Source: Sphingobium cloacae (lineage in GTDB: Bacteria; Pseudomonadota; Alphaproteobacteria; Sphingomonadales; Sphingomonadaceae). Taken from it: a stretch of DNA of 64,000 nucleotides. Where the stretch lies: NCBI RefSeq assembly GCF_002355855.1, contig NZ_AP017655.1:124001-188000 (forward strand). Direction: 5' to 3'. Below, one piece after another: positions 1-64,000 of this stretch. The notes under the pieces are model-generated. The model did not search any database. It worked only from the letters and a program-made list of their open reading frames with translations, and was not told the DNA's origin. How positions within the stretch are numbered: the first letter of the stretch is position 1; each line of letters opens with the position of its first letter. The position numbers and the translations under genes are program-made.

Positions 1-1
1 C

Positions 2-292
2 GCTATCCGCGAAACCTGCAATGCCGTCGGCACCGCCGACCTGCGCTTGACCGTCGTGGGCTGGACCGGCGCCGTCGAGGCGGCCTGGAGCGCGGTCGCC
101 GACGGCTACGACCTCTGTTTCGACTGGGACTTCGTGCCGGGCTGGATCATCGACCATATCGACTGGTCCGATCCCGCTCATCCGACGATCAGGCCGGAAT
201 CCCTGCGACAAGATCCCGAATCCGCTGCGAACGGCGGACCAGTCGCCACGCGGCCGACCAGCGTGCAGCCGCCTTCCGACGAGGAGAGCTGA
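2..292 (+). CDS. Hypothetical protein, 5'-truncated by the window edge
   Basis: An open frame runs in from the left edge without a stop and ends 2 bases before the next gene. The visible 96 residues are Trp/Asp-rich in the middle (WSAVADGYDLCFDWDFVPGW) and end in a low-complexity Pro/Ser tail. I do not recognise the family. The tight spacing to the next ATG suggests co-translation. An internal ATG at 47 gives an 81-residue version, but the frame stays open upstream, so the true start is probably outside the window. Confidence 0.5.
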   Translation, partial: AIRETCNAVGTADLRLTVVGWTGAVEAAWSAVADGYDLCFDWDFVPGWIIDHIDWSDPAHPTIRPESLRQDPESAANGGPVATRPTSVQPPSDEES

Positions 293-294
293 CG

Positions 295-735
295 ATGGGG
301 CGCTCGGTATCCTATCCCAGCGAGGCGTATGTCGCCTTCTCGCAGTGGGACGCGGGCTGGATCGAAGACGACGACGAGCCCTATACCCGCCATTTCAGCC
401 AAGTCGCGGCCCAGGACGATTGGGACTTCATCGTCGAGGATTTCCGCGAACAGGTGCTCGCGCTCTATCCTTCGGCATGGACCGCGACCGGCTGGATCGA
501 CCGCGAAGACCGTATTGTCGCCATGAACCGCTACGCCCGCTTCGGCATCTCGGAATATTGCGGCTGCATCGCATATTGGGTGGTCCTGCGCCACGACATC
601 CATCCCGGTCAGGAAGGGTTGGCGCAACGCTGGGTCGACCAGATCGCGGTCGGTTTCAAGAAGCGGTTCGCGACCCTCGTCCGCTTGGACGTGTTCTCCA
701 ACGGCGAGGCTATTTTCGAGCGAACTGCCCCCTGA
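295..735 (+). CDS. Hypothetical acidic protein (146 aa)
   Basis: It starts 2 bases after the preceding stop, with GAGGAGAG just upstream as ribosome binding site, so the two genes form one transcription unit. The protein is rich in Asp, Trp and Tyr (SQWDAGWIEDDDEPY near residues 17-31) and has a Cys pair in EYCGCIAYW near residue 92. No signal peptide or membrane segment is visible. The function is unknown. It belongs to the series of small independent plasmid genes filling 1-8000. Confidence 0.6.
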   Translation: MGRSVSYPSEAYVAFSQWDAGWIEDDDEPYTRHFSQVAAQDDWDFIVEDFREQVLALYPSAWTATGWIDREDRIVAMNRYARFGISEYCGCIAYWVVLRHDIHPGQEGLAQRWVDQIAVGFKKRFATLVRLDVFSNGEAIFERTAP

Positions 736-787
736 CCGCGCGGCTCCCCGATCGCGCCCCTCCTAACATCCGACACCGGCATGATCC

Positions 788-810
788 CGCCGAGCGGCCA
801 CCGCTCGGCG
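788..810 (+). promoter_or_regulatory. Perfect 10-bp stem hairpin between genes
   Basis: CGCCGAGCGG, loop CCA, CCGCTCGGCG. It lies 53 bases after the preceding stop and 75 before the next ATG. There is no T-run, so it is either a Rho-independent-like structure without a tail or a leader hairpin of the GHKL gene. Confidence 0.5.
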
Positions 811-844
811 GCGCGGCCCGGCCGTGGAGCGAAGGGAGAGTGAT

Positions 845-858
845 GGGGTGCGGCGATG
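845..858 (+). repeat. Leader motif shared with the GHKL paralogue
   Basis: GGGGTGCGGCGATG occurs here and again at 4338-4351. In both places it sits about 26-40 bases upstream of a GHKL-family start codon. This suggests that the leader was duplicated together with the gene. Confidence 0.5.
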
Positions 859-884
859 AGGTCGCGGCAACCCAGGAGGCTCAC

Positions 885-2582
885 ATGACATTTCCCACCA
901 CGATCCACGCCAGTGTCGGCGAGTCGATCATCCACAAGGCGACAAGACTTTTTGCCGGCTGCGTCGCCGACGCGCTCCACGAGCTCCTCCAGAACGCCCG
1001 CAGAGCAGGTGCCACTCGCGTCGACATCCGCCGGTTCGACCGGGATAGCGCCACGATCCTGCGCATCCGCGACGATGGCAGAGGCATAGCCGATCCGACC
1101 AAGCTTCTCGCGCTCGGCGACTCAGGCTGGGACAGCGACATTGCCCGCAGCGAGGATCCGGCGGGCATGGGTGTCTTCAGCCTTGCCGGTCGCCATGTCG
1201 TCATCCGGTCGCGCCCCGCCGACGCCGAGGACGGATGGCAAGTGACGATCCCGCCGCAGGAGTGGGAGAGCGGGGAGCCGCTCGAACTTGTCCCGGCAAT
1301 AATCGCCAAGGGCACCGAAATCGAAATCGAATTGTCCAAGGCGTGGATCGACGAGCTTGGAGAAGCGGTGAAAAACGCGGCGCGCTTCTATCCGCTTCCG
1401 GTCTTTTATGGCGAGGAGCGGCAGGCCCATGAAGCCTTTTTGAAAGAGGCCGTGCGCGTCGAAAACTGGAACGGGTGCAGCATCGGCGTTTTTCTCGACA
1501 AATACACGCCCCACCGCGAGCAGGCCCGAATCAACTTCCATGGCCTCACCGTCCCGTGCCGCCTGCCGCATGTCCATGACGCCGATGGCGGGCGCGGTTG
1601 GTATGCCAAGGTCGACATCGTGGACGCGAAAAATTTGCAGTTTGTGCTTCCGGCACGCAAGGAAATGGTCCAGAATACGGCGCTCGACGCCCTGCGCGAA
1701 GCCTGCCAAGCGGCGATTTTCCGCACCATCGCCCGTGAGGGCCATCATCGGCTTTCCTACACACAATGGCTCCGCGCGCGAGAACTCGGCATCTCGCTGC
1801 CCGAGGCGGCGCCCTTCCTGCACCTCTGGACACCCCGCATCGCCGAAACGAACGACATCTTTCCGGGTGAGCGGATCGCCGGGGAACCGATGGTCATCAT
1901 GCCCACGCTATCCGCGAACATCGAGCAGTGCGTCGACCGCGCGCTGAAATCCGCAGATGGTCTCGGCGGCTCGCCCGTTCGCGCGATGCTCGAATTCGCC
2001 GGATATGGCTGGTACAATGCGCTCCCGCGCGTCCTGGGGCTGTCCTTTCAGGTCGAGACGGACAACGAGACGTTCCACTATGACGACGGGGCATCGGTTC
2101 CCGACGACGTCGATTCCGGCCGCGTCGGCGCGATCACGCTCGAGCTCGCAGTGCGGGCCACCGCCGATTCCGAGGAACCCGCCGACATCCTCGCATTCCC
2201 CGCCGATGTGCTGATCGTCCCCACCGACTGTTGCAGCGACCTCGACGACGTCGCCATCCTGCTCGGCACCGACTGCGCGATCACGCCCGGCGAACTCGCC
2301 TCGCTGCTCGAAGCCTCCTGCTTCTGGCCCAACGAGGATTGCGACGCCGACAGCCATTACACCCAACAGGCGGCATTCGAGATGCAGGCCCGCTTCGCCG
2401 CGAACATGCTGCTTCTCGGCGAGGATGCGGCGGTCCTCGAGCGCGTGCGCGAGGCGTTGCGCCAGCATGTCACCTGGCTGATCCCCAAGGACCGGGCGAT
2501 CAGCATGCAGGCGGTCAACCATCTGGTCGAGGCCGCCTTCGCGGACAATGACGACGCGCCTTCGGTCGACGCCGCCGAGTAG
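885..2582 (+). CDS. GHKL/HSP90-like ATPase-domain protein
   Basis: This is a 565-residue protein with an N-terminal GHKL (HSP90/histidine kinase/MutL) nucleotide-binding fold. The N box is HELLQN (E33, N37), the G1 box DDGRGI (D63-I68) and the G2 box GMGVFS (G94-S99). E33 and N37 match the general base and Mg-ligand positions known for the family. The remaining ~400 residues are not recognised and end in an acidic tail. The frame is open upstream to 345, but ATG 885 has AGGAGG at 874-879 and the upstream part is a shadow of another gene, so 885 is the start. Function is unknown; GHKL ATPases with novel C-termini occur in chaperone-like, topoisomerase-like and some defence proteins. A shortened paralogue lies at 4378. 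Confidence 0.75.
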   Translation: MTFPTTIHASVGESIIHKATRLFAGCVADALHELLQNARRAGATRVDIRRFDRDSATILRIRDDGRGIADPTKLLALGDSGWDSDIARSEDPAGMGVFSLAGRHVVIRSRPADAEDGWQVTIPPQEWESGEPLELVPAIIAKGTEIEIELSKAWIDELGEAVKNAARFYPLPVFYGEERQAHEAFLKEAVRVENWNGCSIGVFLDKYTPHREQARINFHGLTVPCRLPHVHDADGGRGWYAKVDIVDAKNLQFVLPARKEMVQNTALDALREACQAAIFRTIAREGHHRLSYTQWLRARELGISLPEAAPFLHLWTPRIAETNDIFPGERIAGEPMVIMPTLSANIEQCVDRALKSADGLGGSPVRAMLEFAGYGWYNALPRVLGLSFQVETDNETFHYDDGASVPDDVDSGRVGAITLELAVRATADSEEPADILAFPADVLIVPTDCCSDLDDVAILLGTDCAITPGELASLLEASCFWPNEDCDADSHYTQQAAFEMQARFAANMLLLGEDAAVLERVREALRQHVTWLIPKDRAISMQAVNHLVEAAFADNDDAPSVDAAE

Positions 2583-2658
2583 CCAAGCTTTCCCCTCGCG
2601 CATGTCCGGCGCGTCGTTTCGCGCGGCGCGTCGGGCCGCGTCCACAAGGAGCCGTGCC

Positions 2659-3255
2659 ATGACACAAAAGCCGCCCTTCACGAAAATCTTCGACGGCGTT
2701 GCGACGCGCAAGCAGATGTTCGAGTTGTTCAACCGGATTCCCGACTGCCCGTTCGAGGATCGAATCTCCGGGAAAGCCTACGAAAATACGTGGTTCGAGG
2801 TGGACCGCGAGGGCTATGACACGATGCTTGAAGTGCTGCCGCCGCTCTTCATGCGAGCCGGGATGTTCGCTTTGTCCGAGCTCAAGGCCGGCTTCGTCGG
2901 CTCGGTTTTCTTCGAGATCGATAGCATCGACGGACGCAGGCGCTGGTTCACCGGATATTGCAACCTCGGCGATCGCAGCAGCCCCGACGCGATGCGGGCC
3001 GCGATCATCGCGTATGAGAAGGTCGCTATGGCCAACCTGTCGCGAGACGCCGCCCTGGATTTGATCTGGGAGCGCACGCACGATGATTTTCGCGGTCTCG
3101 CAGGTCAGTTCAATCCCGACGCCTGGCCCACCGAGCATCACGGCAAACGGTCCATCCTCGTCCATGAACCGGGCGTCGGCACTGTCCAGAAGCTTCTCGA
3201 AAATCTCACCGACGCCGAGATCGCCGACCGGCTGCCGCACGGGCCGACGATCTAG
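2659..3255 (+). CDS. DUF1419 family protein
   Basis: 198 residues. The layout QMFELFNRIPDCPFEDRISG, then LEVLPPLFMRAGMFAL, then YCNLGDRSSPDAMR matches what I know of DUF1419, a cytoplasmic family common on sphingomonad and rhizobial plasmids with no assigned function. The start is ATG 2659, preceded by AAGGAGCC; the same AAGGAGCC sequence precedes the gene at 3379. It stands alone, with about 75 bases of leader on the 5' side and 120 on the 3' side. Confidence 0.7.
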   Translation: MTQKPPFTKIFDGVATRKQMFELFNRIPDCPFEDRISGKAYENTWFEVDREGYDTMLEVLPPLFMRAGMFALSELKAGFVGSVFFEIDSIDGRRRWFTGYCNLGDRSSPDAMRAAIIAYEKVAMANLSRDAALDLIWERTHDDFRGLAGQFNPDAWPTEHHGKRSILVHEPGVGTVQKLLENLTDAEIADRLPHGPTI

Positions 3256-3378
3256 CTGCGTCCGCGAGACCTTCCGCTCCACGAGGAGCCGCCCGCGAAC
3301 CCCGATGACGCGATCGGTGACCGAACGGGATTCGCCCGGTCGAGCCAAATCCCGTCATTTTCATCAAGGAGCCGAAAC

Positions 3379-3921
3379 ATGACCAACAATTTTGTGCGAA
3401 CGGCTTTCGCCATTCCGGTGATGCCGCACGAAGCCCTGTTACTCGAAGAATGCTTTGCCGTGGCCGATGAGCTGTCCAGCGATTTCGCCGAACTTCCGAT
3501 CGACGGCATGCAGACGGTGAAAGCTTACTACGCATCCCGCAGCGACGCTTTCAAGATCACCTTCCCGAAGAAACCGGAAGAAGACGATCCTTTCGCCGGC
3601 TTCTTCGACCTCTGGTCCGATCCCGGCTTTCTCGGCTTTGACGCCGACCTCAGTATCCGGGGCGATCCGGAGGGCAAAGCGCAGTTCGCATTCATCAGCG
3701 GCCATGATGTCGACGTTCCGTCAATCGCCTCGCTGATCCAGAAGGTCTGCAAATCCGCGTTGCCCTTCGGTTTTCAGTGGGCGGAAGGTAACGAGGAGGA
3801 CGACGGGTGCCGCTCCTTTGCGGGCGGATATTATGTCATATCCGACACCGAGATCTTCGGCGGCCCGACCCGCTGGCTCATGAATGAAACGCTGCACACC
3901 CTGCGGGCAGGTGCGGCGTGA
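3379..3921 (+). CDS. Hypothetical protein (180 aa)
   Basis: An acidic soluble protein with an AAGGAGCC ribosome binding site 5 bases before ATG. No domain is recognised. Features include PKKPEEDDPFAGFFDLW near residues 55-71 and a Gly/Tyr-rich C-terminal part (RSFAGGYYVIS). Its end overlaps the next ATG by 4 bases, so the two are translationally coupled and may act together. Confidence 0.6.
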   Translation: MTNNFVRTAFAIPVMPHEALLLEECFAVADELSSDFAELPIDGMQTVKAYYASRSDAFKITFPKKPEEDDPFAGFFDLWSDPGFLGFDADLSIRGDPEGKAQFAFISGHDVDVPSIASLIQKVCKSALPFGFQWAEGNEEDDGCRSFAGGYYVISDTEIFGGPTRWLMNETLHTLRAGAA

Positions 3922-4283
3922 AGCCCCTGCTCAAACGGCCGTGCAACGAGTGCCCCTGGCGCCGCGACCATCCTGCCGGCTGGCTTGGCGGCTATCGGCC
4001 GGAAGACTTCACGCAGCAAATCCAGTTCGATGGGCCGCCGCTGCCATGCCATAAGACCATCCCGGGCGACGGCACCGATGCCCGCGCCATGTGCGCCGGC
4101 GCGCTCATATTCATGCGCAACTCGTGCAAAGGTGCGCACCATCCCGACTATGGCGATGCGCTCGACACGGTCGAGCCCGACACCGCGACGGTGTTCGCGT
4201 GGTCCCACGAGTTTATCGATCACCACTGCAACCCGGACAAATGGCTGGAGCGTGTTCGGGCCAGGATGACCGCCCAGCGTTGA
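3918..4283 (+). CDS. DUF6283 family Cys-rich protein
   Basis: 121 residues starting MKPLLKRPCNECPWRRDHPAGW. The CxxCPW motif near residues 9-14, a second Cys in PCHKT near 43-47 and a third and fourth in MCAGAL and SCKGAHH suggest a metal-binding site (zinc or Fe-S; inference). The pattern matches DUF6283, a family of unknown function seen on actinobacterial and proteobacterial mobile DNA. Its start overlaps the stop of the preceding gene. Confidence 0.7.
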   Translation: MKPLLKRPCNECPWRRDHPAGWLGGYRPEDFTQQIQFDGPPLPCHKTIPGDGTDARAMCAGALIFMRNSCKGAHHPDYGDALDTVEPDTATVFAWSHEFIDHHCNPDKWLERVRARMTAQR

Positions 4284-4337
4284 CGTCCTCGGTCAGTGAA
4301 CGGCTCAATCGCCCTGATGGAAGGGAAGGTGGCGGGA

Positions 4338-4351
4338 GGGGTGCGGCGATG
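4338..4351 (+). repeat. Second copy of the GHKL leader motif
   Basis: Identical to 845-858 (GGGGTGCGGCGATG). It is followed by a similar spacing to a GAGAC-type ribosome binding site and the start of the short GHKL paralogue. Confidence 0.5.
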
Positions 4352-4377
4352 GGTTCGCTGCCAGTCAGGAGACTCCT

Positions 4378-4926
4378 ATGTCATTTTCCACCTCGACACG
4401 CACGACAAGCGGCCGTTCCGGCTTCACACAGGCCGACGAGCCGCCCGGTCCGCTCGATACGATCTTACGCGAACTGTTCCGCATCGCCCAACGCGCCGGT
4501 GCCTGCCGGATCCATGTCGAAACGTTCGATTATGAAGGACGTCCGACCCTCTCCGTCCTCGACAATGGCTCGGGGATCGACAGTCCACGGGCCTTGCTCG
4601 CACTGGACGCCTTCGGTTGGCGCGCGGCCCGTCTGCGGTCGCAGCCTTCATCTGGCCTCGCGCTATCGAGCCTGGTTGGACGGCATACGATCGTCCGGTC
4701 CGGTCCCGATGAAACCGAACCCGCATGGAGCGTGACGATTCCAGCCGAGGCCTGGACTGGTGAAGCGCCGATCGCGGTCGAGCCGGATGGCGGCCTTTGC
4801 GGCACCAATATCATGGTCGAGATTCCCGAAGAATGGCGTCCGGGGCTCGAGGACGCCGTGGCAGCCGCCGCGCGGCACGTGCCCATGCACGTCTTTTTCC
4901 ACGCCCGGTGGAAGAATCCCGACTGA
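4378..4926 (+). CDS. Short GHKL-like paralogue with damaged N box
   Basis: 182 residues that align with the first ~190 residues of the GHKL protein at 885 and then stop. RELFRIAQRAGA corresponds to HELLQNARRAGA, so the Mg-binding Asn (N37) is Ile36 here. The G1 box is kept (LDNGSGID, 61-68), while the G2 box GMGVFS is replaced by SSGLALS. The GRH(T/V)V(I)RS strand after it is conserved. It therefore probably binds nucleotide weakly or not at all, and may partner or regulate the full-length protein (inference). It could also be a decaying duplicate, but the frame is intact and has a ribosome binding site (CAGGAGAC). Confidence 0.65.
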   Translation: MSFSTSTRTTSGRSGFTQADEPPGPLDTILRELFRIAQRAGACRIHVETFDYEGRPTLSVLDNGSGIDSPRALLALDAFGWRAARLRSQPSSGLALSSLVGRHTIVRSGPDETEPAWSVTIPAEAWTGEAPIAVEPDGGLCGTNIMVEIPEEWRPGLEDAVAAAARHVPMHVFFHARWKNPD

Positions 4927-4990
4927 TCCCGAACGATCGGGCCGGTGCCTGCCGCGCCGGCTCCGGCCGTGCCTTTTAAGGAAACATCCG

Positions 4991-5416
4991 ATGCACGACG
5001 ATCAATTCGACGCGCTGGTCGACGACGCGACCCATGCCGTCAACAACCTAATTCCCGACCGGCTGCTCGACGGCCTGGGCGATAGCGGAAGGTCGAACCT
5101 GCTTTTCCAGATCAACGACGTGCTGACGCCGATCCTGCGCGAGGTGGTCGACACCGCCGGGGACGACAGCGACAATCCGACCCGCGCAAGCACGATCGCC
5201 GGGCTTTTGTCAGAGCTTCTGGAGACGCATGCCGCCAAATGTGACGATGGCGGAGCTCGTGAGGAAGACCGTCCGCCGCATGTGATTTCGGAAGTCCACG
5301 GCACCAGCGCCAATATCGACAGCATCGCGAGCTGCGACATCGAAACCGGGACGCAAATCTACCTCGTCCTGGACGATGGCGCGGCGTTCCGCATTGCCGT
5401 GGAAGCGGTCGCCTGA
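4991..5416 (+). CDS. Hypothetical acidic protein (141 aa)
   Basis: It starts at ATG 4991 after AAGGAAAC, although the frame is open further upstream. It is strongly acidic (DDDQFDALVDDATH at the N-terminus; CDDGGAREEDRPP near 83) with no recognised domain. The upstream leader contains short GC hairpins (CCCGAACGATCGGG at about 4928). Unknown function. Confidence 0.55.
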   Translation: MHDDQFDALVDDATHAVNNLIPDRLLDGLGDSGRSNLLFQINDVLTPILREVVDTAGDDSDNPTRASTIAGLLSELLETHAAKCDDGGAREEDRPPHVISEVHGTSANIDSIASCDIETGTQIYLVLDDGAAFRIAVEAVA

Positions 5417-5550
5417 TGATCGAAATGCACATGGCGCTGCTCGCACTTCTCCGATCGCGACGGCCCATCACCTGAGACCCTGATCCAGCGTCGACCTTGC
5501 CCGCCTGGCGGGACGCAAAGCTTCCTCAACGCACACACAAGGAGGATATC

Positions 5551-5739
5551 ATGGCCCAACTGTCGCCGCTCAGATCCCGCCTTTGCGATTTCGACCGAGC
5601 CTATGCGCTGGCGATCCGCATACGCGAGACCACCGGACGCCATCAGTTCGTCCTGCGCACGGGCGATCCGATCCAGCCATTCCGCATAACGGAGACGCGT
5701 CCGGCAATGGACGAAGGTCTGGTCCTGCACGTCGCCTGA
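5551..5739 (+). CDS. Small hypothetical protein (62 aa)
   Basis: ATG 5551 has a perfect AAGGAGG ribosome binding site 6 bases upstream. The product is small and basic at the N-terminus (SPLRSRLCDFDRAYALAIRIRETTG), with no recognised domain. Such small proteins with strong translation signals are typical of this array. Confidence 0.5.
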   Translation: MAQLSPLRSRLCDFDRAYALAIRIRETTGRHQFVLRTGDPIQPFRITETRPAMDEGLVLHVA

Positions 5740-5770
5740 TCCCGATTCCCATCGTCACGGAGCTACGCCA

Positions 5771-5965
5771 ATGGACGCTGCCGCCCAATATCCCATCAAG
5801 CCGGGCATGTGGATCAGGACCGAGGAGGGCGAGAAGCTCTTCTTCCTGCGATACTCGTTGACCGGCCATTGGGGCTTCTTCTCGGAAGACCGCCACCACG
5901 CCACACGGGAACACAAGCTCCCGCTCGCGGGCCTGCAACCCTGGCACCAGGAGCGCCGCCGATGA
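5771..5965 (+). CDS. Small hypothetical protein (64 aa)
   Basis: It starts 31 bases after the previous gene and overlaps the start of the next reading frame by 4 bases (ATGA). The sequence has a beta-rich look (PGMWIRTEEGEKLFFLRYSL, then GHWGFFSED), like a small barrel. Family not recognised. Confidence 0.5.
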   Translation: MDAAAQYPIKPGMWIRTEEGEKLFFLRYSLTGHWGFFSEDRHHATREHKLPLAGLQPWHQERRR

Positions 5966-6508
5966 AAACCCACGTCATGACCAGCGGCCTTCGGATCACG
6001 CTGTCAAAAACCGAACTCCAGGCGTTGCTGACCCTCGCGCGCTATGGCGCCGAACAGATCGCGGTCGCGCGACTATTACATCGTGCCCAAGCGGCAGGAA
6101 GCCGTGGCGCCCGACATCATCAAGGGCCTCGAAGACGGCCTGGCATCGCTTCGGTGGAAGCAGGCGGAGGCCAGGGAGAGACGCGACGCACCCAGGCGCG
6201 AGGCCGAACGCCGCGCCGCACGCGAGCATCACGCCGTGGTCGACGGCTTTACGGTCTTCGGCACGCTCGGAGACTGGACCGACCTCTCGGACCACCCCGA
6301 CGAGCGCCGGTGGGCGGATATGTTCATGCCAGGGACCGAGCCAAGGGAACAGGCCGAACTGCGTCGTAACGTCTGGCGGATATACGTCAGCAAAGGCAGT
6401 GCGGCGTCGGACGACTTCACGGTCTTTCCGGGCGACTGCACCGAAACCGCCGACCGCGGAGAAATCGAGCATCTCGCTCGGCGGATCATCGCCAAATATC
6501 AGAAATGA
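5962..6508 (+). pseudogene. Hypothetical gene split by a probable 2-base frameshift
   Basis: ATG 5962 opens a frame (MKTHVMTSGLRITLSKTELQ) that reads sensibly to about 6070 and then turns into low-quality Arg-rich sequence. From about the same point another frame reads RDYYIVPKRQEAV through a coherent, charged helical protein to a stop at 6508. The switch falls in a CG-dinucleotide run (GTCGCGCGAC), as expected for slippage or loss of one CG unit. It may be a real inactivation, a sequencing error, or two overlapping genes. The product would be about 182 residues. Not recognised. Confidence 0.45.
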
Positions 6509-6596
6509 CGATCTCGCGTCAGCGGGATGCACGCAATCCGGGAAGTGGGTCGCATCGGGGCGAGGCGCTGCCTCTGCTCTTCACAGGAGTTGCGCC

Positions 6597-7049
6597 ATGC
6601 AGGAAATCACATTTCATCTCGGCTCCGCCGGACATCCGGTAAGCTGGACCCTCCATGCCGTCTACGGTCGTGCCTGCGGGATCGCGTTCGCCTCCGCCCG
6701 CGCATGGTACGCCCGGCAGGTATCGGCCCCCAAATTGGCGACGACGCCGCCAGGCGGCCAATATGTCGTGCAGATCAGGAATAATCAGGTCGTGAACGCC
6801 GAGCTGTTCTTCGACGCCGAGTATTTCCGGCATCATCAGGAGCCGGACGACCTATCCTGGCTATGCCAGTTTCACACGTTTCCGCTCGAGATGCCCGAGC
6901 GCCTCAAGGACATCGTCACCGCGGACCTGCGCAGCCGGCTGATCGCCGCCGGGTTTCTGATCCCCCGCGCCGAATGGATTGCGCGATACCCCGATCAGGC
7001 GGAGTTTTTGCGGCAATTCCGCGAACTGCGGCATCGGGACGGTGCATAG
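6597..7049 (+). CDS. Hypothetical protein (150 aa)
   Basis: ATG 6597 is preceded by CAGGAG. The sequence is of mixed alpha/beta character with a Tyr/Trp-rich middle (HHQEPDDLSWLCQFHTF near 85-100) and a basic, Arg-rich C-terminus. No signal peptide, membrane segment or known motif is visible. Unknown function. Confidence 0.5.
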   Translation: MQEITFHLGSAGHPVSWTLHAVYGRACGIAFASARAWYARQVSAPKLATTPPGGQYVVQIRNNQVVNAELFFDAEYFRHHQEPDDLSWLCQFHTFPLEMPERLKDIVTADLRSRLIAAGFLIPRAEWIARYPDQAEFLRQFRELRHRDGA

Positions 7050-7125
7050 TCCGCGGGCCTCGTCTTAGCCGCGCGAAGAGAAGGAGGAGGGATGGTGGTG
7101 AGGTCCATTTGGGAGTCCACCAGCC

Positions 7126-7641
7126 ATGCACGTTGCCAACCACGCTTCGGGTAGTCTGTCTCGAACGCCGCCGGTCTTCATTTCGGGATCCCTGTCGATC
7201 CGGCACCTCCCGACCGTCGTGAAGGAGCGGCTCTGCGCCATCGTCGACCAGGCGCTGCCCGTCGTTATCGGGGATGCACGCGGTGCGGACGCGGCTGTCC
7301 AGCGGTTCCTTGCCGATTGCGGCGTGCGTCATGTCACGGTCTTTTGCAGCGACACGAGCCCCCGGCACAATCTCGGGCACTGGCCTGTCCAACACGTGAG
7401 AGCCAACGCACCTTCCGGCACGCGCGCCTTCCACAACGCGAAAGACCGCGAAATGTCTGGCCTGGCAGGGGCCGGCTTCGTCATCTGGGATGGGTCCAGC
7501 CAAGGCAGTCGGGCCAACATCCGTCACTTGTGCGAGCGTGGACGCTATATCGTCGTCTTTCTCCGAGCCGAAAACCGCTTTGCCGTCCTGTCCAGCAACG
7601 CGAAACGGATGGCCTTTCTAACTTCCGGCCGCCTCGACTGA
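7126..7641 (+). CDS. SLOG-like (DprA/DUF2493-type) nucleotide-binding-fold protein
   Basis: 171 residues. FISGSLSIRHL near residues 18-28, VVIGDARGADAAVQRFL near 46-62, and LAGAGFVIWDGSSQGSRANI near 113-132 match the Rossmann-like SLOG layout (GS start, GDARGAD loop, late DGxSxGS motif). SLOG proteins bind nucleotides or nucleotide-derived ligands; some act in DNA uptake, others in defence signalling or TA modules. The exact role here is unknown. A purine-rich stretch (GAAGGAGGAGGGATGGTGG) lies about 30-50 bases before the ATG. A second SLOG protein is encoded at 11095. Confidence 0.55.
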   Translation: MHVANHASGSLSRTPPVFISGSLSIRHLPTVVKERLCAIVDQALPVVIGDARGADAAVQRFLADCGVRHVTVFCSDTSPRHNLGHWPVQHVRANAPSGTRAFHNAKDREMSGLAGAGFVIWDGSSQGSRANIRHLCERGRYIVVFLRAENRFAVLSSNAKRMAFLTSGRLD

Positions 7642-7725
7642 CATCACGGTGACCACGCCGGGGCTTTCGCGAAAACTCCTGGCCCACACGGGCACGCAGG
7701 GCCATCAATCGAAGGACATTCGCTT

Positions 7726-8016
7726 ATGAATCCCGCCCTTGCCAATGAGCTTGCCGCTCGCGTCGACGAGGGTTGGCACCCTGTCACTCTCGACGACATC
7801 GAGCGGCGGCTGCGCGATATCGGTTACGCCCTTGATCGTCGCCTGGACTGCCGTTCGACCGCTCGAATCATGACCGGCTCTCGCGCCGGAAAAACCTATC
7901 CTTGCCTCTCGACCGGCATCAAGGAGACCGACACTGGCCGTTGCGCCTGCCACACCGAGGCTCGGCGCGATGCCAATTTCCGAACTCTGCAACAGCTTCG
8001 CTTCATGGACCTCTGA
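7726..8016 (+). CDS. Hypothetical protein (96 aa)
   Basis: It starts with GAAGGACA upstream of ATG 7726. The protein has a helical N-terminal half (DDIERRLRDIGYALDRRLD) and a Cys/His-containing segment (CLSTGI, then CACHTEARRD) that could bind metal. Not recognised. Confidence 0.5.
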   Translation: MNPALANELAARVDEGWHPVTLDDIERRLRDIGYALDRRLDCRSTARIMTGSRAGKTYPCLSTGIKETDTGRCACHTEARRDANFRTLQQLRFMDL

Positions 8017-8076
8017 TCCTTTGCGGACCGTTGTCCACCGCTTGAAAGGCGGGCGTTTCATCTCTAGATATTGAAT

Positions 8077-8100
8077 CGATCGTTTCGATCGATACGATCG
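8077..8100 (+). promoter_or_regulatory. Three phased CGATCG sites, candidate TA operator
   Basis: CGATCG occurs at 8077-8082, 8086-8091 and 8095-8100, each separated by 3 bases, and ends 12 bases before the antitoxin ATG. Phd-type antitoxins bind short palindromes in their own promoters, so this is the likely autoregulatory operator (inference). Confidence 0.5.
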
Positions 8101-8112
8101 AATGGAGGTATT

Positions 8113-8364
8113 ATGCAGACGATTACGGCCAATGAAGCCAAAACCCGCTTCGGCGAACTGATCGACCGGGTTCAGCGCGAGCCCGTGCGGGTTACGCGCC
8201 GCAACCGGGTGGTCGGCGTCATGGTTTCCCCGGAGGATTACGCGGCGATGCGGGAGTTCTACGCGGACAGGCTTGCCCGCACGCTACGCGAAACCGCGAG
8301 CGAGGCTGCGCGCAAGGGCCTGACCGACAGCGAACTGGAGCGTCTGCTTTCCGATGAAGGGTGA
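8113..8364 (+). CDS. Phd/YefM-family antitoxin
   Basis: 83 residues. MQTITANEAKTRFGELIDRV matches the conserved N-terminal DNA-binding half of Phd/YefM antitoxins, and VRVTRRNRVVGVMVSPEDYAAM is the usual second motif. The C-terminal helix should wrap the toxin. ATG 8113 follows GGAGGT. It overlaps the PIN toxin gene by 11 bases, the usual order for type II systems. It would repress its own promoter through the CGATCG sites and neutralise the toxin. Confidence 0.8.
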   Translation: MQTITANEAKTRFGELIDRVQREPVRVTRRNRVVGVMVSPEDYAAMREFYADRLARTLRETASEAARKGLTDSELERLLSDEG

Positions 8365-8776
8365 CGCTTTCGTTCTCGATACGAATGTCCTCATCAGCGC
8401 CGCGCTTTCGGCGGAATCGCCCCCTGCCAGAGTGACCCACTGGGTGATCGCTAATGCCCGGCTGATCTTCGCCGAACCCACTTTCGAGGAATTCCGATCC
8501 CGGCTCTGGCGTCCGAAGTTCGACAGATATTTGACGATCGAGCGTCGGAACCAGATCCTGCACGATTTCAGCGCTATCGCGGACTGGGTGGAACTGAACA
8601 GCGATCCTCTCCCGGTCAGCAGCCGGGATCCCGACGATGATATGTTTATCCGCGCCGCCATTGCCGGATCGGCCCGCTGGCTGGTGAGTGGGGACCGGGA
8701 TTTACTTGAGGTTCAAGGTTTGCCTGCCCCCACGATCGTGTCGCCCGCGGACATGCTGAAACGCATTTCCGCATAG
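8354..8776 (+). CDS. PIN-domain RNase toxin
   Basis: 140 residues of the PIN-family toxin-antitoxin type. The acidic catalytic residues are visible: D in LDTNVL (~9), E in AEPTFEEF (~40) and D in SRDPDDDMF (~95), with a late D in SGDRDLL (~116). PIN toxins cleave RNA, often tRNA or mRNA, with Mg. The gene overlaps the antitoxin gene and probably serves plasmid maintenance. Confidence 0.8.
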   Translation: MKGDAFVLDTNVLISAALSAESPPARVTHWVIANARLIFAEPTFEEFRSRLWRPKFDRYLTIERRNQILHDFSAIADWVELNSDPLPVSSRDPDDDMFIRAAIAGSARWLVSGDRDLLEVQGLPAPTIVSPADMLKRISA

Positions 8777-8787
8777 GCGGCACAGCC

Positions 8788-8937
8788 TCAGGCCCCTTCG
8801 AGCAGCCGCTCGCGGGCCAAATCCAGCGCATGCGACAGCCGCATCGCCACCACCTGGTCCTTGGGATCGACGAGGCATTCAAGAGCCGCCTCCATGTGCT
8901 TGATAGCGTTTTCCAACCCAGGTGCTTCATCCGTCAT
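8788..8937 (-). CDS. Small hypothetical protein (49 aa)
   Basis: A minus-strand ORF begins MTDEAPGLENAIKHMEAALE and ends RERLLEGA. It has GGAGAACC as ribosome binding site 6 bases upstream. It is predicted to be fully helical (VAMRLSHALDLARERLLEG), like small dimeric plasmid proteins. It converges on the toxin gene. Codon usage looks normal, so I consider it real though unrecognised. Confidence 0.5.
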   Translation of the reverse strand: MTDEAPGLENAIKHMEAALECLVDPKDQVVAMRLSHALDLARERLLEGA

Positions 8938-9229
8938 CTTTGGTTCTCCGCTAGTCCGCGCTCAGTCGGCGGGCACCCTCCTTGTGGAGGATGCCGGCCC
9001 CTGAGCCGGACGGTTGAAAACGCGAAAGATAGACGCGTGCCTGAATTTTTAGCCGGAGCCTGGACATAGTACAGGCCATCCGGCCGCAAAGGCATGCAGC
9101 CGACTCTATCTCTCGGAGTTTCAACGCTCCGGCCCACCACCGGCAGACGCACATCCCCTAGCCCGATCAAGCGTTAGTTGCCAGTCGGTTCGTGTGAAAT
9201 TACCGGATGTCGAGGTCAGGTGTGCGGGA
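8938..9229. other. Intergenic region with short GC hairpins
   Basis: It separates two minus-strand genes. Small inverted repeats are visible (CACCCTCCTTGTGGAGGATG near 8976; CCGGCCCCTGAGCCGG near 8995). I see no convincing gene or promoter. Confidence 0.35.
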
Positions 9230-9625
9230 TCAGCGCGTCGACTGGCGGGCCGCTTCGACCGGGCGATACATGTCTGCCCGATCGCGCATCAGGGCAGCGA
9301 GCCAGACCAGATCGCTTGCGGCATCAGCCAGCGGCAGGGGCGCAACCTTGTCGAACAGACGGCGCTGATAGGAAGACCCGTGATCGTGAATCTCAACCAG
9401 ACGGTTGCGCGCCGGGCTGTTCGGATCGGTGATTTCCGCATTGGCTTCGCGAGCCGCATCGAGAAAGGCTTCTGCCAGTTCCTGCGCCTCATAGTAGCCG
9501 GAATCCAGGCCTTCCCCCAGAGCGAGGGCGGCGAGTTCGCTACGCACGCCGGTAAGATCGGAGTCGTTCACCGCATCGATCAGTGGCATGTTAAAATCGA
9601 AGGTGGTGAGATAATCCGCGATCAT
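9230..9625 (-). CDS. Hypothetical protein (131 aa)
   Basis: Start chosen at ATG 9625 (MIADYLTTFDFNMPLIDAVND) with AAGGACG upstream. The open frame extends to 10015, but that part is a shadow of the gene on the other strand. The protein is helical and acidic in the middle (EAQELAEAFLDAAREANAEITD), followed by RNRLVEIHDHGSSYQRRLFDK. Not recognised; probably plasmid-borne housekeeping of unknown role. Confidence 0.55.
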   Translation of the reverse strand: MIADYLTTFDFNMPLIDAVNDSDLTGVRSELAALALGEGLDSGYYEAQELAEAFLDAAREANAEITDPNSPARNRLVEIHDHGSSYQRRLFDKVAPLPLADAASDLVWLAALMRDRADMYRPVEAARQSTR

Positions 9626-9691
9626 GGAGAAACGTCCTTTCAACCATTTACTAGAACATAAAAAGAACGCAATCAAGCTCTCAAACCTCCT

Positions 9692-9964
9692 ATGCTGAAG
9701 GACTTTCGTCATGCTTTCTTCCTCCGCAGGGGCCGCCCACAGCGGCCATCCTCCCGCGCAGTGTCCATGGCGGCTGCACCCCTGCGTCTCCATGGCCGTC
9801 TTCGCCGCAACGCGCGTGGCTTCCTCCTCGAGATGGACGATGGCCACGTCTGGCGGCTCAGGGGCGCGCAGGATTTCCCGCCGCTCCTGGATACTGCCGT
9901 CATCGTCGAGGCACGCAAGGCCAGCAGCATCCTCCTCGACGTTCTCTGGATGGGGCCGGCCTAG
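9692..9964 (+). CDS. Small beta-rich hypothetical protein
   Basis: 90 residues, or 65 if ATG 9767 is used. The C-terminal two thirds (LRLHGRLRRNARGFLLEMDD, then WRLRG, then VIVEARKA) look like an OB-like barrel, reminiscent of the small DUF5818-type proteins in sphingomonads; that likeness is weak. It is divergent from the gene at 9230-9625. There is no clear ribosome binding site for either start. Confidence 0.4.
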   Translation: MLKDFRHAFFLRRGRPQRPSSRAVSMAAAPLRLHGRLRRNARGFLLEMDDGHVWRLRGAQDFPPLLDTAVIVEARKASSILLDVLWMGPA

Positions 9965-10069
9965 CACCTTGGCGGCGCGCCCGGCGCTGGTCTTCGAGCG
10001 TCGCGCCGGCGGCACCGTCGCTGCGGACCTCGGCGAGGACGCCTCGGCCCGCCATCACCCTCGGAGCAG

Positions 10070-10320
10070 GTCTGTCATCGCATCCTGCGCCGCTTCGCAC
10101 GGTCTCGGCGTGCCAGGGCTGGTCCGGGCAAGCAAGGGCTGCCTCCGCCCAAGCTCCGGTAGAAGAAAATGGGCCTGCCGACGGAATTGCCTGTCCCAAA
10201 GGTGTCGGCAGGCCCATTTTCTTCAACCTCCACTAGGGCGCAGCGCGACGTCCCTTGCTTGCCCGGACCAGCCCTGACCCTTGAGCCCCGGCGAAGGCGG
10301 CTCCGGATGCGATGACAGAC
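10070..10320. repeat. Three-tier nested palindrome (~250 bp)
   Basis: Three pairs of perfect arms share one centre near 10194: 10070-10085 with 10305-10320 (16 bp), 10115-10138 with 10252-10275 (24 bp), and 10162-10182 with 10204-10224 (21 bp). The segments between tiers are partly complementary too. The whole could extrude as a cruciform or fold as a long hairpin RNA. It lies in a gene-free stretch upstream of DUF736. Confidence 0.8.
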
Positions 10321-10382
10321 AGGCACCCGCTTCTCCTCAGGTGATCAGGAAGGAATGGCTTCGCCATGCTTTTCCTTGTTCG

Positions 10383-10405
10383 GGCCGCTACCGCGGCCTT
10401 TTTCT
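10383..10405 (+). terminator. Rho-independent terminator
   Basis: GGCCGC, loop TACC, GCGGCC, then TTTTTCTT. It would stop plus-strand transcription coming from the palindrome region before the DUF736 promoter. Confidence 0.65.
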
Positions 10406-10429
10406 TGGCTCAGGCTCACCAGACACGAT

Positions 10430-10536
10430 GAAATACTGTCAAGAAAACAATGACATATAACAAATAAAGGGGAGGTGGTATAAGTATAGGTGCAGACGGG
10501 GAATGATCCCCGGAGGCACATATAGGAGTAAAGGCA
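10430..10536 (+). promoter_or_regulatory. AT-rich promoter/leader region of DUF736 gene
   Basis: The stretch is conspicuously AT-rich in a GC-rich window (TGACATATAACAAATAAA; GGTATAAGTATAGG). TATAAG at 10479-10484 is a plausible -10; no well-spaced -35 is evident. An AGGAG ribosome binding site precedes ATG 10537. Confidence 0.4.
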
Positions 10537-11013
10537 ATGAATATCGGTGAGTTCAAGTTGAACAAGGGGCGCATTTTGGGCTGGATTGCTACCCGCACCA
10601 TCGACCTGCCCAAGCTGGCCTTGCGCCCGGTCGAAAGCGAAAACGAACTGGCCCCCGCTTTTGAGATCATCGCCCCCAATGTCGGCGGCCGCGTCGTGCA
10701 GGTCGGCGCGCTCTGGGCAGCCGTCGCAAAGCGGACGGGCGAGGTATTCTATCAAGGCCATGTGGACGATCCGTCTATGCCCGAACCCCTCCCCATCGCG
10801 CTTTTCGGCTCGATTGAAGAAGGCTTCCGCGCAGCATGGCGCAGGCAGGAACGCGACGATTTCGGGCCTACCCTCCGCACGTCGCGCAACGATGCACCTT
10901 CCGGTCGCGGCGGCGGTGACGACTACGGCTTCGGGGACAGCACCGCCAATGAAAACGGCGAACTGTCCAGCCAAGGCGCCGCCGCCGATCTGGACGATGA
11001 AGTCCAGTTCTAG
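10537..11013 (+). CDS. DUF736 family protein
   Basis: 158 residues. MNIGEFKLNKGRILGWIATRTIDL, LRPVESENELAPAFEIIAPN and VQVGALWAAVAKRTGEVFYQGHVDDPSM match the DUF736 pattern. This small family is found almost exclusively on plasmids and integrative elements of Proteobacteria; its biochemical role is not established. The C-terminal ~40 residues are a Gly/Asp-rich, probably disordered tail. It has its own AT-rich promoter and AGGAG site, and is followed by the DUF2493 gene, a common pairing. Confidence 0.8.
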   Translation: MNIGEFKLNKGRILGWIATRTIDLPKLALRPVESENELAPAFEIIAPNVGGRVVQVGALWAAVAKRTGEVFYQGHVDDPSMPEPLPIALFGSIEEGFRAAWRRQERDDFGPTLRTSRNDAPSGRGGGDDYGFGDSTANENGELSSQGAAADLDDEVQF

Positions 11014-11094
11014 CCGCTAGGCCGAGACGGGCCGGGGGAGCGCAGCAACGCTTCCCCGGACCCTGACCGATCAACCTGCCATCAGGAGTGACCC

Positions 11095-12150
11095 ATGACC
11101 AAGAAGTCAGCTAAGAGAAGCGTTAGCACACTTGCCGACTTGTCGGAACTTATCGCGGAGGAAACCGCAACGCCGGAGTTTGAAGCGTCGTTTGGCGACC
11201 CGCTTCCCCTTTCGATCATTGAACCGGGCGAAGAACCGGGCGAACATGACATGCCCGAGCCGTTTGCCGCGCAGAAGGTTTGCGGCGAACTTATCACGTC
11301 GCTTTACTGCCTATTCACCGACACACGCCTTGACCCGCTGGCCCCGCAAGTCGCTTGGGGCATCGTCAACAGCTTCCAATTCGTCGCGGGAACGCTGAAA
11401 CGCCAAGAGGATGACCTGGCCAGCAAAATCCTAGACATGACACGGCGCATGGAGCCGAGCGAGGTATTCAACAAAGACCTTGAGGATACGCAGCTTCAAT
11501 GCCAGTCGCTTGCCGAGCAGCGCGCCAATATCGAAACAATGCGCGACTACGCCGCCGCCATGTATAAGGCTTGCTGGCGTCGCGCATGGGCACCGGCCAA
11601 GGGTAGCAAGGCGTCATCCGTAACGACCGCAAGCTATATCAGCGCGGTTGATTTCCTGCGGGAACGCGCCCTCGCCAAGCGGGAACAGCACCATCCGCAA
11701 GGCCCGGTTGTCGTCTTTTCCGGCCCCGCCATATGGGAGGAATGGGAACCCCTCTGGACGAAGCTGACCGAAATCAAGGCGCGCGTTCCGCACATGACGC
11801 TTGTGACGACCGGGCAGCGCAAGGGGGCCGATGCCATCGCGGCAGCATGGGCCGCGCGCGAAGGTGTGCCGATTGTCGCTTTCGGCCTTTATGGCGGCGG
11901 CAAGAAACCCGCCTTCACCCGCAACAAGAAAATAGCCGAACTTCGTCCGGTCGAAGCCGTGCTTTGCGAGGGATCGGGCATACAGGCCAATCTTTACCAG
12001 ACCATGCGGAAGCAGGGCGTTCCCATTCACGCTTTCCACTGGCCGAAGGATAAGCCCAAGCCCCAACGACCGCACACTATCGACACCTACCGGGCGGAGG
12101 ATATATTCCAGCCCTCGGACACGTTCAGGCGAGCGCGCCGCTACGGCTGA
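11095..12150 (+). CDS. DUF2493/SLOG-domain plasmid protein
   Basis: 351 residues. The N-terminal ~190 residues are helical with an acidic start. The C-terminal domain from about residue 205 begins VVVFSGPAIWEEWEPLW and includes VTTGQRKGADAIAAAWAAREGVPIVAF and FTRNKKIAEL, the usual DUF2493 (SLOG) layout with G(Q)xKGAD. The family is nucleotide-binding by fold and common beside DUF736 on mobile elements. AGGAGTGACCC precedes ATG. It is followed by hairpins and a terminator, so it ends the unit. Confidence 0.75.
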   Translation: MTKKSAKRSVSTLADLSELIAEETATPEFEASFGDPLPLSIIEPGEEPGEHDMPEPFAAQKVCGELITSLYCLFTDTRLDPLAPQVAWGIVNSFQFVAGTLKRQEDDLASKILDMTRRMEPSEVFNKDLEDTQLQCQSLAEQRANIETMRDYAAAMYKACWRRAWAPAKGSKASSVTTASYISAVDFLRERALAKREQHHPQGPVVVFSGPAIWEEWEPLWTKLTEIKARVPHMTLVTTGQRKGADAIAAAWAAREGVPIVAFGLYGGGKKPAFTRNKKIAELRPVEAVLCEGSGIQANLYQTMRKQGVPIHAFHWPKDKPKPQRPHTIDTYRAEDIFQPSDTFRRARRYG

Positions 12151-12158
12151 CACGAGAC

Positions 12159-12186
12159 GGCGCGGCGCTGCCTCAAGCGCCGCGCC
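12159..12186 (+). promoter_or_regulatory. 10-bp GC stem-loop after the DUF2493 gene
   Basis: GGCGCGGCGC, 8-base loop, GCGCCGCGCC. It starts 8 bases after the stop codon. There is no T-run; it may be a transcript-stabilising 3' hairpin preceding the terminator downstream. Confidence 0.5.
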
Positions 12187-12209
12187 CCACATTGCGACAC
12201 CCCCGCCAA

Positions 12210-12243
12210 GGCTGGCGCGCTTTCCAGCGCGCTGGCCTTTTTT
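12210..12243 (+). terminator. Rho-independent terminator
   Basis: GGCTGGCGCGC, loop TTTCCA, GCGCGCTGGCC (two wobble pairs), followed by TTTTTT. It ends plus-strand transcription of the DUF736-DUF2493 unit. Confidence 0.7.
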
Positions 12244-12315
12244 CGTGCCACCGGACGCCGCCGCGCCTGACGGCGCGGCGGCGGGAGGAACCCAAAAAGG
12301 GAAGGGCCGACAGTC

Positions 12316-12639
12316 TCACGTCCCCGCGCCGGGAACGGCAGCCGCGCCGTTGTCTCCCTTCGCGGGCGCTTGGGCCGTTGGCGCTTTCCCCGAACGGGAG
12401 GCATCGGGCGCAACCGATGCCCCCTTGAGCGCGGCCAGCGCGGCAGCACCGCCCAGCCGCAACACATGGCCCAGCACGTCGCGGAACTCGCGTTCCGACA
12501 CTTGCTCGACCGGCAGCGCCGTGACGATTCCCGCATAGCGATCGCGCAGCCTCTGGCGCGTTGCGGCAATCTCGCTCGCAATACGTTTCTCGCGCGCTTC
12601 CAGATCGGCGAGCTTATCGCGTTCAGACATTTTCGGCAT
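12316..12639 (-). CDS. Small coiled-coil, mobilisation-type protein
   Basis: 107 residues. The N-terminal half is a charged coiled coil ([23 protein letters not shown]). It is followed by [30 protein letters not shown] and an Ala/Pro-rich tail. The coiled coil plus LGxVLRLGG is reminiscent of small TraC/TraD/MobC-type accessory transfer proteins encoded beside relaxases, but I cannot name the family. Transcribed away from the palindrome cluster at 12901-13016. Confidence 0.45.
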
Positions 12640-12900
12640 GACCAGTTTCCTTGTTCAGGCTGGCCCACTCGTCACGCCCGCCTTGTCGCACAGGCGCACA
12701 CGCGCCACAAGCGACCCCCGCCGCATAGCGCGGCAAATTCCCCCACATCGACCGAAACCGCAAGGGTGCGCCCGGCAGCGGTAGAGATGACGCAGCGACG
12801 CTGTCGCTGCGGGCAAGCGACGCACGCGCTGCGCGGTTTGTAATGCACCGTACGCACGGGTGCTGTGGCCGAAAACGGCCCTGTAATCAGTGCCTTGCGC

Positions 12901-12918
12901 TGGCAGACGCGTCAGCCA
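12901..12918. promoter_or_regulatory. 18-bp palindrome, copy 1
   Basis: TGGCAGACGCGTCAGCCA, an imperfect dyad with one mismatched pair. It is the first of three related sites. Confidence 0.6.
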
Positions 12919-12932
12919 AAAAACCACAAAAG

Positions 12933-12950
12933 TGGCTGACACGTCTGCCG
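12933..12950. promoter_or_regulatory. 18-bp palindrome, copy 2
   Basis: TGGCTGACACGTCTGCCG, separated from copy 1 by an A-rich linker. Centre-to-centre distance is 32 bp, close to three helical turns. Confidence 0.6.
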
Positions 12951-12998
12951 CCCCAGAAAGCGGCGTCCCAAACCCCCAGCATTTCCGCCGTTTTCTGC

Positions 12999-13016
12999 TG
13001 GCAGACGCGTCTGCCA
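12999..13016. promoter_or_regulatory. 18-bp palindrome, copy 3 (perfect)
   Basis: TGGCAGACGCGTCTGCCA is a perfect dyad, 66 bp from copy 2 and about 90 bp upstream of the ribbon-helix-helix gene. The three sites are candidates for binding by that protein and/or for part of oriT. Confidence 0.65.
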
Positions 13017-13105
13017 CGTCGATTTTATTGTGATTGCCGTCCATCCGCGCTATATTGCGGCTGCGTCGTGATCTCCTTGCCGAAGCTCCTGATGGAGCGC
13101 CCACG

Positions 13106-13405
13106 TTGGCAAGGATCACAATCCGGATAGACGATGCGCTTTGCGAGCGGCTGCAGCGCCGTGCTCGTAAAGTCGGCATCAGCGTTGCCGAACTCCTCCG
13201 CCCTGCGATCGACCAGGCCGCCGACCCTCGCGGCGGCTACGTCTATACGACGCAGGACGAAATCCTCTCCTGCGTCATACAGACACTCTCGATCGTCGCG
13301 GCATCGGTACGCCGTCGGTCGCCCGAAGCGCTCGAGCAGGGCATGGCCGACGCCAAAGCGTTGCTCGAAGCGAAGGGCCTGCTCGGGCCGGAGGACCAGC
13401 CATGA
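13106..13405 (+). CDS. Ribbon-helix-helix protein, first gene of the transfer operon
   Basis: 99 residues if begun at TTG 13106, which has GGAG 8 bases upstream and lets the protein start at LARITIRIDDALCERLQRRARKVGISVAELLR, a typical RHH strand plus two helices. The ATG at 13034 in the same frame would add 24 residues unlike the family. RHH proteins in this position usually bind oriT and control the transfer operon. The stop overlaps the next ATG (ATGA). The remainder is helical and probably oligomerising. Confidence 0.65.
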   Translation: MARITIRIDDALCERLQRRARKVGISVAELLRPAIDQAADPRGGYVYTTQDEILSCVIQTLSIVAASVRRRSPEALEQGMADAKALLEAKGLLGPEDQP

Positions 13406-13581
13406 GCGGGCGTGGGGATACCCCCGTCACGGGCGCGCTTGTCGGCTCCCTGTCCCCCACTAGAGGCTCCTGCCACGGTGGCGATGGCGGCGATCGCTTC
13501 CTTCTGCCGTCCGGGTCTCACCCCGAACTGAAGGATCAGGCGGTCCCGGATGCCTCTGTTCGGGGGAGGGCGCAATCATGA
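13402..13581 (+). CDS. Small coupled ORF between RHH and traD (59 aa)
   Basis: It begins at the ATGA overlap with the RHH gene and ends at the ATGA overlap with traD. This double coupling is strong evidence for translation. The product (MSGRGDTPVTGALVGSLSPT at the start) is Gly/Pro/Ser-rich with no membrane segment or known domain. It might be a small transfer factor or merely a translational bridge. Confidence 0.5.
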   Translation: MSGRGDTPVTGALVGSLSPTRGSCHGGDGGDRFLLPSGSHPELKDQAVPDASVRGRAQS

Positions 13582-15716
13582 GCATCTTCCGTAACGACAC
13601 ATTGGGCTCATGGACCCGCGGTGGTCAGGCGATCGTCCACAATGTCAGGATGACCACCCAGGTCTTCTTCCAGACCGTGGTCGCGGGGATCGTCCTGTGG
13701 GCGATGGGGACTGGCTGGTATGCCTTCGAGAAGTCGAGCGAGTATCAGCGTTTCGTTCTGGTCAAGATGGCGGAGGCCAGCTTCAAGGCCGATACCGCGC
13801 GAGGAACCAGTGACCCCATGCTGTTCCGCACCCCGGACGGTCGGGAATATTGGACGTCGGCCGACGCCCTCATCGAATCCCGCGTCGGTAAGAAGGCGCT
13901 CGGTAAACTCGAAACCGACCTCATCCATGGGGCGGCCATTGCCGGTATGGGGGCACTCGCCGCGCTGGTTTTCGCCTGGTTCTATTTTACCCGGACAGGA
14001 CGCGGCCTCGGGTCCAACGAATATATTCGCGGCGCCCGCTTTGGGACGATCTCGGAAGTCCGCCGTGCTCTCCGGGGGCAGAAGAAAGGGGCGCTCAACA
14101 TCGGCGGCGTCGCGGTGCCAGAGGCCTTCGAGCCGGAGCATATCCTGCTTGTCGGCGCCCCCGGCACGGGGAAAACCAACCTCATCACCACCATGCTCGC
14201 TGGGATCCGCAAGCAGGGCAAGCGGGCCATCGTCTATGACACCGCCGGGAGCTTCGTCGAGAAATTCTACCGCCCCGGACGCGACATCCTCCTTAACCCG
14301 CTGGACAAGCGCACTGACATCTGGAGCCCCTGGGTCGATGTCCCGCAGGAGTATCACTACGACCAGATCGCGGAATCTACCATCCCCGACAAGCATGGCG
14401 ATCCCTTCTGGTCGAAGGCAGCACGCGGTACGCTGGTCGCGGTCCTGCGCAAGCTTGCCCGGCAGAAGCACACCCTCATCTCGATCCTGCTCGACCGCGT
14501 GCTCCGCTCCCCGGTCGCGGACCTCGCCGCCTATGTGAAGGGCACTGATGCCGCCGCGTTCATCTCCTCGGAAGGGGAGCGCACTTCTGCCGGCGTCCAG
14601 GCCGAGCTCGCCTCGGTCATGCGCAGTTTCTCCTATCTTGACGATACGGTGGACGGTTTCTCGATCCGTAAATGGGTCGAGGACGAGAAGGACGACAGCT
14701 GGCTGTTCGTGACCGTCAAGGCCGACCAGCTTCCCTCGCTGCGTCCCCTCATCACCGTCTGGCTCGATATCGCGATCAGCGCGATCATGAGCCTTACGCC
14801 CGATCGCAACCGGCGGCTCTATTGCGTGATCGACGAGTTGCCGACGCTTCAGAAGCTTCCTTCGCTATCCGACTTCCTGGCCCGTGCGCGCAAATATGGG
14901 GGCTGCGGCATATTGGGGTTCCAGTCCTATCCCCAGCTCAATGCCACCTACGGCAAGGAGGATGCCGCCGCCATCACCGGCTACTGCTCGACCTGGGTGG
15001 CGCTCCGGGCCAACGATTCCGATACCTCGGAACTCATCTCCAAGAATCTCGGCCGGGTCGAGCAAGTCGAGGCGAACGAGGGCATGTCCTACGGCGTCAA
15101 CGACATGCGCGACGGGGTGAACTTAAGCCGTATGCAGGTGACCCGCCCGCTGGTGATGGACACCGAGGTCAACCACCTGCCCAACCTTTCGGGGTTTCTC
15201 CGGTTCGGTCGCAACCTCCCCGTCGTGCGCTTCACTGATCGCTTCAATCTCCTGCCAACGGTCGCACCCGCCTTCATCGAACGGAACGAACCGCCCAAGC
15301 GACTGCCGATCGGCGAGAAGATCATATGCGAGACACGGAAAAGTCGCCGGGCGGCGCAAGCACGACAAACGGCCGCTAGGAAAGGAGAGGCTTCATCGGA
15401 CCAAGGCGCAAGACCGACACCCGGGAAGCCGCAGGGCGACTTTTTCAACCGCCCGAACGATCCTCCACCCGTGGACGAGACGACCGGTGTGCCGATCCCC
15501 GAAGAGGCGGCCGGTCACGACAAAAGCACAATACCTCCGGATCATCCTGATCCCGACATGGGCGAGGGCGATTTGCCGATCGAGGACCATGCTGATGCGG
15601 ACGACGTGGTCGCGACGCCCATCCCACTGCTGGGCGCGCGGCGGGGGACCCTTCGCGTATCGCTCGATAGCCATGGCCGGTCCGAAGGACCGCGCGAGAA
15701 GGCGAAGCCGGCATGA
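13578..15716 (+). CDS. traD: Type IV coupling protein TraD
   Basis: 712 residues. There are two membrane segments near residues 27-47 and 117-137, then a VirD4/TraD-type AAA motor. Walker A is GAPGTGKT (193-200), Walker B CVIDELPTL (~417-425). The C-terminal ~120 residues are Pro/Asp-rich and disordered. The protein sits at the inner membrane, links the relaxosome to the mating-pair channel and uses ATP to pump the transferred strand. It is coupled on both sides by 4-base overlaps, with the 59-aa ORF upstream and the relaxase downstream. Confidence 0.9.
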   Translation: MSIFRNDTLGSWTRGGQAIVHNVRMTTQVFFQTVVAGIVLWAMGTGWYAFEKSSEYQRFVLVKMAEASFKADTARGTSDPMLFRTPDGREYWTSADALIESRVGKKALGKLETDLIHGAAIAGMGALAALVFAWFYFTRTGRGLGSNEYIRGARFGTISEVRRALRGQKKGALNIGGVAVPEAFEPEHILLVGAPGTGKTNLITTMLAGIRKQGKRAIVYDTAGSFVEKFYRPGRDILLNPLDKRTDIWSPWVDVPQEYHYDQIAESTIPDKHGDPFWSKAARGTLVAVLRKLARQKHTLISILLDRVLRSPVADLAAYVKGTDAAAFISSEGERTSAGVQAELASVMRSFSYLDDTVDGFSIRKWVEDEKDDSWLFVTVKADQLPSLRPLITVWLDIAISAIMSLTPDRNRRLYCVIDELPTLQKLPSLSDFLARARKYGGCGILGFQSYPQLNATYGKEDAAAITGYCSTWVALRANDSDTSELISKNLGRVEQVEANEGMSYGVNDMRDGVNLSRMQVTRPLVMDTEVNHLPNLSGFLRFGRNLPVVRFTDRFNLLPTVAPAFIERNEPPKRLPIGEKIICETRKSRRAAQARQTAARKGEASSDQGARPTPGKPQGDFFNRPNDPPPVDETTGVPIPEEAAGHDKSTIPPDHPDPDMGEGDLPIEDHADADDVVATPIPLLGARRGTLRVSLDSHGRSEGPREKAKPA

Positions 15717-18679
15717 TACATCCCCGCCGTCTCAAGGGCACGGCCGCCAATATCAGCCGCTACTATACGATCGGCGACTATTATACCAAGGGCGGCGACG
15801 AACCGTCTGAATGGGGTGGCAAGCTTGCTCCCGGTCTCGGCCTGTCGGGCAAGGTCGATCCCAAACAGTTCGAGGAACTGCTGGCCGGCAAGGTCGGCGA
15901 CCAGCAACTCGGTCGGCGCCGCAAGGAAGGTATCCAGCACCATCCCGGCTGGGACTTCAACATCAGCGCCCCCAAGTCGATCTCGATCCTGGCGCTGGTG
16001 ACGGGCGACGAGCGGATCATCGCAGCGCATGAACGGGCGGTTGGCGTCGCGCTGGCCCATCTTGAAGAGCATGCCGAACTGCGCCGCCGCGTCGAGGGCG
16101 AGATCGTCCATGAAACGACCGGCCGGCTTCTCTTCGCCCGCTTCACCGAACATGCGAGCCGCGACCTCGATCCGCACCTTCATACCCATGTCGTCGTCCT
16201 CAACATGACCAACCATCTTCGTGGCGACCGGATGTCGAGCCTCGAGACGCGTTCGATGTTCGCGGAACAGCTCGTTACTGGGCAGATTTATCGCAACGAA
16301 CTAGCCCATGACGTGCGTGAGCTCGGTCACGAGATTGTGTTCGATCCGCGCCGCGGTCTGTTCGAGGTAGCCGGCGTCCCCGGCGAAATGATCCGCGAAT
16401 ATTCGCAGCGGGCAGAGGAGATAAACGCCCATGCGAAGGAACATTGCCTCACCGGACAGGCTGCTCGGCGCATATCCTTCTTCGAGACGCGCAAAGCCAA
16501 GGAAAAGATCGGACTGGAGGACCTCCAGGAGCGGTGGAACAAACGTGCCGAACCCTGGCGCGAGGATCTCGACAAGCTCCTGGCGGCCGTCGCGGAGCGC
16601 GGCGAACGCACGATCGAGACTGATCCGGGCGTCGCCCGCCGCGCTGCGCTATTCGGAATCCGGCAAAGCGAGACGCGTGAAGCGGTCAACAATATCGGGC
16701 GGCTGTACCGCACCGCGCTCGCCTCCCATGTCGGTGAGGTCCGGTTCGGTGACGTGCGTCCGATATTCGATGCTCAGGAAGCCGATCGCAAGCTGCTCCG
16801 CACAGTACGCCAGACCGGCGATCAACCGCTTCCACGGGGACGCTCGTCGCGGCGGACCGCGAAACTGGAACTGGCCCTGTCGGAACATCTATCGCTCGCC
16901 ATGGGCGATGCCTCTCCCGTCGCCAGCTCCGAGCGGCTGGCAGAGGCCGCGGTTGCTGCCGGTCTGACGCAAGAGCAGGCGCGCGCGCTCGAAGGGATCG
17001 GTACGGGCAACAACCGTCTTGTCGCGATCCACGGCGTCGCGGGCGCAGGAAAATCGACCCTGGTCGGCGCGCTGGTCGATGCGACCCGCGACGATTACAT
17101 GACAATCGCACTTGCGCCGACGTCTTCGGCAGCGGCAGAACTGGGTAACCAGGCAAATATCGAATCCCGCACGGTCGCCTCACTGCTCGCCGGTGGCGGC
17201 CATAATATCACCGACAGGCATATTCTTGTGCTCGACGAGGCGGGCCAGCTCGGTAACCGTCAGGCATTGCGCATCCTGGAGATCAGCCGCGCGACCGGCG
17301 CGAGGCTCATCCTGCTTGGCGACAACAAGCAGACCGGTGCGATCGAGCAGGGCAAGGCGTTCTGGCTCCTTCAGCAGCTGGGACTGCCCACCAGTCAACT
17401 TCTCGATCCCATGCGCCAGCAAACCAGGACGACGAAAGAGTCGGTGGCGATGGCGCGCAAGGGCGACTATGCGGCTTCGCTTGCCGCGCTCGATCGTGTG
17501 AACACCGGGGAGACCGCAGAGGCTCTCGCCAAGGATATCGTCGTCGAGTGGACCCGGCTGCGGCCCGCTGCGCGCAATGCCACCAATATCCTTGTGCTCG
17601 ACAATGCGACCCGGTTGATCGTCAACAGCCACATCCGCGAAGTGCTGAAACGCGAGGGCGCGGTCGCGGCCAATGATCACCGGCTCGAAGTCCTGACGCC
17701 GGCGGGCATGACAGATCAGGAAAAGCAGATCGCCCGCTTCTACACTGAAGGCCAGGTGCTCAAGTTTGCGCGCGACTACGCGGGTCTCGGAATCGCCCGG
17801 GACGCGGAATATCGCGTGGTCGGGATTGGGCGGAATAATAATGGCCGCCAGGTCGTGCGCCTGGCCGACGAGCATGGCCGTCAGATTGAATGGAATCCCC
17901 GGCTTGGCAAAGCGGCGCACGTCAACGTCTTCCTGACCGAGCAGCGCCAGCTCGGCGAGGGGGACCGCATCCAGTGGCGGCTCGTCAACAAGGATATCGG
18001 CGTCAAGAACGCCGAGCGTGGCACTGTGTTGGCCTTCGACGGGACGATTGCCACTATCAAATGGGACCGCGGCGAGCGTGTGCAGGATGTGGACCTGTCC
18101 GCTCATAGGACCTGGGACCACGGCTACGCGGAAACTGTCTATTCCTCCCAGTCGAAAAGCTACCCGCGGACCTATGTGCTGGCGCCGGTCGAATCCGGTC
18201 TGGTCAACGGCCAGAACTATTACACTGCGATCACCCGCGCTCGCTATGGTGTGAAGCTGTGGACCGAGGATGTGACACGTCTTGCGGCCAAGCTGGCGTC
18301 GCGCTCGGGCGAGAAGACCTCGACGCTCGAAGGGCTTGGCCGGCTCAAGGCCGACAGCCACAAGCAGCGGGGCGCGCGCCACAAGGAACGCCACGATCGG
18401 TCGCGCGAGGCGAATGCCCGCGAACGGGACGAACGCAACGCCGAGCGCGAACAGCGCCGGCAGGGGCGGGGTAACACAGGCCCGCCGGGCTTCGCTGACA
18501 GCCTTGCCAGTCGCGCGCAAGAGGCTGCCGTTTTGGTCGACCGCTTCCTGCGCGGCACTCTCGATCGCGATCGCGCGCCCGAATCCACCGAGCGTGGCAG
18601 CGCGCCCCATCATGTTCACCAGCCAGCACCTCAACCGCAGCATGACCATGGCGATCATGGCAGCGGACACGACCGATAG
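15713..18679 (+). CDS. traI: MobF relaxase/helicase TraI
   Basis: 988 residues of the TrwC/TraI (MobF) type. The N-terminal relaxase domain has tyrosines at ~17-18 and 23-24 and the three-His metal motif HLHTH (~155-159). The helicase domain has Walker A GVAGAGKST (~441-449) and VLDEAGQLGNRQ (~510). A UvrD-like C motif (NYYTAITRARYGVKLW, ~839-854) is followed by a highly charged Arg/Glu tail. It nicks oriT through a covalent Tyr-DNA link and unwinds the strand. MobF proteins of F-type often exceed 1,400 residues; this length is usual for the TrwC/plasmid-sphingomonad subgroup. It starts in the traD stop (ATGA). Confidence 0.92.
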   Translation: MIHPRRLKGTAANISRYYTIGDYYTKGGDEPSEWGGKLAPGLGLSGKVDPKQFEELLAGKVGDQQLGRRRKEGIQHHPGWDFNISAPKSISILALVTGDERIIAAHERAVGVALAHLEEHAELRRRVEGEIVHETTGRLLFARFTEHASRDLDPHLHTHVVVLNMTNHLRGDRMSSLETRSMFAEQLVTGQIYRNELAHDVRELGHEIVFDPRRGLFEVAGVPGEMIREYSQRAEEINAHAKEHCLTGQAARRISFFETRKAKEKIGLEDLQERWNKRAEPWREDLDKLLAAVAERGERTIETDPGVARRAALFGIRQSETREAVNNIGRLYRTALASHVGEVRFGDVRPIFDAQEADRKLLRTVRQTGDQPLPRGRSSRRTAKLELALSEHLSLAMGDASPVASSERLAEAAVAAGLTQEQARALEGIGTGNNRLVAIHGVAGAGKSTLVGALVDATRDDYMTIALAPTSSAAAELGNQANIESRTVASLLAGGGHNITDRHILVLDEAGQLGNRQALRILEISRATGARLILLGDNKQTGAIEQGKAFWLLQQLGLPTSQLLDPMRQQTRTTKESVAMARKGDYAASLAALDRVNTGETAEALAKDIVVEWTRLRPAARNATNILVLDNATRLIVNSHIREVLKREGAVAANDHRLEVLTPAGMTDQEKQIARFYTEGQVLKFARDYAGLGIARDAEYRVVGIGRNNNGRQVVRLADEHGRQIEWNPRLGKAAHVNVFLTEQRQLGEGDRIQWRLVNKDIGVKNAERGTVLAFDGTIATIKWDRGERVQDVDLSAHRTWDHGYAETVYSSQSKSYPRTYVLAPVESGLVNGQNYYTAITRARYGVKLWTEDVTRLAAKLASRSGEKTSTLEGLGRLKADSHKQRGARHKERHDRSREANARERDERNAEREQRRQGRGNTGPPGFADSLASRAQEAAVLVDRFLRGTLDRDRAPESTERGSAPHHVHQPAPQPQHDHGDHGSGHDR

Positions 18680-18690
18680 GAGGGTTACCC

Positions 18691-19278
18691 ATGAATCTGA
18701 ATCTTGTTCTCATTCTGATCCTCTGCACCGCACTGCTGGCGCTTCTCTTTCGTCACGACCGCATCCCCATCCGCCATCGATGGCGACGGCGGCAGGCCCG
18801 GGAGATGTGCGAGCAACTGCGGGGGCGGGACCGCGATCAGCCGGTCGCGCTCCATTATGCGCGGTTCCGCGCCATGGACCCGCTCGCGTTCGAGGAGTTG
18901 CTGCTCGAAGCCTTCGAGCGGCGCGGGCACCGCGTCATCCGCAATTGCCGCTATACGGGTGACGGCGGCGTCGACGGCGAAGTCATCATCGATGGAATAC
19001 GCTTCCTGATCCAGGCCAAGCGCTACAAAGACGCCATCAGGCCCGAACATGTCTGGGACTTTGCCCAGCTCTGCGCCACCAGAAGGCAGCGCGGCCTGTT
19101 CATTCATACCGGCCGCACCGGCGGGATGAGTCGCGCCGTTGTCGATGGTGCGACGGGTATCCAGATCGTGTCAGGCCAGAAACTGCTCGCCCTGTTGACG
19201 GGGGCGCCGTTCTTACCTGACCTGTGTGATCCTCGTCGCCCCAGAGAAACCATCGCTTTCAGGCGGACGTCGTCATGA
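18691..19278 (+). CDS. Membrane-anchored Mrr-like nuclease
   Basis: 195 residues. It has an N-terminal hydrophobic anchor (LNLVLILILCTALLALLF, 3-20), a basic linker, then a restriction-endonuclease-type fold: FEELLLEAFERRGH, GDGGVDGEVIIDG, FLIQAKRY. The D in GVDGEV and the QAK motif are the PD-(D/E)xK active-site residues of the Mrr_cat family. The gene starts 11 bases after traI and overlaps the next gene (ATGA), so it belongs to the transfer operon. Possible roles are cutting of incoming or chromosomal DNA, exclusion, or oriT processing. Confidence 0.7.
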   Translation: MNLNLVLILILCTALLALLFRHDRIPIRHRWRRRQAREMCEQLRGRDRDQPVALHYARFRAMDPLAFEELLLEAFERRGHRVIRNCRYTGDGGVDGEVIIDGIRFLIQAKRYKDAIRPEHVWDFAQLCATRRQRGLFIHTGRTGGMSRAVVDGATGIQIVSGQKLLALLTGAPFLPDLCDPRRPRETIAFRRTSS

Positions 19279-19832
19279 ACGCGCTGTCCTGCTCACGATC
19301 GCAGCGACCCCGCTATTATATCGGCATCGCCTCGCTTTTGTCGCTCTCGCTTGTTCTCGCGCCAACGCCCGCACTGGCACAGCGTGGAGGATCGGCGGAG
19401 GCGGCCGAGCTCGCGCGCTGCATCCGCATTGCTGCGCGGGGCTATGGCTGGCTCGAAAAGACCCTCTGGGGACTGCGCAAGCAGGAGGCGGGCTGGATCG
19501 GAGCCGAAATCGCCAACACCAACGGAACGCATGACCTGGGACCGCTCCAGATCAACTCATGGTGGGTGCCCCGCATCGCCCGCCTCATCGGCAGGTCCGA
19601 GCATCAGGTCCGCCATTGGCTGCGCTACGATGCCTGCTTCAATGTCGAAGCGGCGCGCTGGATATTCATCTCCGGACTGGAGGCTACAGGCGACTATTGG
19701 AAGGCCATCGGCACTTATCACAGCCCCACCGCCTGGCGACAGCGGGCCTATGCAACAAAGGTCGCAACCCACATGCGCGTGAGGTTCGGACCGAAGGTGT
19801 TCGCAGCAACCGGTATCGACGCACCGAGATAG
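19275..19832 (+). CDS. Secreted lytic transglycosylase of the transfer system
   Basis: 185 residues. A signal peptide ends at PTPALAQ (~35-41). The SLT-like domain carries KQEAGW (candidate catalytic Glu ~ residue 71) and NTNGTHDLGPLQINSWW, the family's ‘GxxQI’ region. Such enzymes open peptidoglycan locally for the mating channel. It overlaps the Mrr-like gene by 4 bases. It is the last intact gene of the operon; no mating-pair-formation genes follow in this window. Confidence 0.75.
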   Translation: MNALSCSRSQRPRYYIGIASLLSLSLVLAPTPALAQRGGSAEAAELARCIRIAARGYGWLEKTLWGLRKQEAGWIGAEIANTNGTHDLGPLQINSWWVPRIARLIGRSEHQVRHWLRYDACFNVEAARWIFISGLEATGDYWKAIGTYHSPTAWRQRAYATKVATHMRVRFGPKVFAATGIDAPR

Positions 19833-20246
19833 GGGCGACGAGAAGCGGGAACCGGTGGCCGGATATGGCAGTGTCGCCGTTTCCTGGGTGACTGGTATCC
19901 TAGGCTGCCATTGCTGGACGGCATTGGTGATGAGCTCGGCGCTACTATCTCAGCGTATGTGTTCGGGTGGGCCACGCGAGATGAACAGGTCAGTCAATCC
20001 TCGACCATGTTGTCGCTCTGGCGAAGGCAAACACTCAACTGGGCGTCAAACTAGCCGAGGTCTGGCGCGAGAGTGGGTAGAAGCTGATCGTCCTCGGCAC
20101 CAGGGCTGAGGGGGAGGCCCGCGATGAAACGCTGTCGGTACTTCGCCGCAAGCTCTACGATATCACGCGGCTTGGCATGACAGTCGTCATCGCCGGTGAC
20201 GAGACCGTGCCGCGTATTACCCCAGATCTGGCGTTTTTGGGGCAGA
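19833..20246 (+). other. Gene-free stretch with a decayed coding remnant
   Basis: From about 19996 one frame reads like protein with in-frame stops: ILDHVVALAKANTQLGVKLA, then EVWRESG-stop-KLIVLGTRAEGEARDETL, continuing LRRKLYDITRLGMTVVIAGD to about 20215. This looks like the remains of a gene lost before the decayed ATPase downstream. The family is not recognised. Confidence 0.4.
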
Positions 20247-21117
20247 ATGAACCGCAACGCTGTCGCGCTGGATCGCATTCGCATGGGCCGCGCCGCGCGT
20301 CCCAGTGTCCTCTACGGTCTTCGCGGTGTCGGCAAGACCGTGTTGCTGGTGACGATGCGGGATGCCGCCGAGGTGGAGGGGACGTCGATCTTTATGATCG
20401 AAGCGCCTGAGAACCGATCTCTCCCCGGCATTCTCGTTCGGCGCTTCGGGCGGCGCTGCTGCGGCTCCACCGAGAGAAGCAGGCTTCAGAGGGGGCGATC
20501 TCGAAGCGGATCTTTCGGATCTGATAGTCACGATAGGGAAGGCCGCACGGGAATGGGGTTCGGCGATGGAACTGGTGATCGATGAGGTGCAATACGTGCC
20601 TGAAGCGCAGCTTGCGGCGTTGACCAGCGCTTTGCGCCGGGCGAGGCAGAAGCAGTTGCCGGTGACGATGATCGCTGCAGGATTGCCTCAGCTTATTGGT
20701 CGAATGGGGCGCGCCAAATCCTATGCAGAACGCCTTTTCGAATTTGTTGCGATCGGGCTGCTCGACAATGTGTCTGCTAGAGATGCGATCTGCCTCCCGA
20801 TTGAACGGGAAGGTGAAACGATCGAAGATATTGCGCTGAGCGCTATCGTGGATAGAACGCAAGGATATCCGTATTTCTTCCAGGAATGGGAGAAGCACAG
20901 TTGGGATGCCGCTGATATTCCCTGTCACAGAGGGGATGTCGATAGCGCGACGCGGAGCGCACTGGCCGAAGCGATGAGCGTGAAGGTTTCAAGCGTGGCG
21001 CCGACCCGCAACAATTTGATCGCCAAGGGGATGCTTTACAGTCCGGCCCATGGAGATACCGCGTTTACGGTGCCATTACTCGACGCGTTCATGCGGCGTG
21101 TAATGCCAAACGGCTAA
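20247..21117 (+). pseudogene. AAA ATPase (ATP-binding protein) with internal disruption
   Basis: The N-terminal part (from ATG 20247) has RPSVLYGLRGVGKTVLLVTM, a Walker A motif. The C-terminal part (from ~20566, different frame) has LVIDEVQYVPEAQLAALTSA as Walker B region and ends VAPTRNNLIAKGMLYSPAHG. Family members I know are about 400 residues; here the frames differ around 20440-20565 and the region between TRADV-like and VAPTRN segments is shortened. It is therefore a broken copy of a common mobile-element ATPase family whose role (possibly with an HTH C-terminus) is unclear. Confidence 0.65.
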
Positions 21118-21270
21118 GGTGAATATTTGGAATCGTTCTGTTCGGCTGCCCTATCCACCTGGCCATGTTTCATGAGGCCGAACCAACGGTGCTTACCCGA
21201 TATGTTGGCAACTGGCGGCTTATCGCAAATAGAATGCCACCGGGATTGTCAGTTCCACCGAATCGGGGCG

Positions 21271-22448
21271 ATCGGCGCGGTCGGTTGCAAATCCCAGCAA
21301 TGGACGTGATTACAGAAGCGAAGATGGAGGCTCGTCGGAATGGCTATGAGAATTTAGGATGCGACCGAAGATTTTGATCGTGGGCGCCGGCTTTGGCGGA
21401 ATGGCGGCTGTGAAAGCGCTAAAGCACGCGGATGCGGATGTACTCCTCGTCGATCGTACCAATCACCATCTTTTTCAGCCATTGCTTTATCAGGTCGCGA
21501 CAGCGGCCCTGTCGCCGGCTGATATCGCCACGGCGAGCCGGGTGCTCCTGAGGCGAAACCGCAATGCGAGCGTCCTGATGGCCGATGTGACTGGCGTCGA
21601 ACCGACCGCGCAGGTCGTGAAACTCGCAGACGGCAGAACGCTCCGCTACGATTATCTGGTCCTTGCCACTGGCGCGGCGTACAGTTTTTTCGGCCGTGAC
21701 GAGTGGGCGGACCACGCAAAGGTCCTGAAATCGATCGATGACGCCTTGTCGATTCGGGACCGATTGCTGTTCGCGTTCGAACGCGCCGAGCAATGCGACG
21801 ATCCTGCGGAGGTGACGAGGCTCCTGACATTCGTAGTCGTCGGGGGCGGTCCGACCGGTGTCGAACTGGCCGGCACCATTGCTGAACTGGCACGGACCAC
21901 TCTCGCCCGTGATTTCCGGCATATCGATCCCCAATCGGCCCGCATCGTCCTGTGCGAGGCTGGCCAGCATGTCCTGGGCGCATTTCCCGGCGATCTGCCA
22001 GACTATGCGTCGGGCGCGCTTCGCTCGCTCGGCGTCGAGGTCCGTCTGGGCGAGGCGGTCACGCTCGTGGATGCGGACGGGATCGTTCTGGGCGATGAGC
22101 GGATCGACGCCGCTGTCGTGTTATGGTGCGCGGGCACGCAAGCGCGGCCCGCCGCGATCTGGCTTGGTGCCGCGGCTGCGCGCAATGGCGCCGTCAAGGT
22201 GACGGAGAATTGCTCCGTGCCCGGGCATGCCAACATCTTCGCGATCGGCGACGTCGCCAGCTTCGATCCGGGCACGGCCAAACCGCTGCCCGGCCTGGCC
22301 CCCGTGGCGAAGCAACAGGGAAAATATGTCGGAAGACTGATTGCCGACCGGATCGCGGGCCGCGAAAAGGCGGTGCCGTTTCGCTATCGCGATCTTGGTA
22401 CGATGGCGGTCATCGGCAGATCCCGCGCGATCGCCGATTTCGGTCGTT
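21271..22448 (+). repeat. Left arm of a 1,178-bp inverted repeat
   Basis: This is the reverse complement of 25869-27046 with only a few mismatches, most in the first 90 bases upstream of ndh and one in codon 7 (Ile/Val). It ends abruptly after TTCGGTCGTT, where the right arm continues with the normal 3' end of ndh. Confidence 0.9.
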
Positions 22449-22477
22449 CATTCTTTGTACGCCGATGGCAAGCGTGA
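21359..22477 (+). pseudogene. ndh: 3'-truncated type II NADH dehydrogenase copy
   Basis: The first ~363 residues match the intact copy at 25663-26958 (one substitution seen, I7 for V7). It then runs 9 foreign residues (SFFVRRWQA) to a stop because the repeat arm ends at 22448. FAD-binding GAGFGG (9-14) and the NAD-binding GGGPTG (~163-168) are present, but the C-terminal membrane-binding region (about 60 residues) is missing. It probably cannot dock to the quinone pool. It is best viewed as a by-product of the duplication. Confidence 0.8.
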
Positions 22478-23369
22478 TGGTGATCACCGCCGGCAGTCCT
22501 TCCGGAATGATACCGACGGCAAGGGCCACGACCGCGATCAGCGCATCGACCCAATGAAACTCGCGCGCCAGTACGGCGAAGGCGAACAGCGCGACGGAGC
22601 CAGCCAGGACGACTAGGGTGAAGCGGTGGGCAAAGCGGTTGATCTGGCGCAGAAGAGGCGTGGCCACGGTTGCGACACCCTGGAGCAGACCGCTGATCCG
22701 GCCGATCTGCGTATTTAGCCCTGTTCCCGTTACGACCCCGGTCGCCTGACCCGATGCGACCAGCGTGCCGGAATAGGCCATGCTGAGACGGTCAGCCAAA
22801 TCTGCCTCGGTCGCCACAGGGCTGTCCTGCTTTTCCACCGGCAGGGACTCTCCTGTCAGTGGCGCTTCGTCGATAAGCAAGCCGCGGGTGCGGATCAGAC
22901 GCATATCAGCGGGGACGCGGTCGCCGGCCTCCAGCAAAATGATATCGCCGGGCACGACCTGCGGAACAGGGATCGTCTCTTTCGCGCCGGCCCGCAGCAC
23001 TGTCGCATGCGGCGCGATCATGTCGCGGATCGCCCCCAGAGCCCGCTCGGCCTTGCCCTCCTGGACGAAGCCGACAATCGCGTTGATCAGCACCACAACG
23101 AAAATGACCGCGGCGTCGACGATGTGGCCGAGCAGCGCAGCCGCAGCTGCTGCGGCGAGAAGAAAATAGATAAGGGCGCTGTTGAACTGCGCCAGGAAAC
23201 GGATGAGCGCAGGGGTCGAGCGAGCCTGGGGCAGGGCGTTGGGACCATGAAACCGATATCGTTCTGCAGCTTCGGCATGGTTCAAGCCTGCGCCGTCGAC
23301 ACCGAGTTCATCGAGGACGGTGTCGGTATCGAGCGAGTGATAGTCTCTGGTTGAACCGGCCACGCTCAC
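22449..23369 (-). pseudogene. P-type cation ATPase, N-terminal fragment
   Basis: About 306 residues remain, starting MSVAGSTRDYHSLDTDTVLD. Present are the cation-ATPase N-terminal domain, membrane segments near 70-110, the actuator motif LTGESLPVEK, and a membrane helix pair ending IIPEGLPAVITITLAIGVQRM. The sequence is cut exactly at the inverted-repeat junction (22448/22449), before the phosphorylated DKTGT site. The protein cannot pump ions. The PEGLPA motif suggests a Ca/Mg or Na/K-type (P2) ATPase. Reading frame continues a few codons into the ndh arm. Confidence 0.8.
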
Positions 23370-23644
23370 GTTTCGTTGTTCCTTTGCAATAGGGCGGTCT
23401 TCCAGGTGCCGCGCTTCCCGCTGCTTTCATCCATGTCACCAGAGGCTACGCGATTTGAAGCCTCATGGTTTGTCTGCGCGGTTACGGATTTGTAACATTT
23501 GCGGGAAGGGTGCCCTGTTCCGATGAGGGTTATGAAGAAGAAAGCATCTATACTCCAGAGTTTCCTTTTTATATGGTGGCTTGCGCTTGGCCCGAGGGCG
23601 CTTCCGTACCTCCATGGGCCGGCATATCTTCAGGGTGATGACCA
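23370..23644. promoter_or_regulatory. Divergent intergenic region
   Basis: It lies between the ATPase fragment (minus) and the universal stress protein (plus). It includes an AT-richer core (about 23540-23580). I see no clear FNR/FixK palindrome or sigma-70 pair. Confidence 0.35.
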
Positions 23645-24490
23645 TTGCTGACCAGTTGGAGAGATATCGCCGTATTCCTGAATGCCAGGCCTGAAGGAGA
23701 ACGGATTGGTCGCCATGCGGCAGCGCTTGCGCAGCGTCATGATGCCCATCTCATCGGGATTTATGGTGTCGCCCGCACACCGCTCGATCCCGCGTCCAGC
23801 TATGCGCGTGGCGGGGCAATATCTTCCGTCATTCAGAAACAGAGAGAAGAGGATGAGCAGCGCGCCGTTGCCGCCGCACGTCATTTCGCCGATCTGACCG
23901 AAGAATATGGCATCCGTTCGGAGTTCCGCATCATATGGCATGACGGCACCAATGATGATGCGATGTTGCGGGCATTGCATTGCGACCTGATCGTCGCAAC
24001 CCATCCTTTGCTGGATTTTCTCCCATCGTCCTGGTCCGCCGAACGTCTTTTGCTCGCGACGGGTATTCCTGTTCTTCTTATCCCCGGCGACTGGCACGGG
24101 TCAGTGGTCGGGGATACCGTGATCCTTGCCTGGAATCGAAGCCGTGAAGCCCGGCGGGCAGCCGCGGACGCAATGCCATTCATCGCCGGCGCGAAAAAGG
24201 TGACGATCCTTACGGTCGATAGCGATCGTAAGCCTGACTATTATGGTGAGGAACCAGGAGAGAATTTGCTCGCGCATCTCGATCGTCACGGGGCTATTGT
24301 CGAGATCGCCAAGTTGGCGTCGCAGGGTAAATCCGTGGCGGACACCATTCTGGATTATGCGGCATCCCAGCAGGCGAGCCTTCTGGTCCTGGGTGCTTAC
24401 AGTCGCTCTCGCACGGCAGAGAGATTGTTCGGTGGTGTCACACGATCCCTTATCGCTGACGCAGAGCTGCCGCTCCTTGTTTCCCATTAG
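23645..24490 (+). CDS. Tandem universal stress protein
   Basis: 281 residues, two Usp domains. The second domain ends with SLLVLGAYSRSRTAERLFGGVTRSL; its G(A)xxRSR...GG(V)TRxL segment matches the Usp ATP-binding loop. The first domain (DIAVFLNARPEGERIGRHAA) is more divergent. The likely start is TTG 23645, as no ATG fits the N-terminus. Usp proteins support survival under starvation or low oxygen. The gene is convergent with the lipid kinase and lies inside the inverted-repeat spacer. Confidence 0.75.
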   Translation: MLTSWRDIAVFLNARPEGERIGRHAAALAQRHDAHLIGIYGVARTPLDPASSYARGGAISSVIQKQREEDEQRAVAAARHFADLTEEYGIRSEFRIIWHDGTNDDAMLRALHCDLIVATHPLLDFLPSSWSAERLLLATGIPVLLIPGDWHGSVVGDTVILAWNRSREARRAAADAMPFIAGAKKVTILTVDSDRKPDYYGEEPGENLLAHLDRHGAIVEIAKLASQGKSVADTILDYAASQQASLLVLGAYSRSRTAERLFGGVTRSLIADAELPLLVSH

Positions 24491-24643
24491 CATGCCCTGA
24501 TTTACAGGCTTTTACACGCTCTGCCGCCGAAGAATGACGGGTTCAACGCACACGCGGTGTCATACAACGGAATTCACAGGCCGGTTTCGCGGGCGCCTTT
24601 GCTCTCGGCGCAAGCTGGCGCGCACCATATTTCAGAGCGGAAC

Positions 24644-24658
24644 ACCCTCATTGAGGGT
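24644..24658. terminator. Short perfect dyad between convergent genes
   Basis: ACCCTCA-T-TGAGGGT lies between the ends of the stress protein and the lipid kinase genes. There is no T-run, so its role as a bidirectional terminator is only a suggestion. Confidence 0.3.
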
Positions 24659-24713
24659 ATAGCGCGGATAGTACGCTAACCAACGCTAAAAACGAACGGA
24701 ATGTGAGCTTGCG

Positions 24714-25628
24714 TTAAGTCATCAAGGCATCATTTCCCAGATGCAATGGCATGGCGAGCGTTCGACACTCCGCACGAAAACGTCGGACCTGAATTGGTTC
24801 CCCGTCGAGATTCATGCTGACATCATGATCGGACTCGAATTCGATCCAGGGACTGCGAGTGGCAATCTTGAGATCATTGATCCTATCGAGCCCTTCGTGC
24901 AGAAGGCTGGCAAGTACATTGAGCCCCGCATCGCGGCTGAGTTCTGGCAGGATCATCAGATCCAGTTCTCCATCGTTCAGCAGGGCGCCAGGGCAGAGCT
25001 GGATGCCGCCTCCTGCCTGGCGACCATTGCCGATTGCCATTGCGATAAACGAACCTTCCCAACTGAAATCGGGAGTCCGGAAGCGCCCCTTACACCCCGT
25101 GAACTCCCTGAGCCGTCCCATGCCCGTAAGAAGATAGGCCAGGCCACCCAGGCGGCTCTTCAAGGCAGGATCGGTTTCCGCAGTGACCCGCGAGCCAAAG
25201 CCGCCGGACACGAGATTGACGAAAGGCGTTTCATTCAGCATGCCGATGTCGATCTGGCGCGCCGTCGTGCAGAGGCTCAATCGCAAAGCCGCGGTCAGAT
25301 CGTCGACCGGGATTCCCGTCGATCGTGCAAAATCATTGGCGGTGCCGAGCGGCAGCACGCCAAATGAGCAATCGCCAAAAGATCCCGTTTTATAAGCGGT
25401 CGCAAAGACCTCATTGACCGTGCCGTCGCCTCCACCGGCGATGATGCGATCCACCTCGCCCTGCCGGGCCTGGCGGACAGCGTCCCTGGTGAAACGACGG
25501 GCATCGCCCGCTTCCCAAGTGACCCGTACATCGACCATGTGGCCGTCGTTCCTTGCCGCCTGAACGGCCGCGCGGACACGCTCCTCCTGTGCCGCCTTGC
25601 CATGAAGAATAAGCCTGGCCCGGATCAT
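24714..25628 (-). CDS. YegS/DagK-type lipid kinase
   Basis: 304 residues. The nucleotide-binding motif is GGGDGTVNEV (~64-73), followed by LPLGTANDFAR (~93-103), both diagnostic of the diacylglycerol-kinase catalytic domain. A C-terminal beta domain carries FESDHDVSMNLDGEPIQ. It phosphorylates a lipid such as diacylglycerol or phosphatidylglycerol at the membrane. It lies 34 bases downstream of the intact ndh, so the two are probably co-transcribed. Confidence 0.8.
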   Translation of the reverse strand: MIRARLILHGKAAQEERVRAAVQAARNDGHMVDVRVTWEAGDARRFTRDAVRQARQGEVDRIIAGGGDGTVNEVFATAYKTGSFGDCSFGVLPLGTANDFARSTGIPVDDLTAALRLSLCTTARQIDIGMLNETPFVNLVSGGFGSRVTAETDPALKSRLGGLAYLLTGMGRLREFTGCKGRFRTPDFSWEGSFIAMAIGNGRQAGGGIQLCPGALLNDGELDLMILPELSRDAGLNVLASLLHEGLDRINDLKIATRSPWIEFESDHDVSMNLDGEPIQVRRFRAECRTLAMPLHLGNDALMT

Positions 25629-25662
25629 TTCGCTCGCTCTGACGGCCGTGGCAGCACTGATA

Positions 25663-26958
25663 TCATGTTTTCTCGTTCTCGGATCGGGATCGTTCTTTCC
25701 TAGCTATGCCGGTGTCACCACGCCCTGTCAGCAGGCGCGCGCCGCGGCCATATGTGAACCAGGCCCACGACCAATTGACGTAGACCATCAGCCTGCTTCT
25801 GAAATCGACCAGCAACATCAGATGGACCATCGACCAGCCAAGCCAGGCAAGAAAGCCCTTGAGTTGGAAACGACCGAAATCGGCGATCGCGCGGGATCTG
25901 CCGATGACCGCCATCGTACCAAGATCGCGATAGCGAAACGGCACCGCCTTTTCGCGGCCCGCGATCCGGTCGGCAATCAGTCTTCCGACATATTTTCCCT
26001 GTTGCTTCGCCACGGGGGCCAGGCCGGGCAGCGGTTTGGCCGTGCCCGGATCGAAGCTGGCGACGTCGCCGATCGCGAAGATGTTGGCATGCCCGGGCAC
26101 GGAGCAATTCTCCGTCACCTTGACGGCGCCATTGCGCGCAGCCGCGGCACCAAGCCAGATCGCGGCGGGCCGCGCTTGCGTGCCCGCGCACCATAACACG
26201 ACAGCGGCGTCGATCCGCTCATCGCCCAGAACGATCCCGTCCGCATCCACGAGCGTGACCGCCTCGCCCAGACGGACCTCGACGCCGAGCGAGCGAAGCG
26301 CGCCCGACGCATAGTCTGGCAGATCGCCGGGAAATGCGCCCAGGACATGCTGGCCAGCCTCGCACAGGACGATGCGGGCCGATTGGGGATCGATATGCCG
26401 GAAATCACGGGCGAGAGTGGTCCGTGCCAGTTCAGCAATGGTGCCGGCCAGTTCGACACCGGTCGGACCGCCCCCGACGACTACGAATGTCAGGAGCCTC
26501 GTCACCTCCGCAGGATCGTCGCATTGCTCGGCGCGTTCGAACGCGAACAGCAATCGGTCCCGAATCGACAAGGCGTCATCGATCGATTTCAGGACCTTTG
26601 CGTGGTCCGCCCACTCGTCACGGCCGAAAAAACTGTACGCCGCGCCAGTGGCAAGGACCAGATAATCGTAGCGGAGCGTTCTGCCGTCTGCGAGTTTCAC
26701 GACCTGCGCGGTCGGTTCGACGCCAGTCACATCGGCCATCAGGACGCTCGCATTGCGGTTTCGCCTCAGGAGCACCCGGCTCGCCGTGGCGATATCAGCC
26801 GGCGACAGGGCCGCTGTCGCGACCTGATAAAGCAATGGCTGAAAAAGATGGTGATTGGTACGATCGACGAGGAGTACATCCGCATCCGCGTGCTTTAGCG
26901 CTTTCACAGCCGCCATTCCGCCAAAGCCGGCGCCCACGACCAAAATCTTCGGTCGCAT
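25663..26958 (-). CDS. ndh: Type II NADH dehydrogenase (intact copy)
   Basis: 431 residues. The FAD site is VVGAGFGG (7-14), the NADH site VVVGGGPTGVEL (~161-172), and a late FAIGDVASFDPG segment follows (~295-306). The C-terminal portion FLAWLGWSMVHLMLLVDFRSR is the membrane-associated region typical of NDH-2. The enzyme passes electrons from NADH to quinone without pumping protons, which helps keep NAD balance when respiration is limited. Ends VSRSENEKT-like in a basic tail. It lies in the right repeat arm, which covers its first ~363 codons. Confidence 0.85.
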   Translation of the reverse strand: MRPKILVVGAGFGGMAAVKALKHADADVLLVDRTNHHLFQPLLYQVATAALSPADIATASRVLLRRNRNASVLMADVTGVEPTAQVVKLADGRTLRYDYLVLATGAAYSFFGRDEWADHAKVLKSIDDALSIRDRLLFAFERAEQCDDPAEVTRLLTFVVVGGGPTGVELAGTIAELARTTLARDFRHIDPQSARIVLCEAGQHVLGAFPGDLPDYASGALRSLGVEVRLGEAVTLVDADGIVLGDERIDAAVVLWCAGTQARPAAIWLGAAAARNGAVKVTENCSVPGHANIFAIGDVASFDPGTAKPLPGLAPVAKQQGKYVGRLIADRIAGREKAVPFRYRDLGTMAVIGRSRAIADFGRFQLKGFLAWLGWSMVHLMLLVDFRSRLMVYVNWSWAWFTYGRGARLLTGRGDTGIARKERSRSENEKT

Positions 26959-27046
26959 CCTAAATTCTCATAGCCATTCCGACGGGCCTCCATCTTCGCT
27001 TCTGTAATCACGTCCATTGCTGCGATTTGCAACCGACCCTGCCGAT
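25869..27046 (-). repeat. Right arm of the 1,178-bp inverted repeat
   Basis: It mirrors 21271-22448. The arm includes the ndh promoter/leader (~90 bp) and the first ~363 codons. The spacer between the arms is 3,420 bp. Confidence 0.9.
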
Positions 27047-27290
27047 AAGGCGTCCGCTCCCGACTATTGTGTCATCATCGATCACCCGGCCTGCTCACGC
27101 GGATCTAAGTGGTGACGAAGGTGCGAGAGCACATCTCCGCGCGGAAGGCTGGGCACACCGCCCGTCCGCCGTTGTGCCGTGCCAGAGGGCAGCGCCCGCA
27201 AGCAACCCGCCCGGCCAGAGCGAAGCGGAGGCCGGAAAGATAGATCGGATCAGGACATGGGAAATCGAATGCCCGAGAAATTGAAGCTGA

Positions 27291-28040
27291 TTACAGCAGC
27301 GTCCGCGATGCCATCTCGCATCCGAGCAGCAGCAGACAGATCAGGAATCCACGGCGGAAGGCGACCGGGCTGATCCGGTTGCGAACGTGCTGCCCCGCCC
27401 ACATGCCTGCTAACGACGGGATCACAGCAAGCGCCGACAGCGCGAGATAATCGCTTTGGAACGCGCCGCGCGCTCCAAGTCCAATCGCCAAAGCAATCGT
27501 CGACACAGTGAATGACAAGCCGAGCGCCTGGACCAGATCGTCCTTCGACAGCCCGAGCGCCTGAAGATAGGGCACGGCCGGTATGACGAAGACGCCGGTT
27601 CCGCCCGTGATGATACCGGTGATCCCACCGACAAGCGGCGACAGCCATGTCTCGACCTGTCCCGCGACACTGAACTGCCGAGCGAACAGCGTGTAGGTGG
27701 AATAGATGATGAGCGCGATGCCGAGCAGCAGCGTCGTCACTCCCGTATCGCCGCTGGCGATCCATCTCGATCCGAGCAGCGTTCCGACAACAACGGCCAG
27801 CATCATCGGCCAGAGCCTCCGCAGCAGCGCTCCAAAGCTCGGCCCCGCGAAGAGTTGCCAGACATTGGTGGCGAAGGACGGCACGATCAGCAGGCTTGCG
27901 GCCACCAGTGGAGAGATAAGCGCACCGAGCATGCCCATCGCCACGGTCGGAAGGCCCATTCCGGTGACACCTTTGACGAGGCCAGCGGCCAAAAAGGTCG
28001 CGAAGACGGCGGCGAGCATTACTGTCGGAAGATCAAACAT
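27291..28040 (-). CDS. TauE/SafE-type membrane transporter
   Basis: 249 residues with about eight hydrophobic segments. The N-terminal repeat begins AAVFATFLAAGLVKGVTGMGLPTVA, with the family's GxxxGxTGxG turn, and the inverted half has PLVGGITGIITGGTGVFVIP. The family exports or imports sulfite, sulfoacetate or other organic anions. It is divergent from a LysR gene across a strong palindrome, so it is the likely LysR target. The upstream 27047-27290 stretch shows no gene. Confidence 0.75.
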   Translation of the reverse strand: MFDLPTVMLAAVFATFLAAGLVKGVTGMGLPTVAMGMLGALISPLVAASLLIVPSFATNVWQLFAGPSFGALLRRLWPMMLAVVVGTLLGSRWIASGDTGVTTLLLGIALIIYSTYTLFARQFSVAGQVETWLSPLVGGITGIITGGTGVFVIPAVPYLQALGLSKDDLVQALGLSFTVSTIALAIGLGARGAFQSDYLALSALAVIPSLAGMWAGQHVRNRISPVAFRRGFLICLLLLGCEMASRTLL

Positions 28041-28089
28041 GCCCCCTGAATATCCGCCTGGACGCCGTGGACAATGCGGATGAGTTGAT

Positions 28090-28118
28090 GTCTGGCTTCG
28101 GCTATGCCGAAGCCAGAC
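28090..28118. promoter_or_regulatory. Perfect 13-bp dyad, candidate LysR operator
   Basis: GTCTGGCTTCGGC, TAT, GCCGAAGCCAGAC, placed 19 bases before the LysR ATG and 49 before the TauE start. Its position fits autorepression by the LysR protein and control of the divergent transporter. Confidence 0.6.
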
Positions 28119-28137
28119 AAGCGGCTATTCTTGCCGC

Positions 28138-29028
28138 ATGCGCTTCGATCTGACCGACCTTCGCCTGTTTCTCGCTGTCGTTGATGCCGGCAGCATTACC
28201 CACGGTGCGATCGAAGCGGGGATGTCGCTGCCGGCCGCCAGCGAACGGCTGCGGGATATGGAGGCGGCGGGCGAAGTGCTGTTGCTCCATCGTGGCCGTC
28301 GCGGCGTGGTTCCGACGGAGGCCGGTGAGGCGCTAGCCCATCATGCCCGTGCGATCCTGCACCAGGTGGCCCAGATGCGTGGCGAGCTGGGACGTTACGC
28401 GAAAGGACTGCGCACAGAGGTGCGCATCCTCGCCAATACAGCGGCTATCTCCGAGTTCCTGCCCGAAAGGCTTGCGCCCTGGTTGACGGCCCATCCTCAG
28501 GTCGATGTCGAACTGAAGGAGCGGCAGAGCACTGAAATAGCGCGGAGCATTGCTGCCGGCTTTGCCGAGATCGGCATCCTGTCGAATGCTGCTGGCACGG
28601 AGGGGCTGACTTTGCGCCCCTTTGCCATTGACCGGCTTGTCATGGTGTTCCCGGCCGATCACGATCTGGCAGGAAAGCGACAGGTTCGCTTTGCCGATCT
28701 GCTGGACTGCCATTTCGTTGGATTGATGGACGGTGCCCTGCAAAAGCATATCGAGATGCAGGCGGCACGGCTGGGAGCGAAGATCAAGCTGTGTCTGACG
28801 CTTCGCGGTTTCGACGGCATCTGCCGTATGGCGGGCGAAGGTGTCGGCATCGGGATCGTGCCGGAAACGGCGGCACGGCGCGCGAAGCGCTCGACGCGGA
28901 TGGCTTTCGCGCCGCTTACAGACGATTGGGCAACGCGACAACTGTCGGTCTGTGTCCGAGATGAGACGGCATTGACTCCCGCCGCGCTTAGCCTGCTCGA
29001 TCATTTGACTTCGAGCAGCGCCTGCTGA
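28138..29028 (+). CDS. LysR-family transcriptional regulator
   Basis: 296 residues. The N-terminal winged helix is FDLTDLRLFLAVVDAGSITHGAIEAGMSLPAASERLRDME; LysR proteins normally have ‘SxxAxxLxxSQPAxS’ here, and SLPAASERLRDME preserves it. The effector domain begins near residue 90 (VRILANTAAISEFLPERLAPWL). It probably regulates the divergent TauE transporter. The inducer is unknown. Confidence 0.8.
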   Translation: MRFDLTDLRLFLAVVDAGSITHGAIEAGMSLPAASERLRDMEAAGEVLLLHRGRRGVVPTEAGEALAHHARAILHQVAQMRGELGRYAKGLRTEVRILANTAAISEFLPERLAPWLTAHPQVDVELKERQSTEIARSIAAGFAEIGILSNAAGTEGLTLRPFAIDRLVMVFPADHDLAGKRQVRFADLLDCHFVGLMDGALQKHIEMQAARLGAKIKLCLTLRGFDGICRMAGEGVGIGIVPETAARRAKRSTRMAFAPLTDDWATRQLSVCVRDETALTPAALSLLDHLTSSSAC

Positions 29029-29048
29029 GCGGCGTGAAGCGCTCCATG

Positions 29049-29702
29049 TCAGCCCATAGCTTCCAGGCTGATCGCCCGCCGAACGGCGGGGCGCGCCAGC
29101 ACCTTGGTCATCAGCCGCGCCCAATTGGGCCAACCCGCCTCCATGTCGAGGCCGATGCGACGGCCCCAGAGCCAGAACACGCTAAGATAGGCGTCGACGA
29201 CAGTATAGCGGGCAGGGACGGCCCAGTCGCGGCCATCGGACAGGATGCGGTCGATATGGTCATAGGCGGCGCGGATGTTCTCCAACCCCTTGCCCTTGAC
29301 CGCCTCATGCAGCGTGGGGTCGGGCACGAAGCGGTGCGGACGCCAGAGTTGGCTGTAGCCAACGCCGTGGAGATCGACGGAGATCCAGCTCAGCCATTCC
29401 AGGCATCGCGCCTCGGCGGCAGCATCGGCAGGCACGAGTTTCGCCTCGGGATAGCTGCCAGCCAGAAACAGCAGGATGGCGACGGATTCGGTCAGCAGGT
29501 CGGGCGCGCCGCCGGAGCCACCGGAAACGCCAGTGAGCGCCGGCACCCGGCCCCTGGGGTTGAGCGCCAGATAGTCCGCCGTCGACGTCCCCTCGCCATT
29601 TTTGGCGGAGCGGATCTCTGTCTCATAGGGCTGGCCGATTTCTTCCAGAACGATGCGGACGGCGAGCGAACAGGCTCCGGGCGAATAGTAGAGACGATGC
29701 AT
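29049..29702 (-). CDS. Beta-class-like glutathione S-transferase
   Basis: 217 residues from ATG 29702 (GGAGG 8 bases upstream). The frame opens at 29732, but the thioredoxin fold begins MHRLYYSPGACSLAVRIVLEE, so 29702 is right. YYSPGACSLA with Cys near residue 10 and the ESVAI motif (~ 73) are bacterial beta-class features. The substrate is unknown. It lies 13 bases after the hydrolase gene and should be co-transcribed with it. Confidence 0.75.
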   Translation of the reverse strand: MHRLYYSPGACSLAVRIVLEEIGQPYETEIRSAKNGEGTSTADYLALNPRGRVPALTGVSGGSGGAPDLLTESVAILLFLAGSYPEAKLVPADAAAEARCLEWLSWISVDLHGVGYSQLWRPHRFVPDPTLHEAVKGKGLENIRAAYDHIDRILSDGRDWAVPARYTVVDAYLSVFWLWGRRIGLDMEAGWPNWARLMTKVLARPAVRRAISLEAMG

Positions 29703-29715
29703 TTGACCCTCCAGT

Positions 29716-30639
29716 TCAGCGGGCAATGGCATGGTCAGGCCAGCGATTGCGGCCGTCGCGCAGCCACATCAGGGTATCGAGCCAGAATCCAGCGGCATGG
29801 CTGTCGTGGAACAGGCCGAAATGCCCAATCTCTTCGCGACCGTAATCCGATGGCTGAAGCAGCACCGACGTCCGCTCGGCGCCGGTGTAATATTCAAGCG
29901 TTCGGCGGATCGCGGCCGGTGTGCCAAGCTCGTCATCGCAAACGCTGACAGCCAGCACCTGGGCGGACACGGTCGCCATGCGCTCCAGCACACTTTGCCG
30001 CTCGTCGGGCGGGTAGCTACGCTCGAACCGTGACCCGCGAAAGCTCCATTCATGCGCTACGCCAGCCGGCAGGTCTTCAAGCCAGTTCAGCCTGCGACCA
30101 GGGAAATAGCCGAAAGCGTATGTCAGCGCAGGCATCGCCACATGCCATTTGAGGAAGAGAGGGAGTCGGCGACGGGCGGCATAGTCGCCCCACCAGGCAT
30201 ATTGCGCCCCGACAGTCAGGATGCGCGCTATGCGCCCGGCGCTGTCAGCAAGTCCCGGCAGAAAGCCGCCTATACTGTGGCCCACCACAAGCAGCTGGTC
30301 GCTTCGGCCGTGCTGTCCGATAAATCTGATAGCGCCCTCGAAATCCCGCTCGCCCCAGTCGCGCCAGCGATAGCCACAGCCTCTCAGACGCTCGGGTCGC
30401 GACAAGCCGATGCCACGATAGTCGTAAGTGAGCACGTCGAACCCGTGCCGGGAAAGGAACCGGGCATAACTATGGTAATAGCGGGCGAGGACGCCGGTGG
30501 CCGGATTCACGATCACCGTTCCGATGGGATGGGCCTTGTTCGCGCGCCAGAGATGGCCGCCGAGACGCACCCCGTCAGGGCAGGAAAGTTCAACCGTTTG
30601 CCCGTCAATAGTCGTGGAGTGCGAAGTCAAGCTGCTCAT
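29716..30639 (-). CDS. Alpha/beta hydrolase
   Basis: 307 residues from ATG 30639 (MSSLTSHSTTIDGQTVELSC); the frame extends to 30753 but would overlap the divergent TetR start. The nucleophile elbow is VVGHSIGGF (~Ser 119), and there is an oxyanion motif region VIVNPATGVLARYYH. The C-terminal EEIGHFGLFHD supplies the probable catalytic His. The substrate (ester or lactone) is unknown. It is in one unit with the GST and is divergent from tetR. Confidence 0.75.
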   Translation of the reverse strand: MSSLTSHSTTIDGQTVELSCPDGVRLGGHLWRANKAHPIGTVIVNPATGVLARYYHSYARFLSRHGFDVLTYDYRGIGLSRPERLRGCGYRWRDWGERDFEGAIRFIGQHGRSDQLLVVGHSIGGFLPGLADSAGRIARILTVGAQYAWWGDYAARRRLPLFLKWHVAMPALTYAFGYFPGRRLNWLEDLPAGVAHEWSFRGSRFERSYPPDERQSVLERMATVSAQVLAVSVCDDELGTPAAIRRTLEYYTGAERTSVLLQPSDYGREEIGHFGLFHDSHAAGFWLDTLMWLRDGRNRWPDHAIAR

Positions 30640-30700
30640 GACGGATATGATATGCGGAGCGATCGCTTGAGTATATTCACTGGTCGGTATACATTGCGGT
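30640..30700. promoter_or_regulatory. Divergent promoter region of hydrolase/TetR
   Basis: GTATA at about 30671 and TATAC at about 30688 form imperfect dyad GTATA-N12-TATAC. This is a plausible TetR operator overlapping both start regions. Confidence 0.4.
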
Positions 30701-31270
30701 ATGACCAGAACCGATGTGCCCACACGCGATCGAATTATCGAGGCGGCCGGCAAGCTCTTTCACGCCGAGGGAATCCGCGCCGTCAGCGTCGATGCCGTCG
30801 CTGAGAAGGCGGGCCTGACCAAGCGGACGCTCTATTACCATTTCCGTAGCAAGGACGATCTGATCGCGGCGTATCTGGAAACGCGAGACCAGCCGAACCT
30901 TGCGCTGTTCCAGCGCTGGTTCACTGAAACGGTGGGCAGCACGGCCGACAAGGTGCAAGGCATCTTTTGCAATCTTGCGGCTTCCGCACGGCATCCGAAA
31001 TGGAAGGGCTGTGGGTTCCTGCGGACATCGGTTGAGCTGATCCACCTGCCGGGGCACCCTGCGATCCTTGCAGGACGCACGCACAAGAAGCGCGTAGAGG
31101 ACTGGCTGTGCTCGCTGTTTGCAGATGTGCGCCCACCAGACGAGGCCCGGCGTCTTGCGCGCCAGATCATCCTTCTGCTCGACGGGGCATTTGCCGTCGT
31201 GCTGCTTCATCGAGACCCGAGTTATATGGAGAGTGCTGGTGAGGCAGCGGCGCAGTTGGTCCGAGGTTAG
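30701..31270 (+). CDS. TetR-family transcriptional regulator
   Basis: 189 residues. The N-terminal HTH is DRIIEAAGKLFHAEGIRAVSVDAVAEKAGLTKRTLYYHFRSKDDLIAAYL, with the C-terminal ligand domain ending LLLDGAFAVVLLHRDPS. It likely represses the hydrolase-GST pair and itself through the 61-bp intergenic region. Its 3' end overlaps the convergent lipoprotein gene by 4 bases. Confidence 0.8.
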   Translation: MTRTDVPTRDRIIEAAGKLFHAEGIRAVSVDAVAEKAGLTKRTLYYHFRSKDDLIAAYLETRDQPNLALFQRWFTETVGSTADKVQGIFCNLAASARHPKWKGCGFLRTSVELIHLPGHPAILAGRTHKKRVEDWLCSLFADVRPPDEARRLARQIILLLDGAFAVVLLHRDPSYMESAGEAAAQLVRG

Positions 31271-31896
31271 TGCACAACCTCACACCATTCCAGGATCTGG
31301 AGCGTATAGTGCGATACGGCCCGATCGAACGCGGAAGTGATGGCTGACTGGCTGCTGGCGGATGCGCGCTCATCGACCGTGAAGCGGCGGCTTGCGATCG
31401 GTTGAAGACTGGCGGAATCGACAAGGGTGGCTGAGCCGCTCACTCTTATCGTCGGAGCGTCGGATTTTTGGGCGTTTCCGCGATAATCCGCTTCGAAACG
31501 ATCTATCGTCAGGTGCAGGAGCGGGGCGCCGTTGCCCCGGGCGGCAGCGGGCAGGAGGCGAACAGAAGAGGTCGCCTGTTCGAAACGGCGCATCACCGCC
31601 TGGGTGAACAGGTCCGGTGCTGGCGCAACCCAGCGCGCATCCTTGATATAGAGGACGGTGTCGCCATGAGCCGTCAATATGCGGTCACCGTCGATCTCGG
31701 GAGCGAACCGGACGCGCCCCAGCGTTACAGGCTTTTTATCCCGCTCTATTATGGGGGCCTCATGCGCCGGGTCTTCGACGATGCCGAAGCGATAGAGGTT
31801 ATCGGGCGGTCCGCTTTTCAGAACGGAGACACAACCGGCCAGCGGCAGGACAGCGGTCATGATCGCGATCCTGGCTCCACGCGTAAAACACATCAT
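31267..31896 (-). CDS. ABC-transport auxiliary lipoprotein (Mla/PqiC type)
   Basis: 209 residues with a lipoprotein signal MTAVLPLAGCVSV (lipobox LAGC, Cys ~22). The mature part (DNLYRFGIV, TLGRVRFAPEIDGDRILTAHG, RWVAPAPDLFTQAVMRRFE) fits the auxiliary lipoprotein family (PqiC/YmbA-like, ABC_trans_aux) that pairs with MCE proteins. It overlaps the preceding mlaD by 4 bases and is the last gene of the 12-gene minus-strand run. Confidence 0.8.
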   Translation of the reverse strand: MMCFTRGARIAIMTAVLPLAGCVSVLKSGPPDNLYRFGIVEDPAHEAPIIERDKKPVTLGRVRFAPEIDGDRILTAHGDTVLYIKDARWVAPAPDLFTQAVMRRFEQATSSVRLLPAAARGNGAPLLHLTIDRFEADYRGNAQKSDAPTIRVSGSATLVDSASLQPIASRRFTVDERASASSQSAITSAFDRAVSHYTLQILEWCEVVH

Positions 31897-32831
31897 CGGG
31901 GTAGCTCCAGTTCCTGTCCACTGTCCTTGGTGAGCGCACGGCGCGGATTCTGGCGTATTTCGCGCAAGAACCCATCGAGCGATTCGGATGTCTCCTGCAG
32001 GCTATGCATCGCGGCATTGACGGCGGGGAGGGTGGTCGTTCCGATTGTCTCGCTTTGCCGGTTGATATGGGCGAGGGTGCCGCGCGCTTCGCCGATTGCG
32101 GCCTTGAGCTCGGTCGCCGCCTCCGACATCTCCGCGAGTGTCCGGCGTCCGTCTCCCTCGCCCATTTCCCGAATGAGCGCCGCTGACGCTTCGATATCGG
32201 TGGCAGCGGAATCGAGTTTTGCCAGCATGGACCCGGCATGATCGAACATGGCGCGATTCTCGGCGAGCTCGCCCATGGTGAGACGTACATCCTTTATCGT
32301 CGCGCTCAGATCGGCGATGTTCTCGTCCGAGATGAGCTTGTTGACCTGGTTGAGCGCCCTGGTCGCGCTTTCGACCATCTGGCCGCCGCCCTGAATCAGC
32401 GACGACATGGCGTTCGGCTTGCTTCGAATAACAGGCCGGTGGGAGCGCTCGGCCTCGCGCAGGAGAGGCTGTTGCGGATCGCCCGCGCTGATCTGGACGA
32501 TACTCGTGCCGGAAATGCCTTGCGTTTCGGTGGATGCCAGAGAATCGCGGCGAACCGGCGTGCGTGCCTGCAGGGATATGTCGGTGATTACCCGGTTGGG
32601 ATTGTCTTCGTCGAGCCTGATCCGTTCGATCTGACCCATCTTGATACCGTTGAACTGGACATCCCCGCCCACGCTGAGGCCGCGAACAGGGCCCTCGAAG
32701 ATGATCCTGTATCGGTCATATTCATTGCTGAAACGCGATCCGCCCAGCCATACGACAAACACCACGCCGGCAATCAGCAGCAGTGTCGAGATGGCGCCTA
32801 CCAGCGCGTAATTGGCCTGCCGTTCCATCAA
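31893..32831 (-). CDS. mlaD: MlaD-type MCE protein
   Basis: 312 residues. One N-terminal membrane helix (ALVGAISTLLLIAGVVFVVWL, ~8-28) is followed by a single MCE domain (RYRIIFEGPVRGLSVGGDVQFNGIKMGQIERI, ~42-73) and a long helical C-terminal region (residues ~130-290). It binds phospholipid in the periplasm and feeds it to or from the MlaFE complex. E. coli MlaD is only ~183 residues; this longer alphaproteobacterial type with a coiled tail is common. It overlaps mlaF (ATGATGG start). Confidence 0.85.
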   Translation of the reverse strand: MMERQANYALVGAISTLLLIAGVVFVVWLGGSRFSNEYDRYRIIFEGPVRGLSVGGDVQFNGIKMGQIERIRLDEDNPNRVITDISLQARTPVRRDSLASTETQGISGTSIVQISAGDPQQPLLREAERSHRPVIRSKPNAMSSLIQGGGQMVESATRALNQVNKLISDENIADLSATIKDVRLTMGELAENRAMFDHAGSMLAKLDSAATDIEASAALIREMGEGDGRRTLAEMSEAATELKAAIGEARGTLAHINRQSETIGTTTLPAVNAAMHSLQETSESLDGFLREIRQNPRRALTKDSGQELELPR

Positions 32832-33616
32832 ATGCTATCCTGCTGTTCTGCCGCAGCGCGGCCGCGCGGCCCAAGGAAATAATCCCTGATCCAGGGATGA
32901 TCCGATTGCTCCAGCTCGTGAAGCGGGGCCGTGGTCACGATTTTTCGATCGGCGATGACGGCGACCCGATCACAGACCGCGTACAGCGTGTCGAGATCGT
33001 GGGTAATCATGAAGACCGTGAGGCCCAGCGTATCGCGCAGATCGCGGATGAGCGCGTCGAATTCTGCGGCGCCGATCGGGTCGAGACCTGCGGTGGGTTC
33101 ATCGAGAAACAATATGTCGGGATCAAGTGCGATCGCCCTTGCAACGCCAGCGCGCTTGCGCATGCCGCCCGACAGTTCGGCCGGACGAAGATCGGCGGCA
33201 TGGGCGGGAAGGCCGGCAAGCCTGATCTTGAGGCGCGCCGCTTCGCGCATGAACCCCGGCGCGAGGCGGGTATGCTCCAGCATCGGAGCCTCGACATTCT
33301 GAAGCACGGTCAGGAAGGAAAAGAGCGCGCCCTGCTGGAACATGACGCCGATGCGCCGTTGAACATCGCCCTGCGACCGGCCCATATCCTCACCGAAAAC
33401 TTCCACGTGTCCGGCGTCGGGCTGCTGAAGGCCAAGAATAGTGTTCAGAAGGACCGACTTGCCCGATCCAGAGCCGCCGACCACGCCCAGTATTTCACCA
33501 CGCCTGACTTCGAGATCAAGATTGTCGTGAATGACCTTGTCACCAAATGCGGTGCGCAGACCGGTCACCCGGATCGCGAGCGGATCGGCCAGACCGTTGT
33601 TCACGGACCCGCTCAC
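32828..33616 (-). CDS. mlaF: MlaF-type ABC ATPase
   Basis: 262 residues from GTG 33616, which overlaps the mlaE stop as GTGA. The open frame to 33751 is a shadow of mlaE. Walker A is GGSGSGKS (~47-54), the signature ELSGGMRKRAGVARA, and Walker B ILFLDEPTAGLD. It energises the MlaE permease for phospholipid movement across the inner membrane. Confidence 0.88.
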   Translation of the reverse strand: MSGSVNNGLADPLAIRVTGLRTAFGDKVIHDNLDLEVRRGEILGVVGGSGSGKSVLLNTILGLQQPDAGHVEVFGEDMGRSQGDVQRRIGVMFQQGALFSFLTVLQNVEAPMLEHTRLAPGFMREAARLKIRLAGLPAHAADLRPAELSGGMRKRAGVARAIALDPDILFLDEPTAGLDPIGAAEFDALIRDLRDTLGLTVFMITHDLDTLYAVCDRVAVIADRKIVTTAPLHELEQSDHPWIRDYFLGPRGRAAAEQQDSI

Positions 33617-34722
33617 AGGCCGAGCACCATGAAGATCACCGCAAAGATGGCATCGAACATGATAATGAGGAAAACAGACTGGACCACTGCGGACGTCACA
33701 TGACGGCCCAGACTCTGGACGTCTCCTCCCACCATCATTCCATGGCGGCACCCCGCGGCAGCGATCAGCAGGGCGAGGAACGGGGCCTTGCCCATGCCGA
33801 TCCAGAAATGCTTGATACTGACGGTTTCCGCGAGACGGGTGACGAAGAAGGAGGGGCTGATGTCGATGGTGGCCCAGCTTACGAGAAGCCCTCCCAGGAG
33901 TCCGCCCAGGTCGCCCACGAACGTCATGAGCGGAATCATGACGAGCGCGGCGAGGATACGGGGCGTGACGAGGGCATCGAACCGGTCGACACCCATGACC
34001 TGCATGGCGGCCACTTCCTGGTTCATCCGCATGGAGCCGATTTGTGCCGCGAAGGCAGAGGCCGAGCGGCCCGCCAGAAGAATAGCGGCGATGACGACGC
34101 CAAACTCCCTGAGGATTGCGACGCCCACAAGTTCGACGGTAAAAATCTCCACTCCGAGGCTGGTGAGGAGATTGGTGCCGACCAGTGCGATGATCGCACC
34201 GATGAAAAACGTCATGATGAAAACGATCGGCAAGGCATTGATGCCTGATTCTTGCATGACAGCGAATAGCGGTGTGACCCGCAATCGCCTGGGGCGTAAC
34301 AATGTGCCTCCAAGAGCAAGGATCATCTGACCGGTGAAAACCAGCATCGCATAGGCGTCGTGAGCGATTTCAATGATCTGCTGGCCGAAGCGCGCGAAGA
34401 ACCCGGTCAGGTAGCCACGGGGGGGCGGGCTATCCTCGTGAGGCGTCATGCCCGGCGCAACGAGGTTGGCCAGACGTCGCACATCGTCACGTGTGCCGAA
34501 CAGGATCTCGCCGTCGGTGGGCATCAGTTTAAGGAGCAGCAAGGCGCCGGTCGTGTCGATCCTCCCGAGGGCGGAGACGTCGATCCTGTTCGCCTGCTGT
34601 CCTCCCACAGCCGGCAGCGGCTGACGGCTCGCCTGGTCAAGGGTCAGGGCCGTCCAGTCGCCCTCGGCGTGGAGGGTCAAGGAACCGTCTTCTTCAACCA
34701 GCGTCCATGTCGCCGCCTTCAT
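33613..34722 (-). CDS. mlaE: MlaE-type permease with N-terminal STAS-like domain
   Basis: 369 residues. The first ~100 are a soluble STAS-like domain (IDVSALGRIDTTGALLLLKLM), which E. coli supplies as separate MlaB. The permease follows, with VIAAILLAGRSASAFAAQIGSMRMNQEVAAMQVMG, the conserved Mla EQ-loop region. STAS-permease fusions are usual in alphaproteobacteria. It overlaps the pldA stop as ATGA. Confidence 0.88.
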   Translation of the reverse strand: MKAATWTLVEEDGSLTLHAEGDWTALTLDQASRQPLPAVGGQQANRIDVSALGRIDTTGALLLLKLMPTDGEILFGTRDDVRRLANLVAPGMTPHEDSPPPRGYLTGFFARFGQQIIEIAHDAYAMLVFTGQMILALGGTLLRPRRLRVTPLFAVMQESGINALPIVFIMTFFIGAIIALVGTNLLTSLGVEIFTVELVGVAILREFGVVIAAILLAGRSASAFAAQIGSMRMNQEVAAMQVMGVDRFDALVTPRILAALVMIPLMTFVGDLGGLLGGLLVSWATIDISPSFFVTRLAETVSIKHFWIGMGKAPFLALLIAAAGCRHGMMVGGDVQSLGRHVTSAVVQSVFLIIMFDAIFAVIFMVLGL

Positions 34723-35936
34723 CGGATCAGCGCGATCCCGACGCGCAGACGCCTGGTGTTTCGATCATAGTCGAGGAGGTTTTCTCCATATCCGATGAAG
34801 CTCTGACCGAAGAGGTAGAAGTCCGGCCCGCCGCCCAGGATACGGCGGAGCGGATAGGACAGGTCGGCGGACAGCGCGCCCTTTCCGCTGCCGATATTGA
34901 AGCGGGTGGAGGTGGAGAGGCGCAGTCCATTATCCTCCCCGACCTCCATAAAAAGACCGGTGTTGCCGCGATACCGGCGTATGTCGGGATTGTCGGACTT
35001 GTCCCCGACGAAGAGGGAGAGGCGCGGCGCGATAGAGAGGCGATAGCCGCCGCCCAGCGGAATGGCGGCCATGGGCGCCAGATAGATGCTGTTGATGCTC
35101 CGCGAGGCCTCGCCGTCCCGGCCGTTGGACTCGTGCCGGATGCCACCCTGTGCGCTCAGGGACACGCCGCTCGCCAGTGTGGTCGAGGGCGTAAGATAGA
35201 ATATCTCGGGCTGGAAATCGATGTTCCGGAAAGGCGAGGAGTCCGCGCCCAGATCCCAGAACATGCGCTGCGTGTAGGCGAAATGGAGTCCATCGCGCCA
35301 GCTTTGCGGGAGACCTTCCGCGCGGCGGCTTCCGAACAACTGATATTTGAAGCTGAGCTGGATCCGGGCTTCGCTGTTGGTGTCCGGACCATAGACCGCA
35401 TAAATGGGTTCGTAGCCGGACAGGTTGGCGAGGAAGGCGTTGCCCGCCCTGCGATCCGAAGGCGGCGGTGTGGGAGCAGGGGCTCGCACAGGCGGAACCG
35501 GCGCAGGCGTGTGCGCCTCGGCGAGATGCGATGCCGGCGCCGCAGGGCGCGGTATCATGGCGATCTGGCTGACGTTCCAGGCGGGGATGGAAAGCCGGGC
35601 CAGGTCCAGGGATTGCCCATCACGGGCTGCCAGGCGGTAGCGGGCGCGCTCGAATCCGCGGGGCGCTATGATCACATGGTCCGCCACATCGCGGGCGCGC
35701 TCGAGCCAGACCGTCCGGATATCTCCCGACCGTTCGACCCGGGCCTCGATCCGATCAGGGAGCGCGAAGCTCTGCGGTTCATCGCCCTCGTTCAGCAAGC
35801 GCAGATCGACGAGCAAAGCGCCCTCTGCATCCTGTTCGCCCGCGTCCCGGACGAGCACCGCTACCGGCGCTGCCTGCGCCGCGGCGGGCACAAGGAGCGC
35901 TGTCGCCAGCAACCATCGGATAGACCGGTCCATCAT
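34719..35936 (-). CDS. pldA: Outer-membrane phospholipase A1
   Basis: 405 residues. There is a signal peptide (MMDRSIRWLLATALLVPAAAQA), a ~140-residue N-terminal region with a Pro-rich linker (PAPVPPVRAPAPTPPP), then a beta-barrel. The active-site motif GGIRHESNG (His ~266, Ser ~268) and the calcium-region SRSINSIY (Asn ~280) match PldA's His/Ser/Asn. It cleaves acyl chains from phospholipids that reach the outer leaflet. The N-terminal ‘extra’ domain is unlike E. coli PldA. It overlaps fabI and mlaE by 4 bases each. Confidence 0.82.
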   Translation of the reverse strand: MMDRSIRWLLATALLVPAAAQAAPVAVLVRDAGEQDAEGALLVDLRLLNEGDEPQSFALPDRIEARVERSGDIRTVWLERARDVADHVIIAPRGFERARYRLAARDGQSLDLARLSIPAWNVSQIAMIPRPAAPASHLAEAHTPAPVPPVRAPAPTPPPSDRRAGNAFLANLSGYEPIYAVYGPDTNSEARIQLSFKYQLFGSRRAEGLPQSWRDGLHFAYTQRMFWDLGADSSPFRNIDFQPEIFYLTPSTTLASGVSLSAQGGIRHESNGRDGEASRSINSIYLAPMAAIPLGGGYRLSIAPRLSLFVGDKSDNPDIRRYRGNTGLFMEVGEDNGLRLSTSTRFNIGSGKGALSADLSYPLRRILGGGPDFYLFGQSFIGYGENLLDYDRNTRRLRVGIALIR

Positions 35937-36706
35937 GCGAGAAGGTGCTGTCCGCCATCGACCGGGATCACCGTTCCGGTGATCCGGCTGGCTGCGTCAC
36001 TGACGAGGAAGGCAGCCAGCCCGCCGACATCCTCTATCGTCACCAACTGGCCGACCGGCGTCTGGGCGGCGGCGCGCTCGAGCAATTCATCGAACCGCGC
36101 GATGCCACTGGCGGCGCGGGTGGCGATAGGGCCCGGCGATATCGCATGGGCGCGGATGCCCTGGGGGCCCAGTTCGGCGGCGATATAGCGCGTCGCGCTC
36201 TCCAGCGCCGCCTTGACCGGTCCCATGAGGTTGTAGTTTTCAACGACGCGCTCCGAGCCGTAGAAGGTGACGCAGAGCAGGCAGCCGCCTTGCGCCATCA
36301 AGGGCTCGGCCAGCTTCGCCATGCGAAGGAAGCTGTGGCAGGAGACGTCCATCGCGATGCCGAACCCCTCGGCGCTGCTGTCGACGACGCGGCCATGGAG
36401 ATCGTCGCGGGGTGCGAAGGCGATCGAATGCAGCAGGAAGTCGAGTCCGCCCCATCGGTCCCGCACCTGGTCGAACAGGGCCTCGAGCTGGCCGGGCTCA
36501 CGCACATCGCAGGGGGCGAGCCATTCGGCGCCCAGCCGGTCCGCCACCGGCTCGACCCAGCCTTTCGCCTTCTCGTTCAGATAGGTCGCGGCAAGGCGCG
36601 CGCCGCAGCGGCTGAAAGCCTCGGCGCAGCCCGCTGCAATGCTCTGTTCGTTGGCGATACCGACGATCAGGCCACGCTTGCCGCGAAGATCGACGAGGGG
36701 GGTCAT
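35933..36706 (-). CDS. fabI: Enoyl-ACP/CoA reductase, FabI type
   Basis: 257 residues of the FabI short-chain reductase family. The nucleotide loop is GIANEQSIAAG (~16-26) and the active-site YNLMGPVKA gives Y~156-x6-K~163. FabI reduces the enoyl double bond using NADH. A second FabI on an accessory element is unlikely to be the essential copy; next to thiolase/PhaB/MaoC/Pta it could act on crotonyl-CoA (inference). FabI paralogues are also known to change triclosan tolerance, which is another possible benefit. It overlaps ackA and pldA. Confidence 0.85.
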   Translation of the reverse strand: MTPLVDLRGKRGLIVGIANEQSIAAGCAEAFSRCGARLAATYLNEKAKGWVEPVADRLGAEWLAPCDVREPGQLEALFDQVRDRWGGLDFLLHSIAFAPRDDLHGRVVDSSAEGFGIAMDVSCHSFLRMAKLAEPLMAQGGCLLCVTFYGSERVVENYNLMGPVKAALESATRYIAAELGPQGIRAHAISPGPIATRAASGIARFDELLERAAAQTPVGQLVTIEDVGGLAAFLVSDAASRITGTVIPVDGGQHLLA

Positions 36707-37893
36707 GTTTTAACTCCAAAAAGGGTGGCCAGTGTCTGCAGGACGATCATCCGTTCTTCGTCCGTCGGGATGACGCGGACGGTAATGGGGCTGCCAGGCG
36801 CGCTGATGACGTCGGCATGGACGGCATTGGCCCGCTCATCGAGGCTGATGTCGAGCCATGCGAGGCGCTCGCAGATGCCCGCGCGGATGGCGGCGTCGTT
36901 CTCGCCGATGCCGGCCGTGAAGACGAGACCGTCAAGGCCGCCCAGCGATGACGCCAGCGCGCCGGCCTCGCGCGCGGCACGCCAGATGAAGAGGTCGATG
37001 GCCTCGCGGGCTTCGGGCCGGTCGCTGGCCGCAAGCTCACGCATGTCGCTCGAGATGCCTGATACGCCCAGCAGGCCCGATTGCTTGTAGAGCAGCGCCT
37101 CCACATCGGCGGCGCTCATGCCCACCCGGTTCTGGAGATGCAGGATGACGCCAGGGTCGATCGACCCGCAGCGCGTGCCCATCATCAGGCCGTCGAGCGC
37201 GGTGAAACCCATCGTCGTGTCGATGCTCTTGCCGCCTGACATGGCGCACAGGCTTGCGCCGTTGCCCAGATGCGCGGCGATCACGCGGCCGGCGGCAAGC
37301 GATGGGTCGAGCTCTGCCAGGCGGCGGGCGATATAGTCGTAGGAGAGGCCATGGAAGCCGTAGCGCCTGATGCCCTGCTCGTGAAGTGCGCGCGGGAGCG
37401 CGAAGCGGGTGGCGGGTGCGGGGCGATCATGGTGGAAGGCGGTGTCGAAGCAGGCGACCTGGGGAAGGTCCGGCGCGAGCGCGGCGATCGCGCGGATGGC
37501 AGCCAGATTATGGGGCTGGTGGAGCGGGGCCAGTGGACAGAGCTTCTCAAGCTCCTCGAGCACTATGGTATCGATCAGGCACGACTGGGCGAAGTCGACC
37601 CCGCCGTGGACGACGCGGTGCCCGACGGCGAGGACTTCGCGCCCTTCGAGATGCGATGTGGCCCAGTCAAACAACCATGCGAGCAACTCTGCATGGGTCA
37701 TGGCGCGTTCGTCGGGCCACTCGCGTTCGATCAGCACTGTGCCTGCTGCGTCGCGAATGGCGAGGCGGGGAGAAAGACCGATCCGTTCGATCTTGCCGCC
37801 GGCGGACAATGTCGGTTTGCGGTCGCGATCGAGCGTATAGAGCGCGAACTTGATGCTGGACGAGCCCGAATTGAGGCTGACGACGGCCTTCAT
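36703..37893 (-). CDS. ackA: Acetate/butyrate-type kinase
   Basis: 396 residues from ATG 37893 (MKAVVSLNSGSSSIKFALYT). The upstream frame to 38247 is a shadow of the Pta gene. Motifs: the N-terminal NSGSSSIKF phosphate loop, then GHRVVHGGVDF, PLAPLHQPHNLAAI and AHLGNGASLCAM (~205-216). It converts acyl-phosphate plus ADP to carboxylate plus ATP. Whether it prefers acetyl- or butyryl-phosphate cannot be told from sequence. Start overlaps the stop of the Pta gene. Confidence 0.88.
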   Translation of the reverse strand: MKAVVSLNSGSSSIKFALYTLDRDRKPTLSAGGKIERIGLSPRLAIRDAAGTVLIEREWPDERAMTHAELLAWLFDWATSHLEGREVLAVGHRVVHGGVDFAQSCLIDTIVLEELEKLCPLAPLHQPHNLAAIRAIAALAPDLPQVACFDTAFHHDRPAPATRFALPRALHEQGIRRYGFHGLSYDYIARRLAELDPSLAAGRVIAAHLGNGASLCAMSGGKSIDTTMGFTALDGLMMGTRCGSIDPGVILHLQNRVGMSAADVEALLYKQSGLLGVSGISSDMRELAASDRPEAREAIDLFIWRAAREAGALASSLGGLDGLVFTAGIGENDAAIRAGICERLAWLDISLDERANAVHADVISAPGSPITVRVIPTDEERMIVLQTLATLFGVKT

Positions 37894-39311
37894 GTGCGCA
37901 TACCCTCCGGCAGGCCGGGCGCCGCCTTGGTCGCCGCGCGCGCTACCAGCACGGCAACGGCGCAGGAAGCAAGGCGCGTGCGCAGGCTGTCGGCCCGGCT
38001 GGTGAGGATGATCGGCACACGCGCACCCAGCACGATGCCTGCCGCATCCGCCCCGCCGAGGAAGGTGAGCTGCTTGGCGAGCATGTTGCCCGCCTCCAGA
38101 TCGGGTACGACCAATATGTCCGCCTTGCCCGCGACGGGCGACACGATCCCTTTTTCCTTCGCGGCCGCCTCGCTGATCGCATTGTCGAAGGCGAGCGGGC
38201 CATCGAGGAGGCCGCCCGTGATCTGGCCCCGGTCGGCCATCTTGCACAGCGCGGCAGCATCGAGCGTGGTCGGCATCGCCGGGTTCACCGTCTCGACAGC
38301 GGACAGGATCGCGACCCTGGGTTGGCCGATGTCCAGCACATGGGCAAGATCGATGGCGTTGCGGATGATATCCGCCTTTTCTTCAAGGTTCGGCGCGATG
38401 TTGATCGCCGCGTCGGTGATGATGAGCGGCGTCGGATGGCCGGGCACGTCCATCACATAGGCATGGCTGATCCGCCGTTCGGTACGCAGGCCCGTCGCGC
38501 GCGACACGACCGCGCCCATCAATTCGTCGGTATGCAGCGATCCCTTCATGAGCAGCACCGCCTCGCCGGCCCGCACCAGTTCGACGGCCTTCGCCGCCGA
38601 ATCATGGCTGTGCGCGCTTTCCACGATGCGATAGGCCGCCACATCCTTGCCGGCCTCGGCCGCCGCTGCAAGAATGCGGGCCCTCGGTCCCACCAGGATC
38701 GGATCGATCAGCCCTGCCTCGGCGGCCTCGACCGCTGCCGCCAGCGCGGCGGCCGAACAGGGGTGAGCGATGGCGGTGCGCGCGGGGTTGCCGCGCACGC
38801 CCTCGATCAACCGATGATAGCCGTCATGGTCTGACAGGCGGATATCGGGGAGCGCGATGCGCGGGCGGCGGATCTTCTCGGTGGGGGCCTTGACCTGCGC
38901 TTCGCCGGTGATGACGGTCTCGCCATTCTGATTGTCGCAGCGGCAGTCGAGCAGCAGGATATGCTTGTCCGCCCGCTTTTCCGTCACCGTCACCGTCGCG
39001 GTGATGGCGTCGCCGATGCCCACGGGCCTCAGGAACCGCAGCGACTGGCCGAGATAGATGGCACCGGGGCCGGGCAGTTCGGTCCCGAGCACCGCCGATA
39101 TCAGCCCGCCGCCCCACATGCCGTGCGCGATCACCCGGCGGAAGAAGTCGCTTTCGGCATAATCCTCGTCCAGATGGGCCGGATTGACGTCGCCCGACAC
39201 CAGCGCGAAGAGCTGGATATCGCGCTTGGAGAGCGTGCGGGTCACGCTCGCGCTTTCGCCCACGGCGATCTCGTCGAAGGTCCGGTTTTCGATCATGGCC
39301 TCATCGGTCAT
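37890..39311 (-). CDS. MaoC (R-enoyl-CoA hydratase)–phosphotransacylase fusion
   Basis: 473 residues. Residues 1-~150 are a MaoC-like hotdog domain (FDEIAVGESASVTRTLSKRDIQLFALVSGDVNPAHLD; the D-x-N-x-x-H motif DVNPAH holds the catalytic residues). From ~160 a phosphate acetyl/butyryltransferase domain follows (EAGLIDPILVGPRARI; later EKADIIRNAIDLAHVLDIGQ and LDGPLAFDNAISEAAAKEKGI). Such bifunctional enoyl-CoA hydratase/phosphate acyltransferases are known. It would hydrate or dehydrate (R)-3-hydroxyacyl-CoA and exchange CoA for phosphate. Overlaps ackA; 3 bases after phaC. Confidence 0.85.
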   Translation of the reverse strand: MTDEAMIENRTFDEIAVGESASVTRTLSKRDIQLFALVSGDVNPAHLDEDYAESDFFRRVIAHGMWGGGLISAVLGTELPGPGAIYLGQSLRFLRPVGIGDAITATVTVTEKRADKHILLLDCRCDNQNGETVITGEAQVKAPTEKIRRPRIALPDIRLSDHDGYHRLIEGVRGNPARTAIAHPCSAAALAAAVEAAEAGLIDPILVGPRARILAAAAEAGKDVAAYRIVESAHSHDSAAKAVELVRAGEAVLLMKGSLHTDELMGAVVSRATGLRTERRISHAYVMDVPGHPTPLIITDAAINIAPNLEEKADIIRNAIDLAHVLDIGQPRVAILSAVETVNPAMPTTLDAAALCKMADRGQITGGLLDGPLAFDNAISEAAAKEKGIVSPVAGKADILVVPDLEAGNMLAKQLTFLGGADAAGIVLGARVPIILTSRADSLRTRLASCAVAVLVARAATKAAPGLPEGMRT

Positions 39312-39314
39312 GGC

Positions 39315-41072
39315 TCAGCGCTCCAGGACATAATGGCCGGGCGCGTCCGCGATCGGCGCATAGCCTTTGTCCGCGGCGCCCATGGACGGCGGGGCCCCGG
39401 GCGCGCCCGAACGGCTTGCAAGCCAGTCGCCCCATTCGGTCCACCAGGAACCCTGCTTCTTCTCTGCGTGGCGTTCCCATTCCTCCGGATCGTAGGAGAG
39501 ACCATCGGTTTCGCGCGTCAGCACGCGGTAGCGCCGGCCGTTGTGGCCCGGTTCCGAGACGATACCGGCATTATGGCCGCCGCTCGTCAGCACGAAGGTG
39601 ATCTCGGCCCCGGTCAGCAGGTGGATCTTATGCACCGAATGCCAGGGCGCGACATGATCGCGCTCGGTGCCGACGACGAACAACGGTCTGCGGATCGCCG
39701 AGAGCGCGATGGTGCGACCATTGACCTTGTATTTGCCCTCGGCCAGGTCATCGTCGAGGAACAGGCGCCGCAGATACTGGCTGTGCATGGCATAGGGCAT
39801 GCGCGTCCCGTCGGCGTTCCAGGCCATGAGGTCGTTGAGAGGCGCGCGCTCGCCCATCAGATATTCCGACAGGATGCGCGACCAGACGAGGTCGTTGGAT
39901 TTGAGGATCTGGAACGCGCCGCCCATCTGGCCGCTGTCGAGATAGCCCCGGCTCCACATCATCTTTTCGAGGAGATTGAGCTGTCCCTCATCGATGAAGA
40001 GGCCCAGTTCGCCCGGTTCGCTGAATTCGGTCTGCGCCGCGAAAAGCGTCACGCTGGCAAGGCGATCGTCACCCTCGCGCGCCATCGTCGCCGCTGCGAT
40101 CGAGAGCAGCGTGCCGCCTAGGCAATAGCCCACGGCATGAACGGCGGGCGCGCCGGTAATCGCGCTCACCGCATCGAGCGCCGCCATCGGCCCGAGTTGC
40201 CGATAGGCCTCCATGTCGAGGTCGCGGTCCTCGCTGTCCGGATTGTGCCAGGAGATCATGAACACGGTGAAGCCCTGGGACGTCAGCCACTGGACGAGGC
40301 TGTTCTCGGGCGAGAGGTCGAGGATGTAATATTTCATGATCCATGCCGGCACGATCAGGATCGGCTCGGGCCGCACCGTGTCGGTGGTGGGGGCGTACTG
40401 GATCAGTTCGATGAGGCGGTTGCGATAGACGACCTTGCCCCTGGCGGTCGCCACCGTCTCCCCCACGCGGAAGGCGTCCGTGCCCGCCGGAGGCAAGCCT
40501 CTTACGAGATGCTGCATATCCTCGATCAGATGGCGGAACCCGTCGACCAGGCATTGGCCGCCGGTCTCGACGATCTTGCGCTGGAGAACCGGGTTGGTCG
40601 TAAGGAAGTTGGTCGGCGCAAGGATATCGAGCATCTGTCTGGCGGTGAATTCGACCATGTCCTCATGATGGCTGCCGACGCCGCCCACCCCGGTTGTCGC
40701 CGCGTGCCACCATTGCTGGTTGAGAAGGAACGCCTGCGAGAGGAGGTTGAAGGGCGGCTGCTGCCAGGCGGGATCGGCAAAGCGGCGGTCCTGCGGCAGC
40801 GGCTCGATCACGGGCGCCGCGTCGCGGTCGCCTGCGGATCGGACGGCATAGTCGAAGAGCCGCACATATTTGCGGGCCGCCTTGGCGGTGAGTTGCAGCT
40901 GCTTGCCCGGTGCGAAGGCGAGATGATGTCCCCAGTCCGAAAAGGCCTGGAGGATGGTGATGGGGGAGAGCCCCGCGGTCATCTGCGCGATCGCGGCGCC
41001 CGCGGCCCTGTCGAGGGTTTCGGCGATCCCGTCGAGCGGGTCGGGTGCCTGGGGCATGTTCTGGGCGCTCAT
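39315..41072 (-). CDS. phaC: Class I poly(3-hydroxyalkanoate) synthase
   Basis: 585 residues, usual class I length. The lipase-like box is GYCLGG with active-site Cys near 317. Later VGTERDHVAPWHS and SGGHNAGIVS supply Asp and His. It polymerises (R)-3-hydroxyacyl-CoA, mainly 3-hydroxybutyryl-CoA, at granule surfaces. About 110 bases separate it from the ABC ATPase upstream, the largest gap in this operon, so an internal promoter is possible. The phasin is encoded separately at 46233. Confidence 0.92.
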   Translation of the reverse strand: MSAQNMPQAPDPLDGIAETLDRAAGAAIAQMTAGLSPITILQAFSDWGHHLAFAPGKQLQLTAKAARKYVRLFDYAVRSAGDRDAAPVIEPLPQDRRFADPAWQQPPFNLLSQAFLLNQQWWHAATTGVGGVGSHHEDMVEFTARQMLDILAPTNFLTTNPVLQRKIVETGGQCLVDGFRHLIEDMQHLVRGLPPAGTDAFRVGETVATARGKVVYRNRLIELIQYAPTTDTVRPEPILIVPAWIMKYYILDLSPENSLVQWLTSQGFTVFMISWHNPDSEDRDLDMEAYRQLGPMAALDAVSAITGAPAVHAVGYCLGGTLLSIAAATMAREGDDRLASVTLFAAQTEFSEPGELGLFIDEGQLNLLEKMMWSRGYLDSGQMGGAFQILKSNDLVWSRILSEYLMGERAPLNDLMAWNADGTRMPYAMHSQYLRRLFLDDDLAEGKYKVNGRTIALSAIRRPLFVVGTERDHVAPWHSVHKIHLLTGAEITFVLTSGGHNAGIVSEPGHNGRRYRVLTRETDGLSYDPEEWERHAEKKQGSWWTEWGDWLASRSGAPGAPPSMGAADKGYAPIADAPGHYVLER

Positions 41073-41186
41073 GATCGGTCCTTTTTGAAGATTTCCATTA
41101 CAGGGCGGCTACCGGTCGGGCCGTTGCCCGGGGAGGCAAAGCTGCGGCAAAAGGCCGCTGTCGCCCTTGAGAACAGAGAAAGAAAA

Positions 41187-42044
41187 TCAATCCTCATAAT
41201 TCTCTCCCAGGTACAGACGACGGACTTCGTCATGGTGAAGAAGCTCTTGCGGCTTGCCCACGAAAAGCACCTTGCCGCCGTGGATGACATAGGCGCGGTC
41301 GACCAGTTCGAGCATCTCATGGACGTTATGGTCGGTGATGAGGACGCCGACGCCACGCCTTTTGAGATCGCGGACCATGAGCTTGATGTCCGCGATCGAA
41401 ATGGGATCGATCCCGGCGAAAGGCTCGTCGAGCAGGATCACGCCAGGCTCGGCCGCCAGGGCGCGCGCGATCTCGCAGCGCCGCCGCTCGCCGCCGGACA
41501 GGGAAGGGGAGGGTGTCGACCGCAGATGCGTCAGGCCGAAATCGGCAAGCAGTTCGCCCAGCCGGCGGTCGATGTCGCCAGGGTCGGTCATGCGCAGTTC
41601 CAGCACAGAGCGGATGTTGTCCGCAACGCTCATCCCGCGAAAGATCGAGGCTTCCTGCGGCAGATAGCCAAGCCCGCGGTTGCCGCGCTCATGCATGGCC
41701 AGTGCTGAGACATCTTCGCCGTCGAGCAGTATACGACCGCCATCGAGGCGTATGAGACCCATGATCCCGTAGAAGCAGATCGTCTTGCCTGTGCCGTTGG
41801 GGCCGAGCAGGCCAACGATCTCGCCGCGATCGACCTCGAGCGAGAAGCCGTCCAGCACCTTTCGCCGTCCGAACGCTTTCTCGATCGCCTGGACTTTGAG
41901 CGCGGGCGGGCCGACCACCGACACCGACCCGGAGGTGTCCAGCCTGGCGCAGTCAACGCCTTCGCGGCAGGCTGATGGAGTGTCGGCAATGCGGCAGGCG
42001 CTGTCATCGAGCATCGTCAGAGGCCCGGCGCGGCACATTCGCAT
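41187..42044 (-). CDS. LptB-like ABC ATPase inside the PHA operon
   Basis: 285 residues if started at ATG 42044; 42014 is an alternative, and the open frame up to 42170 overlaps the thiolase gene and is a shadow. Walker A is GPNGTGKT, the signature SLSGGERRRCEIARAL, and Walker B VILLDEPFAGIDPI. The C-terminal YLGENYED resembles LptB, the LPS-export ATPase, as does GVGVLITDHNVHEMLEL. A ~50-residue N-terminal extension is unusual. No permease partner is adjacent, so it might pair with MlaE, chromosomal LptFG, or have a new partner. Confidence 0.75.
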   Translation of the reverse strand: MRMCRAGPLTMLDDSACRIADTPSACREGVDCARLDTSGSVSVVGPPALKVQAIEKAFGRRKVLDGFSLEVDRGEIVGLLGPNGTGKTICFYGIMGLIRLDGGRILLDGEDVSALAMHERGNRGLGYLPQEASIFRGMSVADNIRSVLELRMTDPGDIDRRLGELLADFGLTHLRSTPSPSLSGGERRRCEIARALAAEPGVILLDEPFAGIDPISIADIKLMVRDLKRRGVGVLITDHNVHEMLELVDRAYVIHGGKVLFVGKPQELLHHDEVRRLYLGENYED

Positions 42045-42075
42045 GAGAATCGCCGCCGCGCCGTGCCGCTCGTGA

Positions 42076-43260
42076 TCATGCCATCGCCTCCAGGGCGAGG
42101 GCCACGCCCTGGCCGCCGCCGATGCACAAGGTGACAACGCCCCGGCGCAGCCCGTCGCGCCGCATCGCATGCAGCAGGCGGGTGGTCAGCACGGCACCGG
42201 TCGCCCCGATCGGATGGCCATGCGCGATGGCGCCGCCTTCCACATTGACGATGTCCTCAGGGAGGCCGAGTTCCTGCGTGACCGCGATGGCGATGGCCGC
42301 GAAAGCCTCGTTGATCTCGACGCGATCGAGGTCTCCGACCGACCATCCCGCCCGCTCGAGCGCCTGCCGGACGGCGGGCACCGGCCCGAGGCCGAAGAGG
42401 CCGGGGGCGACCGCGCCGACACCGAACGCGACGAGGCGCCCCAGGGGCGTCACGCCATTGCGCTGCGCCCATTGCTCGTTCGCGACGATCATCGCGGACG
42501 CGCCGGTGTTGAGGCCGGGCGCATTGCCCGCCGTGATGGTGCCTTCCGGTCGGAAGGCAGGCTTTAGACGCGCGAGGCTCTCAAGGCTCGTATCGGCCCG
42601 GTTCTGCTCATCTTTTGCAAAGAGCGTCACAGCCTTGCGAGAAGGAATCTCGACAGGCACGATCTCCGCCTCGAACCGGCCATTGGCCTGGGCCGCGCTG
42701 AAACTCTGCTGCGAGCGCAACGCCCAGCCATCCTGCGCCTCCCGGCTGATGCCGAACTGTGCGACCAGATCCTCGGTGACCCAGCCTGAATGCTGATTGC
42801 TGAAGGCGTCATTCAGCCCGTCATGGAGCATGGCGTCGAGGAGTTTGCCCTCGCCCATACGATAGCCCCAGCGTCCCTTCTCGATGAGATAGGGCGCCTG
42901 GTCCATATTCTCCATGCCGCCGGCGATCACGGCCTGGCCAAGGCCGAGCATGATCTCCTGGGCGGCCGAGGCGATCGCCTGTGCGCCCGATCCGCAGACC
43001 CGGTTGACGGTCATGGCAGGAGCACTGTCGCGTAACCCCGCGTTGATGGCGGCCTGGCGGGCAGGGTTCATCTTCGCGCCTGCCTGGACCACCTGTCCCA
43101 TGACGACGCTGTCGATATTGTCAGCGCCCACGCCCGCGCGCCTGAGCGTTTCGGCGATGGCGACGCTGCCGAGCGCGGGCGCTTTCATGTCCTTGAGCGC
43201 GCCGCCATAGGCGCCGATGGGCGTGCGAACCGGGGCGCACAGAACGACAGGACTGGTCAT
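42076..43260 (-). CDS. phaA: Acetyl-CoA acetyltransferase (beta-ketothiolase)
   Basis: 394 residues from ATG 43260 (MTSPVVLCAPVRTPIGAYGG). The nucleophile Cys is in NRVCGSGAQAIASA (~Cys 88), and the late GHPIGATGA and CIGGGQGVA motifs carry the catalytic His and Cys. It condenses two acetyl-CoA into acetoacetyl-CoA. The open frame to 43713 is a shadow of phaB. Located 23 bases downstream of phaB. Confidence 0.9.
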   Translation of the reverse strand: MTSPVVLCAPVRTPIGAYGGALKDMKAPALGSVAIAETLRRAGVGADNIDSVVMGQVVQAGAKMNPARQAAINAGLRDSAPAMTVNRVCGSGAQAIASAAQEIMLGLGQAVIAGGMENMDQAPYLIEKGRWGYRMGEGKLLDAMLHDGLNDAFSNQHSGWVTEDLVAQFGISREAQDGWALRSQQSFSAAQANGRFEAEIVPVEIPSRKAVTLFAKDEQNRADTSLESLARLKPAFRPEGTITAGNAPGLNTGASAMIVANEQWAQRNGVTPLGRLVAFGVGAVAPGLFGLGPVPAVRQALERAGWSVGDLDRVEINEAFAAIAIAVTQELGLPEDIVNVEGGAIAHGHPIGATGAVLTTRLLHAMRRDGLRRGVVTLCIGGGQGVALALEAMA

Positions 43261-43283
43261 GAGAATAATCCTTCCACGCATTT

Positions 43284-44006
43284 TCAGGCGAGATACTTGC
43301 CGCCGTTGATCGAGAGGGTGGCGCCGGTCACGAAACCGGCCTCGTCCTCGACAAGATAGAGCACGCCGCGCGCGATTTCCTGCGGCGTGCCGAGCCGGCC
43401 GACCGGCACCGCGGCCAGCACCGCCTCGAGCGCGTCCTGCGGCACCGCGGCGACCATGCCGGTATCGGTATAGCCCGGCGCAATCGCATTGACCGTGATG
43501 TTTCGAGACGCGCCTTCCAGTGCCAGCGCCTTGGTGAAGCCGATCACGCCTGCCTTGGCCGCTGCATAGTTGGTCTGGCCAAATTGTCCTGAAAGACCGT
43601 TTACCGAGCTGATATTGACGATCCGTCCGAACCGGCGCTCGCGCATGCCCTCGATCACGGCACGGCACATGTTGAAGCAGCCGCCCAGATCGACGTCGAC
43701 GACGCTGCGCCATTGCTCCTCGGTCATCTTGTGCAACGTGCCGTCGCGCGTGATGCCGGCATTGTTGACCAGAATGTCGATGGGGCCGATGTCTGCCGCA
43801 ACCTTCGCCACGCCGTCATGACAGGCGGAGAAATCGGCTACATTCCAGTTGTAGATCGGGATCGAGGTTTCCGCGAGGAATCGCTCGGCATCCTCGTCAT
43901 TGCCATGATAATTGACGGCAACGCGATAGCCTTTGTCGCGGAGGAGCATTGCGGTCGCCGCGCCTATTCCGCTGACGCCGCCGGTAACGAGTGCGACTCT
44001 GGGCAT
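43284..44006 (-). CDS. phaB: Acetoacetyl-CoA reductase (copy 1)
   Basis: 240 residues of the PhaB short-chain dehydrogenase type: VTGGVSGIGAA at the N-terminus, LVNNAGITRDGTLHKM, NISSVNGLSGQFGQTNYAAAKAG with Y-x-x-x-K. It reduces acetoacetyl-CoA to (R)-3-hydroxybutyryl-CoA with NADPH or NADH. It is the first gene of the minus-strand operon. A close paralogue lies divergently at 45421. Confidence 0.9.
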   Translation of the reverse strand: MPRVALVTGGVSGIGAATAMLLRDKGYRVAVNYHGNDEDAERFLAETSIPIYNWNVADFSACHDGVAKVAADIGPIDILVNNAGITRDGTLHKMTEEQWRSVVDVDLGGCFNMCRAVIEGMRERRFGRIVNISSVNGLSGQFGQTNYAAAKAGVIGFTKALALEGASRNITVNAIAPGYTDTGMVAAVPQDALEAVLAAVPVGRLGTPQEIARGVLYLVEDEAGFVTGATLSINGGKYLA

Positions 44007-44573
44007 GACATCATCCTTTGGCCTTCAATAGTCGCCATGGGCGCCTGGGCCGCACGGCGGGAAGTGGCGCATGCGCTATGCCGCGATGCGCCTGGTCGAA
44101 GTCTCTCCCGATATGATTCGGCCCCTGTCATGGCCGATTTAGTCGTGCCTGATCTCGCTGTGAGGGAGCGGCGGCGCCATTAGGAACTATACTTAGAAGT
44201 TTCGTATTTGATCGTCAAACGGCTTTGCGTGTCGCGACGATTTGCCATGACATGCGAGGGTCTTGGGCGGGCGCCTGCCGGCGCGAATCAGGTCGCCGCT
44301 CCCTGGGCCGCCGGGGGGCGCGGACGTTGAAGCTCCTGGACCCATTCAGCATAATCGGTCGAACGCACAGTCCGGACGACGATCGGTGCGAGCGGAAGGG
44401 TTGCGCCGCGGCTGCCTGAATACCCTGGAACCTGGGGGCTGCGACCAGGCCGGGGCTAACGGTCGAAGCAACGCCGTCCATCGACAGGCGAAAACAAGGG
44501 CGTCGCGCGTTCGGTCCTGGGCCCTCGTCCTGTCAATGCCTCGGACAGAACGGAGCGCTGGCGGACATCGCAA
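44007..44573. promoter_or_regulatory. Gene-free region upstream of the minus-strand pha operon
   Basis: It should hold the promoter for the 12-gene operon. On the minus strand TTGACG (44218-44213) is followed 17 bases later by TAAGTATAG (44195-44187), the same TAAGTATAG that precedes the second phaB. TTTGATCGTCAAA at about 44207-44219 is a small dyad. No convincing gene is visible in the rest. Confidence 0.4.
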
Positions 44574-45285
44574 TCACCTTTTGGGTGCGTGTTGCAATTC
44601 AGGTTCGAGGAGCGGAACTGCCCGTGCCAGCAGATCCATGGTCTGGGCGAGATGTTCGGTCTTGGCCCGAGCTGTGTTGGCAAGATCCTTTCGTAACAAT
44701 ATTCTCGCGCGCGGACCGGTCACCGTTGCATCGAAGATGAACGCTGCCAGAAAGGGCAGATCCTCTTCTATGTTGCGCACACGCGCCTCCTCCGTCAGCA
44801 GATCCTGGATCAATGAGGCGCCGGGGTTGCGATGAATACTGAGCTGCGCCTCGAGCTTGCGTTCGAAAATCCAGGTCGCGAGTGTCTCGATGCCAATGAC
44901 CTCGGGTTTGAGCGCAGCGTCGAGCATCTTGCGGCAAAGCTTCAGGAGCCGATTGCGTAGGTCTCCCTGATCGCCGGTCGACGGTAATCGCTTTGAGATG
45001 GCGCTGGGTGCCGTGCTCGGCACTGGCGATCAGAAGCTGGGTTTTCGATCCGTAACGCGAATAAAGCGTGCGCTTGGAGACGTTCGCGGCCGCGGCAATG
45101 TCATCCATGTTGGCGCCTTCCACCCCATGGGCGATGAACTGGTCGAGCGCGACCTGCAATATATGCTCGCCCAATTGCGCGGCTATTTCCTGCGGCGGCC
45201 GTCCGCCTTTTGGATCGCGCGGCGCCAGCTTGTGTCGAGGTGATCGGCGGCTTGTCACCTTTTTGTCATTACCTTCCTTTTTCAT
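44574..45285 (-). pseudogene. TetR-family regulator split by a frameshift
   Basis: The N-terminal frame from ATG 45285 (MKKEGNDKKVTSRRSPRHKL) has a Lys/Arg-rich tail and a normal HTH: GVEGANMDDIAAAANVSKRTLYSRYGSKTQLLIASAEHG. Around 44985 sense passes to another frame reading GDQGDLRNRLLKLCRKMLDAALKPE to a stop at 44574. One frame change of a single base would restore a ~237-residue TetR. It is either a recent mutation that would free the pha genes from control, or a sequencing error. It sits between the two pha units and shares the intergenic region with phaB2. Confidence 0.65.
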
Positions 45286-45342
45286 GCGGGCCAAAGACCG
45301 CACTTGATCCGGGGCGGGAAAGCGGCAATAACGACACTCATA

Positions 45343-45354
45343 AGTATAGATACT
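45343..45354. promoter_or_regulatory. Dyad AGTATAGATACT, candidate TetR operator
   Basis: Perfect 5-bp arms about AG, between the divergent tetR and phaB2 starts. The preceding TAAGTATAG also occurs upstream of the minus-strand phaB. Confidence 0.45.
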
Positions 45355-45420
45355 AATAGTCCGGAGAGGCGCGACGGGGGAAACCGCGCGGCGTGACCTG
45401 AAAAATGGAGCCGGAGTATC

Positions 45421-46149
45421 ATGACGGGAATTGCACTCGTAACTGGGGGAACACGTGGAATCGGCGCGGCAATCGCCCGGTCGCTCAAAGCAGCGGGATG
45501 GAATGTTGCCAGCATATATCATGGAAACGACGCCGCCGCCGAGCTGTTCCGGGATGGTACGGGCATTCCCGTCTATAAATGGGACGTCGCGGAGGAACAG
45601 GCCTGCCGCGAAGGCCTGGCCCGCGTGGAAAAGGAACTGGGCCCGGTTTCAGTGCTGGTGAACAATGCCGGCATCACGCGCGACACCATGTTCCATCGGA
45701 TGAGCTTTGCGCAGTGGCGCGAGGTTCTTGGCACCAACCTCGACTCGATGTTCACAATGACGCGCGCCGTCATCGAAGGCATGCGCGAACGCCGCTTTGG
45801 CCGGATCATCAATATCTCCTCGATCAACGGCCAGAAGGGCCAGATTGGCCAGGTGAACTATTCGGCGGCCAAGGCGGGTGTGATCGGCTTCACCAAGGCG
45901 CTGGCGCAGGAAAATGCGTCGCGCGGCATCACGGTCAACGCCGTATGCCCCGGCTATATCGACACCGAGATGGTCGCTGCCGTGCCGCAGGATGTCCGCG
46001 AAAAGATCATCGGCGGCATTCCCGTCGGGCGCCTGGGCGATCCGGCTGAAATCGCCGAAGCCGTTTGTTGGCTGGCCTCGGACAAGGCCGGTTTCAATAC
46101 CGGCTCGGTGCTCACGATCAATGGCGGGCAATATATCGCCAACGGCTGA
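45421..46149 (+). CDS. phaB: Acetoacetyl-CoA reductase (copy 2)
   Basis: 242 residues with ALVTGGTRGIGAAIARSL, LVNNAGITRDTMFHRM and NISSINGQKGQIGQVNYSAAKAG (Y-x-x-x-K). It is clearly paralogous to copy 1, with the same length and motifs. GGAG (GAGCCGGAGTATC) lies upstream of ATG 45421. It leads the plus-strand unit with the phasin; two reductases may differ in cofactor or expression. Confidence 0.88.
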   Translation: MTGIALVTGGTRGIGAAIARSLKAAGWNVASIYHGNDAAAELFRDGTGIPVYKWDVAEEQACREGLARVEKELGPVSVLVNNAGITRDTMFHRMSFAQWREVLGTNLDSMFTMTRAVIEGMRERRFGRIINISSINGQKGQIGQVNYSAAKAGVIGFTKALAQENASRGITVNAVCPGYIDTEMVAAVPQDVREKIIGGIPVGRLGDPAEIAEAVCWLASDKAGFNTGSVLTINGGQYIANG

Positions 46150-46232
46150 AACTCTTGCCGTCCATGAATCTAATGCGTGGTTCGTCTTCCGATCTGCACT
46201 CCAGATCCAACCCCACTTCAAGGAGCAGTCTC

Positions 46233-46676
46233 ATGAGCTATCCGTTCGACCAGTTTGCCGCTGTCGCCGGCGCCAATCGGCAACTCGCCCTCAAATGCGC
46301 CGAGATCATGCGCGAAGCCGGCCAGCGCCAGGCGGCGATCGCTTCGCGCACGTTCGAGCTTCTCTCGGCGCAGAGCGCGGAGAAGGCGGGGGCTGTGCCT
46401 CTGCCCAATATCGCCGGCTTTTCCGAGATGTGGCAGGAAATCAGCCGGAACGGTCAGGCGTGCGCCCAGGACATGAAGGGCGCGCTCGACGATTGGCGGG
46501 CCGGGGTTGGTGACAGCCTGTCACCCGGCCAGGTCCAGGAGCAGGCGGCTCATGTGCTGCAACTCTGGACGTCTTTCTTCACACCCTCCCAGGCGGGAGA
46601 TGCCGCAGCCGCCAAGGCGCCTGTGACCGCCCCGGCCAAGACCGGAACGGCCAAGCCCGAGACCGACAAGACCTGA
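46233..46676 (+). CDS. phaP: Phasin
   Basis: 147 residues from ATG 46233, with AAGGAG 8 bases upstream. The amphipathic helical body (SYPFDQFAAVAGANRQLALK; QRQAAIASRTFELLSAQSAEKAG) and Ala/Pro/Lys-rich tail match the phasin family that coats PHA granules. It follows phaB2 by 84 bases in the same direction. Confidence 0.8.
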   Translation: MSYPFDQFAAVAGANRQLALKCAEIMREAGQRQAAIASRTFELLSAQSAEKAGAVPLPNIAGFSEMWQEISRNGQACAQDMKGALDDWRAGVGDSLSPGQVQEQAAHVLQLWTSFFTPSQAGDAAAAKAPVTAPAKTGTAKPETDKT

Positions 46677-46763
46677 AAACCACAGTTCGACCGCCATGCC
46701 GCCAACCTGCGGCATTTCGGCAGGGCGGGGGCAGGTTGAAGTCTTCTTGCAACAGGGGATGTT

Positions 46764-48257
46764 GTGCGATTTACTGATCAAGTCCATATGAAAGGGTGGC
46801 GCCTGCCGTGCTTTCCCCTGCGGCCGAGGACCGCTGTTGTCGCCGCTTTGATGGTGGGTGTGACCGGCTGCTCTTTTGCGCCTGAGCATGTCCGGCCACC
46901 CCAGCCGGTGCCGCCGACCTACGAGGCGGCCAACATCGCCGGGACCACGATCGCGCGCATCGGTTGGCACGACTTCTTCCGGGAAGCCGAGTTGCAGCGG
47001 CTGATCGGCGAGGCGCTCGCGAACAATCGCGATATCCGCATCGCGGCGACCCGCGTCGCCGAGGTCCGCGCCGCCTGGCGGATCGAGGGCTCCTCGCTCT
47101 ATCCGCAGCTCGATGCGGTCGGCACGGGAACGCGGGGCCGGACCCTGTTCAATCTCCCCGGCGCGGGCGCTACGCCTGTCGATGTCAAACAGATCAGCGC
47201 GCAGCTCTCGGCCAGTTGGGAGATCGACTTCTGGGGACGGCTGCGCAACCTGCGCGATGCCGCGCGCTGGCAGTATCTGGCGACCGAGGAAGCGCGCCGC
47301 GCGGTCGCGAGCCAGCTCGTCGCGCAGGTCGCCAACGGCTATCTTCTCGAACGGGAATATGAGGAACGGGTCGCACTCGCCCGGCACTCGATCGAAACGC
47401 GCGAGGAAGCGCTGCGCATCATGCGCCGCCGCTATGAGGTGGGATCGGGATCGAAGCTCGAGATGACCCAGGCGCAGCTGCTCCTGGGCCAGGCCAATAC
47501 GACGATGCAGGGGCTGGAGCAGGACCGGGCCGTCAACCGCAATGCTCTTGCGGTGCTGATCGGGCGGCCTGTCGAGATCGCGTCCGGGACCCTGTCTCTG
47601 ACCGACGTGCCCGAACGGCTCACGCTGCCTGCCGGGCTGCCCTCCGACCTTCTGGCCAACCGCCCGGATATCGTGGCGTCCGAATATCAGCTGCGCGCCG
47701 CCAGCGCCAATATCGGCGCGGCGCGGGCGGCCTTTTTTCCGAACATCAGCCTGACGGGCGCATACGGCACGATGAGCGATGAGTTGGACGGGCTGTTCTC
47801 CGGCGGCAGCGAGGCGTGGAGCTTCACCCCGACCATCCGCCTTCCGCTTTTCAACGCGGGACGCCTGAAGGGCAATCTCGACGTGGCCAGGGCCCGGCAG
47901 GAACGGGCGGTCGCGCAATATGAACAGACCGTGCAATCGGCGTTCCGCGACGTGTCCGATGCCCTTGTCCGCCGGCAGCAGTTGCAGCTGCAGATCGACA
48001 CGACACAGCAGATGCTGGACGCCCAGCGCGAACGCGCGCGGCTCGCCCAGCTTCGCTTCGACAATGGCCGCTCGGCCTATCTGGAGGTGCTGGATGCCCA
48101 GCGCGACCTGTTCGACGCCGAACAGGCCCTGGTCCAGCTTCGGCGGGCCGAACTGGCCAGCATCGTCGTACTTTATTCGGCGCTGGGCGGAGGATTTGTC
48201 GCGGACGACGCCTTCGACGGCAACCTATCGAACAGAAACGGGGAACAGTCACAATGA
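46764..48257 (+). CDS. Outer-membrane efflux lipoprotein (OprM/NodT type)
   Basis: 497 residues from GTG 46764, which has AGGGG 5 bases upstream; ATG 46788 is the alternative. The lipobox is MVGVTGCSF (Cys ~33). Two TolC-like repeats follow, with the usual SWEIDFWGRLRN and RPDIVASEYQLRAASANIG motifs. It forms the outer-membrane channel of a tripartite pump with the HlyD and ABC proteins encoded next; it overlaps HlyD by 4 bases. Confidence 0.88.
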   Translation: MRFTDQVHMKGWRLPCFPLRPRTAVVAALMVGVTGCSFAPEHVRPPQPVPPTYEAANIAGTTIARIGWHDFFREAELQRLIGEALANNRDIRIAATRVAEVRAAWRIEGSSLYPQLDAVGTGTRGRTLFNLPGAGATPVDVKQISAQLSASWEIDFWGRLRNLRDAARWQYLATEEARRAVASQLVAQVANGYLLEREYEERVALARHSIETREEALRIMRRRYEVGSGSKLEMTQAQLLLGQANTTMQGLEQDRAVNRNALAVLIGRPVEIASGTLSLTDVPERLTLPAGLPSDLLANRPDIVASEYQLRAASANIGAARAAFFPNISLTGAYGTMSDELDGLFSGGSEAWSFTPTIRLPLFNAGRLKGNLDVARARQERAVAQYEQTVQSAFRDVSDALVRRQQLQLQIDTTQQMLDAQRERARLAQLRFDNGRSAYLEVLDAQRDLFDAEQALVQLRRAELASIVVLYSALGGGFVADDAFDGNLSNRNGEQSQ

Positions 48258-49330
48258 CGCAGACGACAGGCAAGACCTGGTTCATCAGGGGCGCGATCGT
48301 CGCGGCGGTCGTGGCGGTGGCCGTGATCCTCTGGTCGCTGCTCAGGCCCGCGGACCTGCCGGAGGGTATCGTCAGTGGCAATGGCCGGCTGGAAGCGCTC
48401 GAGATCGATATCTCGGCGAAAACGCCGGGCCGCATCCGCGATATCGTCGCCGAAGAAGGCCAGTTGGTGAAAGCCGGCGAGGTCGTCGCCCATATGGATG
48501 TCGAGACGCTCTCTGCTCAGCTTTCTGAAGCGAAGGCGCAGCTCGCCCAGGCGCTCAATGCCGTCCAGATCGCGCAAACCCAGGTGGGGCAGCGGCAGAG
48601 CGAACGCGCGGCAGCGCTCGCCACTGTCCGCCAGCGGGAAGCCGAACTCAATGCGGCCCGCAAGCGGCTTGGCCGGTCGGAAACGCTTGCGCGCGAAGGC
48701 GCCACGCCGACGCAGGAGCGCGACGATAACCAGGCGGCGGTCGAAGGAGCTTCCGCCACGGTAGAAGCCGCGCGCGCGCAGTTGGCGTCGGCCGACGCCA
48801 ATATCGCCGCAGCGCGCAGCCAGGTCATCGGCGCCCGATCCAATGTCGATGCGGCGCGCGCAACCATCGCGCGGATCGAGGCGGATATCCGCGACAGCGA
48901 CCTCAAGGCGCCTCGCGGCGGCCGCATCCAGTATCGGGTTGCCCAGCCGGGCGAGGTCGTCGCCGGCGGCGGCCGGGTCATGAACCTCGTCGATCTGACC
49001 GACGTCTATATGACTTTCTTCCTGCCGGAAACGGTCGCGGGGCGCGTGCGCATCGGCAGCGAGGTTCGCCTGGTGCTCGATGCCGCGCCCGATGTCGTCA
49101 TTCCTGCAAAGATCAGTTTCGTGGCCGATGTCGCGCAGTTCACGCCCAAGACGGTCGAAACGCAAAGCGAGCGCCAGAAGCTCATGTTCCGCGTCCGGGC
49201 GAAGATCGATCCCGCGCTGCTCCAGCGCCATATCGCGCTGGTAAAAACAGGCCTGCCGGGCATGGCCTATGTGCGGATCGATTCCCAGGCAGCCTGGCCG
49301 GACAAGCTGTCGAACCTTGTAAAGGAATAG
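48254..49330 (+). CDS. HlyD-family membrane-fusion protein
   Basis: 358 residues. One N-terminal membrane segment ([21 protein letters not shown], ~10-30), a lipoyl half ([24 protein letters not shown]), a long alpha-hairpin (70-190), then the second lipoyl half ([22 protein letters not shown]). It bridges the inner-membrane ABC complex and the outer channel. YhiI is the E. coli analogue in the RbbA locus. Confidence 0.88.
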
Positions 49331-49334
49331 GCCG

Positions 49335-52082
49335 GTGGCTTCCCCCACGCCCCCCCAGGGGCCACCGGTCGTCCGCCTTGCCGGAGTGCGGTTGCGCTAC
49401 GGCAAGGCGGAAGCCCTGCGCGGCATCGACCTCAACCTGAGCCCAGGCCGGATGATCGGTCTGATCGGCCCCGACGGGGTCGGCAAGTCGAGCCTGCTAT
49501 CGCTGGTCGCGGGCGCTCGCGCCGTGCAGGAGGGGACGGTTCATGTGCTCGGCGGCGATATGGCCGACCGCCGTCATCGCGAGGACGTCTGTCCGCGCAT
49601 CGCCTATATGCCGCAGGGTCTGGGACGGAACCTCTATCCGACACTGTCTGTCGAGGAAAATCTCCAGTTCTTCGCCCGTCTCTTCGGTCATGGCGCGTCC
49701 GAGCGCCGCCGCCGGATCGATGCGCTCACCCGCAGCACGGGGCTCTATTCCTTCCTGTCGCGGCCTGCCGGCAAGCTGTCGGGTGGCATGAAGCAGAAGC
49801 TCGGCCTGTGCTGCGCGCTGATCCACGATCCCGATCTCCTGATCCTGGACGAACCGACCACCGGCGTCGATCCGCTGGCGCGCGCGCAGTTCTGGGATCT
49901 GATCGCCGGCATCCGCGAAGATCGTCCCGGCATGAGCGTGATCGTGGCGACGGCCTATATGGACGAAGCGCAGCGGTTCGACTGGCTGGTGGCGATGGAT
50001 GATGGCGCGATCCTGGCTACGGGCACGCCTTCGCAAATCCTTGAGCGGACCGGCACGGATCATCTCGAAGCTGCCTTCGCCGAACTGTTGCCCGAAGAGA
50101 GGAAACGCGGCCACAAGCCGGTCATCATCCCGCCGCTCGACGTCGACGAGGATGACATCGCCATCGAGGCGGAGGGGCTGACCATGCGCTTCGGCGATTT
50201 CGTCGCCGTCGATCATGTCAGTTTCCGCATCCGCCGCGGCGAGATCTTCGGTTTCCTCGGCTCAAACGGCTGCGGCAAGTCGACGACGATGAAGATGCTG
50301 ACCGGACTGCTGCCGGCAAGCGAAGGGCGGGCCTGGCTGTTTGGCCATGAGGTCGATCCGCACGACATCGCGACGCGCAGGCGGGTTGGCTATATGAGCC
50401 AGGCTTTCTCGCTCTACGGCGAACTGACCGTACGGCAGAATCTCGAACTGCATGCGCGGCTGTTCCATGTGCCGGTCGACGAAATACCGGGCCGCGTCAC
50501 CGAGATGGCGGAACGCTTCAGTCTCGAGCCGGTCATGGACGAGCTGCCCGAGCAACTTCCGCTCGGTATCCGCCAGCGTCTCTCCCTCGCTGTGGCGATG
50601 GTTCACAAGCCCGAACTGTTGATCCTGGATGAACCCACCTCCGGCGTCGATCCGGTCGCGCGTGACGCCTTCTGGCGGTTGCTTGCCGAACTGTCGCGCC
50701 GGGACAGGGTGACCATCTTCATCTCGACCCATTTCATGAACGAGGCCGAGCGCTGCGACCGCATGTCGATGATGCATGCGGGGAAGGTGCTCGACAGTGA
50801 CGCCCCCGCGAAGCTCGTCGAGAAGCGTGGTGCTGCGACACTGGAAGAAGCCTTTATCGGCTATCTGGTCGAGGCCGGCGGCGACGGGGATGGGCAGGCC
50901 GCCGAAAGCGCGATTGTCGCGCCTGAACGGCCCCAGGAAAGCCATCAGGTCAAGCGCCGCTTCAGTCTGCAGCGCATGCTGAGCTATGTGTGGCGCGAGG
51001 CCCTGGAGTTACAGCGCGATCCCCTTCGCGGCACCCTGGCTCTGGCCGGCTCGGTGATCCTGCTGCTGGTGATGGGCTTTGGCATCAGCATGGACGTGGA
51101 CAATCTGCGTTATGCGGTGCTGGATCGCGACCAGAGCAGTATTTCCCAGCGCTATCAGCTCGACATGGCGGGTTCTCCCTATTTCGTCGAGCGGCCGCCG
51201 CTCACCGACTATGACGATCTCGACCGCCGCATGCGGAGCGGCGAACTGGCGCTCGCCATAGAGATTCCGCCCGGGTTCGGGCGCGATGTCCTGCGCGGCG
51301 AGCGCGTCGCCCTGGCCGCCTGGTTCGATGGCGCCATGCCCATGCGCGCCGAGACCGTGCAGGGCTATATCCAGGGACTGCATCAAAGCTGGCTGACCGA
51401 CCAGATGCGCATGGCCGGGGTGGGAAGCACCGCCGGTTCTATCTCGGTCGAGAACCGATTTCGCTACAATCCCGACGTGAAAAGCCTGCCGGCGATGGTG
51501 CCCGCGGTCATTCCGCTGCTGTTGCTGATGTTGCCCGCCATGCTCGCGGCCCTGGCCGTGGTGCGCGAGAAGGAGACGGGCGCGATCATCAATCTCTATG
51601 TGACACCCGTCACCCGCGCGGAGTTCCTGCTGGGCAAGCAACTGCCCTATGTCGCGCTCGCCATGGTCAATTTCATCGTCATGGTGCTGGTCTCGGCCAT
51701 CCTCTTCGATGTTCTTCCCAATGGCAGCATCGTGGCCATGATGACGTCGGCTTTCCTCTTCTCGCTGATCGCGACGGGCATGGGTCTGCTTGCCTCCGCC
51801 ATAACGCGCACCCAGATCGCGGCGATGTTCCTCGCCATGGTCGGCACCCTGATCCCGGCGGTGACCTATGGCGGCATGATAGATCCCGTATCGTCGCTCG
51901 AAGGGGTAGGGCGGGCGATCGGCGAGATCTATCCCGCAAGCCATATGTTCACGATCACGCGCGGCGTGTTCAACAAGGCGCTGGGCTTTGGCGACCTCGT
52001 CCACTCCTTCTGGCCGCTCCTGGTCTCGGGACCGGTCATCGTCGGTCTGGCGATCGCGCTCCTTAAAAAGCAGGAAAGCTGA
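49335..52082 (+). CDS. RbbA-like double-ATPase/permease fusion
   Basis: 915 residues from GTG 49335. ATPase 1: Walker [10 protein letters not shown] (~46-54), SGGMKQKLG (~150). ATPase 2: GSNGCGKST (~311-319), a degenerate signature [25 protein letters not shown]. An ABC-2-type permease occupies ~550-910. The three-domain layout matches RbbA (YhiH). In E. coli RbbA is encoded with YhiI and YhhJ. Ribosome association is described for E. coli RbbA, but here the tripartite export role is the natural reading. One base separates it from the permease gene. Confidence 0.85.
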
Positions 52083-52083
52083 C

Positions 52084-53211
52084 ATGCGCCAGAAGCTCTC
52101 CAACATCTACCGTCTGGGCGTGAAGGAATTGTGGAGCCTGTGGCGCGATCCGATGATGCTTCTGTTGATCGGGTTCAGCTTCACCTTGTCGGTCTATATG
52201 TCGGCTTCCTCCATGCCCGAAACGCTGCACAAGGCTGCGCTTGCGATTGTCGATGAAGATAATTCACCGCTCTCGCAGCGGATCGTCGCGGCGTTTTATC
52301 CGCCCCAGTTCAAGGAGCCGGTAATGATTAGCCCGGCACAGATCGACCCCGGCCTGGACGCGGGTACATACACGTTCGTGCTGCATATCCCCTCCGGTTT
52401 CCAGCGCGACGTGCTGGCGGGGCGTCCCGCCGAGGTGCAGCTCAACACCGATGCGACGCGCATGTCCCAGGCTTTTACCGGCAGCGCCTATATCCAGCAG
52501 ATCGCTCTTGGCGAGGCCAATGAGTTCCTGCAGCGCTATCGCGGCAGGACGGCGCTGCCGGTCGACCTCGAGCTGCGCGCCCGGTTCAATCCGACCCTCG
52601 ACAAGAGCTGGTTCGGCGGCCTCTCCCAGATCATCAACCAGATCACGATGCTGTCCATCATTCTCACCGGCGCCGCGCTCATCCGCGAACGGGAGCATGG
52701 CACGATCGAGCATCTGCTCGTAATGCCTGTGACGCCGTTTGAGATCATGATGAGCAAGGTCTGGTCGATGGGGCTGGTCGTTCTCGTCGCCTCCTTCGTG
52801 TCGCTCACATTCGTGGTGCGCGGCGCGCTTGGCGTTCCCGTTGCGGGATCAACGACATTATTTTTCGCCGGCGCGGCACTTGTCCTGTTCGCGACGACAT
52901 CGCTCGGCATCTTCATGGCGACGCTCGCGCGCAACATGCCGCAATTCGGAATGCTCGCGGTCCTGGTCCTGTTGCCGCTGCAAATGCTCTCCGGGGGCAC
53001 CACGCCCCGCGAGAGCATGCCGCAGATCGTTCAGGACGTCATGTTGATTGCGCCTACGACCCATTTTGTCGAGCTAGGCCAGGCGATCCTGTTCCGCGGC
53101 GCCGGGTTCGATGTCGTCTGGTCCCAATTTCTCGCGATCGCGGGGATCGGCGCGCTGTTCTTCGCGATCGCGGTGTCGCGATTTCGCAAGACGATCGCGT
53201 CGATGGCTTGA
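52084..53211 (+). CDS. ABC-2-type permease (YhhJ-like)
   Basis: 375 residues from ATG 52084; the frame open from 51988 is a shadow. The N-terminal helix (MLLLIGFSFTLSVYMSAS), a large extracytoplasmic loop (~45-170), then five membrane segments from ~180. The motif REREHGTIEHLLVMPVTPFEIMMSKV is typical of ABC-2 permeases. It would heterodimerise with the RbbA-like permease half. Substrate unknown. Confidence 0.85.
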   Translation: MRQKLSNIYRLGVKELWSLWRDPMMLLLIGFSFTLSVYMSASSMPETLHKAALAIVDEDNSPLSQRIVAAFYPPQFKEPVMISPAQIDPGLDAGTYTFVLHIPSGFQRDVLAGRPAEVQLNTDATRMSQAFTGSAYIQQIALGEANEFLQRYRGRTALPVDLELRARFNPTLDKSWFGGLSQIINQITMLSIILTGAALIREREHGTIEHLLVMPVTPFEIMMSKVWSMGLVVLVASFVSLTFVVRGALGVPVAGSTTLFFAGAALVLFATTSLGIFMATLARNMPQFGMLAVLVLLPLQMLSGGTTPRESMPQIVQDVMLIAPTTHFVELGQAILFRGAGFDVVWSQFLAIAGIGALFFAIAVSRFRKTIASMA

Positions 53212-53390
53212 GCGGCGGGACCGACGAATGAACGCAGAAAGATACAGAGGTTCGTCTGGTCCGATCGCGCTGACAGATGCGATGAAAGCGCCGCGGGCCG
53301 GCTCTTTGGCCCTACCCTGACGCTTATCTCTCGCCGAAGGAGGCAAACGGTCGATCAATCAATTTATAGAAGATATTGGTTTAAGCACCC

Positions 53391-55034
53391 ATGCATCATC
53401 ATCTCGACGCAGTCGCGGGCCAGGCGCTGCTCACGTAAGTGTGCGTTGTCGGAGCCGGCGCCGCTGGCATCACATTAGCCCGAAAGCTGCTCGAGTCAGG
53501 CATCGACGTCGTGTTGCTGGAAAGCGGCGGTATCGACTTCGACCCCGAGATTGCCGCGCTCAATGAAGGCGAAATCACCGGGCTCGACTATTACGACCTG
53601 GAAAATGCGCGGTTGCGCTTCTTTGGTGGGTCAACAGCGATATGGGGCGGCCGCTGCGCGGAACTCGACCCGATCGATTTTGCCAAGAGATCTTGGGTCG
53701 AACATAGTGGCTGGCCGGTCAGTTGGGCGCAGATGCAGCCTTATTATCGGCAAGCCAGGGAAATTCTTGGGTTGCGCCCAAGGCATCCTGTCGCATCTGA
53801 TCTGATCGCGGCGGGCATCGCCATGCCTGATTTCAACCCCGATCGCATTCGCTCCCTGCTTTGGACCTTCGATGAGATACATGGCCGCTTTTCCTTCGAT
53901 AATTGCCGGGACCTGCGTGACCATCCCCGCTGCCGGATTGTCACGCAGGCGACCGTACAGGAGGTGGTGGCCGCTCCCAGCGCGCGAACTATCGACCATC
54001 TGGATGTGCGCAGCCTTTCGGGAAATCGCATCACTGTCCGGGCGCGCCACTATGTGCTTGCGACCGGCGGCATCGAAAATGCCCGGCTGCTGCTGGCATC
54101 GCGATCCATCATGCCGATGGGACTGGGTAATGGTCACGACTGGGTCGGCCGTTGCTTCATGGAACATCCTCATGCGCGAGGCGGACGTGTCATCTCGGGA
54201 AAGACATGGCTACTGCTGAACGCTTTTGCCAAAAGGCATAGAGTGGAGGGGCAGCCGGTTGCTGCGCTGCTGGCACCGGGCATCGAGCTCCAGAAGGAGC
54301 AAGGGCTGCTCAACACCTCGCTGACGATCGCTGGACGTCAGCCGCCTCATGGGCGTGAAAGCTATGCAATGCGGACCTATGGCCGACTGAAGCATGAAAT
54401 GGCGCCTGACCGCCGTGGCCGCAGACTGTGGATGACGGTCAAGAAAAACGCCCATCGCATCCTGCGTTATTCCGAGCCGGCGCGGCCTTGGGTCCTCAAC
54501 AAGATGCGGCTGCTCGATGTCGCCCTGCTTGTGCGGGCCGAGCAGGCACCCAATCGGGAAAGCCGGGTCATGCTGTCGAACCTTCGTGATCCGATGGGCG
54601 TGCCGATTTCGCGCCTGCATTGGCGCACCAGTGCAATAGACACGCATAGCGTCGCCGGTCTCGTCCATGCGCTCGACGCCGAATTGCGGCGCCTGAATCT
54701 GGGCACAGTCGAGGCGGCACCCTGGCTGGAAGGCGAGGACTGGCAATTTGATCCGCTGGTGAGCGCGCATCCGATCGGCGGTTATCATCATATGGGTACC
54801 ACCCGCATGTCGGATAGCCCGCACGAGGGAGTTACCGACAGCTATGGTCGGGTCCATGGCATCGAAAACCTGTCCATTGCAGGCAGTTCACTCTTCCTGA
54901 CATCGGGCTGGGCCAATCCGACCCTGACGATTATCGCGCTTGCCTGTCGCACAGCAGCGGCGATCGTGGAGGGCCTCAAGGCCGGCGAGAAGACGCGTTC
55001 GGGGATGGTCATAGAGGCTGAGAGAACGCGGTGA
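53391..55034 (+). pseudogene. GMC oxidoreductase with an in-frame stop near its start
   Basis: ATG 53391 encodes 15 residues (MHHHLDAVAGQALLT), then TAA at 53436-53438, then VCVVGAGAAGITLARKLLESG in the same frame. In related proteins an acidic residue precedes CVVGAG, so TAA for GAA is a one-base change. The rest is intact: flavin motif GAGAAG, RLRFFGGSTAIWGGRCAELD, and a GMC C-terminal end with HPIGGYHHMGTTRMSD and ANPTLTIIALACR. A GTG at 53439 could restart translation without a ribosome binding site, losing few residues. It oxidises an alcohol or sugar; substrate unknown. Confidence 0.65.
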
Positions 55035-55301
55035 GCGGGATTGTCATTCGGATGATTTTATATGATCGATCACCGGGACCGCTGCCCGGATCGCCTTTCA
55101 GAAACACCTGCCGACAACGGAGGAGGCACGCTATGAACCTGCCCGGATGATGGCGATCCTCAGAATCTTGATCGGCAGGTCTGCCTCCCCCTAGATGCCG
55201 CATCCGTGGTCCCGCTGTGCAAGCAGGTTCGCGGGCTCGTCACGACGCTTGGCGCCTTGCCGAGCCTTGCACAATGACCGTATTTCCAGAGGAGACGACC
55301 C

Positions 55302-55922
55302 ATGCTGACCGTTCATCATCTTGGCATATCGCAATCAGACCGGATCGTCTGGCTTTGCGAGGAATTGGCGATACCCTATGACTTGGTCCGCTACGACCGC
55401 GATCCCGTCACACGGCTTGCACCTGCCACATATAAGGCGCTGCATCCCGCCGGGACGGCGCCAGTCATTACCGATGACGCCCTTGCACTTTCCGAATCCG
55501 GTGCGATCGTCGACTATATCGTAGCCCGCTATGGAAACGGGCGGCTGACCCTGCCGTCGGATCATCCTGACTATGCGCGTTTCCTCTACTGGTGCCATTT
55601 CGCCAACGGTTCGCTCATGCCCGCGATGATGATGCTGATGGGTGAGGGAGGAATGGCCCAGGTTATGCGTGATCGCATCGCCCGTTATCTGACGGCGCTC
55701 GACACGCATTTCGGCCAGGGTCATAGCTGGCTCGCCGGTGATGTTTTCACGATCGCCGACATCATGATCATGTTTCCGTTGACCACGATGCGGGCGTTTG
55801 TTCCCCTTGACCTGTCTCCCTATCCAGACCTTCGGGCTTATTTGAAGCGGGTATCCGGGCGTCCCGGCTTTCAAGCCGCAAAAGCAAAAGCCGATCCCGA
55901 CCTCGAATTGCCGATCGATTGA
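55302..55922 (+). CDS. Glutathione S-transferase
   Basis: 206 residues with a thioredoxin fold (MLTVHHLGISQSDRIVWLCEEL), the ESGAIVDYIVARYG glutathione motif and a helical C-terminal domain (YLTALDTHFGQGHSWLAGDVFTIADIMIMFPL). The SQSDR segment suggests a Ser-type (theta/‘GST_N_3’) enzyme. GAGGAGAC is upstream. No partner gene is adjacent. Confidence 0.75.
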   Translation: MLTVHHLGISQSDRIVWLCEELAIPYDLVRYDRDPVTRLAPATYKALHPAGTAPVITDDALALSESGAIVDYIVARYGNGRLTLPSDHPDYARFLYWCHFANGSLMPAMMMLMGEGGMAQVMRDRIARYLTALDTHFGQGHSWLAGDVFTIADIMIMFPLTTMRAFVPLDLSPYPDLRAYLKRVSGRPGFQAAKAKADPDLELPID

Positions 55923-56194
55923 AGTCCATGATGGAGCGGGAGCCGACGTATGCTCTCATATCGCTCGTCAAAGGCGATCCCGGGCGCAGTGAAGGCTCGC
56001 AGCGCCGGGGGGACCGGAGGGTAGGGGAATAGGGTGGCGATCAAGAGTAAAGGGTGCGCAGCGGCGCCTCAGCGATGGGCTTCGTCCTGTTTTGGGCTCA
56101 TATGCCCGTTCTGGCGTGCCGACAATGAGTGCGAAGGTTTTTCCTGTTCGTGTCACGACCTTGCGCTGATTGGGCATCCTGAGCGAGATGACCG
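55923..56194. other. Intergenic region, nothing recognised
   Basis: It lies between the plus-strand GST and the minus-strand membrane protein. It shows G-rich runs (about 56010-56030) but no clear terminator or gene. Confidence 0.3.
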
Positions 56195-56806
56195 TTACGG
56201 TTTCGATGAACCATTTGCGCTTTTCTCGGAGGCATCCTTTACACCGACCTTGTTCAACAGTTTGCTCCAATCGATCCGGACCAAAAGCACGACGAAGCCG
56301 ATCATCGCGACCTGCAGCGCTATTCCCATGGGGCTGGAGAACATGGAGGTGAAAAGGTCGTTCATGCTGGTTTCGCGGATGCCCTTCGCGGAATAGGCGT
56401 AGATGGAATAGGAAACGAGCCGCCCCGCGAAAAAGGCGAGCGTAAAACCCAGCAAGCGAATGCCTGCAAAACCTGCCGCAGCGAACAGTTGAGCCGAGGG
56501 TAACGGCGACAGTGCGAACAGGCCCAGGGCCAGTATCATATTGCGCTGCCTGGCTTCCAGCGCCTGGCGGGCGGCTTCCAGGTTCTGACGATATTTTGCC
56601 GGCAAATACCCGCCGAAAAATCGGAAAGCATAGGCCAGCGCCAGTCGCCCGGATGCAGCCGCCAGTGCGCCAATGAGAACCAGAGCGACTACCGGCAGGT
56701 CTGTGTTCAGACTGAATAACAGGATGATCGACCATGTTGGCGGACCGAATGCGGGTAGCAGGTTCACGCCCAATATGATGACGAACAGCAAAATGTAATC
56801 GTTCAA
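56195..56806 (-). CDS. Multi-pass membrane protein, DedA/VTT-like layout
   Basis: 203 residues. Hydrophobic segments lie near residues 4-32, 38-60, 95-130 and 165-180. FALSPLPSAQLFAAAGFAGIRLLGFTLAFFAGRLV resembles the re-entrant half of DedA/VTT (SNARE-associated) proteins, but the family's usual Gly/Arg motif is not fully seen. A basic C-terminus ends in a Lys/Ser-rich tail. It stands alone. Role unknown. Confidence 0.45.
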   Translation of the reverse strand: MNDYILLFVIILGVNLLPAFGPPTWSIILLFSLNTDLPVVALVLIGALAAASGRLALAYAFRFFGGYLPAKYRQNLEAARQALEARQRNMILALGLFALSPLPSAQLFAAAGFAGIRLLGFTLAFFAGRLVSYSIYAYSAKGIRETSMNDLFTSMFSSPMGIALQVAMIGFVVLLVRIDWSKLLNKVGVKDASEKSANGSSKP

Positions 56807-56904
56807 GTCCGCAGTGAGCCTTCATTTATGCATATGGCACGAGCCCACCGCTATGGATGTCGCGTCCCTTGCGCGCAACCCGTTCGCCTGGGCCACGGTG
56901 AGGA

Positions 56905-56910
56905 TATAAT
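56905..56910 (+). promoter_or_regulatory. TATAAT -10 candidate
   Basis: Consensus TATAAT lies between the membrane protein and sigma-factor genes. No good -35 is seen 17 bases upstream. It precedes the inverted repeat at 56922. Confidence 0.3.
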
Positions 56911-56921
56911 GTCATTTTTTA

Positions 56922-56991
56922 AGAATGAGCGAACTGAGTCCGGGGTTTTTTGGGCCAATCCGCGGCTCTTGAACATCAGTTCGCTCATTCT
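56922..56991. repeat. 16-bp perfect inverted repeat with a 38-bp spacer
   Basis: AGAATGAGCGAACTGA at 56922-56937 pairs with TCAGTTCGCTCATTCT at 56976-56991. It contains a T6 run in the spacer. It could be an operator of the sigma-factor gene, a transcript structure, or the ends of a miniature element. Confidence 0.6.
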
Positions 56992-57100
56992 CGAAAACTG
57001 AAGTATCCTCGAGGGTGTACTTCTCTCCCCAATTGCGATTGGATCGCATTAAGAATGATGATAGCGTAACCGAATTTGGCAAGGCGATGAGGGACCAGGA

Positions 57101-57616
57101 GTGCCCAACGGAAAGGCTACCCTCAAATTGTTCCTCTCGCATCGCGAGGCCCTTATCCGTTATGCAAAGAGGATAATGGGCGAAACCGCCGACGCGGAAG
57201 ACATTGTGCAGGAGGCCTGGCTTCGCGCCAGCACTGGAACCGCCAAGCTGCCAGCGCCGGACGCTATTGCCTATCTGCGAATGACGGTGCGCAACCTTGC
57301 GCTGAACGGGACGAGGCGCAAGCAGATCGAGGCGCGGATCTTCGATGCGCGCGACGAGATAGAAGCGATTGGCATTGCGTCAGATCAGCCGGACCCGGAA
57401 GTGATCGCGATCTCGCGCGACGAATATGCGCGAATTATTTTCGCGCTCCGGGAGATGCCGGAAAAGATGCGGATCGCTGTCGAAATGCATCGGATCGGCG
57501 GTAAAAAACTCACAGAGATCGCAGCCTTTCTGGGAATCTCGAAATCGACAGCTCACACGCTGATCCTTGAAGGCATTGAGCGTTGCCGCGCCATAGCGGA
57601 TCGCATGTCCGCATGA
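57101..57616 (+). CDS. fecI: ECF sigma factor (FecI type)
   Basis: 171 residues from GTG 57101. Region 2 is LIRYAKRIMGETADAEDIVQEAWLRAS (~22-48) and region 4 LREMPEKMRIAVEMHRIGGKKLTEIAAFLGISKSTAHTLILEGIERCRA (~113-161). It directs RNA polymerase to an iron-uptake receptor gene when activated by the FecR-type regulator encoded next. Symbol is by role, not by close identity to E. coli fecI. Confidence 0.85.
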   Translation: MPNGKATLKLFLSHREALIRYAKRIMGETADAEDIVQEAWLRASTGTAKLPAPDAIAYLRMTVRNLALNGTRRKQIEARIFDARDEIEAIGIASDQPDPEVIAISRDEYARIIFALREMPEKMRIAVEMHRIGGKKLTEIAAFLGISKSTAHTLILEGIERCRAIADRMSA

Positions 57617-57708
57617 AAATTCGCATTTCATCCGGAAAAATGCCCTGCTCGATTGTTTAATGAATGGGGGAAAGCCATCATGGCGACTGTTCATCACAAA
57701 GGGAAACC

Positions 57709-58722
57709 ATGAGCGCCGGGCGCGACACAGGTGAAGACATGGCCGAACGGCGCCGCGCCAACCGCGAGGCGTCAGGATGGGTCATTCTCCTTCAGGAAGA
57801 TCCTGAAGATCACGCCCTACGCTCCGAGTTCGACGCATGGCTGGATGCAAAGCCGGTTCACCGGGACGCATGGGCCGAAACGCAGCGCATATCGCATGTT
57901 GTCCGCACGATGCCTCCGGCCCACGCCCATCGTTGGCGCAGGGTGAAGCCATCCATCCTGCCGTTCCTCGGCCGAAACAACAGGCGGCGAGCCGCGCATA
58001 TCTTTCTGGGAGCAGCGGCAGCCTGTCTTGCGATCACCGTGGCCCCCGGTGTGCTGCTCGATCTGCGCGCCGATGCCATTGCGGGGACCGGCGAAATGCG
58101 ATCGGTTGAGCTTGCCGATGGCAGCAAAATGATCCTCGCGCCAGAAAGCGCCGTCGCGTTCGATGTGAGCAGGGGCGGAGAACGCACAGTGCAGCTGCTT
58201 CGGGGCAGGGCATGGTTTGATGTCGCGCCCGATCCCGATCATCCATTCCAGGTCGTCACGGACGTTACCACGACCACGGTTCTCGGCACAGCTTTCGAAG
58301 TGCGGAAAGGGGCGGGGCATCAGGTGTCGGTGGCCGTTCGGAACGGCCTCGTCCGTGTGGCCTGCGACGACCAGCCAGATCAGACGGAGAGGCTGACCGC
58401 CGGCGAAGCACTCGATCTGAGATGTGCGGAGCAGAGCGCCTTCCGGAAGGATGTCGATCCTGCGCGGATCGCGGCCTGGACCGATCATCAGATCATCGTA
58501 AGCGACAGGCCAGTGCGCGAAGTGATCGACGCGCTGAGACCCTGGCATAGCGGTTTGATCCTGACCTATGGCACCGGTCTCGACACACGGCGGGTTACCG
58601 GCGTTTATGACACGCGCCAGTCGAGAGAAGTGCTGCAGGCCCTCGCCCAGTCGCATGGTTTGACAGTGCGGAACGTCACGCCATGGGTCACGGTCATCAC
58701 CGCCGATCAGGGCGACGATTAA
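57709..58722 (+). CDS. fecR: FecR-type anti-sigma/sensor protein
   Basis: 337 residues from ATG 57709 (frame open from 57664). The N-terminal anti-sigma part contains WVILLQEDPEDHALRSEFDAWLDAKPVHRDAW (DUF4880-like). One membrane helix is AAHIFLGAAAACLAITVAPG. The periplasmic FecR domain has GEMRSVELADGSKMILAPES and LLRGRAWFDVAPDPDHPF. It relays receptor signals to the ECF sigma factor. It follows the sigma gene by about 90 bases. Confidence 0.85.
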   Translation: MSAGRDTGEDMAERRRANREASGWVILLQEDPEDHALRSEFDAWLDAKPVHRDAWAETQRISHVVRTMPPAHAHRWRRVKPSILPFLGRNNRRRAAHIFLGAAAACLAITVAPGVLLDLRADAIAGTGEMRSVELADGSKMILAPESAVAFDVSRGGERTVQLLRGRAWFDVAPDPDHPFQVVTDVTTTTVLGTAFEVRKGAGHQVSVAVRNGLVRVACDDQPDQTERLTAGEALDLRCAEQSAFRKDVDPARIAAWTDHQIIVSDRPVREVIDALRPWHSGLILTYGTGLDTRRVTGVYDTRQSREVLQALAQSHGLTVRNVTPWVTVITADQGDD

Positions 58723-58848
58723 CAGGGATTCGCGCTTTTTTCCGCTTCCTGTGCATTTTTTTTCCGGAAATTCCCGAGCCTCGATTGTTCTTTATAGTAG
58801 GGGCATCTGCAATTGATTATCAGTTGCATGAGATGCCGCCGCTAAGGA

Positions 58849-60075
58849 ATGAAAGGGTGGCTCATAGTGCGTTCGGGGGTTTCAAATTCAGATAAAACAC
58901 AGGGCCGGATGCTGGCGATATCGTTGCTGGCATCGGTTGCGGCGGTGGGCATTATGGCCCCGCATGCAGCGCAGGCCCAGACTGGCGGCGAGGCTGCTAC
59001 ACATGATTTCAACATACCCGCGCGGACGTTGAGCGAAGCATTGGCCGATTTCGGGCGCCAGTCAGGGATGCAGGTAAACGTGGACGCGGACGAGATCCGC
59101 GACCGCGCGTCGCCGGGTGTGTCGGGCCGCATGTCGAGCGACCAAGCCTTGAACCGCTTGTTGGCAGGAACTGGCCTGACTTGGAGACTCAATAACGGGT
59201 TCGTCACGCTCCAACCAGCACCCCAGACGGCGCAAGCCTCCGGGGATACGCGAAGTACCGTCAATCTGGGCTCGTTGCGTGTGGAAGGCCAGCAATCCGG
59301 TGGCAATGGCGGGTTCGGTCGTGACGGGAGCGTCGGCACCGGTGGTGCGGCGGGCGGCGCGGACGAGATTTTCGCGGCCCCACGCGCAGTTAGCGTCGTC
59401 ACGCGCGAGGAAATGGACCGCACGCCCGCACGCCACGCTGCCGATCTGATCGCGGAAGTTCCCGGCGTTACCAGCGCGGTCAACCGGCTCAATCCGGGGC
59501 TCTCGGTCAATATCCGGGGCATGCAGGACTTCGGCCGCGTCAACATGATGATCGACGGTATGCGCCAGAACTTCGTCCAGAACGGCCACCAGGGTCGAAA
59601 CGGGCAGATGTATGTCGATCCTGAATTACTGACAGCCGTCGCTATAGAGCGAGGACCGCGAAGCAATGTTTACGGGATGGGTGCGATAGCGGGTAGCGTC
59701 GATTTCAAGACTATTGGACCAGAAGATATTCTAAACGGCGAGAGCGATCGCATTGGCGCGAGACTGCGCGCTACGACTGGCCTTGGCGGGGAAGGCAATG
59801 GAGTCAATTTTCTTGGAAGCGCCGCGATCGCCGGCAGGTTGACCGATAACATCGAGCTAATGGCTGCTTACTCACGGCGCGACATTGGCGATTACGACGT
59901 CGGCACCAAAGGTGATGATGGGCTGGCCAATTTCACTTTTACGGGTGCTGATGGGCTGGAGACGATCAGCCGCATCAAATATGCGAGTCAGCTTCAGGAA
60001 TCCGCGCTCATCAAAGCGCGTTGGACGCTGGGGGACGGCCATGTCGTTCAGCTGTTGATTTCCACTGAGAAGTGA
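58849..60075 (+). pseudogene. TonB-dependent receptor, 3' part lost to IS21
   Basis: About 402 native residues. A signal peptide ends at HAAQAQ (~45); an STN signalling domain follows (NIPARTLSEALADFGRQSGMQ to FVTLQP, ~52-122), then the plug (APRAVSVVTREEMDRTPARH ... IERGPRSNVYGMGAIAGSVDF). Only the first barrel strands remain before the IS21 end at 60053. The STN domain means it was a FecA-type signalling receptor for the adjacent sigma/FecR pair, probably for a siderophore or haem. As it stands it cannot form a channel. Confidence 0.85.
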
Positions 60076-60155
60076 CCCGGGTAGGGCATAAATTTCCACT
60101 GAGAATTGACCCATGTTGAACTCGTCCCTGGCTTTGACAAGCGAGGGTATATGGA

Positions 60156-61688
60156 GTGTTGGACATGGCGTTATTGAGCGTTATCCGGCGCTGGCATTTT
60201 CGCGATCATCTACCGATCCGGGAGATAGCGCGGCGCACCGGACTATCACGCAACACGATCCGCAAATATTTGCGGTCCGAGACGATCGATCCGCGGTTCA
60301 AGGTGCCTGATCGACCAAGCAAACTGGACCCATTTGCTGAGCATCTGGCGGCCTGGCTGCGACGCGAGATGGGCCGATCGCGCAAGCAGAAGCGCACGAT
60401 CAAGCAGTTTCACGCCGATCTGGTGAGCCTGGGTTATGAAGGATCCTACAACCGGGTTGCCGCTTTTGCTCGGGACTGGCGCGAAGATTATCGGCGCCAG
60501 CAACAGATTGGCGGGCGTGGGACATTCGTGCCCCTATCGTTCGCGCCGGGGGAAGCTTTCCAGTTTGATTGGAGTGAGGACTGGGCAATCATCGCCGGGG
60601 TTCGGACCAAGCTGCAGGTCGCGCATTTCAAGCTCAGTTACAGCCGGGCATTCATCGTGCGCGCCTACCTTCTGCAAACCCATGAGATGCTGTTCGACGC
60701 CCATAATCACGCCTTCCGCGTGCTGGGCGGCGTGCCGCGCCGGGGTATCTATGACAATATGCGCACGGCCGTCGACAAGGTCGGGCGTGGCAAGGAACGC
60801 ACCGTCAACGCACGCTTCCTGACGATGGTCAGCCACTATCTGTTCGAAGCCGAGTTCTGTAACCCGGCTGCGGGATGGGAAAAGGGGCAGGTCGAGAAGA
60901 ATGTCCAGGATGCGCGGCACCGTCTGTGGCAACCCACGCCGCAGGCCGAGAGCCTTGATGCGCTGAACCTGTGGCTGGAGGAGCGCTGCAAGGCGTTATG
61001 GGGGGACATCCCTCACGGGATCGAACCCGGATCGGTTGCCAATGTCTGGGCCGATGAATCTGAGTGTCTGATGGTTGCGGGCAGGCCCTTCGATGGTTTT
61101 GTGGAATATCGCAAACGGGTATCGCCGACCTGCCTCATCCACTTTGAGCGCAATCGCTACAGCGTACCGGCCTCTTTCGCCAATCGCACTGTCAGCCTGC
61201 GCGTCTATCCTGATCGCTTCCAGGTCGTCGCCGAGGGGCAGCCAATCTGCGCACATCAGCGCATCATCAACCGCTCTCACGACGGTCCAGGTCATACGGT
61301 TTATGACTGGCGCCATTATCTGGCGGTCGTGCAGCGCAAGCCCGGCGCCCTGCGCAACGGTGCGCCCTTCCTTGAGCTACCCGATGCGTTCCAGCGTCTG
61401 CAGCGACATCTGTTGCGCAATCCCGGCGGCGACAGGGAAATGGTCGAAATACTGGCGCTGGTTCTTCATCATGATGAGCAACTGGTGCTGACGGCGGTCA
61501 CCATGGCGCTGGAGGCTGGCGTTCCGACCAAGACCCATATCCTCAATCTGCTCTATAGGCTGGTCGACGGAAAACCGATCTCCACGCCGCCGGTGACGGC
61601 GCCCCAGGCGCTCAAGCTGGTCAGCGAGCCGATGGCCAATGTCGAACGCTATGATGATCTGCGCAAGGAGAAGCGTCATGCGTCATGA
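60156..61688 (+). CDS. istA: IS21-family transposase IstA
   Basis: 510 residues. The N-terminal HTH ([23 protein letters not shown]) is followed by an integrase core; FQFDWSEDW (~133-141) provides the first Asp, and IYDNMRTAV with the late ENVQDAR-type EKNVQDARH region supplies the other acidic residues. The C-terminal beta domain is normal. It cuts and joins the IS ends. It overlaps istB by 11 bases. Confidence 0.92.
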
Positions 61689-62484
61689 CCCTGCCAGCGG
61701 CGCCATCGTCGTCATGCTCCGCAGCCTCAAGATGCATGGCATGGCGCAGGCCGTCACCGATCTCATGGAACAGGGATCTCCAGCGTTCGAAGCCGCCATC
61801 CCGATCCTCTCCCAGTTGCTCAAAGCCGAGACAGCAGAACGGGAGGTTCGGTCTGTGGCCTATCAGCTCAAGATCGCGCGCTTCCCTGTCTATCGCGATC
61901 TGGCCGGCTTCGACTTTACCAGTAGCGAGGTCAATGAAGCTCTGGTGCGTCAGTTGCATCGCTGCGACTTCATCGACATCGCCGACAATATCGTGCTGGT
62001 CGGCGGTCCTGGCACCGGCAAGAGCCATGTGGCAACGGCGCTGGGCATCCAGGCCATCGAACATCATCGAAAGCGCGTCCGCTTCTTCTCGACGGTCGAA
62101 CTGGTCAATGCGCTCGAGCAGGAAAAAGCACAGGGCAAGGCCGGTCAGATCGCCAATCGCCTCCTGCACTCCGATCTCGTTATCCTGGATGAGCTTGGAT
62201 ATCTGCCGTTCAGTGCTTCAGGTGGCGCGCTGCTCTTCCACCTGCTGAGCAAACTCTACGAGCGCACCAGCGTCATCATCACCACAAACCTGAGCTTCAG
62301 CGAATGGGCCACCGTGTTCGGCGACGCCAAAATGACCACGGCGCTCCTCGATCGGCTTACCCATCACTGCCACATCCTGGAGACCGGCAACGATAGCTTC
62401 CGCTTCAAAAACAGCTCTGCCAAGCAGGCCAGAACCCAAAGGAGAAAACCACGGGTTGACCCACCCGTGACACCCGAAACATAA
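61678..62484 (+). CDS. istB: IS21 helper ATPase IstB
   Basis: 268 residues from ATG 61678. DnaC/DnaA-like AAA domain: Walker [15 protein letters not shown] (~108-121), Walker [13 protein letters not shown] (~160-171), then sensor TTNLSFSEW. It promotes target selection by IstA. The start within the istA end is the usual arrangement. Confidence 0.92.
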
Positions 62485-62543
62485 TCCGCAGACGGGTCAC
62501 TTCTCGATGGAAAACCCGGGTCACTTCTCAGTGGAAATCAACA

Positions 62544-63030
62544 CGAACGGCAGAAAGAGCAGCCCAAGCCAGAGCCGGATGTGGTTGTGCCAACGCCGCT
62601 TATCCAGCTCCCGATTCCATCCAGGGCTGTGAACGAAAAGCGAGAGCAAGAGGTTGAGGTGGTCGATCCTGGTCCCCCTGTGCCGGAAACGACCGCGCCC
62701 AAGAGTATCGCTGCACCTGCGGCAAGCCGTGCATCGAATGACGCGCAGCCCAATTGGGAAGGGCAGATCCTGGCGCATCTTGAGCGCTTCCGCCGCTATC
62801 CGGCGCGGGCGCGCGCGGCGCGCCAGGAGGGAACTGCTTTTCTCCGCTTCACGATGAACCGCGAAGGACAGGTGCTGTCCGCCACGATCTTCAAGAAATC
62901 CGGCTCATTCGATCTCGATCGTGCAGCGCTCGATACGCTTCAGCGCGCCCAGCCTCTTCCTCCCATTCCCGCAGGAAGGCCCGATGTAGTCGAACTGACT
63001 ATTCCTGTGGAATTTTATCTGAGGCGGTGA
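62544..63030 (+). pseudogene. tonB: TonB C-terminal fragment, 5' end lost to IS21
   Basis: From the IS right end the frame reads HERQKEQPKPEPDVVVPTPL, the Pro-rich spacer of TonB, then the C-terminal domain (QILAHLERFRRYPARARAARQEGTAFLRFTMNREGQVL ... FYLRR). The N-terminal membrane anchor with its essential His is missing. GTG 62581 could start a soluble 149-residue piece, but it could not energise receptors. Deletion beside the IS joined this to the receptor fragment. Confidence 0.8.
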
Positions 63031-63132
63031 TGATCGGAGGAATGTGCCAATTATGAAAAGCGTTTCAGCAAGGATCGGAACAGCAACCTTCGATTGGTTA
63101 TACACGGTCGCCAGTGAGACACCAATAGAACA

Positions 63133-63151
63133 TCCGGGTAATGCGCCCGGA
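63133..63151. promoter_or_regulatory. Dyad TCCGGG-N7-CCCGGA upstream of luxR
   Basis: 19 bp, in the 159-bp leader ahead of the LuxR-type gene; the size and symmetry match a lux/tra-box-like site. Function unproven. Confidence 0.45.
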
Positions 63152-63189
63152 CTGCGTCGGAGAGCGTTAACCTGGGAGGGCGATTGACG

Positions 63190-63966
63190 ATGTATGTTGG
63201 TCCGCGTCTGCGCGATGCGCTCTCCCGTCTCAACAGGGCGTCCTCGATTGGAGCGCTGCGCGACGGACTGGCCGATGCCGCCCGGCAGACAGGCTTTCCC
63301 TATGTCGCGCTGGTCCAGCATGGCGGCCTCCCACGGCTGGCCGAGGGCGCGCTGGTGGTCACCAACTATCCGGAGAACTTCGTCCGATCCTATATCGACA
63401 ATCACTACTTCGTCATCGACCCGGTCTATGAGGTGAGCCAGCAGCTCGATCGGCCGTTCGGCTGGGAGGAGATCGCAGGCTTCGTTGAGCTTACCGAGCA
63501 CCAACTGGCCCTGTTCAAGGAAGCGCGCCGATACGGCATTACCCATGGCGTCACGGTGCCGCTGGACATTCCGAGCGACTCCCGCGCGTCCTGCACCTTC
63601 GCCGGCCCGGAATCGATCGAGATCACGCCGTCGTTGATGGCCACGCTCCAGATCGTCGCGGGCTTCGCGTTCAAGGCGGGGCTCTATCTACATCACGCCA
63701 TGCACGGCCGCAATGATGCCAGGCTCACCCGCCGCGAGGCCGAGTGCACGGCGCTCATCGCGCTCGGCAAGACTGACTGGGAGATCGGCCAGATCCTTGG
63801 TATCGCCCAGACCACCGTACGATATTTCATAACGAGAGCGAAGCAACGTTACGGCGTCTTCAGGCGCTCGGAACTGGTCGCGCGCGCAATCGTCGACGCT
63901 CAGGTCATCCCTGATAGCCAGGACAAGGTCCCCGAGAGCGCCGGCGACAAGCCGGAACGTGAATAG
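63190..63966 (+). CDS. LuxR-type autoinducer-binding regulator
   Basis: 258 residues from ATG 63190 (TTG 63184 is in frame), with GGGAGGG upstream. The N-terminal ~170 residues match the autoinducer-binding domain: YIDNHYFVIDPVYEVSQQLDRPFGWEEI has the conserved Y, D and W positions. The C-terminal HTH is LTRREAECTALIALGKTDWEIGQILGIAQTTVRYFITRAKQRYG. No luxI homologue is visible in the window, so it is either a solo or its synthase lies to the right. On alphaproteobacterial plasmids such proteins often control transfer genes. Confidence 0.82.
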   Translation: MYVGPRLRDALSRLNRASSIGALRDGLADAARQTGFPYVALVQHGGLPRLAEGALVVTNYPENFVRSYIDNHYFVIDPVYEVSQQLDRPFGWEEIAGFVELTEHQLALFKEARRYGITHGVTVPLDIPSDSRASCTFAGPESIEITPSLMATLQIVAGFAFKAGLYLHHAMHGRNDARLTRREAECTALIALGKTDWEIGQILGIAQTTVRYFITRAKQRYGVFRRSELVARAIVDAQVIPDSQDKVPESAGDKPERE

Positions 63967-64000
63967 TCCCCATGGTGCTCTCACTGGCGTGGCGGGAGCG

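Follow-up and report, generated by a model that had tools for sequence, protein, structure and literature searches.

A PHA operon of Sphingobium cloacae raises the question of whether its genes could together form a branch from acetyl-CoA to butyrate. The operon lies in a 64,000-nucleotide stretch of contig NZ_AP017655.1, which was analysed as a whole and is referred to here as the window. A sequence-only reading had placed six co-directional genes, encoding PhaB, a thiolase, PhaC, a MaoC-phosphotransacylase fusion, an acyl kinase and a FabI-type reductase, at positions 36703 to 44006. Family models recovered all six enzyme classes on the minus strand, but the gene list was incomplete: an LptB-family ATPase between the thiolase and PhaC had been omitted, the FabI gene (35933 to 36706) falls outside that span, and genes for a phospholipase A, MlaE, an MlaF-like ATPase, MlaD and a lipoprotein come after FabI. 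The run contains the following genes.

43284..44006, minus strand, phaB, acetoacetyl-CoA reductase (TIGR01829, 335 bits; cut-off, 302)
42076..43260, minus strand, thiolase of the BktB/PhaA type, start at 43260 (TIGR01930, 436 bits, over the cut-off)
41187..42044, minus strand, accessory copy of an LptB-family ABC ATPase, start uncertain (TIGR04406, 327 bits; cut-off, 240)
39315..41072, minus strand, phaC, PHA synthase (PF07167 [PhaC_N] and PF12551, over the cut-off)
37890..39311, minus strand, fusion of a MaoC/PhaJ-type (R)-enoyl-CoA hydratase and a Ptb-like phosphotransacylase (NF006045, 756 bits; cut-off, 282)
36703..37893, minus strand, acetate/propionate-family kinase (TIGR00016, 367 bits; cut-off, 293)
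35933..36706, minus strand, FabI-like enoyl reductase of the PRK07533 clade (NF005717, 426 bits; cut-off, 337)
34719..35936, minus strand, pldA-like outer-membrane phospholipase A, its start overlapping the fabI stop (PF02253 [PLA1], 136 bits)
33613..34722, minus strand, MlaE permease (PF02405, 216 bits; TIGR00056, 198 bits, under the cut-off of 212)
32828..33616, minus strand, MlaF-like ATPase (ABC_tran; best model MlaF NF008809, 173 bits, under the cut-off of 441)
31893..32831, minus strand, MlaD domain protein (PF02470)
31267..31896, minus strand, ABC auxiliary lipoprotein, with which the run ends at 31267 (PF03886)

In profile searches, the thiolase scored best against the BktB model NF006552 (449 bits, under its cut-off of 565), the PHA synthase reached 560 bits against TIGR01838 (under the cut-off of 623), and the kinase reached 485.9 bits against NF005462 (cut-off, 486). 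Two further LptB matches occur elsewhere in the genome, the top one with 359 bits. Stops and starts overlap at every junction from phaC to mlaE, save for a 3-nt gap after phaC, which is compatible with a single transcript from phaC onward, so the layout fits cotranscription of phaC and its downstream genes. A second promoter could lie in the 114-nt gap preceding phaC.

The adjacent and co-directional phaC, fusion, kinase, and FabI genes agree with the phaC-(phaJ/pta)-ack-fabI linkage already in print (PMC8231600, PMC8686332, PMC12568896), for which the cited passages give roles in acetate use or PHA-monomer supply (PMC8231600, PMC8686332). The cluster is a variant of this published linkage, and four clusters of this kind are present in the genome. 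The new part, as judged from the tree and alignment, is that the cluster FabI forms a clade separate from housekeeping FabI and carries changed residues in the ACP-docking helix.

The clade was separated from housekeeping FabI with support of 100/100 in a tree from which identical rows had been removed (129 to 125 in total, 68 to 64 in the clade) and whose alignment retained columns 195 and 204. The clade set comprised all rows sharing 50% or more identity with the window FabI, whether or not a cluster was nearby, and one row that counted as housekeeping by identity (L151) was reassigned to the clade by its place in the tree; the housekeeping rows were mostly the top-scoring loci of two models, plus three others and E. 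coli. The catalytic Tyr156 and Lys163 were retained in all 64 clade rows. At E. coli position 204, the clade is acidic in 60 of 65 rows and basic in none, whereas housekeeping FabI is basic in 54 of 60 rows and acidic in none, a basic residue thus being absent from 6 housekeeping rows as well. Position 195 is Arg in 65/65 clade rows versus Leu in 60/60 housekeeping rows. A separate housekeeping FabI (L169) is encoded in this genome. Work by Rafi from 2006 is said to have described R204 of E. coli FabI as a basic ACP-docking residue. The neighboring Lys205 is important in enoyl-ACP reduction, according to the cited passage (PMC6199490), and E. coli FabI reportedly supports reverse beta-oxidation on CoA thioesters (PMC9118988). 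An acidic residue in place of the basic one at position 204 fits a CoA-thioester reductase and eases what had been named the weakest step of the chain, the reduction of crotonyl-CoA, with the loss of the basic residue being only a proxy for lost ACP use. The cluster FabI looks like a specialist for something other than ordinary fatty-acid synthesis, and the proposed butyrate step thereby becomes testable. No Ccr over the cut-off was found in the genome (best match, 83 bits; cut-off, 379). In Ralstonia eutropha H16 under low aeration, butyryl-CoA is described as arising via a reductase that the study left unidentified (PMC10788006, 2024).

The transacylase domain of the fusion scored 308 bits against the Ptb model TIGR02706, short of its equivalog cut-off of 410, and 73 bits against the Pta model TIGR00651. 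The nearest solved structures of the fusion are Ptb 7vg9 and the R-hydratase 5cpg; the latter, like the other structures nearest to the hydratase domain, is an (R)-specific enoyl-CoA hydratase, which upholds the R stereochemistry proposed for the MaoC step. A Ptb-type active site is described as retaining Asp282 while lacking an Asp where Pta has Asp316 (PMC9706017). The Ptb-type Asp was found in 98 of 101 transacylase rows, with no motif returned for 2 rows, and an Asp at the Asp316 position was found in none. The strict hydratase-2 motif was present in 75 of 96 full-length fusions, with 21 misses. By these scores and residues, the transacylase domain resembles phosphate butyryltransferase most. 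On similar grounds, the kinase is assigned to the acetate/propionate type: the butyrate kinase model TIGR02707 gave 39 bits, far under its cut-off of 289, and the pocket valine (alanine in E. coli TdcD) was kept in 102/102 rows. The pocket Pro was replaced by Ala in 91/102 rows, and the pocket as a whole gave mixed signs on C4 specificity. The suggestion that the two proteins act as a butyryl pair is favored by the transacylase, which is nearer to Ptb than to Pta, but not by the kinase.

Among 299 genomes, the transacylase was found in 22 of the 26 genomes with the cluster FabI, compared with 26 of the 273 without it (Fisher P = 2.4e-16, a value that ignores kinship and overstates the association, since several of the 22 genomes share one genus). 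The cluster FabI occurred without the transacylase in 4/26 genomes, and the fused MaoC domain was absent from 11 of the 22 genomes with both. The cluster FabI threshold of 370 bits was set by us where the scores drop from 378 to 345 bits; the NCBI cut-off of 337 would give 30 genomes, with some rows placed by the tree among housekeeping FabI. In the 80 named loci, the best of at least 590 confirmed relatives, the kinase lies near the fusion in 78, which indicates that the linkage is not due to chance, and FabI is linked in 33. PhaB together with thiolase was near the fusion in 1 of these 80 loci and also in two clusters of genome G057, which does not favor a conserved linkage of all six genes. 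Many of the named loci have short flanks; among the 51 with at least 8 kb upstream and 5 kb downstream, the kinase was found in 50, phaC in 26, and FabI in 25. In the same best 80 loci, pldA was found in 3 and mlaE/mlaF in 1, a rarity that marks the lipid genes as a lineage add-on. Class II RNR occurs at 11 of these loci and F-type ATPase subunits at 7; both counts were obtained by clustering, for which one or a few representatives had been scanned. One of the sister clusters in the genome adjoins NorB, AOX, an Rrf2 regulator, a PAS kinase, and Usp. For the sister and related clusters, the neighboring genes are suggestive of respiratory stress or low oxygen.

Upstream of the operon, the window contains the following features.

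44179..44195, minus strand, palindromic putative operator upstream of phaB, TAAGTATAGTTCCTAAT
44583..45204, minus strand, TetR-family regulator, its reading frame split in this assembly (matched by the S. yanoikuyae pF1 TetR in tblastn as two pieces in different frames)
45341..45357, plus strand, second copy of the putative operator, upstream of phaB2, TAAGTATAGATACTAAT
45421..46149, plus strand, second phaB-like reductase (phaB2), in a divergent unit (PF13561, PF00106)
48254..53211, plus strand, HlyD/RbbA/ABC-2 exporter, a recurrent neighbor of PHB genes (RbbA NF033858, 1543 bits; cut-off, 1050), its HlyD and ABC-2 parts assigned by clustering with scanned representatives

The window operon may be under the control of a TetR regulator. 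Because the operator pattern was derived from its own two copies, the number expected by chance provides no independent test. FNR-type boxes numbered 3 within one mismatch in the window versus 3.8 expected, none of them upstream of the operon, and direct FNR control of this copy was dropped. None was found upstream of the three sister clusters. Among relatives, a box precedes 10 of 76 loci, compared with 15 of the 444 remaining operon starts in those loci (P = 0.0013; 76 of 90 loci gave an upstream region, operon starts came from a simple script, and no weighting for relatedness of the loci was applied), a stricter comparison that supersedes an earlier estimate against shuffles (10/76; shuffle mean, 0.12).

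The acetyl-CoA-to-butyrate reading of the operon is partly supported by these results. With a probability of roughly two in five, the cluster is a PHB module for stress or low oxygen in which an acyl-phosphate exit conserves energy, and we infer its substrate, direction, and conditions as follows. Thiolase and PhaB would make (R)-3-hydroxybutyryl-CoA, which PhaC would polymerize under an excess of reductant and carbon, and the hydratase domain would turn part of it into crotonyl-CoA. The FabI-like enzyme, without the ACP-docking charge, would reduce crotonyl-CoA to butyryl-CoA, spending a second reductant, and the Ptb-like domain and kinase would convert the acyl-CoA into free acid and ATP, probably accepting acetyl-CoA besides C3-C4 acyl-CoA. 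Counted against this module are the acetate/propionate type of the kinase, the 11/22 genomes without the fused MaoC domain, and the lack of an FNR-type box upstream in the window and sister clusters. The Paraburkholderia PhaJ-like domain is placed nearer PhaJ2 (C6-C10) than the C4-C6 enzymes in one passage of a 2025 paper, whose discussion gives it C4-C8 (PMC12568896). Other triggers on record are phosphate starvation in S. meliloti, as cited (PMC8231600, PMC5789663), and root exudates, with an effect of about 2-fold (PMC5789663). A broader proposal gives the PRK07533 FabI clade a dedicated role, that of a trans-2-enoyl-CoA (crotonyl-CoA) reductase derived from FabI by loss of ACP docking. In aerobic proteobacteria, such an enzyme would supply the missing reductive step in a reverse beta-oxidation branch of PHB metabolism that runs under oxygen limitation and yields ATP. 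This proposal is tentative, and we lean somewhat against it.

The same genes could instead form an acetate module, in which the transacylase and kinase interconvert acetyl-CoA and acetate, the MaoC domain feeds PhaC with (R)-3-hydroxyacyl-CoA, and FabI serves fatty-acid synthesis. Such a module, working as overflow with ATP gain or as acetate uptake toward PHA, is near the published reading and accounts for the acetate-kinase pocket valine and the score of the kinase above the acetate/propionate kinase cut-off. All four kinase-family matches found in this genome lie inside these clusters, so the clusters probably cover acetate too. Summers is said to have performed activity assays on S. meliloti pta and ackA in 1999. 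The genes of that relative are so named (Summers 1999, as cited in PMC8231600), and the acetate interpretation is the one given in the cited passages for Burkholderia and Cobetia (PMC8231600, PMC8686332). However, the acetate module explains neither why a genome with a housekeeping FabI should also carry one from a dedicated clade that lacks the ACP-docking charge nor why the transacylase is of the Ptb rather than the Pta type, and we regard it as unlikely.

Uptake of short acids, activated by the kinase and transacylase, with phospholipase A and Mla as a link to membrane turnover and the hydratase feeding PHA, would give the pldA and mla genes a reason to share the run and is in line with the acetate use proposed in Cobetia (PMC8686332). 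This salvage is improbable, since FabI, reductive in direction, would oppose it, the lipid genes are rare near the fusion (pldA in 3 and mlaE/mlaF in 1 of the best 80 of at least 590 loci), and the acids freed by phospholipase A are long-chain. Ptb-Buk pairs have been used for 3-hydroxybutyrate release in engineered E. coli, which counts for direct release of 3-hydroxybutyrate or crotonate, with the Ptb-like domain acting on 3-hydroxybutyryl- or crotonyl-CoA, the kinase yielding ATP, and FabI bypassed. The hydratase-transacylase fusion would place crotonyl-CoA beside the transacylase, but no role would be left for the FabI linked in 33 of the best 80 of at least 590 loci, and direct release seems quite improbable.

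In principle, the operon chain could channel surplus carbon and electrons to a short fatty acid with a gain of ATP. If the cluster FabI performs the R. eutropha H16 step, a recurrent protein annotated as an enoyl-ACP reductase would acquire a new function, aerobes would have a butyrate-like, ATP-yielding redox outlet, and a reductase would become available for copolymer engineering. A FabI beside phaC, pta, and ack would then not necessarily serve fatty-acid synthesis, which would call for caution in annotation.

The clostridial butyrate branch uses Ptb-Buk with Bcd/Etf. It shares with the cluster the conversion of acyl-CoA via acyl-phosphate to acid and ATP and a Ptb-type transacylase, whereas here the (R) rather than the (S) isomer, a FabI-like enzyme rather than Bcd/Etf, and an acetate-type kinase rather than Buk are predicted. 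In Burkholderia cenocepacia, the locus numbers of phbB and a phosphate acetyl/butyryl transferase presumably fall within the low-oxygen lxa locus. The two genes differ by a few locus numbers, and a paper on that locus, to which the cluster is likened by description and not by sequence, shows them rising together; the terms acetate kinase and enoyl reductase are absent from its main text (PMC6127331). Strain H111 is described as lacking lxa (PMC3759415). The Cobetia/Halomonas phaC1-fabI-(bi-pta)-ackA cluster shares the enzymes in a different order; in the cited passages, thiolase, phaB, and lipid genes are not named beside it, and one Cobetia strain lacks bi-pta and ackA but carries fabI (PMC8686332). 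The PhoB-controlled ORF-pta-ack-fabI operon of S. meliloti shares the order of transacylase, kinase, and FabI; no MaoC domain is named in its citing descriptions (PMC8231600, PMC5789663), and its first ORF has 2 to 24% identity to Burkholderia group D1 products (PMC8231600). Groups D1 and D2 of Burkholderia sensu lato (phaC, phaJ/pta fusion, ackA, and fabI, with phaB in some) share the core genes and the fusion (PMC8231600, PMC12568896). In contrast to these groups, with their published role in acetate and PHA metabolism, thiolase, LptB-like ATPase, phospholipase A, and Mla genes are added to the run here, and four clusters are present in one genome.

From 44006 down to 31267, the minus strand of the window carries genes for PhaB, a thiolase, an LptB-family ATPase, PhaC, a fusion of a MaoC/PhaJ hydratase with a phosphotransacylase, a kinase of the acetate/propionate family, and a FabI-like reductase, followed by those for phospholipase A, MlaE, an MlaF-like ATPase, an MlaD-domain protein, and an auxiliary lipoprotein. 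The sequence-only reading had proposed an acetyl-CoA-to-butyrate branch encoded by six genes of this run. All of the enzyme classes it named are present and co-directional, but its span (36703 to 44006) leaves out FabI, and neither the LptB-like gene nor the lipid genes appear in its gene list. Its single operon is tenable from phaC onward, where stop and start codons overlap at every junction as far as mlaE except phaC-fusion (3-nt gap), which is compatible with a single transcript. However, a 114-nt gap lies 5' of phaC, so that phaB-thiolase-lptB could form a separate unit. Two transport features accompany these genes:

41187-42044, minus strand: accessory LptB-like ATPase, inside the PHB operon
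48254-53211, plus strand: HlyD/RbbA/ABC-2 exporter, adjoining the PHB genes

A second LptB-like gene lies beside L112, a sister cluster in the host genome, and a higher-scoring LptB is encoded elsewhere in that genome.

The FabI-like reductase belongs to a PRK07533-type clade that comprises 64 distinct rows sharing ≥50% identity with it and 1 divergent row. The clade (support, 100/100) is separated in the tree from 60 housekeeping FabI proteins, including that of E. coli, which has two entries and was counted once. Catalytic Tyr156 and Lys163 are retained in 64/64 clade rows. Position 204 (E. coli numbering) is Asp (55 rows), Glu (5), Asn (4), or Ala (1) in the clade versus Arg (51), Lys (3), Gly (3), Asn (2), or Ser (1) in housekeeping FabI; position 195 is Arg in 65/65 clade rows versus Leu in 60/60 housekeeping rows. 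The mean net charge of residues 196 to 212, calculated with the divergent row not yet moved to the clade, is -2.2 in the clade versus +0.8 in housekeeping FabI. We take Arg204 of E. coli FabI to be a basic ACP-docking residue. The neighboring Lys205 is important in enoyl-ACP reduction, according to a passage of PMC6199490 citing Rafi 2006. From the altered residues and helix charge, we infer that the clade lost ACP docking and more likely acts on a CoA thioester. Enoyl-CoA reduction by such an enzyme is chemically feasible, since E. coli FabI, an ACP enzyme, sustains reverse beta-oxidation using CoA thioesters (passage of PMC9118988). The host genome has a separate housekeeping FabI (locus L169), and no crotonyl-CoA carboxylase/reductase match above the model cut-off was found in it.

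With the phosphate butyryltransferase (Ptb) model, the transacylase domain reaches 308 bits, short of the Ptb equivalog cut-off, versus 73 with the phosphotransacetylase (Pta) model. Among solved structures, it is closest to Ptb 7vg9 (234 bits; best phosphotransacetylase, 56). The active-site Asp assigned for Clostridium acetobutylicum Ptb in a passage of PMC9706017 is retained in 98/101 transacylase rows, and an Asp at the Pta position is absent from every transacylase row aligned. The kinase scores only 39 bits with the butyrate kinase model (cut-off, 289). Its pocket has Val in 102/102 rows, where E. coli TdcD has Ala, and Ala in place of Pro in 91/102; the meaning of both positions is presumed from Methanosarcina acetate kinase work. 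With a Ptb-like transacylase, a kinase outside the butyrate kinase model, and a mixed pocket, the acyl group may be acetyl, propionyl, or butyryl.

Conserved linkage of all six genes, the search for which was suggested in the sequence-only reading, was found in part. Among 80 named loci, the best 80 of at least 590 confirmed relatives and many with short flanks, the fusion gene is near the kinase in 78, phaC in 38, and the clade FabI in 33, with these three partners together in 24; phospholipase A occurs in 3, mlaE/mlaF in 1, and phaB plus thiolase in only 1 (L038, Sphingobium sp. TCM1). The last pair also occurs in two clusters (L114 and L115) of another genome, G057. These counts indicate that the core is broadly spread and that, among the loci examined, the full acetyl-CoA-to-acyl-phosphate set occurs in one run only in sphingomonads. 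Across 299 genomes from the host's phylum, the transacylase exceeds its cut-off in 22 of 26 genomes with the clade FabI (called at ≥370 bits, a threshold set in this analysis) versus 26 of 273 without it (Fisher P = 2.4e-16, ignoring kinship between genomes). The two genes are on the same contig at most 12 kb apart in 17 of the 22 genomes and on separate contigs in 5. The transacylase is not fused to a MaoC domain in half of the 22 (11), and in such lineages the case for a strict C4 interpretation is weaker.

In the host genome, the fusion occurs in four clusters, namely, that of the window and L111, L112, and L113, and the four acetate-kinase-family matches found in that genome all lie inside them. 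The PhaC identities to the window copy (83% for L112, 73% for L111, and 69% for L113) indicate diverged paralogues. L111 adjoins genes for NorB, an alternative oxidase, an Rrf2 regulator, a PAS kinase with response regulators, and Usp. In L112, which is without FabI, the kinase is followed by phospholipase A, and a divergent LptB-like gene, a TetR gene, and exporter genes are present. L113, on a 375-kb contig, has copper-related genes ahead and F-type ATPase genes behind. The genome carries three FabI proteins of the clade, including the following copy:

L113 10142-10900, plus strand: clade FabI copy with an in-frame stop

Among the named relatives listed for the fusion protein, the best comes from a Sphingobium, and sphingomonads make up most of the ranks that follow. 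Distribution of the fusion in the host's family is patchy, with a fusion-model match above the cut-off in 12 of 99 genomes and none in the sole same-genus genome among them; in G057, the fusion is matched at full length in five clusters and partially in a sixth. Over 17.5 kb, the L113 region shares about 97% identity (96.7 and 97.2%) with DNA of two sphingomonads, Sphingobium soli and Sphingomonas leidyi, and over 11 kb it is 99.7% identical to that of S. adhaesiva; it was probably transferred recently, copper-related genes included. On plasmid pF1 of S. yanoikuyae (locus L212), two identical insertion sequences flank a cluster that encodes a fusion with 86.5% identity to that of the window:

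L212 476-1240 and 17091-17855: IS6100 pair enclosing the TetR-phaC-fusion-kinase-fabI-pldA unit, exporter genes, and phbB

The near-identical L113 DNA in other sphingomonads and the IS6100 flanks make it very likely that the PHB/acyl-phosphate module is mobile.

Candidate regulatory features of the window lie between its two PHB units:

44179-44195, minus strand: putative palindromic operator TAAGTATAGTTCCTAAT, upstream of phaB
44583-45204, minus strand: TetR-family gene between both operator copies, split over two frames
45341-45357, plus strand: putative palindromic operator TAAGTATAGATACTAAT, upstream of the divergent phaB2

The two operators, which share 15 of 17 bases, also supplied the search pattern, so its chance expectation of 0.01 is no independent test; among 211 loci compared, one further match was found, in L114, and none beyond it. 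The TetR protein may control the PHB genes of the window. Its relative on pF1 is in a single frame, and the two-frame reading in this assembly stems from either a genuine lesion or a sequencing error.

Neighboring genes point to respiration under stress, among them those for NorB and the alternative oxidase at L111. By clustering, among the best 80 of at least 590 relatives, 13 named loci have the ABC-2 permease of an RbbA-type exporter, 7 have F-type ATPase subunits, and 11 (L057, L070, L082, L085, L089, L090, L092, L099, L100, L101, and L105; betaproteobacterial as far as named) have a class II (B12-dependent) ribonucleotide reductase close to the fusion and kinase, identified from a single scanned representative, L092. 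FNR-type boxes precede 10 of 76 fusion operons compared with 15 of the 444 remaining operon starts in these loci (P = 0.0013), and none was found upstream of any of the four host clusters. The low-oxygen lxa locus presumably includes phbB and a phosphate acetyl/butyryl transferase gene. Both increase jointly in isolates studied for that locus (passage of PMC6127331), and Bradyrhizobium phaC2 is described, for that single gene, as a FixK2 target (passage of PMC10888616). Other excerpts place a Sinorhizobium meliloti relative under phosphate control (as cited in PMC8231600) and report an approximately 2-fold increase of pta-ackA-fabI genes with Mimosa root exudates (PMC5789663). Low oxygen is the favored trigger for the cluster family as a whole, the window copy aside.

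The phaC-fusion-kinase-fabI linkage has been published, with a proposed role in acetate metabolism or PHA-monomer supply (passages of PMC8231600, PMC8686332, and PMC12568896), and such transacylase domains can use acetyl- or butyryl-CoA (PMC12568896). Among the matches listed from the open-licence PMC literature, no passage returned described a CoA-specific FabI or assigned a butyrate branch to this PHB cluster. For Ralstonia eutropha, a passage of PMC10788006 describes the crotonyl-CoA reductase as not yet assigned to an enzyme. The cluster is a variant of the published one, and its new part is a testable idea about its FabI.
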